Below are positions 1 to 64,000 of a stretch of 64,000 nt of DNA, one piece after another. Position 1 is the first letter of the stretch. Each line of letters begins with the position of its first letter. Origin of the DNA: Chlorella sorokiniana. Taxonomy: Eukaryota; Chlorophyta; Trebouxiophyceae; Chlorellales; Chlorellaceae. Under the pieces are notes generated by a model. It was not told where the DNA came from, made no database searches, and saw only the letters and a program-made list of their open reading frames with translations. Location of the stretch: assembly GCA_025917655.1 (NCBI GenBank), contig CP084620.1:2108001-2172000 (forward strand). The letters are read 5' to 3'. The position numbers and the translations under genes were made by a program.

Positions 1-274
1 GCCATGGTTGCTGCGGTTGGCACACTTGCCCCCAGCCCACCTGCATCTCAGGGTTGCCCATCAGCAATGACATGACCCCGCTCGCATCTGCCAGAAACTC
101 CAGCGACCATGAACCGTTGGCGGCACCTGGCACTGCTGCTGCTGCCACGGCAGCTGGAGGCGAGCTGGCGGCGAGGGACAGGTTGACCGGCAGCAGGCAC
201 AGCTGCGTTGCAGCCAGGCTGGCCACAGCCCATGGCGCAATCTTTGGCTTCTGCAGCAGGCGCTTGGGCAAGCC
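1..274 (-). CDS. Partial gene running off the left edge; one exon visible, function unknown
   Basis: On the minus strand an open exon runs from 274 (after a CTGCAG acceptor) to 41 (CAG followed by a GTGGG donor). The translation begins with a basic stretch (KRLLQKPKIAPW), then an Ala/Leu-rich stretch, and ends with LEFLADASGVMSLLMGNPEM. The basic then hydrophobic Ala-rich composition would suit a targeting peptide or a membrane-near segment, but I recognise no family. The first exon would lie upstream (above 300) and the rest of the gene lies outside the window. Both splice sites and the long open frame support an exon; this is the only evidence. Confidence 0.35.
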
Positions 275-795
275 CTGCAGGTTGTGGAAATAGATACATG
301 ATGTGAGGCAGGAGTGTGCACTTCACGTTGCCGCCGGTTCTTGCCCCCTGACGACAACGTGGGAGGTTCTGAAAGTTCGTGCGCGGTCGTCCGTCTTGTT
401 TTATGCGCTATGACGAAGCCGAGCACCAGAGTGATTGTATAATTACCGCTGCAAACCCACCCACCCTCCAATCAGGCAGCCCTTCCCGGAACTCCAGTGT
501 GGCTCGCCTGAACTGCGCAAGTGGTCACATGTCGATATGTCGAGTTTGTGGAGGGCGAAATCACGCCGTGACGGGAGGGTGAGCCAAGCTCGTGGACTGC
601 AGCCATGGATGGCCGAAAACCCCAACAGGCTGTGGAGGCTTTATAGGCCGTATAACAAGTGTCGATGGACCTGAAGACTTCGCAAGAAGGTTTCGCAGGT
701 TAGGTTTGGCAGGCCAAGAGTCTCCAATCAAGGGCCGCCGCGTGCTGACCTGGCCGTCACGGTCACAGCGTGGACGGCCCAGCTGCCGGCCCCAT
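275..795. other. Non-coding stretch
   Basis: Between the partial gene and the stop codon of the asparagine-synthase-like gene. Base composition is less GC-rich than the exons. It probably holds the 5' end of the leftmost gene and the 3' UTR of the next. I see no convincing exon, repeat or RNA gene. Confidence 0.4.
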
Positions 796-2698
796 CTACG
801 TCGCGCTCTCTTGTCCAGTGCGCATGTTCGCATCATAATGACCGCATGTCACGCAGAACGTCTGGTCAGGTGATGACAGCTGCCAGCCGCAGCAGGGGCA
901 GGGATCTGCGCCGTGGCGTGGCTTGCCTGGGACCTCGCCGCCGGGGAACGCCTGCCTGCAGCGGAAGGAGCGGAGCAGGAGAAGGGTGACTGGGAGGGCT
1001 GAGCTCCTCACGCAGACAATGCAAGGGTGCAGGATCATCCGATTACTTGAAAGCCAGAAAATAGTGCAGGTGCTCCTTATCCCTGATGGCAACGCCCTGC
1101 TGTGCCGCCTCGTGCCGTCCCCGTTCATATTCCGCATCGCTGCACGGTAGGAGACACATTGAAATGTCGGTATCCGTCGATTTCTGACCGTATCGCGTCG
1201 GAGTGCCTTGAATTTGGCACTGCAGTTAATGCAGCCCACCTGATGCGCATGCTGAAGTATCCGATGCCTGGCTCTGGCAGCCAGGGGCGATCGCTGAGCT
1301 CCGTGGTGCCGCACCCAACCTGCAGGGCGGGGGGTCCTCGGCAGCAATGCAGCTGATGCACGACACTTGCTGCTAGGACTGCAAGGCTCCTTGCGCTGCA
1401 CCTGCAGCGCCCCCTGCTCATCAGGCACACCGCCCACCCTCCCGGGGATCCCTCCACCAGGCACACCGCCCACCCTCCCGGGGATCCCTCCACCAGGCAC
1501 ACCGCGCACCTCTATGGGATCTTTGCGCCGCCACCGCACCGGCACTTCGGGACAGGCCAGCCGCAGCGGCATCTTGCCCAGGAGCTGCGGCGCGCTGCTG
1601 CTGGCCCCGCCCTCAGCAGGCCGCGCCTGCACGCAGTCGGCCTTGCTGAAGCCCATGGCTGCCCCCACCACCGCGGGCTGAGTGAATGGCGACGTGACGA
1701 ACACGCCAAAGTGTCTGCCTGCAGAAGCGTCAACCGCAGGAGGTGGGGGCGCTGCTGGACGAGCCGCACTGCACCAGTGAGGGAGTCAGTTGACTCCCTC
1801 ACAGGCAGGCGGCGCGCACGTGCAAACGCGAGTGCCAACCGCCAGTGAGTGATGCGTTGACTGCACGGCACCCACCCAACGGCACGCTGCCAAAGCGCAT
1901 CAGGCGGGCCATGCGCTCCCTGTTGTGCTGCCAGGCCGCGTCGTCCAGGCGGTGGGTGAAGCTGTAGCCGCCAAACAGCTCGTCGGCGGCGTCGCCCGTC
2001 ACGGCGCAGGTGAACCCCAGGGCAGCGGCCTCCCGCAGCGCTCTGCACACTGACGAGGAGCGAGAGATGACGTCGGCAGGAAGGATGCATTGGCAGGGTC
2101 AGCTGGCGAGGGCAAGGGGGCACAGCTAGACAGGCCTGACACTTCCTTCTGCCCGCCACCCCGGCACCAACCTGCCAGCTCGTTGCGCAGCGACATGCCG
2201 TCGAAGGTCTGCAGCACCCGCACGCAGACCGGCAGCTCCTGCAAGACGCCCTCCAGGTCGGTGTCTATCAGGTGGTGCTCCAGGCCCGCCGCTGCAGCCG
2301 CCACCTGCGCATGCTCGCGGTCGGTGCAGCTCGGGGTGGCCGTCACGGTGAAGGCCGCCCGCAGCCCCAAAATGTCCTTGCCCAGGCAGGCTGCGATGGT
2401 CGAGTCCAATCCCCCGCTGAGGATGACACAGGCCCTGCAGGGTTGAATGACCGCCTCAAGAACACCCGGAACAAAGTGGTGCAGTGCCAGTGCATCAAGC
2501 TCTGGGCACTGGCAGTAGCGTCACCAGCGGCAGTGCGGCAGTAGGGGCGTCAAAGGCAGGTGACATTGCCAAATGATCGCACCTTTCTCTGTCCCACTCG
2601 GGGTGTGCTGCAATGTCTTTCAAGGCTTGCACGAGGGTTTCCCTCAACTGCTGCACCCGCGCATCACAGGCATGTCCCTCCAAATCTCCTGTCCCCAT
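796..2698 (-). CDS. Asparagine-synthase-like ATP-pyrophosphatase with C-terminal zinc ribbon (no glutaminase domain)
   Basis: Seven exons join in phase: 2698-2583, 2434-2172, 2049-1876, 1718-1510, 1319-1240, 1139-1047, 955-796, giving about 364 residues. The ATP-binding PP-loop SGGLDST sits at the start of exon 2. GDAADELFGGYSF in exon 3 is the second signature of the asparagine synthase C-terminal (amide-transfer/adenylation) domain. RRKDPIE, split by intron 4 from VGCGTTELSD, and IRDKEHLHYF near the end match the compact single-domain members of the family. The last exon encodes CPCCGW...CVTCGH, a four-Cys zinc ribbon. There is no N-terminal Cys2 glutaminase domain, so ammonia or another amine rather than glutamine is the likely donor. 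The substrate is not known. By family it should adenylate a carboxyl group and form an amide. No frameshift is needed anywhere, unlike many neighbours. Confidence 0.85.
1422..1505. repeat. 36-bp minisatellite, about 2.3 copies
   Basis: Two identical 36-bp units (1422-1457 and 1458-1493) followed by a partial third, starting CAGGCACACCGCCCACC. They lie in intron 4 of the asparagine-synthase-like gene. The unit length is a multiple of three and the repeat stays open in one minus-strand frame (GGVPGGGIPGRV), but the flanking splice sites and phase place it in an intron. Confidence 0.85.
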
Positions 2699-3172
2699 GT
2701 TGTTCTATAAACACCGGGCAGCAGAGGACATTGTGTGCCCAAAGCAGGGTTGCATTTTTTAAGTCGCTTGCTTCGCCAAGCTGGCAACAGAATTGCGAGC
2801 TTGCACGTTCCTTGGATATCGGTGTAGCATGTTGTTCCACCTACTTAGCGCATTGCAAAAAGTTGCGCAGCCGGCCCTGGGAGACCCCCGCCGCCTGCTT
2901 GTGATGGAGTGGTGGGTTTGCTCATGCGCCACTTCCGGAGCCCCACTTGCAGCTGAAATTCCAGTAACTTGCATGCAGAACTCTGAAACACGCCTCCTGC
3001 TCAGCTGTGCAGCTGTTCAAGCACCAGCAAGGAGGTTGAAGGGAAGGAGGGCGGCTGCGTTGGGACAACCATCCAGCTCTAAGAACCGGTTCACTGGCCT
3101 TCGTCTCACATCTACTGGGTAGATAAGAATGTGGGGGCTCATGCATAACTGTTGTGCCAGAACTTGCATCCC
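2699..3172. other. Intergenic, promoter side of the asparagine-synthase-like gene
   Basis: Lies between the ATG of the asparagine-synthase-like gene and the stop codon of the CAP gene, both on the minus strand. It should contain the promoter of the former and the 3' UTR of the latter. No coding exon or repeat is apparent. Confidence 0.4.
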
Positions 3173-4570
3173 TTAGCCCTGCCTTGCTCCACGGCTCCTC
3201 TGTATCAGTGGTGCCACTTTCCTGGCACTGCTGCGCACGGTGCACTTTCCTCGTGCATCCTTCCGCCATCCAGCCTTGCAGGCCAGGCATGTCTTCTTGG
3301 CGCTGCATAAAGCGCACCTTGGCATTCTGCTGGGAGAGCAGGCGCTTACGCACTGCAAGCGGCGGCATGAGCAGCGGGGGCAGCGGCGACGTCAGCCACT
3401 TAAAGATTGTGATAGCTCGGCCCGAGACCCTCCTGAGACCCATGTGCTGGCCAGCACCAACCATGGCCCAGCTCCGCCAACGGTGTGCTCACCCGCTTGC
3501 GCGCAGCGTTGTATGTGATGGGGAACAGCGCCATCTCCTGTCCGTACTGCGGCCTCGCAAAGCATGCGGTGCAGCGCCTGCCGCTGCAGCTGGCGCACCA
3601 ATCGTCGCCCGTTGCCAGCTGGCAGCGGCTGCGCGGCACGTTGCGCTTGTACTTGGACTTGAAGTCCGGGGTCATGTAGAAGCCGGGGCCGTACCAGCAC
3701 ACCACATAGCTGCCCATCGCCCCTGGGCACCGCTTCAGGCCGCAGCCCAGCCGCGTCGTGTCGGTCCACAGCACTGCCAGTTTGTGCAGGGAGGCATGCG
3801 GCACGGAACCACGTCAGGGGCGTGACTGTGGGGACAGCAGGCAGCGGGCATTGCGGTGGTGCGCTCACGATTGACGAGGTGCCCGATGGGCATGTCGGGC
3901 TCCTTGGAGGTGCCGGGCACGTCAAAGTTGTAAGCCTGCAGGCGAGAAGGGCAGCAGCCTGATGCACCGTGCAATCAACTCTCACATGCAGCGGACATTC
4001 TTGTGCATCCGGCAGCCGGCTGGTCTTACCGTCACTTCCTGGTACAGCGCCCACGCCGCGTATGTGCAGGCGTCCATGCCATTCAGAGGGAAGACCACCT
4101 GGGGTGGGGAGCTCATGATACTCTCCCCATTTCCCTGCAGGCTGGTCCCATCAGTATGTCCCCAGCGGCACTTGTTTGCGTGAGCCTGCGCTTTCGTGGC
4201 CAAAGCCGCGTTCCATGACAGGCGCTTCACCAGGCCAGTGGCGCTGCAGGTTGCACAACGGCAGCGGTCGCACAGCGGTGTAGCAGTATTCCTTAGCTTT
4301 GGCATTCACTAATCAACTGGACCCATAAGCTTACTTATGCGCCGCCCTGAGGCTGTTGTGCATCGCCAGGACGCCATTGATGAAATCAGGGCAGGCTGCA
4401 CGCGCAGGGCAGCCAGGGAAGTGACTCCAGCGGGCGCCGGCGGGCGACTAGTGGCTGGAGGCGCGTTCAGCGTGACAAAGCGCAATCGCCGACCCACCTG
4501 AACTCACATCCTCAATGATCGCAAGTAATAGTGCTGTGAGCGTGAACAAGCGAGAGCCGGCTAAAGCCAT
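3173..4570 (-). CDS. Secreted CAP-superfamily (SCP/PR-1-like) protein with Cys-rich tail
   Basis: Six exons join in phase: 4570-4508, 4447-4335, 4243-4030, 3935-3869, 3773-3493, 3352-3173; about 305 residues. The first exon reads MALAGSRLFTLTALLLAII, a clear signal peptide. The CAP domain follows: LAMHNSLRAAHNATGLVKR, SWNAALATKAQAHANKC, GNGESIM, WALYQEV, AYNFDVP, GHLVNLLWTDTTRLGCG and YVVCWYGPG, in the order of the family (CAP1-4 motifs). After the domain comes a Cys-rich segment; the final exon adds a CALCSAKKTCLACKAGW pattern. Family members are extracellular, and act in defence, sterol or lipid binding, or wall biology; which applies here cannot be told. The start of exon 2 is the least certain boundary. 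Confidence 0.85.
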
Positions 4571-4765
4571 GCCCTTGTAGATCTTCGACAGGGCACACCG
4601 CGGCAGTTCTTTCGATGAAACGAAACAGTCAAGGGAACAACAATAAGTCGGCCTTTCGTGCGTATCGTCGAAAATACTGGCGGCAGGCAGGCGCCTGCTG
4701 TGCTCACCCGTCCAAAGGACGTCCCTGAACCCTGATGAGAAGAGGCTGTTGCAATCGTTTACAGG

Positions 4766-7045
4766 TCATGCAGGCGAATCCGGCCCTTTGCCGTTCTGCA
4801 AGAGAGGCTGCCGCAAGCCGCTATCATCATCAGCTGCCTCTTCTCTTTGCATCGGCTCGCATGGCGGCGACACTGCTGCAGACGCAGCCTCCTCATGCGT
4901 GCGCTGCATCCGCTCCAGCCGCGCCGCCCGACTGCCCGGTGGCAGGCAGATGCCGTCAGGCACATACGCCAGCAGCGGAAACAGCGGCAGGAATGCTGCA
5001 GCCTTGATGCATGCCGTCACCAGGAAGGTGTGGCGGAAGCCGATGCGTTCTATCAGGAAGCCGCCGACGGCTGCGCTGCCGCTCCAGCTGAAGGTGCGGA
5101 TGCTGTCGAGCCCGTTGACCTTGCCGCGGTGTCTCCTCGGAACAAAATCCATCAGGACTGCGTGAAGCCCAGGGCAGCATGGGGCAATCAGCGCAGTAAC
5201 GAGTCCTGAACAGGTCCCAGCTTAACACCAGACCAAGTTAAGGGAGCGCAACCCAGGACCTCCATGTGTCAAACACCCATCCACAGCCCGCCTTGCCTGA
5301 GCGCATGAGCGGGCGCGTCGCGTTGGCCACAGCTGCGCGTGCCAAGTGGACCGCCACCAGCACGCGGCGGTCGAGGGGGTGCCGTACGGCAGGTAGGCCA
5401 TCAGCACCAGCAAGCAAATGTCGAGGGAACGGGTCACCAGACTGCAACAAGGCAGCATGGGAGCACAGGGCAGGCTTGGGTACGCGGGAAAGAACAAGCG
5501 TGGGGGAGCGGAGGCATGCAGCAAGCACATCCGGCAGCGCCGCTTGACCCGGCCCACCTGATCTGCACCCGCCCCACACGCTTGGACAGCGGCTGGCACG
5601 CCACGGATGCTACGCTCACGCCCAGCGGCGACAGCGCGCCAATGAGGGAAACGGTTATAGGTTTGCATTTTACCGCTTGCATGAAGTACATGGCGAAAAA
5701 CTTAATGGTCATACCTGCAGCAGGTAGGGGGTGCAGACCGTGAGCCTAGCTGTGAGGTGCACAGCCTTTTGGGCGCCCATCTGCGCTGTGTGAACCCAAA
5801 GCAGGAGCTGCAGCAGGATATGGGCCGCGCTTCACCAGATGCAAATGCTCCAATGAAATCTGAAACAGTGATTAGTAATGCAACCATCAGGCCGGCGTGC
5901 AGCCGAATCCAGCGGCGAGGTTGGCCGCTTCCCTGATGCTGAGCCAGGCTCCCGAGGTTGCTGGCGGAGCCTGCCTCCACTGCGCATGAGCTCTGTTGCG
6001 GCTCCTGCTCTGCGCTGTCGGTGGCACAGGCGGCCTCTGCATGCCCGTGGCACTCTGCAAGCCCTGGCTCCAGGCCGTCGCTGGCGCCGTCAAGCAGCGG
6101 GGTCCTGCCGCTCTGGGCGTCTTGAGCCCCTGGGTCCGGCTGGCGCACCGCATGCTGCCGCCCGGCCCTCGCCCCGCCCCCTGGCAGCCCTGCTGATGGG
6201 CCAGCGCCTTGTCGTCGTCGAACAGGCACATGAGGGCCAGGGGGACCATGAGCGCCACGCCGCTCAGCAGCACCAGGCGGCAGTCCAGCGGGTCCCACCG
6301 GTTGCCGAGGTGGTGGAACAGGGCCAGGCTGAGCCAGGGGCCGAAGCTGCTGGCCAGCACGGTGATGGTGTACTTGCGAGTGAAGGGCCCGCTGCGGGGC
6401 CAACAGCAGGAGGAGCACGCCGATAGCAGGGGTGAGCCGCACTTGGACCAACCACAGAGTTGCTGGGCAAGCAAGCCTGACAGCCCTCCCATCGTGCCAC
6501 GCTGGCCCCCCACATCATCCCCGCACAACCACCTCCCGCCCCACCTCCTGCCCTGCTGGATGCTGTCCGCAAAGATGGCTTCCAAAGCCGCCGAGTAGAC
6601 GCCGCGGTAGCAGCCCAGCAGCGCCATGGCCAACCCCAGGACCCACACCGTGGGCCGCAGAAGCAGCGCCGCTGCCAGGACGCCGCCCGCCACTGCGCCC
6701 ACGGCCGCGCCAGCACGCAGCATCGTGTCGCGGCGGTGCCGGTCGGCCAGGTACCCAGTGGGCAGCGCTGTCAGCATCTGCATCACGCCGTTGGCGCCCT
6801 GGATGAGCCCCACCGCCGTGTTTGACTTGGTCAGCAGGTACAGCAGCGCGGACAGCACGTCGCCCGAGCGAACCGAGGCCGACATGTTCTCAAGCAGGCT
6901 CCACCACAGGGCCAACTGCAACGGGCAGGCAGAAGCAACAGTCAGAACAGCACGCGTGATGAACAACCAAGGCGGGCGGCAGCGGCGGCACTGATCAGAC
7001 CTCCCCTGTGGACAAGGTCTTAACGCGTGCTGGGCTGCAGGCATG
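4766..7045 (-). CDS. Major facilitator superfamily transporter
   Basis: Multi-exon membrane carrier. The N-terminal exon (to about 6560) contains LENMSASVRSGDVLSALLY, NTAVGLIQGANGVMQ and the MFS loop 2-3 signature GYLADRHRRD, followed by Ala/Leu-rich helices. Later exons give ITVSDFIGAFASG (exon end 5836), MTIKFFAMYF (5714-5558), SLDICLLVLMAYLPYG and RPLMRS (5441-5297), and MDFVPRRHRGKVNGLDS to the stop at 4766. The last intron has a GC donor (5296-5295). A one-base deletion in the G run at 5375-5379 is needed to keep the frame between YLPYGT and PLDRRV, and another shift is likely near 6100-6190. The start is uncertain: an ATG at 7045 is used here, but the true first exon may be further upstream. 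The substrate is unknown. It is transcribed divergently from the truncated RBD1 copy. Confidence 0.75.
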
Positions 7046-7340
7046 GCATTCTTGCCGCATTTCAGCAGCCTTTCGCGCGCCTCACCTTGACATTGTGATT
7101 GAGGTGCGAAGCAGGCATTGTTGCCCGCCAACACAGAGGCCTGGGAGGGCCTCCTGCTTCGCAGGTGTTACGAGATCAGAAGTGTTGGGATCTGAAATGC
7201 TTGCATCGCATGACGAACCGGCACAGCAGGGGCACAGCAGGGACAGAGAGGGCCAGACGACGCACGCCAGCCTTTGCTACATATTTAGCAGTGCAGCATT
7301 GTAACAGGACATCCTAGTAGGATCGATGGGACAGATAAGA

Positions 7341-7738
7341 ATGGCAGCCATCGCACCTGTGTCCGCTCCCACCCGGCTTGCTGTTGGGAAGAAGCCGTTC
7401 ACCGGCAAACTCGTGTCCAGGGTAAGTGTCGAGAGGCAACGAGGAACGCAACACGTTTTGAGGGCGTATGCGTTGGCACTCGTGCCACAGCGCCCACCTT
7501 GCCGACGAGCTCCGCCGACGGCTGCGATGCTGTTTCCCTCTCAGACTGTGCCCTGGTTGCCCATCAAGCACCTCATAGCTTGCGCAGAAAATTGACATAC
7601 TTGATGTTTCCTGCCTTGCAGGTGCATGCTGCCCCGCCTCGTCGTAGCACCGCCCGCCCTCTCGCCCAGACTGTGGCTGCTCGGGCCGCGACCAAGACGG
7701 CATACATCTGCGTTGACTGCGGTCATCTACCGCCTTAA
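7341..7738 (+). pseudogene. Truncated duplicate of the rubredoxin gene RBD1
   Basis: Exon 1 (7341-7421) and exon 2 (from 7622) match the intact gene at 14.1 kb almost base for base, with the same ATG, intron position and splice sites. The copy keeps the transit-peptide region and the first half of the iron site (YICVDCG). It then has a two-base deletion relative to the intact gene, and the homology stops at about 7731. The out-of-frame reading ends at a TAA at 7738. The second CPxC pair and the membrane anchor are missing, so it cannot make a rubredoxin. Its 5' flank (about 7013-7340) is also conserved with the intact copy, so it may still be transcribed. Confidence 0.88.
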
Positions 7739-7984
7739 ACAAATCAACTAGGAGCAATGTGGCATTGAAGCCTTGGGTGCTCGCAGGGACAAGCTTCTAA
7801 GGCTGGCCAACAAGGCTGGCCGAGGCTGGCTGGCGCCCACGACAGCCACAGAGCAGGGGACAGAACAGGCTGCTGCTGCTGCCAGGGGGCAGCGCCAGGT
7901 GCGCCAGTCGTTGGCTTGCGGTCACCCAGCACCACCGTTCCCCTGCTCACTGCTGGGCCAACCGCTGCTCCGTCCGCTGCGCAG

Positions 7985-8443
7985 CACCCCATTCAGGGCC
8001 AGGGCATCTGGTCGCACGTTACTCTGCTGGAGGTGAGGGCCGAAGAGGTTGCGGGCAGTGGCTGGCGGGGTTGAAACACCCGGCACTCGTGCATCACCTC
8101 ATAGCTCCCACCTTGTGCTGTGCTGTTTCCACACCCCGCGGGCGTTGCTGCCTCACTGATTCTGTGTCCTGTTTGGGTTCGTTCCCCCGCTCTGCCATCT
8201 GCTGCAGGGCGTGGAGCACAGCGACCAGCTGAAGAAGGAGCTGGTGATGTCGGCGCGGGGGCAGATTGGCGCCTTTGCCGCCCCCACGTCATCCACTGGG
8301 CCCCGGCCTGCTCATGACGCCGGCAAGATCATGCGCCGCGGGCTGAGCCAGATCGCATTGTTCGAGAGGACCAGCTGGGCGACACCTGCACCCTGGCGGA
8401 TCCCAGCATGGTGCAGACCCTGATTGACCTGCGCAGCAAGTGA
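7985..8443 (+). pseudogene. Orphan C-terminal fragment of acetyl-CoA synthetase
   Basis: Two exons remain: 7985-8032 reads HPIQGQGIWSHVTLLE, and 8208-8443 reads GVEHSDQLKKELVMSARGQ, IGAFAAP, then, in shifted frames, VIHWAP, GKIMRR and DQLGDTCTLADPSMVQTLI to a TGA. These are in the order of the C-terminal domain of AMP-forming acetyl-CoA synthetase, including the conserved lysine-bearing GK-IMRR motif. The intron between them is intact. Several deletions break the frame, including about four bases before GKIM, more than the single-base homopolymer changes seen elsewhere. No N-terminal part is present in the window. It lies directly after the broken RBD1 copy. Confidence 0.8.
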
Positions 8444-9259
8444 GCGGCCTGAAACCAGAATGCTGGCTGGAGCTGATGCAACCCACCCAGCCTGGAAACC
8501 GCATCGATGCTGATGCAAGGCTTCCTTCTTAGTTGCCAATGCAATGGCTCCTTTACACGGCTCCTGCATTGCCAATGTCTCCTTTCGTGTTGCCAACCAC
8601 TTGCCCTGCCTGCGGCATGCGTCCTCGACATGCTGCCCAATGCATCTAATGGCGCTATGTATGCTTGATTATCTTTTTGCATGGGAAAGTATCTATCTTC
8701 CTTGTCTGTGTTTTGCTTCTGCATGACTGCTAATGTTGGCTGTTGTACAGCCGTGCGACCCCGCTCCCCTGCTGCCATTTTTAAGCAGCCTCCCTTGCTA
8801 CACTGCCAACTGATATGCCTGCAAAGAGCAATGCTGATCATCACATTGCTTGAATCAACCCAGTATTACCCCAGGATGCCTTACATCGTCAGGAGCCGCT
8901 GGATGGAGGTGGCAAGGCTCTGTAAATGTCAGTCAGTCTCATTGCCGGGTGCCTGGTGAGGCCGGCGACAGCTTGGCCAGCCTGGGCACGTAATGTATCA
9001 CGCCCATTTGCCGCATCCATCACCCCTTTCATCTCAGCGTTGGGCCCCTCACGTAATTGCATAAACCTCGGCTAGCGGAGACGCCCGAGCTGGGAGGACC
9101 ACAGCATGCACGCCTTGGTGGTCTCCCCATGCCCATATGAGCCTGCGTTGCAGGATAACTCTAGCATTCTCCCTTCTCTACTTGCTAAGCAGATTTACCG
9201 CTGTGCCGCGACCTCCTTCGCGGTGCTTGGTCAACTTCCTGCTCGTTGTCTTCGCAGTC
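8444..9259. other. Intergenic between ACS relic and acetamidase
   Basis: The first half is AT-richer and has no convincing exon. From about 9030 the sequence is shared with 12810 onward (see the repeat entry), including GTAATTGCATAAACCTC, and should include the promoter and 5' UTR of the acetamidase gene. Confidence 0.5.
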
Positions 9260-9330
9260 ATGATCTGCAAGCCCCACGCCCTGGCCCTGGGGCTCCTTTT
9301 CCTCGCAATTGGCGGGAGCGCCAGGTGATC
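9030..9330 (+). repeat. Duplicated 5' region of the acetamidase gene, copy 1
   Basis: Contains the promoter-proximal GTAATTGCATAAACCTC, then CCACAGCATGCACGCCTT, and the first coding exon. A diverged second copy with the same order of blocks lies at about 12810-13150. This copy is attached to the complete gene. Confidence 0.75.
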
Positions 9331-12300
9331 AATGCACGCTGGATGTCCTGGGCATGGGGAGAACCTGTGGCCCTGGCAGGACAGCACAGTGGGCAGAGCA
9401 AGCCCACAGCTGCTGCCCACGACCTCTGTGGCCCAGTATGTCGCTTATCAAGCCGGGAATTGCACTGCGGGAACGCAATGCGCGATGGCGCCGGTCGCCA
9501 GAACGGCTTCCCTGAAGCTTTACAGGCTGCTGACCCTGCTGACGGCCAGCATCGCAGCCCACCCCTGAGCTCGGTTTATGCCTGCCTGCCTGAGTGCTTC
9601 CCTGCCCCCTTACCTCTTCCAACCATTGCAGGCGCCTCAGCCAGGCAGAGGTGCCCTCCATGTGCGCCATGCCGGGCGGTTCCAAGGAGCTCAAGGCCGA
9701 CTCCACCACCGTGGCCTGGGGCTACATCTTCCAGGTGGGCCAGGAGGGGTGAGAGGGTGGCAGGGAAATGGAATGCAGGAAGGAGGCTGGAGGGGAGAAT
9801 GCCAGAGCAGCCGCCCAGCAGGCATGTGCCCCAGCCTACACTGTGCATTGACATGCGCCGCCAGCTGTGGGCTCGCGCCGCCGTCAGACAGCTCAGTCAG
9901 ACAGCGCACGCATGCTTCCACTTTTGTTGCCAGGGCATCGAGCCTGCGATGGTGGCCAGCTCTGGCGACGAGGTGACTGTGGAGATGGTGACCCACCACG
10001 CGGGTGAGCCCTCCTGGCTCCGCCTGCTGCAGCTCAGCATGCAGCTGGCACTGCTGCCGGCTGCCCGCCCATGCTGCAGGCCACCAGCTGACCCCACCCC
10101 CGCCTCCACCAGCACCCTCCACTGCGCCCCAACCCCTGCAGGAGATGACTACGACAAGATGATCAAGGGTGACCCCGGCGTTGAGGACATCTACAGGTGC
10201 GGCGGGAGGGCGGCGGCATCCCCGCCTCGGCTTTGCTGATGCACGGCTTCCACCCCAAAGGCACCTTGTTCAGCACCTCGCGCAGCCGTGCTGGTGTCCA
10301 TCTGCAGCCCACGCTCCCTGCATCGCCCTCCCTGCAGGTGGACCGCTGAGGGCCAGACCATGTACATGCGCGGCGCACAGGGCGGCGGCGAGGGCAAGCA
10401 CATCATGACCGGCCCCATCTATGTGTGCGACGCGGAGCCCGGCGACGTGCTGCAGGTGGACATCCTGGAGCTGACGCCCGCAAGAACCCCGCCACCGGCA
10501 AGACCTGTGAGTTCAGGGGCCTGCGTGGGCACGTGACTTAGGGCGCCCTCAGTGCTGGTGAAGGCGGCTGTGTGTGTGGGTGTTGGGGTGTGGGGGGGGC
10601 CCCGCGCGGCATGAGCACAGCAGCTCTGCCGTACCTGGGGGCGTTGGTGCTGCCTTGGCATGCTCCCTCCGTCTGAACGCTCCACCTGATGCATCACCAC
10701 CTGCAGACGGCTCCAACGCCGCCGCCCGCTGGGGCTACCACTTCCGCGCCGGCTTCAAGGACGGCGACGTGCGCGAGGTGGGCCAGCGCAGGCGCACCTG
10801 CTCTGCCCACTCAGCCCACAGCTGGGCAGCTGCTCTGCCTTGGCAATGGCCTGCTCTCCTTGAGAGGCTCGTGCTGATGTCCTTCTCGCCCGCGCTGCCG
10901 CCGCCAGGTCATCACGATTTATGAGATTGTTGATGACAACGGCACGCTGTACCTGGAGCCTGACTACTCTTTCAGGTGGGCCTCGTGTGACCTGGCAGAA
11001 TGGCCTCACGGACAGAGCATGGCAGGCACGAAAGGGCTGCCCAGCTGAACCGCTCTCCGTGCCACGCACCTTTGCTGCAGGTATGCCGGGGCCCCACCGG
11101 CTACGTCGGCCCCACCACCAACTGCACCACCCCCAGCGGCACCATGCCGCGCGCCGCCGCGGGCGTCAACGTGGAGTGGAGCGCCGAGGACGACATCTAC
11201 TCCGGGTTCGAGGTGCCCTGCGAGAACGGCACCCAGACCTGGGAGGGCTACTACTACCCCGGCCTCATCACCACCCATCCCACCGGCACCGAGGACACCA
11301 GCATCCGGGGTGAGCATGCAGGGGCGGGCGGGGCAGAGGAAGGGCGCCTCAGCCCTGGTGGCTGCATGCGTGTTTTGGTCTGAACCTCCTGCGCCGGGCG
11401 CATGCAGGCAAGTTCCGCGTGCCAGCCAACCTGCACATCGGCAACATTGGCCTGGCGTATGCATACAACGAGACCGTGAGCACCATCCCCCTGGCCTTTT
11501 GGGCGGCAACATTGACAACAGGCAGGCGGCGGGAGAGTTGCACAGGGCCGGGCATCCTGCTGCTTTCGGTTTGCTGTACACCATGGGGTCAATCCTGCTG
11601 CAAAGGCACGATTTGTCTCGCCTCTCTGACCCCCCCCCCCCCCCCCCTCCTTCCCCCTCTCCCACCTGCCTCCAGGCGCATCAACGCCGGCAGCACGCTC
11701 TACCTGCCTGTGCAGGTGGCAGGCGCGCTGCTCTCCATGGGCGACGCCCACACCGCGCAGGGCGACAGCGAGCTGGACGGCACCGCTGTGGAGACGAGCG
11801 TCAACGGCAAGCTGAAGCTGACGCTGCACAAGAAGGACTCGCTGCCCAAGCCTGTGTCGGACCTGACCTTCCCCCTGGTTGAGACCGATGAGCACTACGT
11901 GGTGCAGGTGTGTGTGTGTCGGTTTGGCTGGGGCCCGGGCTGAACCTCCGACGTGCGCCGCACCGTGGTGGATAGAGCGGAGTGCCCTGCTCTCTGAAGC
12001 TGCCGGCTCTCCGACCCTTGCGCTGCTCTGCCCCGCTCCCCTGCCCAGGGCTACACCTACGCCGACTGGCTCACCGAGCTGGAGAACCCTCAGATCACCG
12101 TTTTCAACGTCTCCTCCTCGACCGCGCCATGACGGTTGCCTACAACCAGACCCGCGACTGGATGATGGGCACCTTTGACCTGACCGAGGACCAGGCCATC
12201 ACCGCCATCACCGTCGCCGTCGACTTTGGCGTGACCCAGGCAAGCCTTGTCGCCGCCGCCGCCGCTGCACCAAGGGTGTGGTGCTGCCAAGCGTCAGGGC

Positions 12301-12468
12301 TGTGTCGCGTTGGTGGCCACGGGCCACCTCTGCCACTGGTCGCCTGCGGGACGTGCCTCTGCGCGGCTGCCTCACACTCGTCAGGCCCCGCCCACACTCC
12401 CCCTGCAGGTGGTGGATGGCAACTGGGGTGTCCACGCGCTGGTGCCCAAGTCTGTGTTCCAGGCGTAA
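9260..12468 (+). CDS. Acetamidase/formamidase family enzyme with signal peptide
   Basis: Twelve exons: 9260-9324, 9632-9734, 9934-10003, 10142-10196, 10338-10506, 10707-10777, 10908-10975, 11081-11309, 11408-11521, 11676-11907, 12049-12239, 12408-12468. Exon 1 encodes MICKPHALALGLLFLAIGG, a signal peptide. Family motifs follow: VTHHAGDDYDKMIKGDPG, GPIYVCDAEPGDVLQVDI, RWGYHFRAGF, LHIGNIGLAY, GGNIDNR, LYLPVQVAGALLSMGDAHTA, QGDSELDGTAVE, VDFGVTQVVDGNWGV. The enzyme hydrolyses formamide or short amides to ammonia and the acid, so it would supply nitrogen; the signal peptide points to secretion or the endomembrane system. Introns 9 and 11 have GC donors. Four one-base losses (near 10478, 11089, 11489, 12105) break the frame but leave all motifs, so I read the gene as intact with sequence errors; a recent pseudogene is the alternative. 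Confidence 0.88.
11630..11647 (+). repeat. Homopolymer run of 18 C
   Basis: Uninterrupted C run in intron 9 of the acetamidase gene, just before its acceptor, extending the pyrimidine tract. Length is likely to be inexact given the other homopolymer problems in this window. Confidence 0.9.
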
Positions 12469-12508
12469 ACGGTTTCAGGGCCTGATTGTTGGGCCGTGCA
12501 CAGCATGC

Positions 12509-12572
12509 CTCTTCCCCCAGCTTATTAGCGCTCCCTTACCATTCTCTTCCCCCAGCTTAATAGCGCTCCTTT
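12509..12572 (+). repeat. Tandem 35-bp repeat in the acetamidase 3' region
   Basis: Two near-identical segments, 12509-12537 and 12544-12572, each beginning CTCTTCCCCCAGCTTA and containing TAGCGCTCC, 35 bp apart. They lie about 40 bp after the stop codon, so in the 3' UTR or just beyond it. Confidence 0.8.
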
Positions 12573-12809
12573 GATAACGCCACAACACTGGAATTATTGC
12601 CTGCAGCACCGCTAACCATCAACTCATTTCATCCATTATACTCCATAATTATACCTCATGTTACTCCCCTGAACTTGTGAGGTGGCCAGAAGCCGGTGGC
12701 AGGGCAGGGTGGCCCCAGCAGCATGGGTTGGGGCGGCTGTTGCCAGGGGGCCACGGCGCGGCCAGCTTGATCACGCGATGCGCCCTTCGCTAACTTCTGC
12801 TGTCCGTCC

Positions 12810-13150
12810 TCCTGCCTCCAAGCGTTGGACCCTTCAGGTAATTGCATAAACCTCTGCTTCAGGGACCCCCGCCCGCTGAAAAGGAGCCCACGAGACCACA
12901 GCATGCACGCCTTGTGCTCTCCCTGTGCGTATATGCACATGCGTTGTACATTGCTCTTACTTTATCCCTTCCCCCTCGCATTCCACAAACAGTTGATGCC
13001 TCGTCGGCCGTGCGTCGCCCATTTTCTGCCCCTCTGCCAGGGGTTCCCCTCCTCAGCCATGTCGCTCAAGGCGCATTGCCTGGCCGTCGGGCTGCTGCTA
13101 CTCGCAATCGGCGAAAACGCTCGGGCAGATTCGTGCGCAATGCCCTGCGC
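12810..13150 (+). pseudogene. Truncated second copy of the acetamidase 5' end
   Basis: Repeats the promoter-proximal block of 9030-9330: GTAATTGCATAAACCTC, then CCACAGCATGCACGCCTT. An ATG at 13060 encodes MSLKAHCLAVGLLLLAIGEN, a diverged version of the acetamidase signal peptide. After about 13150 the similarity ends and no acetamidase exon follows; the sequence passes into the MFS relic. It may be a dead copy of the first exon or the 5' end of a lost paralogue. A short secreted peptide made from this ATG cannot be ruled out. Confidence 0.65.
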
Positions 13151-13374
13151 ATGCCTGCGAGGCAGCCCACTGCTAGGTGGCCCTGGCAGGACTGGGAGCT
13201 CGGCTGTGGGTCGGCCATCCGCTGCTGTGTGCACATGTCCCAGAATCTCGCAGTACAAGGCCAACACTGCCCTGTGAAAGTGCATTGCACGATGTGCACG
13301 GCTGTGAGGAGGCTTTCCTGCAAAGCCCGGGCAGGCGCTAGACCCTTGGCAATGCAGCTTGTTGCCGCCCACCC

Positions 13375-13740
13375 ATTCGGCCAGCGGCGAGGCTGGCCGC
13401 TTCCCTGATGCTGAGCCAGGCTCACGAGGTTGCAGGCGGAGCCTGCCTCCGCTGCGCATGAGCTCTGTTGCGGCTCCTGCTCTGCGCTGTCGGTGGCACA
13501 GGCGGCCTCTGCATGCGCGTGACCCCTACAAGCCCTGTGGACTGCACTCTCGCATCTGCATCCCGCCATTGACGCCCTGGATGAGCCCCACCGCCGTGTA
13601 GGTCAGCAGGTACAACAGCGCGAACAGCACGTCGCCCGAGCGAACCGAGGCCGACACATTTTCACCACAGGGCCAACTGCGATGGGCAGGCAGAAGCAAC
13701 AGTTAAAACAGCACGGCTGATGAGGCGGGCGGCAGCGGCG
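13375..13740 (-). pseudogene. Relic of the MFS transporter gene
   Basis: Two stretches match the transporter at 4.8-7.0 kb: about 13375-13525 matches 5905-6056, and about 13565-13740 matches 6790-6970. The roughly 730 bp between them in the intact gene are missing. What remains covers part of the central loop and the segment around the first helices, with extra small deletions, so no transporter can be made. It keeps the same orientation and the same position upstream of an RBD1 copy as in the intact block. Confidence 0.8.
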
Positions 13741-14098
13741 GCAGTCATCAAGCCGTCTTCCCTGTGGAGAAGGTCTTACGCGTGCTGAGCTGCATGCATG
13801 GCACTCTTGTTGTATGTCAGCAGCCTTTCGCGCGCCTCACCTTGACATTGTGGTTTGGTTGCGAAGCAGGCATCGTGGCCCGCCGACTGAGAGGTTTGGG
13901 AGGGCCTCCTGCCCCGCAGTGGTTACGACTTCAGAAGAGTTGGGATCTGAAATGCTTGCATACTCGCATGACGAACCGGCACAGCAGGGGCACAGCAGGG
14001 ACAGAGAGGGCCAGACACTCCACGCCAGCCTTTGCTACATATTCAGCTGTGCAGCATTGTAACAGGACATCCTTGAAGGAACATTGGAAAAGGTGACA

Positions 14099-14866
14099 AT
14101 GGCAGCCAACGCATCTTTGTCCGCTCCCACCCGGCTTGCCGTGGGAAAGAAGCCGTTCACCGGCAAATCCGTGTCCAGGGTAGGTGTCGAGAGGCAAAGA
14201 GGAACGTAACACGCTTGAGGGCGCATGCGTTAGCACTTGTGCCACAGCGCCCGCCTTTGCCGGACGAGCTCCGCCGACGGCTGCGCCGCCTGTTGCCCTC
14301 TCAGACTGTGCCCTGGTTGCCCATCAAGCGCCTCATAGCTTGCGTGAAAACACGACTTCTTCGATGTTTCCTGCCTTGCAGGTGCATGCTGCCCCGCCTC
14401 GTCGCCGCACCGTCCGCCCTCTCGCCCAGACTGTGTCTGCTCGGGCCGCGACCAAGACGGCATACATCTGCGTGGACTGCGGTTACATCTACCAAGGGGA
14501 GGAAGGACCGTTTGAGAAGCTGCCCAACGGCTACAGGTTGGTGGGATACCTTTTCGCGATTAATGGCTGCCCCACTGCACGGCTGGCAATGCTCTGCACG
14601 CATCCAGGTCTTCATTGGTGGGTGCGCTTTGCTTCTATTGCAGGTGCCCCATCTGCTCTGCGCCAAAGCGCCGGTTCAAGCCCTACGCGGGCGCGGGCGG
14701 GCGCAATGATGCCAAGAGCATGAACAAGCGCTACCAGGAGATGCAGCGGGGTGGGGACGCGGCTGCCGCAAGCGAGGGCAACAACACGGGCCTTCTGATT
14801 GGCTTGGCAGCTGGCGCCGTGGTGCTGGGCGGCCTTTATGTCGCCTTGTCCAGCTACTACAACTGA
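14099..14866 (+). CDS. RBD1: Membrane-anchored rubredoxin RBD1, chloroplast
   Basis: Three exons, 14099-14179, 14382-14536, 14644-14866, give 152 residues. The N-terminus (MAANASLSAPTRLAVGKK...) is rich in Ser/Ala/Arg and fits a chloroplast transit peptide. The rubredoxin domain follows: YICVDCGYIYQGEEGPFEKL, then CPICSAPKRRFKPYAG; the two CxxC pairs bind one iron. A linker leads to one C-terminal helix, GLLIGLAAGAVVLGGLYVAL, placing the iron domain on a thylakoid membrane surface. Proteins of this architecture are found in oxygenic phototrophs, and RBD1 is known to be needed for photosystem II assembly. The frame is clean. A truncated duplicate lies at 7.34 kb, and the 300 bp upstream are conserved between the two. 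Confidence 0.95.
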
Positions 14867-15542
14867 CAGCAGGGGCTGCATGTCTGTCGGGAGCTGCAAG
14901 GGATTGGCTGCTGCAAAGTTTGCTGCCAGCAATGCTAGCGGGGAACTGAAGCTATTTGTGCATGCATTGATTTTTGTGCCTGATCACCGAGACAAGCCCT
15001 GCAGCTCATGAGGCTGTCTGCGTAAGTTTGTCGCCAGTACAGGGCTACCCCATCATTTCATCTTATTTTGCAACGCTTAGTCAACTCTGTATTCCGCCCA
15101 TTGTCAACACTCATTCCAGCTGTCTTGTGTCATGCCACTCATGGGCTAGGGCACGTTCGGCAACACAGAGCTATTGCATGCTACTAGTGCTGTTGCTGCT
15201 GCTCAGAGTTGGAGTTTTCCTTGCCTTCCCCTGCTGAGCTATCCTCTGACAAGTCCTGCTGCGGCAGCACGCCTTGATACTCGTACCTGCAGCCCAAGCG
15301 GCACAGTGAGCACAGCCACTAAGAGCATGGAGTTGCTTTGCGAAGAATTGGTCATTATCAAGCTGAGCTTGCCACCGCTTCCACACCTGAAGATGAACCC
15401 CTTGCCCAGGACAGCCAGCAGGTGGCGGCAGTCATCCGACAGGCCGCACGCACGCACAGGGGCTGCGAGCAGGCAAGGAGCACTACAGTAGCTGAGGGAG
15501 CGCCAAGCTCCACAAACAAGGTCTACTGATTGTTATTCAGGT
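14867..15542. other. Intergenic between convergent genes
   Basis: 3' flanks of RBD1 (plus) and the WD40 gene (minus). The composition is less GC-rich than coding DNA. I see no exon, repeat or RNA gene. Confidence 0.45.
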
Positions 15543-17412
15543 CTAGATTGAATCCAGCAGTGGTTGCCCTTGCCTGCTACCCCCTGCAAAGCCCAAGTCC
15601 TCACCAGCCACGCGGATAGCGCTGAAATGCGCCACTCTGTCGCCGCTCTCTGCGTCAAACACGTAGCAGTCGCCTTTGCTGTTGCCCTGCACAGCGGCAC
15701 TTGGGGACTAAATGATACGATACGATAGCCAGCAAGGACAAAGACCGCTATGGGTACCCATGCAGCTGCCAGCAGCATTCTACGTGAGGGTTCACGCACC
15801 GCCGCTATGTAGCGCCCGTCAGCGGTGCAGCCGAACTGGCAGCGATTCTGCCAGCTGGTGCCGCCGCTGCAGTTGGGCACTTTCCAAGAAGTTGCCACGT
15901 CCAGCTGCCAACCATTGTCGCAGCTGCCGCTGTCTGCATTGCTGCCGCTGCCGCCCGTGCTAAGGCGCCATACAAACATGCGTCCGTCGCACGATTTGGT
16001 GGCCAGGCGGCTGCCTGGGAGGAAGCGCTGCAGCAGGGCGACAACAGCACGAAGGCATGATGGTGGGAGCTGTAGCTCAGCACAACATTGTCGGCTCCAT
16101 TCGGGAAGCTTGCCAAGCACAGGCTTCCGATCCCCTGCCAACCTCACCAAGCAGTCTATTGCGTCGCTGTGGCTGCTGCCCTGGCACTTGACCTCCCGCC
16201 GGCTGCTCTCCTCGATGCTGCACTGCTGCGCTGCAGGTCCATCAGGTCCGTCAGGGGCTGGCGCTCCCCCTGGAGGCTGGTGCCAGCGCTATGCTGTAAC
16301 TAAAAAGGCGGCCCTTGCTGGTGCCAACCAGCAGGCTGTTTCCATCTGGCCCAGCCGCCTGCAGCAGAACCCCATGCATTTGATGGGAAACCAATTTGGC
16401 TGCCGAGCCCCTGGCTGAGGGAGCATGGCATGCCGCATAAGAGCCGAAGGCGGCACACACTCACCAGGCAGCACGCGTCGGTCTGTATGCTGGACAGGCA
16501 GGCCTCGGAGGGCACATCCCACAGCCGCAGGTCGCCGTCCCGCGACAGCGACAGCAGCAGGTCGGGCCTCGCTGGCACCGCGGCCAGCTCCACCACCTCT
16601 CGGGTGTGTCCGCGCAGCAGGCGCACCACGCGCGACTCGGCGACGCTGATCACTGCAGGCAGGCCAGTGGTCTGGTGAGCGGGAGCAGCAGCAGGGCTGC
16701 TCCCCTAACAGGCAAGACAGATCGCAAGCGCCGCCCAGCCAGCCAGGCGACGTGCTGCACTCCAGCTTGGTTTCGTTGCCTCCAAAACGCAGGCTTTACG
16801 CGCACGCCCCACCCACCCCCTTCTCCCGCCACCCCACCCTTGGGGGCGGGCCTTTCACACCCTAAGACGCACCCGAGATGTTTGTGTCGGCACCCGCAAC
16901 TGCCAAGCACGCGTCGCCCGCAGGGTGGTGGTCGTTCCAGCCTGCGGCGCTCATCCAGGCAAGCGCGTGCAGCTCGCCGCCGGGCGCGTGCTGCGTGGGC
17001 GCGTTGGTGAAGTGCGCTACCACGCCAACGTGGCCCCCATGTGCTCCCCGTCATACACGGTGGCCTGGTCTCGGCCGACGGTGGCAAACAGGTTGCTGCA
17101 GGCCGGGTCCACGTGGTTGAAGGCCAGCGCGTGCACCGCCGTAGCGTGACTTTCCTGCACACAGCGCAAGCCTGTGAGCTATGCCAAGCACAGAGGTTGC
17201 TGGAGCGGGCGCCCAGCGGGGAGCGGCACGCAGTTTGCACACAAAAAGCACCACGAGGCTCCAGAATGCACCATGCCATCAACATCTCACACCTTGACAA
17301 CTGTCTTCAGCTTCAAGTTTTGCAGGGCTTGCAGCCTGTAGGCAGCCAGGCCACCCAGGCGCCGAACCTCCTCCTGACGGGCCTCCATCATCCTTGCGGC
17401 CTCTGCATTCAT
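15543..17412 (-). CDS. WD40-repeat protein (possibly LRWD1/EED-like)
   Basis: Exon 1 (17412-17293) encodes MNAEAARMMEARQEEVRRL and a helical segment. Exon 2 starts at 17154 with SHATAVHALAFNHVDPAC, NLFATVGRDQATVYDGEHMG, then, after a one-base loss in the C run at 17034-17038, HVGVVAHFTN and LAVAGADTNIS. Later exons contain VVRLLRGHTREVVELAA, LLSLSRDGDLRLWDV (a canonical WD repeat), CDGRMFVWRL, FGCTADGRYIAAV and DCYVFDAESGDRVAHFSAI, ending at a TAG at 15543. At least five blades can be counted. The pattern of a single propeller with a TVYD element recalls LRWD1 and EED chromatin proteins, but I cannot assign it firmly. It is divergent from the amidohydrolase gene. Confidence 0.75.
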
Positions 17413-17863
17413 GGCGATGCACGCACCGGCGAATGGAGGGGAGGCTGCGTGAAAGTGAGATGACAAGAACCGATCGCAAGGCTGCACGGTGGGTAGGTGG
17501 GTAACATAGGCTTGCCAGTCGGTTTGGGATGACGATAATGCTTGTTGGAACAGCGCCCCCTCTTCCTGCCTGCCAGGTTGGCAGGATGCCGCATTCAATA
17601 CAAGCGGCCGCTTTGGAGCATCTCACATGCAACCATGAACATAAGGAGTTTGGCGGGGTCGCTGAGCCTGCTATGCCTGGCGCTTGCGCTAGCCTGGCCA
17701 CATGTCCCGTGGCACCTGCTGGGCACAAGGGGTTCTGGGGCCGTCTGCCCGTTGGTACGTGATCATTGACAGATGTGAATGTAGGTGGAACGTGTCTGAA
17801 GCGCCATGAGCTGCGCTGGTTGCAGGGCTTTGGCGCCGCTGATGGGCCCAACCCACACGGGAG
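17413..17863. promoter_or_regulatory. Divergent intergenic region (WD40 protein / amidohydrolase)
   Basis: The 450 bp between two divergently transcribed start codons must hold both promoters and 5' UTRs, and possibly a first non-coding exon of the WD40 gene. I see no specific motif that I can name. Confidence 0.4.
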
Positions 17864-20045
17864 ATGCTGCCTGGCAGCCTGGGCAGCAGCAGCAGCAAGT
17901 GGGCGATCCCCTGCCCGTCGGTGCTCAACAGCAGAGGCAGCAGCAGCCATTCAGAACCCTCAAGGCTGGTGTTGTACAGCAACGCGAGGGTGTGGACGGG
18001 GACCCGGCGACGCCGCACGCCGACGCGTTTGCCGTGGACCCCGCCACCGGGCGCTTTGCCTACGTTGGCGGCGCCGCCGGTGCCCCTCCTGCCGCCCGGG
18101 CGGTGGACTTGGGCGGGCAGCACGTGATCCCAGGCCTCATTGACAGCCACGTGCACCTGATCAACGGCGGCCTCAGCCTGTCCCGCCTGGACCTCTCCGC
18201 CGCCGCCAGCCGCCGTCAGTTTGTGGACGCGGTGGCGGCGGCCGTCGCAGGCCTTCAGCCCGGCGCCTGGCTCCTGGGCGGGGGCTGGGACGAGAGCCGC
18301 TGGGGCGGCGAGCTACCCAGCGCGGCCTGGATCGATGAGGGTGAGCTTTTGCGGTGGCAGGCTGCCGCACCTGTCACCCGAATCACACTGCACAAGACTG
18401 CGTGAGGAGCTGCACATCTGCTTGCGTGGCCACCACCCCTGTCCTTGTTTGCAGTGACCCCGGGCACCCCTGTGTGGCTCACCCGCCACGACAGCCACAT
18501 GGGCCTGGCCAACAGCGCGGCGCTGCGCCTGGCGGGCATTGAGCCAGGGAGCGGCGACCCCCGGGGGGGCCATACTGCGGGACGGCGGCGGCCAGCCCAC
18601 GGGGCTGCTCACGGATGCCGCCATGCAGCTGGTGGGAGGTGCGTGGCCGCGCTGGCGGGCAGGCCCTGCGGTCCAGGAATGGTATGCCGCGTGTGTGCCT
18701 CTGGCCGTCGCTGCCCTGCTTGCTGGACCCGCCCGTCGCTGCCTGCATGCTGGACCCGCCTGCCGCCTCCACATGCGCAGACCGCATCCCGCCGCTGTCG
18801 GCGGCTGAGCGGCGGGCGGCGCTGCGGGCCGCGGCGCGCCACGCGCTCAGCCGCGGCGTCACCATGGTTCACTGCATGGGGCGGGTGGCGTTCATGGAGG
18901 GCGAGGAGGCGGCGTGGCAGGACCTGGAGCAGGTGCTGCTGCCCGCGGCCGACGGCGGCGCGCTGCCGCTGCGCGTCTACGCCCTTGTGCCGCTGCCCAC
19001 GTGGCGGCGCATGGCGGAGCGGGTGCGCCAGCTGGGCGCCGCCCACCCCGGCGGCATGCTGTTCTGGGGGCGTCAAGGAGTTTGCGGACGGCTCGCTGGG
19101 GGCCAGGACCGCCCTGCTCCACCAGCCCTACGCCGACGCGCCGGGCAGCGCGGGCAGCCGCTCCATCACGGTGCAGCGGCTGCGGGAGCTGGCGGCTGGG
19201 GCGGCTGCCGCGGGGCTGCAGGTGGCGGTGCACGCCATCGGCGACCGCGCTGTGGATGACGTGCTGTCCATCTACGCTGAGCTGGCGGCCAACCGCAGCA
19301 GCGGCGGCGGCGGCGGCGACGGCAGGGAGCGGCAGCACCGCATCGAGCACGCCCAGCACATCTCAGGCCCCGGCGTCGCGCGGCGCATGGCGGCGGCGCG
19401 CGTCGCGGCCACCCCCAACCCGCTGCACCTGCTGGCCGACCGCCTGCTGCTGGAGGCGCGGCTAGGGTTGGAGCGGGCGGGGGCGGGCGCACCTACGCCT
19501 TCCGCACGCTGCTGGAGGCTGGGGTGCTGGCGGCCTTTGGCAGCGACTGGCCCGTGGTGCCGCTGGATGCGCTGGGTGAGCGCCCGCTCCGGGTGGGGGC
19601 TGGTTATGTGGGCACGCCCTTGCTTGTCGTGGCTTGTGTGCATAGCAAGGACCCTTCTGCGCTGCTGCTTCCACAGCCGAAACAGGAGCAGTGGAACCTC
19701 GAATGCTTTTGTTTAAGTGTCTGTCTGAAGAAGGCAGTCTGCCCTTCTCACTGGCTGCTGGCGTCCGATGCCCTCGCAGGCACGCTGCACGCGGCGGTGC
19801 ACAGGCGCGCTCCCCACAGCCACGAGGCGGCCTGGGCGCCTGAGGAGGCGCTGACGCCCGCAGAGGCGCTGACGGCGCATACGCTTGCAGGGGCTGCGGC
19901 GGCGGGGCTGGAGCGGGAGCTGGGCAGCATCGAGGCTGGCAAGATGGCCGACTGGGTGTTGCTGCGCGGCACGGCAGGCCCCGGCGACGCGGCAGCGGCA
20001 GTGCAGCAGACGTATGTAGGAGGCAAATGCATGCATGGATGCTGA
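17864..20045 (+). CDS. Amidohydrolase family 3 (YtcJ/LAF3-like)
   Basis: Four exons: 17864-18340, 18455-18638, 18781-19575, 19780-20045. The N-terminus reads LVLYSNARVWTG, the typical small beta sandwich start. The metal-binding HxH is in VIPGLIDSHVHLINGG. Later come LTRHDSHMGLANSAALRLAG, VKEFADGSLGARTALL, VAVHAIGDRAVDDVL, HRIEHAQHI and FGSDWPVVPLDALG, and a C-terminal TPAEALTAHTLAGAAAAG and GKMADWVLL as in the family. It should be a metal-dependent hydrolase of an unknown amide or related substrate; the plant relative LAF3 affects phytochrome signalling. Apparent frameshifts at 17998-18001, 18558-18569, 19066-19070 and 19477-19483 all fall in G/C runs and each is repaired by one base. Confidence 0.88.
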
Positions 20046-20203
20046 CCTCTTGCAGTGTTGCTGCCAGGGTTTAGACACGCGTGACATTGGAACTGTTGCG
20101 GCGGTATGGAGATGCTGAGGAAAGCCCGGGCATATCGCTGTCGCCCTGGCTCACAGGGCCGTGTGTGAATTGAAACCCTGAACGACATGTGTAGTTCGAG
20201 AGA

Positions 20204-23200
20204 ATGGGCCAGGATGGCGCCGAGAGTATGCTGAGCAGCGAAAGTATGGTTGCCTCTTGCAGCCCAGCTTGCGGTTGTCGCTCGCTCCGCACAGCGGTTT
20301 TTCTGCTGCTCCTCTGCATAGGATCAGGGACAGCAGCGCTCAACACCTCCAGCCCGAGTTGCTCCGTCCCGCGGGCTCCCCAGTCCCTGCCTCTTCCGAC
20401 CTGTCCGCCTAGCAATAAGACGCTGCAGGATGCCGCTCAAGGTGAGAGCCGGCTGGGCACCCTTCCTGGCACAAACCCATGTGTAGCTGCCACGCTTGAA
20501 CCCGTTGGCAGCAGCACTGCAGCCCACCGTTGTTTCCTGTGCATTGCGCTTCACTGCAGTGGGGTGGAGGTTTGCGCCCATCCTTTACAACCATCCCTTG
20601 GAGCAGTACCACCTGCAATCCCCAGACACCTGGTTCAACGCCTCCGCCGTCTTCTACCAGGACCGCCAGCCCGCCAACGCCAGTATCTTTGCTTGGCAGT
20701 CGCAAACCCTGCTGGACTCGCTGGCGTTCATGGGGGGTGAGAAGCAGGGAAGGCAGTCACGTCTCAGCTTGTCTGCCCTGCGTCGTGGCTGCGCAGGTGG
20801 GCTGGGCAGCGCAGCCACCCGCTGGGCCCCACCGCCCCCCGTGCAGGAGCTACGCCACCGTGGCCAACTCCAGCCGCGTGAGCCAGGCGCAGCGGCAGGC
20901 GCTGCTGGCCGGGCGCCCTACGACACCGCCAACCGCTCCACGGCGCGCGTCTTCTTCTCGGCGGCGGAGGTGTATGACGAGCGGGGGCCGGGCGCGGCCA
21001 GCGTGTGCCGGGCCTCTGGCTCTTCACCTTCCACATCTTCTACAGCTGGAGCGGTGGGTTTGGCTGGGGGAAAGGAACGGGAGGGAAACTGGGGAGGGAA
21101 TGGTTGGGGCTGGAGGCCCAGCTTGCCAGCTTGCTGGCGCGGTGCAGCTACCGATGGCATGCACCGCTGCCCGGCTGCCCGGGGCCCCTCAGCGTTGCGT
21201 TGCTGGTAACCCCGCTTCTGCATCGCTCCCCCTCGGCTTCCCCCCGCAGGCTGCTCCAACCAAGACCTGGCGCTGTCCAAGGATGAGTCGCTGACGGTGG
21301 TGGAGTACTTGCTGTGTGAGCTGGGCGGGCGGGAAGCTGATGCGCTGGGCTCGTTTGACCACACCGTAGACCGCAGTCGCGCGTTGCTGAGCCCAGCCAG
21401 TTTTGAGGGCTGGCCAGCGACCGCCTTTGGCAACAGGCGCGCCCCCGCTGCGCTGCGCTTGCTCCCCGCAGGCCCCGGCGGCCAGCACGAGGGCGACTGG
21501 CAGCACGTTTCGGTGCTGGTGTGCGCCGAGGACGAGGCCATCCAGCAGGTGGGCGCCGAGAGCAAACGCAGCGCACGGGGTGGCGCTCCACACTCTGCCG
21601 GGCTGGGGTGGCACGCACAGACGCCGCCTTGGTTCGAGCGGTTGTTGTGCTTGCTTTGCCGCCTTGAGAAGCTACGCGGCCTTGGGTTGCGCCCCGCCAT
21701 GCAGGCCGCCTACTCCCAGCACAGCTGGTGGGAGACGCGCGACTGCTCCCAGGGGCAGTGCCCCATGGAGGCGGGCGACGACGGCGAGCTGCACCCAGGT
21801 GACTGCCCATGCAGCCACCCTGCATGCTGCTGGCCGTGAGCATGCGGCAGCCACGGCGCATGCATGGTGGGGCACCGGGTCCCAGCTTTAATAGGAGTCG
21901 CCGCCAGCCGGGCTCCCGCCGCTCCGCCACCCGCCTCACCATGAGGCTTGTCATGTGCACCTGCTGATGCGGCCGCCTATGACGCGATCCCCGTGCAGTC
22001 TCCCATGTCGCGTTTGAGAGCCATGCCAACTACTTTGAGCAGTCCCCGATGGTGGTTTACGCCTCGCGGGATGCATCGGCTGTGGGTGGGTGGGCTTCGG
22101 CTGGGCAGGCTCACATCAATGCACGCATCAAGGCTGGCCCATACAGCGAGGCGCTGGCGTGCTAGTGACACATGCCACTGTGCAGAACGGAGCTGCATTC
22201 ACGCGTCTACGCAGCAGCTGGGTGGGGGCAGGGGCTGCGATGCAAGCGGTATGCCGTGCGCCCTCTCTGTACAACCCTGCAGCGGGATCATCCGGTGTCA
22301 TGGGCGGCATCTGGGTCGGCGACCGCTCGATCAGCGACACGCAGCGCAAGTTCATGCCCACCCCAGACAATGTGGTGCGCCTGCCGTCACTGCAAGAAAT
22401 CCAGGACCAAGTGAGGCGGGGCTGGTGTGGGCGGTCCGCACAGCATGGCATACAGGCGGGGTGGGGGCGGGCTTGAAGTATCTGCTGCGGTTGCTCTCCT
22501 TCATCTTTAGCCATGGCATGTGCGCGTGTTAGGATTTCCCATTGCCGGTGTTTGGTGCCTTCGCAGAACCTGACTGGCTGGGAGTGGGCCACATACCCTG
22601 GTGGGTGGCGCAGCCCCGCTGAGTGGGGGGCTTGCTTTCACCGCATGGCCAGGCCACCTATCCTTGCCACATGCCGGGCGCCGGGGTCACTGGCAGCCTT
22701 TCATGGTGCCTGCCTGCAGGCAACTGGGGCGAGCCGCCTCAACGGGAGCCGACGAGCTTTTACTGCCTGTCAGATAACCGTGAGCCCCGGCCTGGCTGGC
22801 CCGATCCCGCCGTCGCTCTCCGCTGCCCCAACTGCCCGCGCTGCTGGCCGCTGCTGCCTTGTGTTGCCTGCTTGGCGTCCCAGCCCGGCTGCAACCCCCC
22901 TCCGTCCCTGCAGAGACGCAGCTGCAACCGTGCGCGGATGCTTTCACGGCGGAGGCTCTGAGCAACGCTTACTCCCTGCTCGACGCCGCCTCGCTGGTTC
23001 CTGCTCCCAGCGGCGGCGCCGCCAACTCCTCCTGGGACGCCGGGGCTGCGTTGGCGGGTGAGCTGGCGGTGGCCCGCACGACCCAGGGGGTGCAACCCTT
23101 GGGTGGCCTGCCCGTGGTGCCGTGGCAGCCAGCCCCTTGCTGCCGGCCGCCGCGGCTGCTTGTGCCGTAACAGCTCTGCCGGGCCCCTTCCTTCCTCCCG

Positions 23201-26064
23201 CTCACTCCCCCACGCCAGTGCCGCCCCCTGCGCGCGGCAGGCCCGCTGCTGCGCGCCTGGTCCTACCAGTGGCTTCCCGACCGCCCCTCCCCCATCTTCG
23301 AGGCGCGGGCCAACAACTCCAGCGTGCTGACCTGCCCGCGGGACGCCGCCGTGAACGTCACCTTCCCGGAGTGAGGGCAGCGCGAGGGGGAGGCCAGGCA
23401 GCGGCGGCGGCGGCGCCTCGGGCAGCAGAGGGCAGCCAAGGACGCTGCCGTGCCCCTCAGTGCTCACCCACCGTGCATGCGCTCACTCCGCTGCCCCTCC
23501 CCCCCACACACCTCCCCCCTTCCTGCCCTCCCCGCAGCACGCAGGCGGCCACCCCCACCACCAACATCAACACCATCGTTCAGTACCTGGTGGGCATCTG
23601 CGTGGGAGCCATCGTCGTGAGGTGGGGCCCGGCAGCCGGAAGCTCGGGAGTTGTGCATGTGCGTTGTGTGTTGGTAGGGGGCAATGCTGTCGACCGCCTG
23701 CAGCCGGTGTGGCTGGGCTTCCCCGCTGGCTGCCTCGCAGCCCGCCCAGCCTGCCCCATCTTCCTGCTGCCCGGCTGTCCGTCCTGCAGCGCCATCTTCA
23801 TCCTGCTGCTGGCGATCCCCAGCCTGGCGTCCCGCACCATGAACGCTCCCCAGTACCTGGTTGCGGTGGGCGGCGGCGCGGTGCGGAAGGTGGCGGACAA
23901 GCTGGGGGCAGAGGGTCGCCGGGCCAGCGGCAGGGCCGACGCCGCGGAAGGGGAGGGCCCCACGCTTGGGGCCGCCCCGTCGGCGGAGGCTGCCCCGGCA
24001 GCGGACGAGGACGGCAAGCCAAACATGTCGCCGCTGAACAAGGTGGGGGCGGCGGCGTTTGGGTACGCGGCGGCGGCGGTGGCGGCGATGGCGCGGAAGC
24101 GGCCCCACTCGCAGCGGCAGTACGACGTCGTACTGCCGCCTGACCCCGGCACCAGCAAGGCCAAGCTGCTCTGGCTGATCTGGGCCTGGGCTCTGTGGAC
24201 CGCCGCCGTCGTGCTGGTGGTGCTCGGCGCGGTGAGAGCAGGCTGTTCAAGGGGGATTGGCATTGCCTGCGCTGCATGAAGCGGGTGGACTCTTGGTCGC
24301 CGGCGCGAACAGCAGGGCCTCATCTGGCGGGGGAGGCCTGCCCCTGCGCCGCACCTTCCGGTGCTGACTGTGCAGCTTCTCGTGCCGCCGCAGGACGACG
24401 TGATCAACAACAGCGTCATCACCTGGGCCGGGGTGGGGGCTCCACGGCAGTTGCATGCCTGCACCTTGCTTGGCTCAGCACGTCGCATGTGACGCGTTGA
24501 TTGCTGCCCACTGTCAGCGTCCGGCGGCAGTCGGCGGTTCATCGGCGCTCCCGCCCTGCCTTGTTGGCGGCCCCTTCTGTGCCGCAGAACCTGAGCGGCA
24601 ACACGGTGGTGACCGACGCGCTCAAGTGGCTGGTCATCGGCTCGCTCATCCTCACCGCTGTGTGCGATGCGCTGGCCTTCTTCATCGTGCTCGTCTCCCG
24701 CAGGCCCACCCTGCAGCTGCTGCGCTGGCGGTGAGACGGCTGCACGTGCAGGGGCCACGCTTGCACCCACTCTTGCACCTGATTGGGGGCAGGCCTTCCA
24801 GCACCGGCGCCACCGCAGCCCTCCTCCCGCCCTTCCTTGGCACTCAGCGTGCACTGGCCGTCAGCGGGCGCGCACCTCTCAACCCCCCCCCGCAGCGTGC
24901 GCAACCCGCTGTACTCTGCCTGGGTGCACCGCCACGTGTTCCGCATCACCGTGGTACTGGCGGGGCTGATGATCATGGTGGTCTCCCTGGTGGGTGCCCC
25001 CTCCCCTCCCCCGCCCTGCACCGGCGCATGGCCGATGCGCGCGGCCGCACTGGCCATGTGTGGCCGTCATCAAGTGTGGCCGCCGACCGCCCGGGAGCTG
25101 GTGGCCCCGGGAGCTGTTGGCCCCGCTATCCCAGCCGACCGCTGAAGCGCCGCAGCCCGACCGCCTCCCCCGGCGCCCGCCCCCTCGCCGTGCCTGCCGC
25201 AGTCGTGTGTGCTGTTTGGGCTGGGCCTGATCATGGTGACGGTGCAGCTGGCGGCGCGGCTGGCCTGCTCGGAGCTGGGCCAAGTCAGCGTGCAGGGGGT
25301 GACCCTGTCGGACGTGTGCATCACCCTGCCGGTCGTGTCTGGTGAGCACCCAAGCTCGGCCCCCGCCCCGCCCCCGCCGCGCACGCTGCGCATGCGACTG
25401 AGCCTGCCCTCGTCCGCTGCGGGCTCGCCTGCATGAGTCGCCCGACTTGGGCGCCCCGGCAGCAGCCATTGCCCGACGCGCCCGCCCACCGCACTGCCCA
25501 CCCGCAGAGGAGCAGCTGTGTGGGGGGACGTGCTGCAGACCTGCTACGAGGTGAGCGCGCCGGATTGCCATGCATGTGCTGCAGCCGGTGGCCGGATGCT
25601 CCCCCGCCCTCAACGCTTGCCAGCCCATGGAGGGCTCCCTGCCCCGATGCTCCCGGCATCCAGGCCCCGGCCGATCCTCCTCCGCCCTGCCTGCCTCCCA
25701 CGCCCACCCCCAGATCACGGGCCTGGGCGTGCTGAACCTGGTGCTGGGCTCCATGCTGCTGCTGTGGTCCCACATCGTGTGGCTCATCCTGCTGCTGCTC
25801 AGCGTGTGGAGGCACCTGGAGCTCAAGGTGGTGGTACCCAAGGCGGCGGCCCTGCACTCGGCAGACGGCAGCGGCACCGATGGCAGCGAGGATGGAGGCA
25901 GCAAGGGGGCGGAGGCCCGCTCGACGATGGCCGAGTTGCGGCCGAGGCTGAGCCCGCGCCGCCGTCAGCGCCACCGGCAAGCGACTTGGTGTGATGGGCC
26001 CAGGGAGGGTTTGCTGCTCATGTTTGAGCTGGTAGGCTTGAAACCTTTAACAACCCTGCCCTGA
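20204..26064 (+). CDS. Large membrane protein with Vps62-like (DUF946-type) domain and several helices
   Basis: Many exons. Exon 1 (20204-20441) has a signal-anchor or signal peptide (TAVFLLLLCIGSGTAAL). Exons from 20560 to about 22780 carry the Vps62-like domain: WRFAPILYNHPLEQY, LWLFTFHIFYSWSG, GPGGQHEGDWQHVSVLVC, SHVAFESHANYFEQ and GNWGEPPQ, with Cys and N-glycosylation sites (NSS, NVT). From 23540 the protein turns into membrane segments: INTIVQYLVGICVGAIV, AIFILLLAIPSLA, LLWLIWAWALWTAAVVLVVL, WLVIGSLILTAVCDALAFF, VVLAGLMIMVVSL and LVLGSMLLLWSHIVWLILLL. The order suggests an extracellular or luminal sensor/binding domain followed by about six helices. The stop is taken at 26064; a nearby frame would stop at 25994. 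Frameshifts at 20916-20918 and near 21005 look like sequence errors. Function is unknown. Confidence 0.7.
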
Positions 26065-26164
26065 TGCTGGCATTGCAAGCATTACAGCTTCATGGGAGTA
26101 ACTCAAGTCCCTTCCAGTGCAAGTGGAGCAGATGTTTGGGGGTGCCGGCGTCACTCGGCGGGCA

Positions 26165-27085
26165 TCACGCCTGCAGCACAAAGCGCAGGATCGCATCCGC
26201 CTGTCCCTGCATCACCTCCTGTGGGAAGCCGCACTCCTGGGCCAGCCAGGGCAGCACAGGCTGGCTTGCGCTGGCCGCCACCTCGTCTGGAGAGGTTCCC
26301 AGGCAGACTGCGACAGCCAGTATGGCCCCTGCGGCGGCGGTGCAGCCCGGGGTGGGATTTGGCGGCCGGAAGCGCTGCTGCAGCCAAGCATACCGGGTGC
26401 CAGGCTCTGACCTGCCATCAGCCGGCCGCCGCGGGACAGCACCCGCTGGTATGGGCTGCGCTCGGAGTGCAGCAGCTCCAGAATGCTGCAGCAGGTGGCC
26501 AGGTCGACACGGACACCGCCGCTCCTCGCCTGCGCGTGTGTAGGGTGGAGCGAGGTCGACGCTCTCGCGCACAGAGCTTGGGGTTCCAGCGTTGCGCTTG
26601 TTTGGCGCATGCCCGCGCTGCCCAACCTGCAGCTTCCCATGCAGGGCCACCAGGTGGTCGTACACCGATGGCGGCTGCCTGGGCCCGCCGCCCCCGCTGC
26701 CGCGGTCGCCTCCAGCTGCCGCTGTTGACGGTGCCCCTGCCAGTGCCTTGGCTGCTGCCAGCAGGCGTTCCTTGCTGCCCAGCTCGCCATACGCAGGGCC
26801 GAGGCTCTTCAGCGCAGCCTCGTGCACGGATCCAGCCGCACTCTCCATCAGCATGCCTGAGCTCAGTGCAGCGACGACGCAAGCGGCGGCAGCAAGCAGC
26901 ACTGGAAACTCTGCCAGATCATGGTTGTCCATGCCTTCCTGCTCCACTGCTGGCAAACTTACGCAGTGGCGGTCTGTGAAGAGCTGCAAGGCGCGGAAAC
27001 GTGCTGCCTCGGGGGCACGCACCCTCGTGCACAGCGTCAGCAAGGCAGTGGTGCCCTGCTCCTTCAAGCTCACTGGTGGTGCCAT
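26165..27085 (-). CDS. Unknown protein, all-helical, possibly cyclin-like fold
   Basis: The first exon starts at 27085 with MAPPVSLKEQGTTALLTLC, continues RFRALQLFTDRH and, after an intron or in one frame, FPVLLAAAACVVAALSS, SVYDHLVALHGKLQ. Further exons give LDLATCCSILELLHSERSPY and LQQRFRPPNPTPGCTAAAGA, ending VMQGQADAILRFVLQA at the TGA/TAG at 26165. The helical, Ala/Leu-rich pattern with a RALQLFDRF-like phrase is reminiscent of cyclin boxes, but no diagnostic motif is present, so I do not assign a function. Intron limits are approximate. It is divergent from the small gene at 27.7 kb. Confidence 0.5.
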   Translation of the reverse strand: MAPPVSLKEQGTTALLTLCTRVRAPEAARFRALQLFTDRHCVSLPAVEQEGMDNHDLAEFPVLLAAAACVVAALSSGMLMESAAGSVHEAALKSLGPAYGELGSKERLLAAAKALAGAPSTAAAGGDRGSGGGGPRQPPSVYDHLVALHGKLQVGQRGHAPNKRNAGTPSSVRESVDLAPPYTRAGEERRCPCRPGHLLQHSGAAALRAQPIPAGAVPRRPADGRSEPGTRYAWLQQRFRPPNPTPGCTAAAGAILAVAVCLGTSPDEVAASASQPVLPWLAQECGFPQEVMQGQADAILRFVLQA

Positions 27086-27727
27086 GGCTGCCCTCCAATG
27101 TGGTCTGGTAGGGGAGGCAGGCCTTAACCGAGCCTTCCTATTGTTGATTTTTTTTTCATTCTTTTACTCTGTTTTCTTGCTGGAATCCTTGGACAATTCT
27201 AGCTTGGACCTGCCGTCAAGTATACAGCCAGGCAGGAGGCGGCAACAGGTTGGCATGCGCCAAGCGGCGCTGCTCCGCGCTCGCTCCGCCCTCGCGCACG
27301 CTGCCCACCAAAACTGAGGCTGTTGATTGATGTGGTGATGCATCAGCTGATCCCTGATCGCTTGGAACACCCACAGCTCGTTCCTGGACGCGCATTGCAC
27401 GATACTGGGAACCAGGGCGCTGGGCACGAAACGATGAAGGCGCCGGCAAGCCTGCTAGCAGCCCATCCTCCCCCAGGCCGCGCTCGGCGCTGCATCACAG
27501 CTGTGAATGCGCGGTGTGAACGGGTATCTCGAGGGTGGGGGTTGCACTGCGGTCGGGAAATGGCCGATCACAACGTTTTTGGCGCCCTGCTCAGTGATTC
27601 TGCAGATTGCACAGAAGCCCTCCGACACCCCACAAACGGTCATTTTGGCTCAAACCTGCTCAATCCAGCTGGAGCATACCAGCTGCTAAACTCGCTTTCG
27701 CTGCTTCACCCCCAACCGGATTGAACC
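27086..27727. promoter_or_regulatory. Divergent intergenic region
   Basis: 640 bp between two divergent start codons. It contains a T-rich patch around 27147-27175. It should hold two promoters. No coding exon or repeat was recognised. Confidence 0.4.
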
Positions 27728-28403
27728 ATGTTGGCAGCCAAGCTTGCTTGCAAGGCCCCTTCCTTTGTGGTGACTCGCCCAGCTGCTGCACGCCGTGCCC
27801 AGGCGGTGCGCGCCGTGGCCTCCATGGCTAAGGACCCTCGGGACGAACACGATGCCGACAACTCCTTTCTGGCGAGTGGGAGCCCACCCTCACTTGGTGA
27901 GACACCTCGTTGCAAAGTGCTCGTGTCGAGGCAAGCCGCGTCGCCTCACACTGCCTTGGCCTCCGCAAAAGTTTCACGCCGCTCCGACAGTCTTGTGCCC
28001 TCCTCAGCCCTGTGCTCATCACACCTCCCTCCTTCGCTCGCAGGTCTCTGCCTTCCACCCCTGTGAGGCACACCAGCCAGCCCACCTCCCTCGCCGCCCA
28101 TGCCGACGGATGGCATCGACGCCACGACCTCCTCAGCGGCAACTGGGACGGGCGCTCCTGGTGAGCGAGGGACGCGCTCCAGCGCCCCACTGGGAGGCCT
28201 GCGCACTGTAATGGGCTGGCACAGCTCCTCCCTTGTGATGCGTGCTCATCGCGGCCCCGCATGCAGAGCATTGCTGGAAAGCAGCGCTGACCGCCCCGCC
28301 TTTCGCCCCCTGCCTCACCTCCCCCACATACACCCGCAGCTCCCTGGCCTCCTACGAGGATGTCATGAGCCACTTCTACGCCATGAAGCACCCGCAGAAG
28401 TGA
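27728..28403 (+). CDS. Small probable organelle-targeted protein, unknown function
   Basis: Exon 1 (27728-27896) begins MLAAKLACKAPSFVVTRPAA, an Arg/Ala-rich stretch like a plastid or mitochondrial transit peptide, then an acidic DPRDEHDADNSFL. Exon 2 (about 28044-28159) reads HDLLSGNWDGRS, and exon 3 (28341-28403) reads SLASYEDVMSHFYAMKHPQK to a TGA. Exons 2 and 3 join in phase; exon 1 to exon 2 needs a one-base adjustment, as in other genes here. The mature protein would be well under 100 residues. I recognise no family. Confidence 0.5.
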
Positions 28404-29025
28404 GCGCATGCTGCCACGGGGCCAGGCTGCTCCCAATGCATCAGCATGCGTACCCGATGTATCGCACACCACTTGCCCCCTCCCGTTTGCCCACACATAC
28501 TTCTGAACACATGAGCAATGCATCCAATTTTGCCTGAGCTGTGCGGCATGATGCCTCCGGCCACGTCCCGAGAAGATGAGCAATACAATACAGTATCCAT
28601 GTTTGAACGTCATTTTTCAGGCTGTTGTCTGTGCGTTAACACGCACGCAGTTGGCCGCTTGCCCCCTGTTTCATGCAAGGTGTGGCATGTTGCAGTGTAG
28701 GATATCGTGCTGGTGCATTCGTTCTGCTGCCATGTCGTGCACACCACTTCGTCCCCCTATGCTGTATATCCGTGCTTGATTGGAGTTGCATGTAAATCAA
28801 GAATGCAGACAATCATTGTGTCAGACTTATGCCAGAAAAGCTTAGTGCAGCAGCGCTCCTGTTGACCAGGCACTCGAGGAAAACTTGGAGCGAAAATTGA
28901 AGTGATGCATGCAAAGCCAGATCAAGAAGAACGAATGACTGTCCTCAAAGAAATGTTTGGGGAACAGCAGCAGCTCCAGCAGCTTCCTCTCAGCGGTGAT
29001 CTGTGGGTAAAGGGTTGTGAAGGCC
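28404..29025. other. Intergenic between convergent genes
   Basis: 3' flanks of the small gene at 27.7 kb (plus) and of the acylated protein gene (minus). The region is AT-richer than coding DNA. Nothing else recognised. Confidence 0.4.
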
Positions 29026-29922
29026 TCACCGGCGGCCGCCCTTCCCTCTCTTCTTGCCGCCGCGCTTCTGGTTCTTAGAAGGGGCTTTAGCAGGAGGTTG
29101 CTCGGCTGGGGCAGCAGCGTCCACCACAGGGTGCGCTGTCTCCTGAGCAGCACCGAGGACGGCAGCGGCAGAGGCAGGGATGGCCTGCTCCTGCTTCTCG
29201 GCAGCCACAGGGTCAGGCACCACGGGAGGATCAGCTGCCTGCTCCGTCGCCAGAGGCGGCCCTTCAACAAAAGCCTCGCGAGGGGCGGGGGCCCCCACAG
29301 GCTCCACATCAAGAAGCGGCGGCTCATGCGCGGGAGCAGACGCCACGTCTGCCGAGCCCGGCTGCGAAGACTGCAGAACCTCAGCAGCCGCACTGATGCC
29401 CTGCTGCAGCTCAGCAGCCGCCTCTGACTCGCGGGTAGCGGCAGGCGAAGCCTGCAGGGCGTGACAGCTCAACACGTAGTAAGAAGCCAGTAGCAGATGA
29501 GATGAGGACACCCGCGGCTGCCGCATGCAGCCTCCGCCGACGTAGCGACCGCTTCACCTGGTTGACCTCGGCAAAGCCAGCAGCCGCAGAAGCGATCGCC
29601 TCCCCAGAGTTGGCAGGAGAGCTGCGCTTGGCTTGGGACTTGGTCACAGCCTCCTGCAGCTTCGCCGCCGCCTCGGTCGCGGCGTTGGCGGCAGCGGCGT
29701 TGCCAGCCATGTCGTGCGCCAGCAAAGGAGCCGGGTCCGCGGCAGCAGACCGCTTGCCTGCGATGTGTTCGGGGCAGGGCAAGAGTCACAGACAGCGTAA
29801 GTGGGGAAGATCAGACGGCTACAGGTACAAGCTTGCTGGAGGCTCTCAATGCCGCAATGCCGCCAGACAGCGATAAGATGCGTAACAGCAATGCTCACAC
29901 CTCGGGAAAAGCAGCAACCCAT
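29026..29922 (-). CDS. Ala/Glu-rich protein with N-terminal MGCCFS double-acylation signal
   Basis: Three exons join in phase: 29922-29901, 29757-29558, 29451-29026; 215 residues. The tiny first exon encodes MGCCFSR. Gly2 with Ser6 fits the N-myristoylation consensus, and Cys3/Cys4 are typical S-palmitoylation sites, so the protein should sit on the cytosolic face of a membrane. The rest is Ala-rich and low in complexity, with acidic and Pro segments (EPPLLDVEPVGAP), and ends in a strongly basic tail, KNQKRGGKKRGKGGRR. There is no catalytic domain. The MGCC start and small size recall LAMTOR1, but no further similarity can be seen. It could be a scaffold or adaptor. Exon phase and clean splice sites make the gene model good; the function is unknown. 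Confidence 0.7.
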
Positions 29923-30224
29923 CGCGATGGAACGCAGGCACCGGAAGTTAGCAGCTGATCAAGCACTCGCTCTTAACACTTTCAGCAACGCCAATTGATA
30001 TAATGAGGGAGGGCGGGGGCTCTCGGTGGTGCAGGAAGGGCTGAATGTACAGCGAGGTACGTACGTCATTTAAAACCACCATGAAGAGGGCCAAAGCTTG
30101 CCCGGGCATGCAAGGAAAATTGAACAGAAGGAGAACACGTGCGAGCATGCTAGTCACATACATTGTACATATGGGAAGTCATGAGCAGGGTGCAGGTGGG
30201 TGCGTGAGGTTGCGAGCCCCGCCC
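29923..30224. other. Intergenic
   Basis: About 300 bp between the start of the acylated protein gene and the stop of the TBC gene, both on the minus strand. No feature recognised. Confidence 0.4.
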
Positions 30225-33200
30225 TCAGCCACAGGATCCCGCCAGGGCAGCAGCCACGATGTCGCGCCCCGCCTGCCCCGCATAATCTGCCAGCTTCTCA
30301 GCGTCCCGCAGCAGCGGCTCCAGGCGCAGGCGGCCGCTCAACTCCACGCAAAACTTGAGCATGCCATCAAAGTCCCAGTCCTCGCTGCGGGACATGCCGG
30401 GCGAGGGCGAGGCAGCTCACATGGCAAGGGGCGCAGGGTCTGGGCAGGGGCCAGCAAACGGGCTGACCAGGGCCTTCTGCCAAGCGCCAAAGACGGCCTG
30501 ACCGCCCCCATAGGCGGGCTGCATGCCTGAGGATGTGTCGTCGGTGGTGCTCCAGCACCGCAATGCACAGGTAGAGGTGCAGGCCCGGCTGGCCCGCCCA
30601 CAGCGCCTCCCACAGGCGCAGCACCTGCGCAGCACAGGGAAGGGGACCGGCAGCGCCGCTTGCTTGCATCCGTGGGCGGCACACGCGCAGAGCGGAAAAC
30701 GCTTGCATCCTTTGGCTGGAGGGGCCAAGGCCGTGCCTCTCGCGGCGCCGGCAGCCAACCAGGGGGCAGGCCCCCCCCCCCAAACAAGCACGCGCACCTC
30801 CTCAAAGGGCAGCTCCCGCTTGAACAGGATGAGCAGCCAGCGGTAGCAGAAGAAGAAGGAGAGGCAGTCGTGGGCCTCCAGGTGCGCGTACAGCGGCGGG
30901 TCCAGCAGCCGCACCAGCGACCGCAGCGCCAGCAGCTGCGCGTGCATCGCCCTGCGACGCGGCGGCGAAGAGGGCGGGGCGGGGCTACGGCTGTTGGGTC
31001 CCTCATGGGCGCGGGCCAACCACAGCGTGGGTTGCCAGCCCGGGGCATGCTGCCTGGCCAACCCAGCCACGGTCCCCCACCCCCATGCCTTCCCTAGCAC
31101 GCTGCATTGCTGCAGGCACGCACACGACTTCGTCCTGACACATACACACCCCCTTCATCCACCCACCCACCGCGAGTCTGACGAGAAGTTGGCCTCCACC
31201 CGCTCCATGAGGCTGGCGAAGCACCAGAAGGCCTCCGCCTCAACGCCCAGCGCATCCTCGCCGCCCAGCCGCCCGCTGCCGCCCGCCGCGCCGCGCATCA
31301 CATACCTGCGTGGCACGCAGGGCGGCTGGAGTCAGCGCGCAGGAGCAGCGGGCAGTCCGCGGGCGGGGGTGAAGTTTCAACTGAAGTTTCAATTGGGCAG
31401 GGTGCGCAGTTCTCTCTCCTCCTCCTCTCTGCCTGGTCAGGCCGCCCCCGCAGCAGCTCACAGGCAGGGCGCTGCCAGGTCAGACATGCCCTGCACGTAG
31501 CCCAGGTCCTGGTTGTACCGCTCATACGTCAGCAGTACGCCCCGCAGCATGCACTGCGCCTGCCCCCCTCGCGCGCAAACAGGCGCTGGCCGCGGTCTGC
31601 ACACGGGGAGGCGGCGCAGTGGCGGGCAGGCAGTGGGGCGGGGGCCTGGGGGCCGGCAAGGCTTGTGGAGGCGGGACCTGGCGGCCATCAGGGAGCCAGC
31701 TTGGCAGGATAGGTGCTGCGTGTCCAGCGTGGGGCCAGGCAGCCCCGGGCCGCTGCATGCGTTCCCCCGCGCCCCACCTCGACGCTCCCCTCGTCCGCCC
31801 ATGCCATCCCACCTGCCCCATCCTGCCCCTGCTTCCACCCTTTTCCCAGGGCGTCCCCCCCCCTCCCTCACCCGTGCGCCGCACATCCTTGTCGATGCGA
31901 GCGCGCCGCTCCCGCCACTTGCTGCACTTGGCCTGCTGCGGCGGCTCCATGCTGCGCCACTGCGCCCGCAGGCGCGCGTAGCGCTGCCGCCGCCGCTGCA
32001 CCTCGGCCTGGCGCTGCGCGCGGGTTGACTCCGGCGCGTGCAGGCCCAGCAGCAGCTTCCAGGCCTCGGGCGCGCCTCCGGCTCCACTCCCCACGGAACA
32101 CGCGGTCGTGGAAAGCGCTCACGCTTGTCAGACGGCCTGAAGGGGGTGGGGGGGGCAGCCGCCGCCACCGGGTTCGGAATCCAGGTGGCAAGCGCCTGTT
32201 TCATTGCACGCCGGCAGGCCCTGGGGCCTGCTACAAGCAAGGTGGCCATATGCCCATTGCTGACGAAGCTGTGCCTGCGCGGGTCAGCACCCACCGTCCG
32301 CGTCAAAGAAGGTGTTGAGCTCGGCGAGGCTGAGGGGCGGCGGGCGCTTGGAGGGCGCGCTGCCCGCCGCTGCCGCCGCCGCCGCGCCGCCCTCGATCAG
32401 CTCAAACACCCCCAGGTCGGTGCTGGCCTCCAGGCTGCTCCGCCGCTGGGCCTCGCCCGCCCTGGCGCCTGCAGCGCCGCCGCGAGCAGCGGCTGCAGCA
32501 GCCGCACTGGCGGCGGAGGCCAGGGCTGGCAGGCTGGGCTCTGGCATGAAGCCGCCGCCGCCGCTGCCCAGGAACACGCTGCCGCTGAGGAAGAGGGAGG
32601 CCGTGTCGCGCGCGCTCTGCGGGGCACCGGGCGCAGGCGGCGCAGGGCTGGGCAGGGCAGCCGGGGGCTGCAGGCACAGCAGGCGCTGGGGCCGCGAGGC
32701 GCCACACCAGCGACAGCTCCTGGCTGCAATCCTCGCCAGCCACCCTCCCGCCGTGCACCCGTGCTGCTTCTGCTGGCTGGCCCCTCCTTATTTGCGCGCA
32801 CAACGAGCCAAACGCGAGGCGTACCCAGCCGCCTGGCGAGCGGCAGCAGCGCCCCCACCCCACCTGCTGCGCAGCTGGTGGAAGCGATCCACCAGCTCAT
32901 TCAGGTGAGCCCGCAGCCCCTCGCCGCCCTCCTGCCAGCCAGCGCCCGCCTGGGGCCCTGCGGCACAAGGTGAGCGGCAGCAAGGGACCTGAATCAAAAG
33001 AGGCCGCGGCAGGCCGCACGGCATATGCCAGTGCCGGCAGTGCCGGCAAGCCGCCACGAGCCAGCGGGCGGCTGCTTACCGGAGAACGGCCCGGCGGCGG
33101 CCGGCTCAAGCCCGCATCTGTGAGCTCCAGCGAGCTGCGAGGGCGGGAGGAGGACACACACTGCTGGTCGGCAGCGCTCAGCGGCGGCTCTCCAGTGCTG

Positions 33201-34814
33201 GGCAAGCACGCCAGCCGCCAGCGCTGCCAGCACGCCAGCCTGCTGGCACACCCACTGGTGCAGCAGTTTGGGGTGGTGCAGGGCGCCGTGGCGGTGCTCG
33301 TGGGAAAGACACTCACTAGAGGGAGCGCTGCAGCGGGTCGGCTGTGTCGTTGACCAGGTAGGTGTTGGGGTCGTCGGCGGAGCGGGCCAGGGGGCGTGCT
33401 GCCTCAGGCAGGACAGGAAGGCCTTGACGCCGCCCTGAGGGAGAGGAGGGAGCGCGCCCGGCGGGAAGAAAGGCTGGGCAAGGTGCCGCGAGCTGCAAAA
33501 AGTGCAAGAGATTGCAGCAGCAAAGCCGCGCCCCCCCTTCTTCCTCCGCCCACGTTTTGGAAGTAGAGCGAGGGCAGCGACACCCCGGTGGCCAGGGTGA
33601 GGGTGACGCGGTGCTGCCCCAGGGGGCGTGTGCTTGTGGATGGCGCGGATGTCGGACAGCGGGATGGGGTGCACCTGGGGGCGGGGCGGGGCTGGGTGTC
33701 AGCGCGCGTTCTGCATCCAACCCTGGTGGGTGGGTGTCGCTTGCACAGCCAGCCAGATGCCAAGCGACAGGAAGCTGGCCAGGCCGGCACCTCACCGCAT
33801 ACATGGTGCGGTCCTTGGCGCCCTCCGCGGCGGCGGCGCTGCCAGCGCCACCGCCGCTGGCCTCGGGCGGGGGCCCCACCCCTGGGGCCTCTTCCAGCTG
33901 CACTGCGCCAGCGGCATACGGCAGCCAGCAGAGGAAGACGTAGCTGCACCGGTATAGGGTGGTGCGCATGGCAACAGACGGCGAGGTCAGCAGAGCAGGA
34001 GGAGGGAGCGGGCAGCGGGTAGCACTGGCAAGGCGTACTCGCAATGCAGGCAGGAGCAGCCCCGCCACCGCCCCTGCCCACTTGTACTGCTTGATGAGCG
34101 ACAGGCGGCCCAGGATGCGCTGACGCCGGCTGGCGGTGGGGAAGACGCAGACGCCTTCCTGCGACAGAGCTCACCAGGTGGCGGTGTTTGCAACAACCTC
34201 ACCACAGCTGTTTCGTGCTACCGCCACATTCGCAGCTGGGGGCTCAAGCGGGGCACCGGGGCATGTCATCGCTCGGCGGCAGATCAAGCCCTCCAGCTGC
34301 CTGCCCCACATTGGCTTACCCGCACATACACAACCTCTGTGTCCTGGGCGCCCTCCTCCCCCACATCGCTGTACTCCTCGCTGGAGGCGGCCGCGCCAGC
34401 TGTGCCTGCGTGGCAGGGCAGGCGGCTTTGAGTGGTGTCGGTGCGTGTGCGCAGGTTCTGTCCTTGCCCACCAGGCATCAAGGAGGTGCCCATCGGCGGA
34501 GCAGTGCCAAGCAGCAGGCGTGGGGCAATGACCCAGCGGTTCCAAGTCACACCTCCATAATCCTCAGCACCGTCGTCTGGCATGCCTTCCTCCCCTGAAG
34601 CGCCCTCAGCGCCGCCGTGCTCTTGCAGCGGGTGGGAGGCCGGGCCGCCCACCCAGTTGTCCTTGAGGGCAGCAGCCAGGCTGGATGAGGTGGGCAATGC
34701 AGGCTCCCGCCTCTCGCACATGCTGCTCTCCCGGCTTATGCCGCCAGGCAGGCTGTCCTGCTCCTGGCACAGCATGCCGTCACGCAGCTGGGCAACCTGC
34801 ACGCATTCAACCAT
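30225..34814 (-). CDS. TBC-domain Rab GTPase-activating protein (GYP7/TBC1D15 type)
   Basis: Starts at 34814 (MVECVQVAQLRDGMLCQEQD). An N-terminal region with YVRVSQ, EGVCVFPTASRRQRILGRL and IPLSDIRAIHKHTPLG, VSLPSLYFQN, GGVKAFLSCLRQHA, NTYLVNDTADPLQRSL corresponds to the Rab-binding/PH-like part of TBC1D15/17 and plant GYP7 proteins. A low-complexity Ala-rich linker (32.3-32.6 kb) follows. The TBC domain has AWKLLLGLHAPEST, RIDKDVRRTDR (arginine finger), LLTYERYNQDLGYVQGMSDL (glutamine finger), FWCFASLMERVEANF, LEAHDCLSFFFCYRWLLILF and LRLWEALWAG. It would accelerate GTP hydrolysis by a Rab in vesicle traffic. The stop is at 30225. Shifts in the G/C runs near 33410 and 33620 are needed for a continuous frame. 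Confidence 0.88.
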
Positions 34815-35358
34815 GCGTCCCGTTGTTGCGCCGGCGCCGGCGGTCAGCAACCCGGCGTGTCGGCCGTTCGCTGCAGCGCGCTCGACGCATCAAGCAGCTG
34901 CCCGGATCTTTAAAACACCGTCGCTATGGTCGCCAAGCCTCACCATTCCTGCCAGGGCTCCCAAGGTGTGTCGAGCGCCCAACAGCCGGCAAGCTATAGT
35001 AAAGCCTCTCGCATAGGCCAACCGAGACTTCAGCTGCAGCGTTCCTGCAGGCTGCTGCTGACGACTCCCTTCACCGAGGGTTGCGGAACCCAGCGAAACG
35101 ACCGCCGACGATAATACAAAACAATTGATCCCACAAAGTACGATGCCCTCCCATGCACATGGGGAGGGGGCTTACCATCACACGCCCTTCCCTTCACCAG
35201 CCTGGCGCTGCCACGCAGCGGCCAACCACTCGTGGAAGCCACCAAGACAAGTGTCATCCCAACTGCACCAGCCACCTTTAACAGAAATGTTGCAGCGGAT
35301 GTTGAGCATAGGAACAGCTGCGACAAAAGGGGAGCTGCCTCGTCAACGCCGCCGCACA
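34815..35358. other. Intergenic
   Basis: Between the start of the TBC gene and the stop of the ANKRD39-like gene, both on the minus strand. It should contain the TBC promoter. No exon or repeat seen. Confidence 0.4.
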
Positions 35359-36077
35359 TCAACCGGGAGCAAGTTCAGCCGCCAGCCGCCCCCGCTTGTC
35401 CCGCACAGATGCCAGCTGAGGGCAGGCCTCAAGGAGCAGTGCCGCCACTGGAGCATGGCCCTGCAACGCACAAGCTACAATCAGGATATCCCAGGGCTCA
35501 AGGGTCCAGCAGACCTCTTGCTTAGCGACAAGTGAGAACAGAGCAGCTTGCCTGCTGCTCCGCCTTGTGCAGCGCGGTCTGGCCGTCGGCATCTTGCACA
35601 GCAGGGTTGGCCTGCGCATGCAGCAGCTGCTGCACAATGACTGTGTGACCCATGTAGGCGGCGCGATGCAGGGCGGTTGAGCCGCCAGAGCGGGTGGCAG
35701 CGTTGGGGTCCGCACCCAGCTCCAGCAGCGCCGCCACCACGTCGGCGTGGCCTTCCCTGGCGGCGTAGATCAGGGGAGTGTAGCCGCTGCTTCCTGCACA
35801 AACACAAACACGATGAGCCGCAGAGCAAGGTGCAAGCGGGTGGTAGTTCAGCATGGGCAGTGACATTTGCTGAAGGCACACCTCCACAACCGTCATCGTG
35901 TAGGGCCGCAGAATTCCTGCATATGAGGTGCTTCACTCGGAATAAATCCCCAGATTGCGCCGCCGCTGCCGCGCTCTTTGTGAAAGACACCTCGTCCAAG
36001 CTTTGGGCAGCAGCGGAGGGAGTGCAGCAATCGCAAGTCACGCCATGCCGCACGGCAGGCATCTCAGTCACAGCCAC
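35359..36077 (-). CDS. ANKRD39: Ankyrin-repeat protein, ANKRD39 orthologue
   Basis: Three exons: 36077-35882, 35793-35552, 35460-35359; about 180 residues, the usual family length. The N-terminus has the CDCCTPSAAAQSLDEVSF Cys pattern, then SGDLFRVKHLICR. Ankyrin repeats follow: SGYTPLIYAAREGHADVVAA, STALHRAAYMGHTVIVQQLL, QTALHKAEQQGHAPVAALLL, and the terminal SVRDKRGRLAAELAPG. The order and the special N- and C-terminal ends match animal ANKRD39 closely. Its role is not established; ankyrin repeats bind other proteins. Intron 2 has a GC donor (35551-35550) whose position is fixed by the conserved ALHKAEQQ-GHAP junction. The frame is clean. Confidence 0.9.
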
Positions 36078-36260
36078 AGGCTTCTGGAACCATAATTATT
36101 GATAGCAAGCTGCCCTTGAGCCTGAAAGCGTGTCACAAACAGTCTCGATGACCGCCACCGCCAGCGGTGCGCCAGCAGTGCACTCTGCTTTGCTTCGTTG
36201 CTTCAGAAACAGCCTATCGAATGCCATTACATGAATCTGCACGCTCAACAACTGCAAGCA

Positions 36261-39200
36261 TCACTTCTTGCCACGGCCGCGACCGGACGCCGCGCCGCGC
36301 CCCCGCCCAGCACCGCCGCTGCGCCCGCCGCGCCCGCGTCCGCCCCCTCCCTTGGCCTCCGAGCCGTCCTTCATGGTCAGCGTCAGCCCCTTGTGCTTCA
36401 GGCCCTTGAGCTGCACATCAGGCCAGGGTGACCACAAACTTATGAGCCGTTCAGCGGCGTCGAGCCGCTGCAAGGGGGATTGCCGCATGCCTGCCCTGCA
36501 CCAGGCCTGCCTCTCGCCCGCCCGCCCACCTTCTTCTCCAGCAGCACCGGGTCGGTTTCGTCGTCGTCCTCCTCCTCCTGGCTCTTGGCGGGGGATCCAT
36601 CTGCGGCGCCTTCCTGGCCCACACCCTCCTCTGCGAGCAGGGGCAGCCAGTCGTGAAGCAGGGCTGGACCGCACCGTCAGCTGCAGCGCCGCCAGCTGCC
36701 AACATAGTTAGCCGCCCGCATTGCACTGTCCAGGGATGAGGTGTGGTGTGAGTGTACGTGGGGTGACTGCGCAGGGCACTCGCTCACCCCCAAACGGGTC
36801 CTCGTCCTCCTCGGGCGCTTGCGCCTTGCGTCCCTTGCCCTTCTTCCTGCTGACCTTGTCATCCATGCCAAACCCGGTCCTGGGCTTGATGTGCTGCTGG
36901 TTGAAGGCGCGGGTGAAGGCAGACTTGACCTGCGGGCCCAGCCATGGGCGGGGTCAGGAGGGCGCGCAGGATCGGGAGGCAGCCGGCCGGTCGTGTGCCC
37001 CCACGCCCGCGCGGCAGCCGCCAGCAGGGCGCCTGTCTGGGGAGGGGCAGGCGAGCGCCCACCTGCGTCTCCACCCCCTTCATGGGGTCCTCGCCCCAGG
37101 CCGCCGCAGTCTTGAACTTGGTCACATCTGCACCGGCCGGGCGGGGGCAGGAAAGCTCGCTGCGTCCAGTTACAGAGCGCAGCGGGCGTGCCACCACTCC
37201 CTCCTCGCTTGGGACCGCAGCGGTGTGCGCAGTGCAGTGCCGCTGCACCCCGCAGCTGCTGCGCCCACCCGCAACGAAGTCGAAGTCCTCCCGGGAGATG
37301 CAGTAGGCGCGCATCATGCGCAGCACCGCCTCAATGCCATCCTTGCCCTCGCTGACCAGGGGCGCGCCAGCGTGCCGCGCAGCACAGGCAGGTAGGACAG
37401 GCGCAGCGAGGTCCTGCGGGAGGGGCAGGACGGTGGCGGGACGGGGCAGAACAACCAGGTTTGCAGGCGCAGTTGGCCACAGGGCTTGCAGCTGGGAGGA
37501 GGACAACTGCCGGCTGCCTTGAAGCCTGTTGGGCAAGCTGGGGCGGTGCAGTCGTGCTGCTGCCAGCCACGCAAGTCAAGCCTCCGCCCCACCCCACCCC
37601 CACGGCGCCCAGCCCACTTGTCGCACTCCAGGGCGCCGCTGGACAGCATGCGCGTGTGCAGCTCGCCCAGCAGCCGCTTCTTCTTGCCAAAGCTGCTGTT
37701 CTGGCCCAGCCAGGCGGAGAAGCGCGGGAAGTTGGGCTCGTGCGGGAGAAGACCTCGCGGGACCCGCGCATGTAGGTGGCGGGTACACGGTGCCCACCGC
37801 GGCTGCACAGGCCGGGGGAGGGGGGCAGTTGTCAGCGCAACCGCGTGGGCAGCGAAGCCCAGCTGGCATGCGGGCCGCGGCGGCCACGGCAGCATGCGGC
37901 CACGCGCCGCCGGCGCAGCCTTGGGTGTGGGCCGGGCACGGAGGGCGTGGGGCCTGCCTGCAAAGGGCGCCAGGCTCCAGTTCTGGTACTGGCGCACGGC
38001 GCGGGTGGCGACGTCCCCGGCCGACACGGCGTCGGCGGCCTTGGAGAGGATGCGCAGCCGCATGGCGTCGTCCCGAGCAATGTTGGGCCGGTGGTTAACG
38101 TAGTTCTCCTGCGTGCACGGAAGGGGGCCCGGACTTGTTTTAAACCGCGTGGGACGAGCCTTGGGGGTAAGCTGACGGGATGGGGCCAGAGGTGGTACTG
38201 GCGGCAGCGGCTGCACGTGCCTGCACCAGCAGCGGTACCAGGTCCAGGTCCTGGAACACCAGGTCTATCTGGTCGCTGCAGGGGGCGGAGCAAGGGAGGT
38301 GAGGGGGACTGAGGCTGTGGGGGAGCTGCCGTGGGGCCATACGCAGGCAGCGGCAGCGTGCACATGCAGGGAGAGCTGCTGCAGCAGGCGGCGGCACTCA
38401 CGCCAGCGACAGCCCGTCGGCGTCGAAGCTGAGCAGGCGGCGCGACGCCTCGAAGGGGCTCATCTCGGGGTCCTTGGCGGTGGCCATGCCCCCGCTTTTC
38501 ACCTGCGCAGCAAGCAGACCACGCAGAACATGAAAAGATGATGCACGTGCGGGCCAGGGGCTTGAAACGAGCCAGGCATGCCTTCCGGTGCATGCGGTGC
38601 CCAGCCAAACTGACGTACAAAAAACGGGCACCCTTCTCCTTCCCCAACCTCGGCCCAGGGGGTCACCTGATCGTAGGATAGGGCACGGGCACGCAGGCGG
38701 ATCATCTGCAGCTGCCCCAGGATCAGACGGATGTCGCCGCCATTGGCGGACTGCAGCAGGGGACGTCAGCACAGGGGCGGGCTGGAACTTACTAGTGTCA
38801 ACATGTTTGCCGCACCAGACGTCGCATCAGAGTGCTGTCCATGCAAGAAATACACCATGTCAGGGCATGCAGCTGGCCAGAACCATCACAACCTGGCGCA
38901 ACCATAGCGGCGGCAACCACCAGCCCCCTCCCCTCACCCCCGCCCACCTGCACCAGCGCATCCATGGTGGCCTGGTTCATGGACAGCCCCTCCTTGGCGC
39001 AGATGTCCAGCATGCGCTTGCCGATCTGCTGCACGGTGGGCCTGGAAGGGGGTTCAAGGGGGGCAGTGAGGGATTGGTGTGCTGCCGGTCCATCCCAGCA
39101 CTGGCATTGGCACCAAGCACGGGGCAGGCCCGCTGCGGGGGCAGGCTGCAGCGCAGCAGTGGTGCAGGGGTGAGGCTGAGGCCCACTTGCGGTAGTCCAG

Positions 39201-40640
39201 CTCCAGGCAGTGGTTGCGCAGCGAGCGCAGCTTGGTGGAGTACTTGTCGTTGCAGATGGCGATGATGGGCACCCGCGTCTTGTGGATGGTCTGTGTGAGG
39301 CACGGGTGCAGTGTGTGTGTGTGTGGGGGCTGTCAAGCGGCAAAGCAATAGAGAGGCACAGGACGGGAGCTGGGGCCGCGCTATGACCGCACTCGGGCAG
39401 CGGCTTGACGCCAAGGCACGGGGTGCAGCAGCGGGGCCCACCTGGATGAGGTCGGCCACGCCGCCCCTGTCCCCCGCGCTCATGCCGTCCACCTCATCCA
39501 TGATGAGGCAGAGCTGGGAGGGGGGCAGGCGCAGAGGGGAGCGTGAGGCGCTGCGTTGGAGGTTTAGGGGCACCCAGCCGGCTTCAGCCTGGCTCGACAG
39601 ACCCAGGGCCCAGCTCCCACCACAGGGTTAACTAATCAGGCTTGTTGAAGCGCTGCCGCTCAGTCGCGCCACCCGTCCCAGCGCACCTTCTTGCGATTGC
39701 CCTGCTTGTCGTAGGACACCGCGCGGTTGGTTGACAGCTCTTTAACGGCGTTGGCCAGCTTGCCGCCCACGCCCTTGAGCACAGAGGAGTCGGCCTTGCC
39801 GCGCGAGTCGGACGCGTTCACCTGCGAACAGGGACCCAGCCAACCGTGGGCTGATGATGCCGCCACACACATCGGCCAATGCGGCCGTGGGGGTGGGCAG
39901 TGGGTCGTGCCGGCAGGACCATGCCCTCCTGCAAGCGCCTCCCCGCCTGCAGCCGGCAGACGCGTGTGCAGCGGGCAGGCAGCCCAGGGGGCGTACCTCC
40001 ACGGGCTCGAAGCCCAGCTCACAGCAGATGATGAGGGCAGAGGAGGTCTTGCCGATGCCGGGGGTCCGCTCAGCAGCACCGCATTCTTCGCCATGTCCGC
40101 TGCCTGGCGCTTGCTTGAGCTGGCCGCGCAGTGTGGAGCAGGGCGGCCAAGCCGGCTCAGCCAGGCGGAGCGACAACAGGTCTGGCGCCACCATCAAGCA
40201 GCCAGGCAGGCAAGCTTTGCTGCAGTGGCTGCAAGTATGGCATGCAGGCAGCCACTCACTTGCCGGGCGGCGCAGAGGGCTTCCCTCCGTGCAGGTGCAC
40301 CTGCTCCCACTCACGCAGCCACTGGCGCAAAGTGTTGACGGTGGTCTGCCGGGAAACAGGGGGCCAGGGCGACCAGGCGTGTGTGCGCGTGGGCAGGTTT
40401 GCGAGCACAACCTGGCAGCAGCAGGTGCAAAGCCGCGGAAGCCCCCCCAAACGCTCACAATGTTGCCCACAAGCTCCTGCGACGTCTTGGGCCGCCACTT
40501 CTCCACCCAGAGCTGCTGGTTGGCAGCGGGGCCAGGGCGGGGTGGGGCCGCGGCAGCAGGGCCGGGCTTGGGGGCCGGGGCAGATGCCTTGGAGGCGCCG
40601 CCATAGAAGGACCCAGGAGCTGTCCCGCTCGGACCAGCCG

Positions 40641-40672
<32 letters not shown>

Positions 40673-42687
40673 GCGGGTTGCTGCTTCCGCTTGGCCTCCG
40701 TCTCCTCCACTGCATCCACCTCAACTGCCTCCGCCTCATCCACGCCCCCGGGCGCAGCACGGATCAGCGCAAAGAGACCGTCTTCGCTCATGCGGGGCAC
40801 CTGTCAAGGCAGGAACCGGACAGGACCAGCTGAGGACCAGCTGCTGAGCCCCGCACTTGAGCAATGGCAGCTTCCGCCATAGTGACCAGGATGCGACGTG
40901 CGCAGCCACTGGCACACCATGACTGAACCCCAACAACGGCTCCCGCCTCCCCTCTCTTGCGCACACCGCTCCGCCCTTACTTTGGTGGCCCCCAGTGCAG
41001 CCCTTCACCTGGTTCTCCTTGGCGTGAAAGAACTTGGAGCGGCCGGCAAAGGAGCCAATCAGCAGGAAGGAAGTCTTGGAGGAGACGTTGCCGGTGACCT
41101 GGGGTGGAGTGGGGGCAAGGAGCGGAGGCTCGGCTAGAGCTGGGCAAGGTGGATCAGGCCTCGTGGTGCACGGCTGCTGTGGCAGAGTGAGCGGTACCAG
41201 AACAGCGCTGCTGAGCTGACTACCACGGCTGCCCCAGGCGCCATGCGCTCAAGCCACGGCCACTATGTACCGTTCTGCCGCCCCACCTTGCCGCCGTGTC
41301 GCTTGATCAAGTCCTCAGCTTCCTCCCGCTTCAGTGAGTCCAGTATCCCGCTGATCACAAACGTCTTGCCCGTCAGGCAGTCGGGATGCCCGCTGGGCAC
41401 GGCCTGCACGCAGCGCGGGCACGTGCCCCACTCAAGCTGCCTCAATGCCGCATGCCATCCTGGGAACTAGCTTGCTGGCCCTCAGGAACTAAGCCCCGAT
41501 GGCTCCGGAGTGGCCCACCTTCTTGCCACGGTTAGGGGGTCATCCGGGCGCGGCCGCCGCCATACTGCGCCTCTGGCATGAACACGATGGCATCGTCGTC
41601 AAACGGCGGCAGGGCCTTGACTGCGGCATCCACGGCGGCCACCGCTGCCATCGCTTCCGCATTGTCTGCGTGTCAGAGAGCATGACGGTGGTGGTGGTGG
41701 TGGTGAGGGCACCGCCATGCTCAACAAGCTCTGCAACGGGCTAGCAATGCGGACAACCATGCCCCACCAGGGAACTGGCTAAGTGCCGCAGCTGCTTGCC
41801 TGCAATGCGCTGCAATGCCGCCGGCAGCTTAGCGCCAGCAGCAGGCTTCTTGCGGGTGGACGAGGGTGTGGGCTTGGCACGCTGCACAGGAGGCGCGGGC
41901 ACACACGAGTTGCTGCCAACGATCCCGACGGCTGACCAGAAGTGCAGCAAGGCACGCCCTCAAAGCAGCCGCCCACCTTGGCAGCGGGCTCTTGTTCCTT
42001 TCTGGGGCCCTTCTTCTTGGCCTTCGCCGCCTGGCGGCTCTCCTCCTCCTCTGACTCGCTGGCCAGATCAATCTCAAAATCATCAGCATCGGATGACTGC
42101 GGCAGAGACGTAATGCAGGGCATGCACTTGTCATCGCTAGCTTGTGCAGTCAATAGGGCTGCTGCTCGGGTGGAAGGACGCGCCGGCAGGGCCTGGCAAG
42201 TCCAATGAGCACCCACCTGTTGTGCCAGGTCAACCTCATCGCTCCAGTCGCTGTCATTGCCCTGTCCGCCTCCTGTCTTGGAGGTTGCTTCTGACTTTTT
42301 CCGCTTGGCAGGTATGGAGGCAGCTGCCGACTTGGCCCCTGCACTTTTGCTGGTTGCCTTGGGTTTGGCAGCCGGTGCACCCCTGCCCTCCGGGCTCTTG
42401 CTCGGCGCCTTTGGTTTAGCAGCAGCCGGCGCAGCCGCACTCTTGCTGGCAGGCTCAGGCTTGGCAGGGCTCTTCTTTGATCCCTTGCCACGGGATGGTG
42501 TCCGGTTGGTTGCCTTGCTGCTGCCTGCTCCCTGCTCATCTCCTGGTGCTGCTGGTGCGGCAGCTGCTGCTGGCACTGCTGGGGACGCCGCCTCGTCGCC
42601 CGCAGGCTTGTGTGCCTCTCCAGATGGCTTGGCCGCGGTGCTACCGCCCCCAGTCTTCGGCGCAAAGAACTTGCGGATATCCTGCAT
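36261..42687 (-). CDS. RFC1: Replication factor C subunit 1 (clamp-loader large subunit)
   Basis: Begins MQDIRKFFAPK at 42687, a PCNA-interacting motif as in other RFC1 proteins, then a long Lys/Ala/Ser-rich tail. The BRCT domain is LTGKTFVISGILDSLKREEA and GNVSSKTSFLLIGSFAGRSK (41.4-41.0 kb). A ten-Gln tract lies at 40.65 kb. The AAA+ core has LWVEKWRPKTSQELVGN, LLSGPPGIGKTSSALI (Walker A), NASDSRGK, LCLIMDEVDGMSAGDRGG (Walker B), IIAICNDKYSTKLRSL (sensor 1), GDIRLILGQLQMIRL. The RFC1 C-terminal domain follows (PNFPRFSAWLGQNSSFGKKK, LRLSYLPVLRGTL, YCISREDFDFV), and a Gly/Arg-rich end. It loads PCNA onto primed DNA. One-base losses at 40060-40064 (in Walker A), 37359-37362 and near 37755 interrupt the frame; I regard them as sequence errors. 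Confidence 0.95.
40642..40671 (-). repeat. (CTG)10 / (CAG)10 tract encoding polyglutamine in RFC1
   Basis: Ten perfect CTG units on the plus strand, read as CAG on the coding strand, giving ten consecutive Gln between the BRCT and AAA+ parts of RFC1. A perfect codon repeat like this is likely to vary in length between strains. Confidence 0.9.
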
Positions 42688-43280
42688 AGGGAGGAGGCAA
42701 AAGAATGATGTACCGGGCTTTCAAGTGGCTTACAGCTAGGCCAGCCGTTTGTGGAGCCGCCTACCGCCGCTGTCGCAGTGATAGCTCACCATCGCTGAAC
42801 GCGCTCACACAACAGCAACAGTGCGCCTTCAATATCACACAGATGTGTGTCCTTGTTTCGGCCTAACCCGTGCAAATTGTGCGGTTCTAGTTTTGATCAG
42901 TTCCAAGAGCTCCCAGGGCAAGTGGCCCGGGCCGGCCCAGGCCTTGGGCGGTCTGAGCTGAGGTTGTCAGAGTGCAAAGCCTCCGCCAGTCGCAGACAGA
43001 ACATGCATGCTGGGCTTCTGCTCAGCAGGGCAGACCCATGCAGCTGGCTTTGTAGGAGCCCCCAAACAGCTCTGCTGGAGTTTTGCCGCAGCGCTCACTG
43101 TGCACTATCATCAGAACTTCTTATCCACGGCGCTGAAAGCATCTCGTAGTGCTGCAAACACGCCGTGCGGCGCTTCGCTGCACCAGCCCCTGGTGTCGTT
43201 CTTGCGGCGGCGCCTCACTGATCCATCCTGCGGGACTCCCACTCTGAGATTGGTGCTGCTGCCTGCAAAGCTGCCCTGCC
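42688..43280. promoter_or_regulatory. Divergent intergenic region (RFC1 / Mpv17-like)
   Basis: About 590 bp between divergent start codons. The part nearest the Mpv17-like gene is open in frame and could belong to an N-terminal extension (targeting peptide), but the ATG at 43281 is the best start by family length. Confidence 0.4.
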
Positions 43281-44125
43281 ATGGTCCTCCACGGCCACTC
43301 CCACTCGCTGCCGCTCGGCACCCGGCTGGCACGCCCAGTGCAGCGCCTGTGGGGCACAGCCACCCGCACCTTTGCCCAGCACCCCTTCCTCATCAAGACA
43401 GTCAGCAGCGGCTTTGGCTTCGCCTTTGGCGACGTGCTCTTCCAGATGGGCACCACTCGGCGCAAGGGCGCGCCGCTGGACCTGCGCCGTGCCGCCGCCA
43501 TGGGCGCTGCCGGCCTGGCAGTCGGCGGCCCGCTCGGCTATTACTTCATCATGTGGATGGAGGGCAACATCATGACGTCCGCGCCGCACAGGTGCGTTGC
43601 TGGCCTGGGCCACTGCCGACGAGCCACTTCAGCAGCCGCAGCCTTGCATACCGTCGCACTGGGTGGCGACGAGCTGCAGTAGCTGCGCCAGCAAACCCCT
43701 GCCATTCGTGTGACTGCGTGGGTGCAGCTGCCTTTGAGTTCTTGGTTCTGCTGAACATTGGATTTCCCATGATCCCCCTTCCCCCGTTCTTTCCTTTTCT
43801 GCAGCAAGCTTGCACTTGGCGTGAAGCTCACTCTTGACCAGGTGCTGGGCTTTGCCCTTTGGCATGCTCGTTGGCAGCTGTCTACGAGCCGCACCGCCAG
43901 GCATGCATGCAGCTGCTCCCGCCGCTGCCCCCTCGAAGCAGCAACTGTTGGCGGCGGGCAAGGCTGGATGAAGGCTTGCAGCCGCATGCTGCCAACCTGC
44001 CAGCAGCTGTGGCCAGTGAGATATGCAGCATCGCAGGGTGCCGCCGCACAGACGCACGTCTTTTCATGGAGAGCGGTCAAGTCCCTGAACTTCGAATCCT
44101 TGCCGTAGCTGTAGCTGTAGCCTAG
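43281..44125 (+). CDS. Mpv17/PMP22-family membrane protein
   Basis: Exon 1 (43281-43591) encodes LWGTATRTFAQHPFLIKTVS, SGFGFAFGDVLFQMG, then LRRAAAMGAAGLAVGGPLGY and a short helix, matching the first half of Mpv17 proteins (YLxxLxxHPLLTKxxTxGxLxxxGDxxxQ pattern). Exon 2 (from 43805) gives KLALGVKLTLDQVLGFALWH, the conserved second-half LxxDQ element. A one-base loss near 43868 is needed to continue into SLAAVYEPHRQACMQLL. The C-terminal part (WxxxQxxNFxxVP in the family) cannot be found, so the 3' end is uncertain or the protein is divergent. Relatives reside in mitochondrial, peroxisomal or plastid membranes and affect small-molecule transport. Confidence 0.65.
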
Positions 44126-44576
44126 CCGCCTGTACCCCCACCACATTCTGAGCGAGCACTGCTGCCCGTAGGTTCCTGAACTACCCCACATTTGATTGCC
44201 GTTTCTGCCTTCTCACGATGGAACACAAGCCCGCGTGCCATTGTCCACCCTGCTTCTTCCCCGGGCTGTAGCGAAAACCAGTCCTTTTGAGGCATTCCTC
44301 TGTCACGGCTGGTTATGATGATGATGATTCAGATACTCCCCTTCAACTGCGTTGTCGCTTTTTCATAAAGCTCTTCTTTCAGCTGTCAAAATGATGGACG
44401 ATTCTTTGTCAATCGCCTGCAATGTCATAAGCTTGACTCAAGACCACAGGGCTGATGCATCCAGTGAAGCAAAGACGAGCGCGCTCTGGCAATGCATTTG
44501 GAACCCCGCCTGCTAGCGGTACGGAAGGGCAGATGATGAAAATTGTGTGGGGGGGTGAAAATCATGTCCTGCTCCT
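44126..44576. other. Intergenic between convergent genes
   Basis: Contains a short TGA/ATG repeat (TGATGATGATGATGATTC at about 44315). A further open stretch after a TAG acceptor at 44170 (FLNYPTFDCRFCLL) could be the last exon of the Mpv17-like gene, but support is weak. Otherwise 3' UTR sequence. Confidence 0.4.
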
Positions 44577-45304
44577 TCATTCCTGCCGCTTTGGCATGGT
44601 GACGACATGAGCAACAACGCCTGCTGCTGAGCCTGCTGCACCGCCGGCTACCACAGCAACCGCTGAGGCAGGGAGGAAGAGCAGGGCTGCAGTGCCGCCA
44701 AGCGCAGTGCCGATGTGGCTGAAGCGGTCCACTCGATTCTGTCCCTTGTTGTAGTGCAAACGGTATGCCCTGTCCTCAACGCCACCCTTAAAATCGTCAT
44801 TGGCGATGGAAGCAAGCCGAGCGGTGCACAAGACACCTGCAGGTTCAACATGGCAGCAAGAAACCGGGAAATGGCTCAGGCCACCACTTTTCTGCTAAAG
44901 GTTGGCATGTCTAGTTGACCAGGACGCATTTAACCCAACTGCAGGGAAGCATCTGAGCACTGGGGCGGCCACGTACCGGAAATTGCAGTTGTTGCCAGCA
45001 CGGTGCGAAACATGGCTTGAACCAGCGCCGGCGCCGACTCGGCAGCGTTGCTGCGGTGTCGGTACAGCACAATGGGCGCCACAATAGCGCACCCCACCAC
45101 CCCGCCCATCTGGAATCCCTTCTGCAGTGGGGGCGGTGCACTTCATTTCTGTGTTGAACAGCCTGGAAGCCTGGATGACACAGGGCCTGGGAGGCGCTTG
45201 CCACGCGCAGCAGGTGCACCCTTCACCTTGAGAACGTGGGCATAAACCCGGGCAGCATTCATCGCAGGGCTGCTCAGCGTTGGATCGAATTCCTCCTCAG
45301 TCAT
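44577..45304 (-). CDS. Conserved-looking 160-residue protein with two hydrophobic segments, unknown function
   Basis: Three exons join in phase: 45304-45227, 45121-44977, 44836-44577. Exon 1 starts MTEEEFDPTLSSPAMNAARV. The first hydrophobic segment is GGVVGCAIVAPIVLYR; exon 3 has RLASIANDDFKGGVEDRAYR, LHYNKGQNRVDRFSHIGTAL, and a second, Ala/Gly-rich segment (ALLFLPASAVAVVAGGAAG) before the end. The combination of a charged N-terminus, two small membrane segments and a loop with RxDRFS looks like a family of small eukaryotic mitochondrial or organelle membrane proteins of unknown function (a DUF1757-type protein is possible). No catalytic motif is present. Splice sites and phase are clean. 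Confidence 0.7.
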
Positions 45305-46195
45305 GCTACCGTGGCTGACCTGCAGCAGCTGATGAAGGATGGCAGGCAATCAAAGTGGCAGTGGACGGTGAGGGGTAGCAGCAGGCAAGACGGCGGTGGC
45401 AAGACCGTAGTTACTGTCCTCGGCTTGCTGGGCTACCAAACGGGGCCGTGCTCACGCTGCTTGTTGTCCTTCTTGGCACGAGGGTCTCGACGGGTAGCGC
45501 ACTTGTGCAGGGTAGCGCCAACACGCGAGTGAACCTGAGGTTGTAGGGCCCGAAACTACAACAAATGATCTCAGAAACTCGATGCAAACGTGGTTAGCAG
45601 GGAGGCTGCGCGCGTAACCCTCTCCTTCCTACTGCAGAACCCACGCTGTGACGACGTCATAACCGCATCCAGCCTGTCCGTGCACTCTGGTCGCTTGTTC
45701 CAAAGCAATGGTCGTGCTGGGGGCAGGAGTAACGAGTGTAGAATGTTTCAGAGTTCCCTGTGGTGTAGGGTCAGCGAAAGATAAACGTACCGCCCTGCAT
45801 GGTACAAAGGTGCGGAGCTGCAGAACAGAAAATGGTTGCTTAGCAGAAGTTAAGTAAATGGAATAAAAGTCAATGAAAGCTCGGATGAGTTGGTGGGGCT
45901 ACAGAACAGAGATTGTCCAGCGTGGCACATCTACCATGAAGAAACAGACGGAGCTGAAGGGTGCGAGGACGGCCGCCTAACAACTTAAAACACGTTCTGG
46001 GTCCGAAAGGGCAGGCCTACTTCTCAATCGTTTTGCATTAGGTGAACGACGCGGTCTACGGCATGCCAGCAAGACCTCAGCACATGCACCGCCCGTGAGG
46101 CGGCTGAACAACAACCACAACGCAATCATTGCACAGCTCGATCAGGCCGGTCATGATCATCAGGTGGGCCACTGGGCGGAACGCAGCACAGCTGC
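45305..46195. other. Intergenic, about 890 bp
   Basis: Between the start of the small membrane protein gene and the stop of the first PP2C gene, both minus strand. The part 45540-46190 is AT-richer than the rest of the window and has many stops in all frames. No repeat, RNA gene or exon is recognised. Confidence 0.45.
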
Positions 46196-48074
46196 CTAGG
46201 CGGGCAGGAAGGCCACCGCCACCGTGATGTCGTCAGCAAAAACGCCGCCATGCGCTGCCGCCCACTTGCGCTGGGCGGCATGCAGGAGCGCATTGGCGGC
46301 GGCTTCGGCGGAGGGGGAGCTGCAGGCAAGCAGGCGCATGCAGAGCTTGCAAGTTGGCGCAGGCTGTCGGATGAGCACCTTCACATCACAGCGCGGCAGG
46401 GGACACAACCTCCCAGGCAAAGCAGCCCATGCCCACCTGAGCGCGATGGCCACCGCGTCGGCGTTGCCCACCACGTCCCACAGCCCGTCGCAGCCCAGCA
46501 CCAGCACGTGGCGCGCGGGGGGCAGGGGGCCTCCTCGGGGTCGCAGGTGGCGCAGCTGGCGCTGGCCAGGCTGTCCAGGGGGTGGCGGGGGCCGGCCCGC
46601 CGTCCATGCGTGGAATGGGTGCAGCACCGGGCAGCATCACGGTTACGGCATCAGGCTCGGAAACCAGCCCCAGCGGCTCCGCCCAGATGTCGCCCAGCGC
46701 GCGGCTCAGCGCCAGCGTGGCCTCCGCGGGCCCGCCGCACAAGCGGTGGCGCTGTCCAGGGCGCAGCTGCAGCACGCGGCCGCGTGGCGAGGCCTGGATG
46801 CGCGCTCGCTCCAGCGGGCTGCGCGCAAGGTAGAGGCGATGACGTCGGCTGAGGGAGGCGCGGGCATGTCTCACGAAGGGCGCCGCTGGGCTGGGCAGGG
46901 CGCTTGGGGCCGGGTCAGGCCTGGGACCCCGCTGCCAGCTTGGGGCCGGTTTGCAGCAGAAGCCGCAATGCCATGCACAACAGCCTGGCTGCTGCGCTTG
47001 CCAGCTCACCTGCTGGGCTTGTGGTCCCGGGTGAGGGCGTGCACCATCACAGTGGGGCGGGCGGGCCCCTCCACGCTGAGGCCCACCACAGCGCGGCAGT
47101 CCCCCGCCCATGCCGCCGTGATGCTGCCCGGCTCCACCAGGCACGCCACGCCCGCGGCGCCGCAGCCCAGGAAGTCTGTGTCGTACCGCATGCTGGCCGC
47201 CACAGCCTGGAACGCCTTGACCAGCGCCTGCTGCGCCAGGGGTCGGCCCTGGGACGCCAGCGCCGGGCGGGGGCTACAGCCCTGCGCCCCCGCACGGCCC
47301 CGCATCGGCCAGCAGCTGCGCGCGCATGGCGGGCAGCGCGCCCGCCAGGCCGCCCGCGGCGGCCTGCGCCGCGGCGCTGCCGCCCGTACCGTGGCCGTCA
47401 AAGACGCCAAGCAACAAGGCGGGTGCCTCGCCGCCGGGGCAGGCCACGGGGCGGAGCAGGAAGGCGTCCTGGTTGGGCTTGGCGCGGCCGCCCTGCCGCC
47501 CTCCGCGCGTGACCACAGCAGCATCTGCACGTGGGGCAGGTCGGGAGGCGGTGTGTTGTCTTCAGAACGCCCAACCAGGAGGCTAGTCACACCACCGTAG
47601 TCGGCAGCGCAGGGCAAGCCCGCTGCACCCGCCCTTACCTGCCACTCCAGGGACCCTCATCTGCTGGTCGTCCGCTTCACCGGCAGGCGCGTCCTCCTGC
47701 CACCGCTGCAGCACGGCTTCCAGCCGCTTGCGCCCGCTAGAGGCAGCGTGCAGCAGCAGGGCATCCTCGAAAGGCTCCATCGCAGCCAGCCCAGCCAGCT
47801 GGGCTGTGATGCGTTGCAGCAGCCGCGTCGACCTCAGTCTCGAAGCCTCAGCAGCGGCCAGCTCCACCAGCTGCTCGGCAGAAAGGGTGCTGCGGCGCAG
47901 CGACAGGCGCAGTGCGCGCTGGAAGTCGGCAGGCTGCGTGGTACTAGGCGGCGGGCAGACTGTAACGGTGCGGCAGCCGGCGCCCCTGATCCTGAAGTTG
48001 ACGCGTGCACCGTCGATGGAGGGGGCAGAGACGCTGGCACAGGTCTGCATCCTTGAGGTAGCTTGCTGAGGCAT
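46196..48074 (-). CDS. PP2C-family protein phosphatase, copy 1
   Basis: Starts at 48074 (MPQQATSRMQTCASVSAPSI) and has an N-terminal helical extension (FQRALRLSLRRSTLSAEQLV, FEDALLLHAASSGRKRLEAV). The PPM domain follows: VVTRGGRQGG, AKPNQDAFLLRP, ALLLGVFDGHGTGGSAA (metal-binding Asp and GDGHG-type motif), GAAGVACLVEPGSITAAWAG, DCRAVVGLSVEG, ALTRDHKPSR, ATLALSRALGDIWAEPLGLV, SEPDAVTV, HVLVLGCDGLWDVVGNADAV, and ends DDITVAVAFLPA at 46196. It should be a Mg/Mn-dependent Ser/Thr phosphatase. A single missing base in the G run at about 46525-46529 breaks the frame before HVLVLGCDG; the same place is broken in copy 2. Copy 2 lies 12.5 kb to the right on the same strand. Confidence 0.9.
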
Positions 48075-48825
48075 GGCAGCCACACCGCAGCCACGGAAGG
48101 GATGAGCTGGCACGGGGGCGGTTGAGGAGGGGCAGGGCGGGGCCACGCGCCTGCAGCCGAAAGGTCGTGAAAGCGATTCCTCTGTTATTGGATATTGCAC
48201 ACCCACAGACTCAAGGCAGGGGACGAACACGGGGCACCAGTTTCCGCGCAAAACCCTACCTGCACAAAGCCCCTTTGCCTGCGGTCCTCACGGCGCTGCT
48301 ACATCGATGAGAGGATGCACACATTCCTTTGCAGTCGCCTAGCAGGCAGGCCAGCCACGTTGGTCGAGATAGCGAACGCACTTGTGTGGTTTGCACACGG
48401 GGGTGCTGGAGAGCTTGCTGCAGGATGAGAGAAACAGATACAGGAGCAAACAAGTCAAAACGGGGCCGAGGAGACGATAGGGAGGTCGTGCACACCGCTC
48501 GTCACGGAAAACAGGATGAGAGCTGAGTCAGCATGCCTCCAATCTGGATGAATCTGTTCTCGCCAGCGGCGACCTGCCAAGACATTGCATCCTCGTGCTA
48601 TATTGGGCAGACGGGCTGCTGAGGTGAGCAGCCTTGGGGGACGCCGCCACCTGCAGGACCAGCGTCTGCGAGCAGTGCCGCCGACAACTTGGGCAGGTTC
48701 TCTTCCAAGGCATGCAGCGCGCCTCTGCCCCGCCGAGGCCACTGGGCCTGCCAGACGCCCTTACCAACGACCCATTCAACGGCGACTAAGGGAGGGGGCG
48801 AGCCGCGCTCCACCCCCAGCCCCGC

Positions 48826-51800
48826 TCAGGGCGGCACCAGGAAGCGCTCCTCGTGCGCCCGCTTCCACAAAACGCAGCTGCACTCCAGCCAGGCGGGGGT
48901 GACCACCCACTTGCCCATGGCGCGCGCGGCCAGCACCTTTCCGTGCCTGCCGCCCCTGCCACGACGTGCGTGGTGGCGCCGTCCAGCGCGCCGCTGCACA
49001 CCGCGCCAAACGACTCGGCCAGGCGCCACAGCGGGTGGGCGGAGGGTTCCATCTCCAGAGGAATGACGCGCGTGAACACGAGGCGCACCCCCGCCAGCAC
49101 CTGTCAGCAAGCACAGGCCGGCAGCCCAGGCAGTGGAGGGACGGGGGGCGGGCCCGTCCATGCACAACCGTTGGGCGCTGCTTCCAGCAGGCCCGCCAAA
49201 GCAGGCTGCCACTGCGCACCATCCCTGCTGGCCGCCCTCTCCCCCGTCTCGCGCACCTTCTGCCGCTCATGCGCCAGCGCGTGGCGCACGTCCCAGTTCT
49301 GGAAAACGACCTGGCCGCCGGGCACGCGGCGCGGCGGGGCCGCCAGCGCGCCCATCACCGCTCCGTGCACGCGGGCCAGCACCCCCAGCGCCACCATCAG
49401 CATCCCCTGCTCGGGGCACCGTGCCCCTGCGGGCAGCACAAGCGGGGCGAGGCGCGGGCCTGTGCCGCCCAGCAGGGCAGGAGCCAGCTGTGCCTGGCCG
49501 TCCCTTGGGGCCGCGCACGCTGCCCGCACTCCGTGGCGCTCAGCTGTTCAGCTGCCTTGCTGCAACCCCGCGCGCCCGCTCTCCTAGCGCGCTGCCTCAC
49601 CTGTTGGCGTCCAGCAGGGAGGGGCCCCGCAGGCCCAGCGAGGCGCGGGAGGAGGGGAAGTAGATGTAGCGCTCCACCGCCACCAGGTTGTGGCGGTGCG
49701 CCGCCCACACGCTGTGCGAGTCGTCCACAATCACGGTGATGCCCTCGCGCTCAGACAGGCCCTGCAGCAAAGACGAGGGTGCGCGCAAGAAGGGAGACCC
49801 CGGGAAAAGGGGGGGAGAGGGGCAGGGGCTCACAACGGAAAACTGGCAAGGGGGCGGCGGCGAAAGGGGGGGGAGGGAGCTTGGAGACCGCACAGGCACC
49901 CTGTTGCTGTGCCGCTCCTCCCGCCTGCACCTGCATCAGGCTCTTGGCCAGGTCGGGCACCATCTGGTCGACGCGGTCGGCGCCCTGCAGCACCGCAGCG
50001 CCACGCCGCTCAGTGAGCCACACACGTGCCCCTCGCCGTAGCTGCTAAGGCGCTGCTAAGGTGGAGCAGGCACTGTGCACGGCACGCCCAGGCTTGCGGA
50101 CAGCCAAGAGCTGCCGCCACGGCGGCCGTCGCCTGGCAGCCGCCACACCTGGGCGATGATGCGGTCGCCAAACAGCTCGCCGCGTGGATCCAACAGGCGC
50201 ACCACGCAGTCGGCATACGCGCGGTTGCCTGTGGGAGGAGGGGTAGCAGAGCAGGCGCTTGAACGCGCGCCGGAGCGGCTGCAGGCAGGGGCTGCCAGGA
50301 GGCGCGCGGCGCAGCTTCGCAGGCGGGCGCTGATGCTGGCTGCGGCACGCGCACCGTTGGTGTGGATCCACAGCTGGTAGTAGCGCGCGGCGCCCAGCAG
50401 GAAGCTGTGCACCCCGGGCGAAGCTTGGTCCACATCTACAAACGCAGCGGGACCAGCGGCCGGCCTTGTGAGCCACTGCCCAAGGGGCGCAGGGGCACTG
50501 CAGACAGGGCGCCGCAGCAACCGTGCACCGCGGGTCACGAGAGCAGGGTGCGATAGGCAGCAGGGCGGCGCCGCCCGCGGACCTTGATGGCGTCCAGGCG
50601 GAAGAGCAGGCGCTGGTCGGGGGCAGCGTGGCCGCCTCGCTGGCCGCACGCGCGTCGAGCGCCTCGTGCAGCGCGGGCCCGACCTCGGCAAACGTGGCGG
50701 AGTTGAGCAGCGTGTGGTCCAGGTCGAGAACCAGGCACAGCTTGCCCCGCCTGCCAAGCAGGCAGCAGGGGAAAGTGCGGGAGGCGGCTTCAGAGAGAGG
50801 ATCAGCGGTGGGCCCAGCACGCTTCACTCCACTGTGGTTTGCGGCTGGGAGGTGCCCGCTGCCCAACGGGTGCTGTGAAGTTGCCAGGACACTGCCCTCC
50901 TTTGTTGGCAAGCATGTCAGCATATCCACCAGGCGTGCGTCCCAATCCCGACAACACATTGCACGATTGCACGCATGGACCCCTTCTCAGGCTGGTTCCC
51001 CTCAATTTCTCCTCGTCAAGCCTAGGATCCTCAGCTCTACGCTTTCTTCCTCTTCCTCGCAAACCACCAAGCGGCGCGGGCAGGGTCCAGGCCGACCCTC
51101 GTCCCGCTCACCAGCCCCCGGCTGCGGATGCAAGCCGAGCTGCCCACTGCCCCGAAGCCGGTTGGTATACCCAGCGCCGCACAACCCACACAAACCAACG
51201 AACTGCAGCTGCAGGCTTGTGGGCCCTCCCCACCGCGGCAGCCCCGAATGCGAACCGCCGCTGTACGTCCCGTGAGGAGCGTGGGGCGCTGGCGCACGGG
51301 AGGCAACTCACCCTAGGAGGTCTCTGATGGCTTGCGACCCGCTGGCTGCATGCTCCAGGGCCTCCGGGTTCAGGCCTGGATGCAGCGGCTGGGCGCCGCC
51401 ATTTGCTGTGCCCGCTGCCGCCATTGCCGCGGGCGACGGGGGGCCAGACATGGGGCTCAGCGGCGGGTCGCCCACTGCACCCCAGTCCCCAGGCGGCAGC
51501 GGCGGCTGCGGTTCCTGCGGCCCTGCCGGCGGCGGCGACGCCTGGAAACCCTGCGACGGCAGCGGCGGCTGCGATGGTGGCTGCCAGCCTGGAGCTGCTG
51601 GCTGCTGCTGCGCCTGAGGCTCGGGCGCCTCGGCACCCATCATCCCAGTCAGGTTGGTGCCGAACTTGAAGCTCAACTTGTACTGCTTGGCGGCGGGGGC
51701 TGCCTGCTGCTGCGCTGCCAGGACCGCCGGCCCTTGCTGCGGGCGCGACGCTGCAGCCTCCTCCGCACGCTGCTGAGCCTGCATGCGCCGCTGCTGCCGC

Positions 51801-53225
51801 CGCGACAGATACTCAGGCTCCGCGGCCGCCTGGGCCTCCGCCTCTGCCTGCTCCTCTGCCGCCGAGCGCTTGCGCTCCCGCCGCGGCTGTGGCTGCTGCC
51901 GCGGCGCTGGCACGTACTCGCGCCGCACCGGCTCAGGCGAGGGCGAGCGCTGGCTGAGTAGCGCGGCAAAGTTCTTGCTGCTGGCGGAGAAGCCCTCCAG
52001 CTGCTTGCGCTGCGCGTCTGTCAGCAGCTCGTGGCGGGCATGCCAGACGGCCTGCACCGGGCCACGCGCGTGGCGCCCCATGCCGCGCCCCTGCCCAGTG
52101 CTGCTGTACACGTGCAGGGCCTTGAGGCCGCCCAGCAGCAGCGCGCCCAGCCCCGCCACAGCCTCGCTGCTGTCCGCCCGGCCACGGAGTCGTCTTGCTG
52201 CAGGGCGCGGCGGCAGGGGAGCGGCGGCGCGACGCACGGCCAGGCAGGCGGAAGGCAGTTGGGCGGGCAGGCAGCCAGGGGAGACATGGAGCGGGAGTCT
52301 GCGGGGCTGGCAAGCGGTGTTGCCGGACATGAGCAGATTACCGGCTTCCCGCTCGCACCTGCTTCAACAGCTTCAGGTACGCGGATGCCTTGCGTGTTGC
52401 GGAGCTCAGGTCAGAGCACACCCGCCCCAAGTCCCTGCGCCCGGCGGCACCAGGGAGAGGCGGGCTTTGCAGCGGCGGCGGGCGGCACGCTGCAAAGCAG
52501 GCCAAAGCTGGACACCAGCAGGGGACCAATGCCACCACCCTTGGATTCCCTCTGCGGAAGGAATAAGATGGCGAGCAGCACCCCTGGCACCCACTTCAGG
52601 CACTCCTGCAGGGTCAGCGTGCGCGCAATCTCCCGCACGTCGCCAGCCAGGTGCTCCATCTCGCATGCGTCCCGCGCCGCCAGCTCCTCCGCCGATGGTG
52701 GGCGAGGGGGCGACGGCGTCACGGACCGCGGTGGCAGCGGCAGCGCAGCAGCCTGCAGCGGTGGCGGGCCGGCTGACAAGGTGCGGCTCCTGCTGCGATC
52801 CCGCGCGGGCGACACGGGCCGGTATGGCGGGGGCGAAGGGGGCCGGAAAGACGGCGGAGGCGGGCCTGGCGGCGGCCCTCGCCGGATGTACGGAGGTGGT
52901 GGAGGGCCCTGACCCCGCGGGGATAGCTGGGCCGTCCGCCGCGAGGAGGACCCTTTCCCCAGCCACCTCTTCCGCGTGGCGGCGGCAGCTGGCGGGCACC
53001 ATGGCGAAGGGGAGGAGGGCGCTCGTCGCGGTAGATTGGAGATCGAGAGCGCCGCTTCGCTTGTGCATTCTGCGTGGGGCAGAGTGCAGCAGCAGAAAGC
53101 TGTAAACAAGAACTGAAGAGGGCGATGCAAAGCCAAACGAGTCTTACCAGCGGCCCCGTCACCTCCACCGGCAATTCTCCCTCTTCTAGGATCTCCCCCT
53201 CCTCCAAACTGTCGCTCGCCGACAT
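48826..53225 (-). CDS. CPL3: RNA polymerase II CTD phosphatase, CPL3-like (FCPH + BRCT)
   Basis: Starts at 53225 with MSASDSLEEGEILEEGELPV; an EEGEI start is also found in plant CPL3. A Pro/Arg/Ser-rich region follows (53.1-52.7 kb), then helical and Gln/Ala/Pro-rich segments (AALLSQRSPSPEPVRREYVP, YKLSFKFGTNLTGMMG). The FCPH domain begins KLCLVLDLDHTLLNSATF, with the DxDxT catalytic aspartates, and continues VWTKLRPGVHSFLLGAARYY, LWIHTNGNRAYADCVVRLLD, VIVDDSHSVWAAHRHNLVAV and ERYIYFPSSR. The BRCT domain is at the C-terminus (LAGVRLVFTRVIPLEME, LDGATTHVVAGAAGTEKVLA, GKWVVTPAWLECS) and ends at 48826. It would dephosphorylate Ser residues of the RNA polymerase II tail. A one-base shift occurs near 48940 in the BRCT part. 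Confidence 0.9.
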
Positions 53226-53536
53226 TTCGGCCAGCTGCTAGCCCAGCATATGCAAGTTTGCTGCTGTTGCCTGCTCGGTGAACTGATGAAATAATCAGCG
53301 ACTTCAGGTGCGTAGGTTGAGACAGAAATCCTTACAGCAGCAGTACGACAAGTTGCGCTTGGACGTCTCCTGTGATGCCGTTGGCATCCACTCATTCAAT
53401 TGCGTTATCCAATGATTCGGCAGATGGTATCGAAAACTTTGCAGTTGAATCCAACAGCGTTCCCCAGGCGAAATAATGTTGCCCAGGTAAAACAGAGCCA
53501 CTCGGGGGCTTCCGTGGGGCCTGGGTTATATGAATA
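53226..53536. promoter_or_regulatory. Divergent intergenic region (CPL3 / sirtuin)
   Basis: About 310 bp between divergent genes; AT-richer than coding sequence. It should hold two promoters and part of the 5' UTRs. No named motif. Confidence 0.4.
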
Positions 53537-55347
53537 GTGGCCGTTCAATGTATCTCCTCGAGGCTTAGTGCTCATACGGCGCTCCCCGTTTCTGCCGCCG
53601 GCGCTCTGCCGCTCCTCCGCCCACAGGTACACGCCAGCGCGGCTCGTGCGCTGCCGCATCGCCAGGACCGCATAGCCAGTGACGGCAGCTGGTCGGGCAC
53701 TGCCTCCATTCCAGCACGTGAAAGCAGCAGCCAGCAGCCCTATGTGATCGGTTCCAGCACGCCCGCGTCAGGGGAGACGGCGCCGCTCGTGCCGCCCGTG
53801 AGCGACGCTGCGCTAGACCGCCTGGCAGACCTGCTGCAGCGTGCCCGTGGCACGCTGGTGCTCACCGGCGCCGGGTGTAGCACGGAGAGTGGTGTGCCAG
53901 ACTACCGGGGACCTGCAGGGGCATACACCACCAGCAACTTTAAGCCGATGACGCATCAACAGGCAAGGCTGGATGCCGGCTGGGCTTGACAACAGGCGCA
54001 GGCGCTCTCCTGGGTCTGCCGAGGCCGCCGCCCTGCCGGCAGCATTCAGGCGTGAAGCACACCCCCGCTCTCCACGCAGTTCATGGCTTCTCATGAAAAC
54101 CGCGCGCGCTACTGGGCCAGGAGCTTTGCGGGCTGGCACAGGTTTTCCGGCGTGCAGCCCAATGCCGCGCATGAGAGCCTCGCGAGGCTGCAGCATCGCG
54201 GTGGGTCGCATGCTGCCGCCGCCACTCTGCCGGCACTGCTGCGAGGGATGTGGGGCCAAGGCTGAACTCACCACCCGCTCTGCAGGCTGGGCGCAGTCCC
54301 TGGTCACACAGAATGTGGACCGCCTGCACCAGAAGGCGGGCAGCCGGGCGTGCTGGAGCTGCACGGCACAACGCACGAGGTTGTGTGCATGGGCTGCGGC
54401 CGCCTGTCCTGCCGGCACGAGTTCCAGGGCACGCTGGCCGCCCTTAACCCGGACGCGGCGGCGGCTGCGGCGGCGCTGACTGCGCAGCAGAATGCTGCCG
54501 ACGAACGACTGCGAATGCTGCGTGCGGGCACCACGACGGCCGTGCACCCCAGCTTGCGGGTGAGGCGAGCAGGCGTGCCGAACTTCCCTGCTTGGTAGTG
54601 ATGACGCCGCCAACCCTGGTCCTTACTGGCTCAAACCCACTGGCAGGAACAGACCCACGACAACAGCAGCAGCACCAGCGGCGAGAGCAGGGCAGCCCTG
54701 CTGCAGCGGCCCGACGGCGACGCGCAGGCTGTGCGGCGGCCAGACGGCGACGTGGAGCTGGGGGATGCTGCGGGGAGGGGCTTCCGCGTGCCGCCCTGCC
54801 CTGCATGCGGCGGCATCCTCAAGCCTCACGTCGTCTTCTTTGGAGATGGTGGGGAGCCTGGAGCATGGGGGCGGGAAGTGGGAAGTGTTCGCTGAGGGCA
54901 GCTGCAGCAGGGACTGAGCACGTACAGGTTTTTGGACTACACGTACGCCCGCCTGCTGCTGCCGTGCCTGCAGGCATCCCCCTGAGCGGGCACAAGCTGC
55001 GCTGGATCTAGCACGTGGCTGTCGCTCCTGCCTGGTGGTTGGCAGCTCTCTGGCGGTGTGGTCGGCCTTCAGGTGCGGCCTCCTGCGTGCTGCTCGCACT
55101 TTCCACCTGGCCATCGCCCTGCCTTCTGCTCGTCTTGGCAGGCGGTCAACTGCCCTTGGGCCTCCCTGCCGTGGCTCCGCACAGGCTGGTGAAGGCGGCA
55201 GTGGAGGCAGGAGCGGAGCTGGCAATCATCACGGCCGGGCCCACCCGCGCGGATGACCTTGCCCATCTCAAGCTGGAGGGGCGGGCGGGGGAGGCGCTGG
55301 CGCGGCTGGCAGCACACCCTTCACTCCAAGTGCCTCCCATGTACTGA
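53537..55347 (+). CDS. Sirtuin, SIRT4-type (class II) NAD-dependent deacylase
   Basis: The NAD-binding core begins [20 protein letters not shown], followed by [60 protein letters not shown] (catalytic His and first zinc Cys pair), LSCRHEFQ, then an Ala-rich insertion, [30 protein letters not shown] (second Cys pair), [15 protein letters not shown] and [20 protein letters not shown]. These are the SIRT4-type signatures, and the Arg/Ala-rich N-terminus fits targeting to mitochondria or plastid. The enzyme removes acyl groups or transfers ADP-ribose using NAD. No ATG is in frame at the 5' end of the first long exon (GTG at 53537), so the start is not fixed. A one-base loss occurs in the G run at 54346-54348 just before the catalytic His. 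Confidence 0.88.
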
Positions 55348-55613
55348 TGTTTGCCTTACAATCGCAACAATCTGTAATCAAGCCATAGGCTCATGTCTTT
55401 GGCGTGCGTCCCGCCGCCTGCTGCTCAGCACGCCCAGCAGATGGCGCAGGCAGGATTTCTGTCATCTGTTGGTGGAGCTCTGCGCCTGCGCGATCACACA
55501 TCGTGCCACTGATGCGCGCTTCATGCACCACGGCCCCGAGTGTTCCTGCTCGCCGTCCTACCCAGTTGCAGCGTGCTTGGATATGAGGCCTACGCAGACT
55601 GAGAGTAACTGTT

Positions 55614-58600
55614 ATGGCAGCGCGTGATCTTCAGGACTGTGAGGGATATGCCGGGGGACTGGAAACGCCGGAAACGGCGGCCCAGGAAGCCTCTCCTTCT
55701 TTCGACCACTTGCCCCTAGAGCTGCGTCTTAAATGCCTAGCAAACTGTGACTGGCAGACCCTGTCTCGTGCAAGCTGTGCCAGCCGCAGCACACGCGCCC
55801 TGGTGAGGACCTGTCGGGGGCGGGTGCATTGGCGGCAGTATCCTGCCCGACAACTGACCTGCTGCTCTTGTTGTGCTACGCCATGCATGCCCTTTCTGAT
55901 ACCACTGATGCCGCTCCCTGACTGCGACAGGTCTCCTACTTGGTGCGAGCCCCCTACTGGCGCACCTTCAGCGAGGAGCAGCCGGCGGTGCTGACAACCG
56001 AGTTCGCCACGCCGCAGGAGCGCTTTGCGGCCTGCTCCAAGTGGGCGGTGAGCGCAAGCGGCCCTGCAGCAGCGCAAGGCTGGGTGGGACAGCTGGCAGG
56101 CCGCTTGCCTTAACAGGCTGCGTGCATGTGCGTGCCGCTCCCTTGGCTGCCGAGCCCTGCTGCTCGCCTTGGCTGTGACGCGCGCTGGCCTGCATCTGCG
56201 CTGCTGTTGCAGGCTGGCCTGGTCGCGAGCCTGTGCAGCTGGGGCAAACCCGACATCTGCTTTGTGTTTGTCTCCGCACAAAGGTGAAGCGTGGACTGGT
56301 TGCCTTGCCCTGTTCCTGAGGTGTGGCTAGCAGCACTCCCAAGCCGCCGCCTGTTCCGCTGCGCGTGCAGCCATGACAACCTGCCGGCCCTGCTGTGCGC
56401 GCTGCGGAGCAGCCTCCCAACCTGCACGCTACTGGCAGGTGTCGTCGCGCCCGGTGTGTTGGGGCGCACCACGGGTGAGGCGCCGTGCTGCGTGGCTGGC
56501 TGCCGCAACTGTTTGTATAAAAGAAACCAGAAAGAAGAAGGCGAGGGCCGCTGGCCGCCGCACTTGCCCCACGGCCGCGTGTTGGCCCTGCCACCGCTCA
56601 GCGCACGCGCCAGGCTTCTTTTGAGGTTTGAGTTTCGGCTGGGCTGCCTGCCCTCATGCTGGCAGGGCACGGCTCCAGCGTGGAGGTGGAGGGCAGCGAG
56701 CAGGCGGGGCTGGTGGTCAGCGTGCTGCACCTGCCGCTGGGCTCCGAGGTCCACGCCGTGCTGGCAACAGATGGGCTGGTCCCCGACCGCGGCAACCCAG
56801 GTGGGTGCCACAGCTGCGGCACGGGCAAGCGCTGCCCAGCAGGACGCAGCGGCATGGAGGTCGGTCAATGGCGTCCCGGCCGCGCGCTGTTTCAGCGGGC
56901 CGCCCCTGCTTGTGCTCCCCTCTGCAGACTGGCAGCCGCCTGAAGGCCAGCTGCCCGTGGAGCCGGCGCCGCACCCCGCACCTGGGTGCTGCTCAGCGAC
57001 CGCCACGCCCACATGGAGGGGGTGCTGCGTGAGGTGGGGGGTGGCGGCTGCCAGCACCCTTTGTTCTGGTGCTTGTTTTGGGGGCAAGTTGGGCAAGCAC
57101 TTGGTCGTGCAGCCTGTGAGGCTGATGCTTGCGATGCCCCTCGCTGCTGAGGTTCTGGCCGACCCCGTCCCATGCCGCGCCCCCTGCTGTGCAGCTGGAG
57201 CAACGGTATCCTGGCGAGCGGGTGTGCGGGTGAGGGGCCTCAGCAGCACCGTGCAGTTTGGAAGTTATGCAGCCGGCAGCAGTTTGTCTTCACGCCCAAG
57301 CTAGCTCTCGGGACTGTTGGGCAACCCACGAGGCGTGACTCTTGCGGTACTGCCTGCCGTTGCAGGGGCATGGGCGGCGGCACAGACGGCGCGTCGTCTC
57401 TGATCGTGGGCCTGCCCGGGCGGCCGCCCAGCGACGCGCTGCACGCTGCCATAACGAGCGGCACGCTGCTGCTGTCGATCAGCGGCCCTGGTGTTGAAGC
57501 TGAGCCCATCACCGCCCGTGGCATGCGCTGCATCTCACAGGTGGCGCGTCTGGGGGCCAAGGAGAGGAGGGGTCCACCCCAGGATGCTTGCTGCTGACTG
57601 TCATGTGTGATGCCGGTTCTGCTCCCTGCACTTCTTGTTCTTTGTCCTACTGACCAACCCACCACTCATGCGCGTTCGCCACCCTATCCAAGCACTTCCC
57701 ACCCACCCACCCCCGCCTGCAGCGCTTCATGGTCAGCCAGGTGTCGGCCAACGTGGACCTGTCGCCGGTGGGGCGCGTCACCCTGGTGCAGCAGCTGCAG
57801 AACAGCATCGGGCTGGCCACGGGGACGGGTGGGTGGGTGGGTGGGTGGGCTTCCACATGGGCAGAGCGGGGGGATGCAAGCGGCTGCAGAGGGCAGTAAT
57901 GGAGGCTGTGCCCGTCGGGTGGGAAGCACATCCAACGTCACTTTGGCTTCCTGTCTTCCTGTTGATCCCTCGCTCTGGCCCCCTGTCCCGCCCACAGACA
58001 GCCTCACCTGGGTTCCCGTGGGCAGCAGCTTCACGCCCACCAGCGCCCTGGTGTCGGCGCTTCAAGCACAGGGCGCCAACGTCGCCCCCGTGCCCCGCTC
58101 TTCTTCGGCGTGCGCAACCCGGGAGGCAGCCTGGCCGACGACGATCCGTGCAGGATGGTCATGCTGCAGGTGGGTGTGAAGAAGGGAGGGGGGAGGGATT
58201 CTGGACTGGGGTGCGCAACAAGGCAGAGGTGACCCTGCATCCCACGCTGTGTGCGCTCCCACGTTCCCAGGGCGTTCTAAGGCATGGATGTCTTCTCCCA
58301 GCACTGCTTCAACAACGCATATTGCCCCCTTCCTCCCACACACAGATGCATGACCCCAACAACCTCATGCGTACCAGCGGGTATGTCAGCATACAGTACC
58401 CCGTGCAGCGCGGCATGCTGGCCGCCTTTACACGCCCGAGCCGCGCCTCAGCCGCCAGCAGCTCCACGAGCGCCTCGATGAAACCGCGCACCGCGGGGCG
58501 GCAAAGGTGGGTGGTGGGTGGGGGTGGGTCGTCTGCATGCCTGTCCTCGCTGTCAGCAGCCCTGGGCAGAAGCAGGCGTTCCGGTGTGCACTTGCAAGGG

Positions 58601-59481
58601 AGTGGTTGCTGTGCTGAACGGGCTGTCTGAACATGCTCACTGCCCAACTGTGATCAGCAGGCCACCATGCCCAGCCGACAGAAGGGTTAAGCAGCCGCAG
58701 CACCCCGAGGAGCAGGATCCGCTCCACACGGTGAGCCGCCCAGCCTCAACCCGGCTCCTGGTCCCAGCCGTTTCCGCCAATCGGCGCATGGCTGGGCCTG
58801 TGCGCTGCGTGTCGCCGCCTTGCCGAAGCTCTCTTGCCCTGCCTGATTCTGCCCCTCGGCCCTCCTCCCCCGCTGTTCCCTGCTGTGTGCCCAGGTGCTG
58901 AGCGCCGACCCCGCACCTGTGATGGGCTGCCTGCTGTTCCCCTGCGTGGCCAAGGGGCGACGCTACTACGACGAGCCCATCGTGGAGTCCTCCCTGGTGC
59001 AGGCAAGCAGGGGTGAAGGGACGGCAGGCGTGGAAAGTGGCTGGCTGCCCTTGTCTTCTCAACCCCCTGGCAATATGTGGGCAGGCGTGCTGACCTGACC
59101 TGTGCTTAATGTTTGGGCTGATCTCCCCCCCCCACACACACACACCACCCTACAGGCCGCCTTCCCTGGCTCCGCCCTGTGTGGCTTCTTCTGCAACGGT
59201 GAGATTGGACCCACCCCCCGGACGAGCTGGGGATGGGGGAGCTGCCGGAGACGCGCATGATGGGCTACAGCACGGGTGGGTGGAGGAACAGCAGTCCTGG
59301 CCCGCAAGCCAACACCTGCCCTGCAACGCTGGCCGGCCCTTGCTCTCAGAAACTACGTCAGCCAGGGCGGTGCTGGCGGTGCCTCACCACGCGCTGTCGT
59401 CCACCTCAACCCACCCTCGCAGTCGCTTGCATGCTCAAGCTCAGCGCGGCGCCACCACCGCCAGCAGAGTGGTTTGGCTGA
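55614..59481 (+). CDS. F-box protein with FIST domains (FBXO22-like)
   Basis: Starts at 55614 (MAARDLQDCEGYAGGLETPE). The F-box is FDHLPLELRLKCLANCDWQT and LSRASCASRSTRALV. FIST N-type elements follow over many short exons: PDICFVFVSAQ, LPALLCALRSSLPTCTLLAG, SLIVGLPGRPPSDALHAAI. The FIST C part has GNVAPVPLFFGVRNPGG-like sequence after a shift, MHDPNNLMRTSGYVSIQYPV, MGCLLFPCVAKGRRYYDEP, and LCGFFCNGEIGPTPDELGMG, the conserved final signature. The last exon ends AAPPPPAEWFG at 59481. It likely acts as a substrate adaptor of an SCF ubiquitin ligase, with the FIST part as a small-molecule or substrate sensor. Shifts near 58100 and at 59213-59218 fall in C-rich runs. Confidence 0.82.
57827..57849 (+). 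repeat. (GGGT)n run with G-quadruplex potential
   Basis: Five or six consecutive GGGT units in an intron of the F-box/FIST gene, directly after a donor site. Four or more G triplets separated by single T satisfy the simple quadruplex pattern on the transcribed RNA. Confidence 0.75.
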
Positions 59482-60605
59482 CAGCTGAACCGGGATGCAC
59501 TTGCTCCTCTGCCCCAGACAACGGATGCTATTGATGCTGCAACGTGTGCCTCTGCTACTTCTCTGCTGTTGCCTTCCAAACTTGCAGTGGCCGCCAACTT
59601 CATTTTGTAGGCCTTCTCTCTTGAGGTCTTGAGGACCGCTGTTGCCATGCTCCTCACCCACGCCTGGAACATGGTTGCGTGGTGTGGGTATGAGTGCTGT
59701 TGCCATGCTCCTTGCCCATGCCTCGCGTGTGACTGCGTGATGTGTTTGTTGAACTTGAACCTTGCGTGTTGCAATCCTGCCACGCTCCTGTCTTTCCTTC
59801 TTGTTTCTCTTAAGCAGGCCATAAACCTGCAGCTGTCATTGCAAGCCTTGTACCTGCTATCAGATCTGCCATTGCCAGTTGCACCCAGAGGCGAGGGTCA
59901 CTCCAAGTTGGTGCGGCGTGGCGCCATGAGGGCTCCATATGCAGTATCACGTCAGTGAAAACTGGCGTGGATGAGCCGCATGGCCAGCCCCTCTGCGCCT
60001 ATCTCAATGGGAAGCGGCCACCTGCACGAGCATCGCTGCCGCTGCCAGCTTGTCAGCAGGCTGCTGTGCTGCCGCCCTCCACCTGCAGCCGTTACGTTAA
60101 AGTTAGGTTGGCGAACTGTAATCAGGCAAGCGGTGTTGCAAATAAGCAGACATCCACTTGTAAATCACTATGTTACAGTGATTGCACATTGTATGTACAT
60201 GCAGGCAAGGGCGAGCGGGGCTGCAATGGAGTGGTACAGGGTTGTCCTGGGCAGTCCGTCAAGCAAGCAACAGGAACCAGAACAGGATTGCAACCGCCAA
60301 AGTGGGCGATGCTGTGGAACAGATGAGGGCAGCCGAACGGCTGTGTGCTGTAGTGTAATCAAAGTAAACAGTCGATTGTCAGTGCAAGCAGTGACACAAT
60401 GTCAAGTTCAGCATTTGGGGGCAGAGCAGTGTCGCACGAGTCAGTAACAACGAGCGGGGGCTCGGGGGAAAGGGTTCGGTTTGAGCAGAGCGGCGCGTTG
60501 TGGCCGTTGACAAAGTTGTTGTTTGAAAGTTGCGTGCTGTTGGCAGAGGATCAGCGCATCTGTGTAGCGACTGGTTTGTGCTGCTTGACGCACAAAGGGT
60601 GTTGT
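59482..60605. other. Intergenic between convergent genes, about 1.1 kb
   Basis: 3' flanks of the F-box/FIST gene (plus) and PP2C copy 2 (minus). It contains a 58-bp direct repeat (59638-59686 and 59696-59744) and several TGTAA words (for example near 60117 and 60353), the usual poly(A) signal of green algae, which could serve the plus-strand gene only if its 3' UTR is long. No exon is recognised. Confidence 0.5.
59638..59744 (+). repeat. 58-bp direct repeat, two copies
   Basis: 59638-59686 and 59696-59744 share GCTGTTGCCATGCTCCT, then a CCCA-GCCT block and GCGTG(G/A)TGTG. Copies are imperfect, so the duplication is not very recent. It lies in the 3' region of the F-box/FIST gene. Confidence 0.75.
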
Positions 60606-62300
60606 TCAGCAGGGCAGGAAGGCCACCGCGACCGTGATGTCGTCCATGTGGGTGCCGCGGTAGGCTGTGGCCCACTTGCGACGGGCAGCCTGCAGGATCT
60701 CGCCTGCGGCCTCCGACGCGCTTGTGCAGCTGCAGGACAGGGGCAGAGAATGGGGAAGAATCGGGTCATACACAGACCAAATGACAGCTAAGCAGGGTGC
60801 GCAAGCACTCAATGGCAAACGCCGCAGCAGGCAAGGAGCCCCAAGCAGCCCATGCCCACCTGAGCGCGATGGCCACCGCGTCGGCGTTGCCCACCACGTC
60901 CCACAGCCCGTCGCAGCCCAGCACCAGCACGTGGCGCGCGGGGGGCAGGGGGCCTCCTCGGGGTCGCAGCTGGCGCAGCTGCCGCTGGCCAGGCTGTCCA
61001 GGGGGAGGCGGGGGCCGCAGCTATGGTGTTGAAATCCACAGCGCCCGAGACAGGGTCGCACACCCTGATGGTTATGGCGTCAGGCTCAGAGGTCAGACCC
61101 AGCGGCACCGCCCAGCCGTCGCCCAGCGCGCGGCTCAAGCCCAGCGTGGCCCGTCCGTCCAGCATGACGCTCTTTCCACGCAGGCGGCCACCGCTTTGTG
61201 CGGAGACGACGCAGCCGCGGCCGGAAGCCTCGATGCGAGCGCGTTCCAGTGGGCTGCGGCAGATGGTGGTGGCCAGGGGCTACAGGTAAGCAGCAATGAG
61301 AATGAAGGCAATGCAACAAACGCGGCCATGCTGCGTGGTCAAAGACGCAGACGAGGTAAGAAAGTAGTAAGAGACAAACGGTGCCCCTTTCGGCAATCAA
61401 TAAATAACAAACTGGCTCACCTGCTGGGCTTGTGGTCCCGGGTGAGGGCATGCACCAGCACAGTGGGCCGGGCGGGGCCCTCCACGCTGAGGCCCACCAC
61501 AGCGCGGCAGTCCCCCGCCCATGCCGCTGTGATGCTGCCCGGCTCCACCAGGCACGCCACGCCCGCGGCGCCGCACCTCTTGTAGCGGCCATCGGCCTGC
61601 ATGCTGGCGGCGGCCTGCCGGAAGGCCCTGACGAGGGCGGGCTGCGCCTGCAGCCGGGCGCGGGCTTCTGGCAGCGCTGCGGCCAGCCCCGCGGCTGCAG
61701 CGCGGCTGGCAAGCTCGCCGCCGCGGCCGTGGCCGTCAAAGACGCCCAGCAGCAGGGCGTCGCTGCCCACGGGGCGGCCACGTACGCATCCTGGTTCTCG
61801 CCCTTCCAGCAGTCCATCATGCGGCCGCCGCGCGATAGAATGGCCACGTCTGCAGAGGGAGGATGCAGCTTCAGTTGTAAAAAAGGCCAGGACGGCGCAC
61901 AAGACGTCCAAGGTAGCAACCAGGCGGCGGCACACTAGTCAGCAGGTGCATTGGCTGTCCGCACCTGCAAGCCCGGGCAGCGTGAGCGACGACTCCGTGT
62001 TGAAGCCAACCAGCGTCTGCGGCGAGGCATCCCAGCCCTCCAGCCAGCCGGCCTCGTCGGCGACGAATGCGGGCGGGCCATCTGCTGCACCTTGTGTGTC
62101 GGGGTCGGCGGCGGCAGCCCAGCGGCCCAGCTGCCGCTGCAGGGTGCAGGTGCGCCCTCCTCGGTGAAGGCCTGCTCCACCAGCTGTGCCGTGGTGAGGG
62201 TGACGCCACGGCTCAGAGATGCCCTGAGGAACTCCTCATACACGGGCTGCGCGCGCTCGATGTACGGGGCCGTGCCAGGAAGGCTACCGTGGCAGCCGCG
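60606..62300 (-). CDS. PP2C-family protein phosphatase, copy 2
   Basis: Paralogue of the gene at 46.2-48.1 kb. The N-terminal part reads LPGTAPYIERAQPVYEEFLR, ASLSRGVTLTTAQLVEQAF, then ADEAGWLEGWDASPQTLVGF, which is not obviously shared with copy 1. The PPM domain has DVAILSRGGRMMDCWKGENQ, DALLLGVFDGHGRGGELAS, CGAAGVACLVEPGSITAAWA, GDCRAVVGLSVEG, LTRDHKPSR, LDGRATLGLSRALGDGWAVP, LGLTSEPDAITI, HVLVLGCDGLWDVVGNADAV and DDITVAVAFLPC to the stop at 60606. The region from ITAAWAGDCRAVV to the HKPSR exon end and the DGLWDVVGN exon are nearly identical in DNA to copy 1, which suggests gene conversion or strong constraint. The start is unknown; the first exon may lie above 62300. One-base losses occur near 61780, 62150 and 60948-60952. 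Confidence 0.88.
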
Positions 62301-63086
62301 GCAGGGCGCAGGCGCCGCCGCGGCGCCGCCGCTTGCGGGACGGCGGTTGGCCGGCGGGCCGCTGTGCGTGGCCTGCAGCGTCCAGTCGAGGTGGCAGTGA
62401 TGTCACATGTCTCTCAAGGTCGAAAAGCAGGCTCATCGAAGCCCGCGACATATCGATTCTGGCGGCCGGCATCAACCCTACCCACCTGTAGGCTGCCCGG
62501 GAGCAGGCAGGGACTTCGGCACGAGTTTGCGCAGTCGGGCATGGCATTTCGACGCAGTGAAGGCGTCAACGAAGGATTCTGTCCAACCACGTTTGCGTCG
62601 TCGTTGCAGAATTGCTTGCTAGCGTCGAGACACCAAAACCTTGCAACAAAAGGCCAATTAATAGCCATGATGGGGGCGAAACACCTCTTGATATACAGTT
62701 GTTCCTCCTTTCCAGTTCCCCCATTCCCGCCTGGGGGCGCCAGCATCAACACCTTCTCTGGTTTCTGGCTAGACTTGGGGTTGGTTCCAATCGAATGTGA
62801 ACCTGATTGAAACTGCGCATTATTAAAGAAAATAATGCCTGAAATCCTCTCTTGCAGTTTGAAAGGGTGCTGGTGCCTCACAACCGTGCGGGAGCGCCGG
62901 CGCTCCCATGCGTGGTGCAAAGGAAAGCCAACAGGAATGGCAATGATACAGCAAACCGGGTGGCATCCATGGCAATCAAATCAACCCCGTCAGTCCTCGA
63001 CCGGCATCAAGCCGCAAAGGCCGCATGCGCAGCCTGTGATGCTGCCGCAGGCATCCACGGCAGGCACCGCCACCTGCACTTAGAGG
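62301..63086. other. Intergenic, upstream of PP2C copy 2
   Basis: Between the first recognised exon of PP2C copy 2 and the stop of the GST-like gene. The part below about 62400 may contain further N-terminal coding sequence of the phosphatase. The rest is AT-richer, with no repeat or RNA gene recognised. Confidence 0.4.
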
Positions 63087-64000
63087 CTAGTTGAGGGGCG
63101 CCACAAAAGGCACCCAGGCGTTGACGATGAAGTCATCGGTTGGCTTGCTGGACTGAGCGGAGGGGCGTGCCAGGGCAGTCTTCAGCCAGCGCTCCAGCCT
63201 GTAAGAAAGGAGGTCGGGCACACGGCGGCGGCGTCAGGCACCTTCCCATCAGCTCACCTCTTCCAGACATGACTCTTGCCAGTAGGTTGCAAAAGCACTC
63301 TGTGCCCACACCTGGACTGCTCAACTCCCCGCCTCTACCCCCCCCACACACACACACCTGTCCAGGCTCGCGTCATGCAGCAGCTGCCAGAAGTCGATGC
63401 CGCGATGGGCGGATAGCACCGGCAAGGCGCGCTGCACCAGCGGGGTGGCTGCCACCTCCGCCAGGCTGTACTGCTGCCCCGCAAAGTAGGGGCCTGCATC
63501 AGCACCGTGCACGCGCAGCAAGCCATCCAGCGTCTGCGGCTTGCGGGCGGGGGAGGGGTGCGGCAAAGCGGCACCGACAGTCACAGATCTCTAGAGCAGG
63601 GTGCCCGTCAAAGCACCAGGGAACAGGATGACTTGAGCAGGCATGACATATCCGCTGCCAGCCCCCAGGCGCACATTCAAGGAACACCTCTACTTCACCA
63701 ATACACCCACCCCGCCCCCACCCCCATCCCACCCACCTTCAGCACGTTCAGCAGCTTTGCCTGCGCCTCAGCCACGCCACTGGCTGTGTCGGCACGCAGC
63801 ACGCCGAAGAACGCGGCGGCAAAGTTCTGGCGGAAGTAGTCGACAAACAAACGCACGCGGGCGGTGGCGGCGGCATCTGTCGGCAGCAGGCTGTGCTTGG
63901 GATACTGCGTGGGTGGAGGAGAGGAGGGGGCCGTGGACGAAAAGCTCTCAGTTTGCAGGAGAGGTAGGGGCCTGTGCCTTGCCGCGGCCAGCACCCTCAT
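63087..64000 (-). CDS. Glutathione S-transferase-like protein, C-terminal part (gene continues beyond the window)
   Basis: Three exons are visible: 63904-63737, 63539-63358 and 63198-63087 (stop). The first reads YPKHSLLPTDAAATARVRLF, VDYFRQNFAAAFFGVLRAD, the start of the helical C-terminal domain; its YP-SLLPTD phrase follows the thioredoxin-like domain in GST proteins. The second has LDGLLRVHGADAGPYFAGQQ, YSLAEVAATPLVQRALPVLS, the usual hydrophobic core with a conserved Asp-like position replaced by Glu. The third ends LERWLKTALARPSAQ and FIVNAWVPFVAPLN. The N-terminal glutathione-binding domain, including the catalytic residue, lies past position 64000, so class and activity cannot be told. 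It may be a lambda/omega-like or related GST. Confidence 0.75.

Follow-up and report, generated by a model that had tools for sequence, protein, structure and literature searches.

How a divergent gene pair comes to be present twice, with a different member whole in each copy, is the question raised by a 64,000-nucleotide stretch of Chlorella sorokiniana DNA, referred to here as the window. The pair consists of a gene for an MFS transporter and RBD1, which encodes a rubredoxin that by homology is a photosystem II assembly factor. An earlier note, made from the letters of the window, read the arrangement as two intact pairs that had each lost the opposite half. Because the repeat ends inside both genes, this is not the simplest reading, and we have attempted to establish what the locus contains and which origin accounts for it best.

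The duplicated stretch

Comparison of the window with itself bore out the observation that about 5.90-7.73 kb and 13.37-14.49 kb have sequence in common. Two blocks were found, in the same order and orientation in both copies: 5909-6066 matches 13381-13537 at 94% (E 5e-65), and 6754-7731 matches 13533-14493 at 86% with gaps counted (E 0). By self-comparison and alignment, the left copy (5909..7731) holds the 5' part of the MFS gene, the shared start region, and the 5' part of RBD1; the right copy (13381..14493) is without the sequence at left positions ~6067-6753, some 690 bp. Homology stops at 7731/14493. The termini of the repeat lie inside MFS (5909/13381) and inside exon 2 of RBD1 (7731/14493).

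An alignment of the two blocks, proposed earlier as a check on their divergence, gave 8 mismatches in 157 ungapped columns for the first (aligned with one gap) and 100 in 932 for the second (6774-7732; 10 indel events), or 108/1089 pooled, a divergence of 9.9%. Three noncoding pieces have left-right identities of 0.87-0.88; their shuffles average 0.43-0.44 and reach at most 0.58, which puts the similarity far above chance. Identity is 0.85-0.905 in seven of eight features, exons, introns, and intergenic sequence alike, the eighth having been misaligned (the global alignment misplaced 5909-6066). Such evenness fits partial copies that are free to drift. A search of the 38.8-Mb genome returned no third copy.

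These figures bear on whether the duplication is an artefact of assembly, made from mis-joined haplotypes or a mis-inserted segment. The assembly does seem to carry small indels in G/C runs, judging from the database entry P0027 (see below) and from frame slips in both acetamidase copies, yet the two copies are ~10% different and have different flanks, and the sequence between them differs so strongly from its relative on chromosome 3 that it is no stray copy of it. We regard an artefact as very improbable.

The MFS gene and its remnant

The left-hand MFS gene (4766..7118, minus strand) was delimited by tblastn, its start exon, its open frame, and MFS_1 matches. The start exon reads MPASHLNHNVK (7118-7086) and is followed by GTGAGG, tblastn places stretches of P0025, P0029, and P0028 between 6921 and 4799, and the final open frame stops at 4766. 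MFS_1 matches fall on three pieces, each under the family cut-off. The gene aligns with its relatives along its length and is the sole full-length match set in the genome; it is full-length, much as had been claimed, apart from a doubtful frame slip near 6170. P0027 (JGI source), which is 99% identical to the gene over 27% of the query, is without this slip, and single-base frame breaks in this assembly are therefore unreliable.

On the right, tblastn and alignment reveal a remnant (13381..13873, minus strand) made up of a 3' piece of 157 bp, an exon 2 that is damaged, and the start exon (13873-13841), which reads MPASQPNHNVK. The earlier note put the missing part at ~730 bp together with the remaining exons; the loss is real, but its size is ~690 bp, and this is the evident later loss.

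RBD1

The right-hand RBD1 gene (14099..14866, plus strand), recognized by PF00301, its relatives, and genome search, has exons at 14099-14179, 14382-14536, and 14644-14866 that give an open spliced reading. It scores 26 bits against PF00301 (cut-off 23) and 26.2 against PF21349 (cut-off 26.5), is 55-79% identical to the first six relatives listed, and is the only complete copy found in the genome. RBD1 is marked by a rubredoxin domain with two CxxC knuckles and by a hydrophobic stretch at the C terminus, and in the right copy both knuckles, CVDC and CPIC, and the hydrophobic C terminus can be read directly.

The left copy (7341..7738, plus strand; open frames, genome search, alignment) contains exon 1, intron 1, and part of exon 2. 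The two copies have exon 1, intron 1, and early exon 2 in common, and each shows the GT and AG splice signals. The left copy carries the first knuckle only, reading ...AYICVDCG-HLPP-stop with a 2-bp gap right after the CxxC. One RBD1 whole and the other cut after its first CxxC is what the note had described.

The need for RBD1 in photosystem II has been shown in Chlamydomonas, Synechocystis, and Arabidopsis, as set out in passages of PMC3772215. The suggestion that this gene had been moved to new surroundings is not supported; it lies ~7 kb from MFS and has kept, as a copy of its own, the upstream region it had originally, and a large relocation is not indicated.

The head-to-head start region

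Start exons and alignment place 222 bp between the two genes in the left copy (7119..7340) and 225 bp in the right (13874-14098). The head-to-head start region of the divergent pair has been kept in both copies, and one full-length member of each gene survives at different places, MFS on the left and RBD1 on the right, in agreement with the note. Identity between the two start regions is 0.865, no higher than that of introns (0.88).

In Micractinium tetrahymenae, the MFS and RBD1 genes carry consecutive locus tags, ABPG75_006489 and ABPG75_006490 (both listed with a 4329782-bp contig), and the adjacency of the two genes is therefore probably ancestral. P0030 (MFS) and P0013 (a piece of RBD1) are likewise both listed with a 60726-bp longest contig. 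Among the papers listed in literature searches (for some searches a part of those found), no title concerns this locus, and rubredoxin combined with "bidirectional promoter" returned no papers.

The block between the copies

The two copies do not abut. They are separated by 5649 bp (7732..13380, plus strand), largely paralogous to the opposite strand of chromosome 3 at C3:3554333-3559022. Genome search gave seven colinear matches to C3:3554326-3559022 and, outside this set, one stray match of 41 columns and one for the start of a second acetamidase; for the 249 bp at the left end (7732-7980) it found none. The gene content of this block had gone unmentioned in the earlier note.

At 7981..8447 (plus strand), similarity to chromosome 3 marks the 3' end of a gene that we take, from its C-terminal sequence, to be acetyl-CoA-synthetase-like (ACS). 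The fragment is 75-77% identical to C3:3558547-3559022, and its last exon is 84% identical to C3:3681273-3681460; a Pfam scan of one piece returned nothing. An acetamidase/formamidase gene (AmdA) follows at 9260..12468 (plus strand; PF03069, E 1e-25), in 13 exon pieces of which 8 and 9 adjoin, with assembly frame slips and 82% amino acid identity to its chromosome 3 paralogue. The PF03069 match rules out a multicopper oxidase, a candidate for the same gene. The 5' fragment of a second acetamidase-like gene, recognized by similarity at 12808..13378 (plus strand), comprises an upstream region, the first exon, and most of intron 1 (80% over 51 bp, 73% over 154 columns, 0.60 over 230 columns, and 0.54 over 241 columns, with 12895-13288 60% identical to chromosome 3). 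Read by eye, the block runs directly into the right copy at 13378/13381.

A mobile element is rejected, the nine inverted-repeat pairs in 7700-13420 being short (16-27 nt, 78-89%) and none of them bracketing the block. Nor does the window contain the second block copy expected of a tandem duplication of 5909-13380 (a 7.5-kb unit) or of block and pair together, and both are rejected. Among the 120 acetamidases listed of 4542, none bears an M. tetrahymenae tag.

Relative age of the block and its flanks

Noncoding identity is 0.42-0.62 between the block and chromosome 3, compared with 0.87-0.88 between the flanks. The 11 AmdA introns range from 0.43 to 0.60, five of them not above the best of 20 shuffles, and the ACS intron, the AmdA upstream region, and the ACS-AmdA intergenic region give 0.55, 0.62, and 0.42. 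Fourfold sites narrow the difference to about a factor of two (44/212 and 8/45 for block and chromosome 3, 5/40 and 4/58 for the flanks). The run that gave these counts dropped segments of <12 columns, had the MFS start pieces out of register, and read the last AmdA piece, together with parts of ACS and MFS, in the wrong frame; the noncoding figures were relied on and, for residues, the separate comparison given below. From these comparisons the block looks older than the flank copies. This noncoding divergence rules out a direct recent copy from the present chromosome 3 locus. A copy made from today's chromosome 3 in the same event would have diverged equally, so either a missing donor or later homogenization of the flanks must be added.

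The RBD1 start regions have 50-53 of 57-59 residues in common, and 27-33 with each of five relatives (Micractinium, Chlorella, and others); being closer to each other than to these, the copies parted, or were last homogenized, more recently than those lineages split. Comparison with P0024, the nearest relative, gives a mixed picture of the timing: in the MFS 3' pieces, left and right agree at 37/43 residues and match P0024 at 28 and 27, whereas in exon 2 the left copy has 32/35 residues in common with P0024 and 30/35 with the right copy. Patchiness of the kind left by gene conversion gave p 0.066 for heterogeneity and p 0.023 for the longest identical run (75 columns) in a weak and slightly off test, which took block 1 without gaps at 13/152 mismatches rather than 8/157 with one gap.

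The age difference is accounted for if an old acetamidase block already lay beside the pair, a recent copy of MFS and the RBD1 start arrived on its other side, and one subsequent deletion joined the second acetamidase gene to the right-hand MFS, with both cut short at 13378/13381. The direct abutment of acetamidase and MFS fragments would follow as well. Two events are needed, however, and some versions predict a further copy of the block, to the left of 5909 or to the right of 14493, that the window does not contain. We consider this sequence of events doubtful.

Origin of the arrangement

Starting from the observed geometry, full-length copies, copy number, filling content, and relative divergence, we hold it moderately probable that the locus arose by a single duplication of a 1.82-kb stretch with ends inside genes, chromosome 3-related sequence now filling the space between the copies. 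One repair-type rearrangement of an ancestral head-to-head pair would have doubled the stretch between MFS (5909) and exon 2 of RBD1 (7731), a single step that leaves the left-hand MFS and the right-hand RBD1 intact. The two inner copies would be partial from birth, probably dead from the outset, and would since have decayed, the right-hand MFS remnant losing ~690 bp and gaining small indels. The filling would be a segment related to chromosome 3, comprising a synthetase tail and an acetamidase gene followed by the beginning of another.

For the step itself we infer insertion with target duplication, the donor being a now-missing relative of the chromosome 3 block or the flanks having been homogenized later. 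The filling does lie between direct copies and is colinear with chromosome 3, apart from the unmatched left 249 bp; its similarity to chromosome 3 falls below that of the flanks to each other, and a target duplication of 1.8 kb is long for known repair duplications, which counts against an insertion-type origin. Less probably, insertion of the block is ancient and was accompanied by a 1.8-kb target duplication, gene conversion having kept the flanks alike and the start region evolving in concert on both sides of it, or an old gene cassette jumped recently from a lost locus or another lineage.

The reciprocal loss first proposed, in which the duplicated unit was larger and contained both genes whole, each copy then losing the opposite half, agrees with the one full-length member of each gene that remains and with the ~690 bp that the right copy did lose. 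Nonetheless, it calls for a larger unit whose two extensive terminal losses would have left no trace. Comparison of 1-5908 with the block gave no matches, and that of 14494-21000 gave no forward match and four reverse-strand matches of 18-34 columns; in a control covering the RBD1 side, sequence from 14494-20000 was planted in the block at 12.5% divergence and was recovered in 50/50 trials at each length of 40, 60, 100, and 200 bp. With the repeat ending inside genes and the block free of forward outer remnants, we judge reciprocal loss unlikely. The sole forward match lies outside the block and the copies, between 118-170 and ~18915-18968 (74%, 54 columns, E 0.009).

On the single-duplication reading, a head-to-head pair can become two loci of one gene each, both provided with a start region of their own, without a period of lost function, and the breakpoints alone decide which gene stays whole. 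This reading also corrects an easy mistake, that of taking complementary broken copies for reciprocal loss. RBD1 itself is intact and has stayed close to its former partner.

Comparison with known systems

The rearrangement is instructive but fairly ordinary. Reciprocal gene loss likewise leaves a single working member of each gene, the two in different places; in the Chlorella block, no forward outer remnants were found that would point to complete second copies. The direct target duplications left by insertion-type mutations in rice, attributed to patch repair, are perfect tandems in the passages of PMC7971508 that describe them, in contrast to the multi-gene filling found here. According to the same passages, perfect rice tandem duplications of >1 kb are observed, the longest being 4.9 kb; tandem duplications account for 70% of events at first, and their share has dropped to 5% by 200 bp. 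Tandem-type duplications with gene-internal breakpoints, as described in the passages concerned, give fragments or chimeras at the inner junction; here, too, the breakpoints lie inside genes, and the outer genes are whole and the inner ones partial, as we read the geometry of such events. The Chlorella locus departs from them in having a 5.65-kb block between the copies in place of a simple chimeric gene.

The Duplicated Stretch

The earlier note had described a stretch shared in the same order and orientation, and comparison of the window with itself bears out a direct repeat: 5909-6066 matches 13381-13537 (8 of 157 ungapped columns differ), and 6754-7731 matches 13533-14493 (100 of 932, plus 10 indel events). 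Approximately 690 bp of the part belonging to the transporter gene MFS is absent from the right copy (13381-14493). A DNA search of the whole genome (G000; 38.8 Mb, 15 contigs, in which the window is C4:2108001-2172000), which scores best candidates only, returned the left copy (5909-7731) and the two right pieces as its only matches. The window holds a second direct-repeat pair, 46202-47448 and 60612-61782, 73-86% identical in gapped pieces (98% in one of 175 nt) and spaced by ~14.4 kb, which looks like a duplicated gene.

The state ascribed to the two genes in each copy was right in substance. The rubredoxin gene RBD1 of the right copy, as read from the sequence, encodes 152 amino acids in three exons and matches Rubredoxin PF00301 at 26 bits, against a cut-off of 23. 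Its relatives were found in Micractinium and Chlorella in a protein search (23 proteins). A genome search (six matches) located a complete RBD1 at 14099-14866 only, with the left copy represented by exon 1 and an incomplete exon 2. This left RBD1 retains its start, splice signals and first CxxC, after which there is a 2-bp gap and homology ends. The two start regions share 50-53 of 57-59 residues with one another, and each shares 27-33 with five relatives. A further rubredoxin-like stretch of 27 residues (56%) lies within a 229-residue open frame at C11:287213-287293. RBD1 is required for photosystem II accumulation in Chlamydomonas, Synechocystis and Arabidopsis (PMC3772215).

The left MFS aligns to its end with database proteins P0025, P0029 and P0028, with a single doubtful frame slip near 6170. 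Protein P0027 (JGI source; 99% identical over 27% of the query) is free of the faults seen at G/C runs in the left MFS, namely this slip and a missing codon at ~6250; the differences are either small indel errors or differences between strains. What remains of the right MFS is the start exon (MPASQPNHNVK), exon 2 in a damaged state and a 3′ piece of 157 bp. In the 3′ piece the left copy groups with the right (37 of 43 residues, versus 28 and 27 for the copies against P0024, the nearest MFS relative), whereas in exon 2 it is nearer to P0024 (32 of 35, versus 30 of 35). The right exon 2 is a decaying remnant, which may explain this discord; on when the copies split relative to the source of P0024, the two pieces give conflicting answers.

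Partial Duplication or Reciprocal Loss

In Micractinium tetrahymenae, MFS and RBD1 carry consecutive tags (ABPG75_006489 and ABPG75_006490) and are both listed with a 4329782-bp contig; P0030 and P0013 are likewise both listed with a 60726-bp longest contig. This suggests, short of proof, that the pair was adjacent and single-copy in the ancestor. No M. tetrahymenae tag appears among the 120 acetamidases listed of 4542.

Were a stretch running from within MFS to within RBD1 doubled in the same orientation, with the genes head to head, the rest of MFS would stay joined to the left copy and the rest of RBD1 to the right. Each gene would therefore be whole once, immediately, and gene loss is not needed to account for one whole MFS and one whole RBD1. 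The earlier note's loss of opposite halves would instead have a larger unit duplicated, its outer parts then vanishing twice. Remnants of such a unit were sought in four comparisons of the outer regions, the block separating the copies (7732-13380) and the rest of the window. Positions 1-5908 gave no matches to the block, and 14494-21000 gave four, all short and on the reverse strand, with no forward outer remnant. The outer regions matched each other three times in reverse and once forward (118-170 with ~18915-18968; 54 columns, 74%), the latter touching neither block nor copies; block and rest of window shared a single 34-column match, on the reverse strand. When pieces of 14494-20000 (40, 60, 100 and 200 bp, 12.5% divergence) were planted in the block, they were detected in 50 of 50 trials at each size, a control covering the RBD1 side only. 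The lack of any forward outer remnant where planted pieces were detected argues against reciprocal loss, and doubling in one step would suffice to leave each gene whole once.

The spacing between the MFS and RBD1 starts is 222 bp in the left copy and 225 bp in the right. Identity here (0.865) is not above that of the introns, and the comparison therefore gives no sign of special constraint. The proposed move of RBD1 to new surroundings holds only in that an intact MFS no longer adjoins it; a copy of its original upstream sequence still stands in front of it.

Flanks Apparently Younger than the Block

The block is colinear with C3:3554333-3559022 on the opposite strand. Searched against the genome it gave eight matches, including itself and a second place on C3; direct comparison with C3 gave seven colinear matches, one stray and one for the start of a second acetamidase gene. 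It contains the 3′ end of what its C-terminus suggests is an acetyl-CoA-synthetase-like gene, an acetamidase/formamidase gene (PF03069) and a 5′ fragment of a second (12808-13378), which comprises the sequence before the gene, its first exon and the greater part of intron 1. The acetamidases of the window and of C3 form a sister pair in a 22-row tree (support 100/100), 82% identical to one another and 56-73% to the other 20 rows, so that, judged from these sequences, the block is a lineage-specific paralogue among the rows sampled. In the fifth exon piece (window 10338-10506; C3:3556594-3556426) the two paralogues share a frame slip at a matching position; their further slips are not in common. 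Two similar synthetase-like genes lie ~122 kb apart on C3 (3558548-3562315 and 3681273-3684943). In Parachlorella kessleri, acetamidases P0042 and P0113 have consecutive tags (N2152v2_001023 and 001022), which may mean that related algae can have acetamidase genes side by side.

Noncoding identity between the flanking copies is 0.878 in the RBD1 intron, 0.874 in the MFS intron and 0.869 between the genes (0.879, 0.879 and 0.865 with corrected limits). Between block and C3 it is 0.43-0.60 across 11 introns, five of which do not exceed the best of 20 shuffles. The intron of the synthetase gene gives 0.55, the sequence preceding the acetamidase 0.62 and the intergenic stretch 0.42; shuffles average 0.42-0.48. 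From this lower identity, the block seems to have split from the C3 lineage well before the flanks parted; at fourfold sites, which are few, the contrast is smaller, approximately twofold. Three origins would account for this: a donor since lost, a block that already lay close by, or an older insertion whose flanks were homogenized afterwards; a patchiness test on the flanks was not decisive.

The observation is confirmed and its interpretation partly supported, the point of some interest being apparently young flanks around an old block. In rice, target duplication by repair is common, with some duplications above 1 kb and the longest 4.9 kb (PMC7971508). The type of rearrangement is already known, and the MFS-RBD1 locus is a new example of it.
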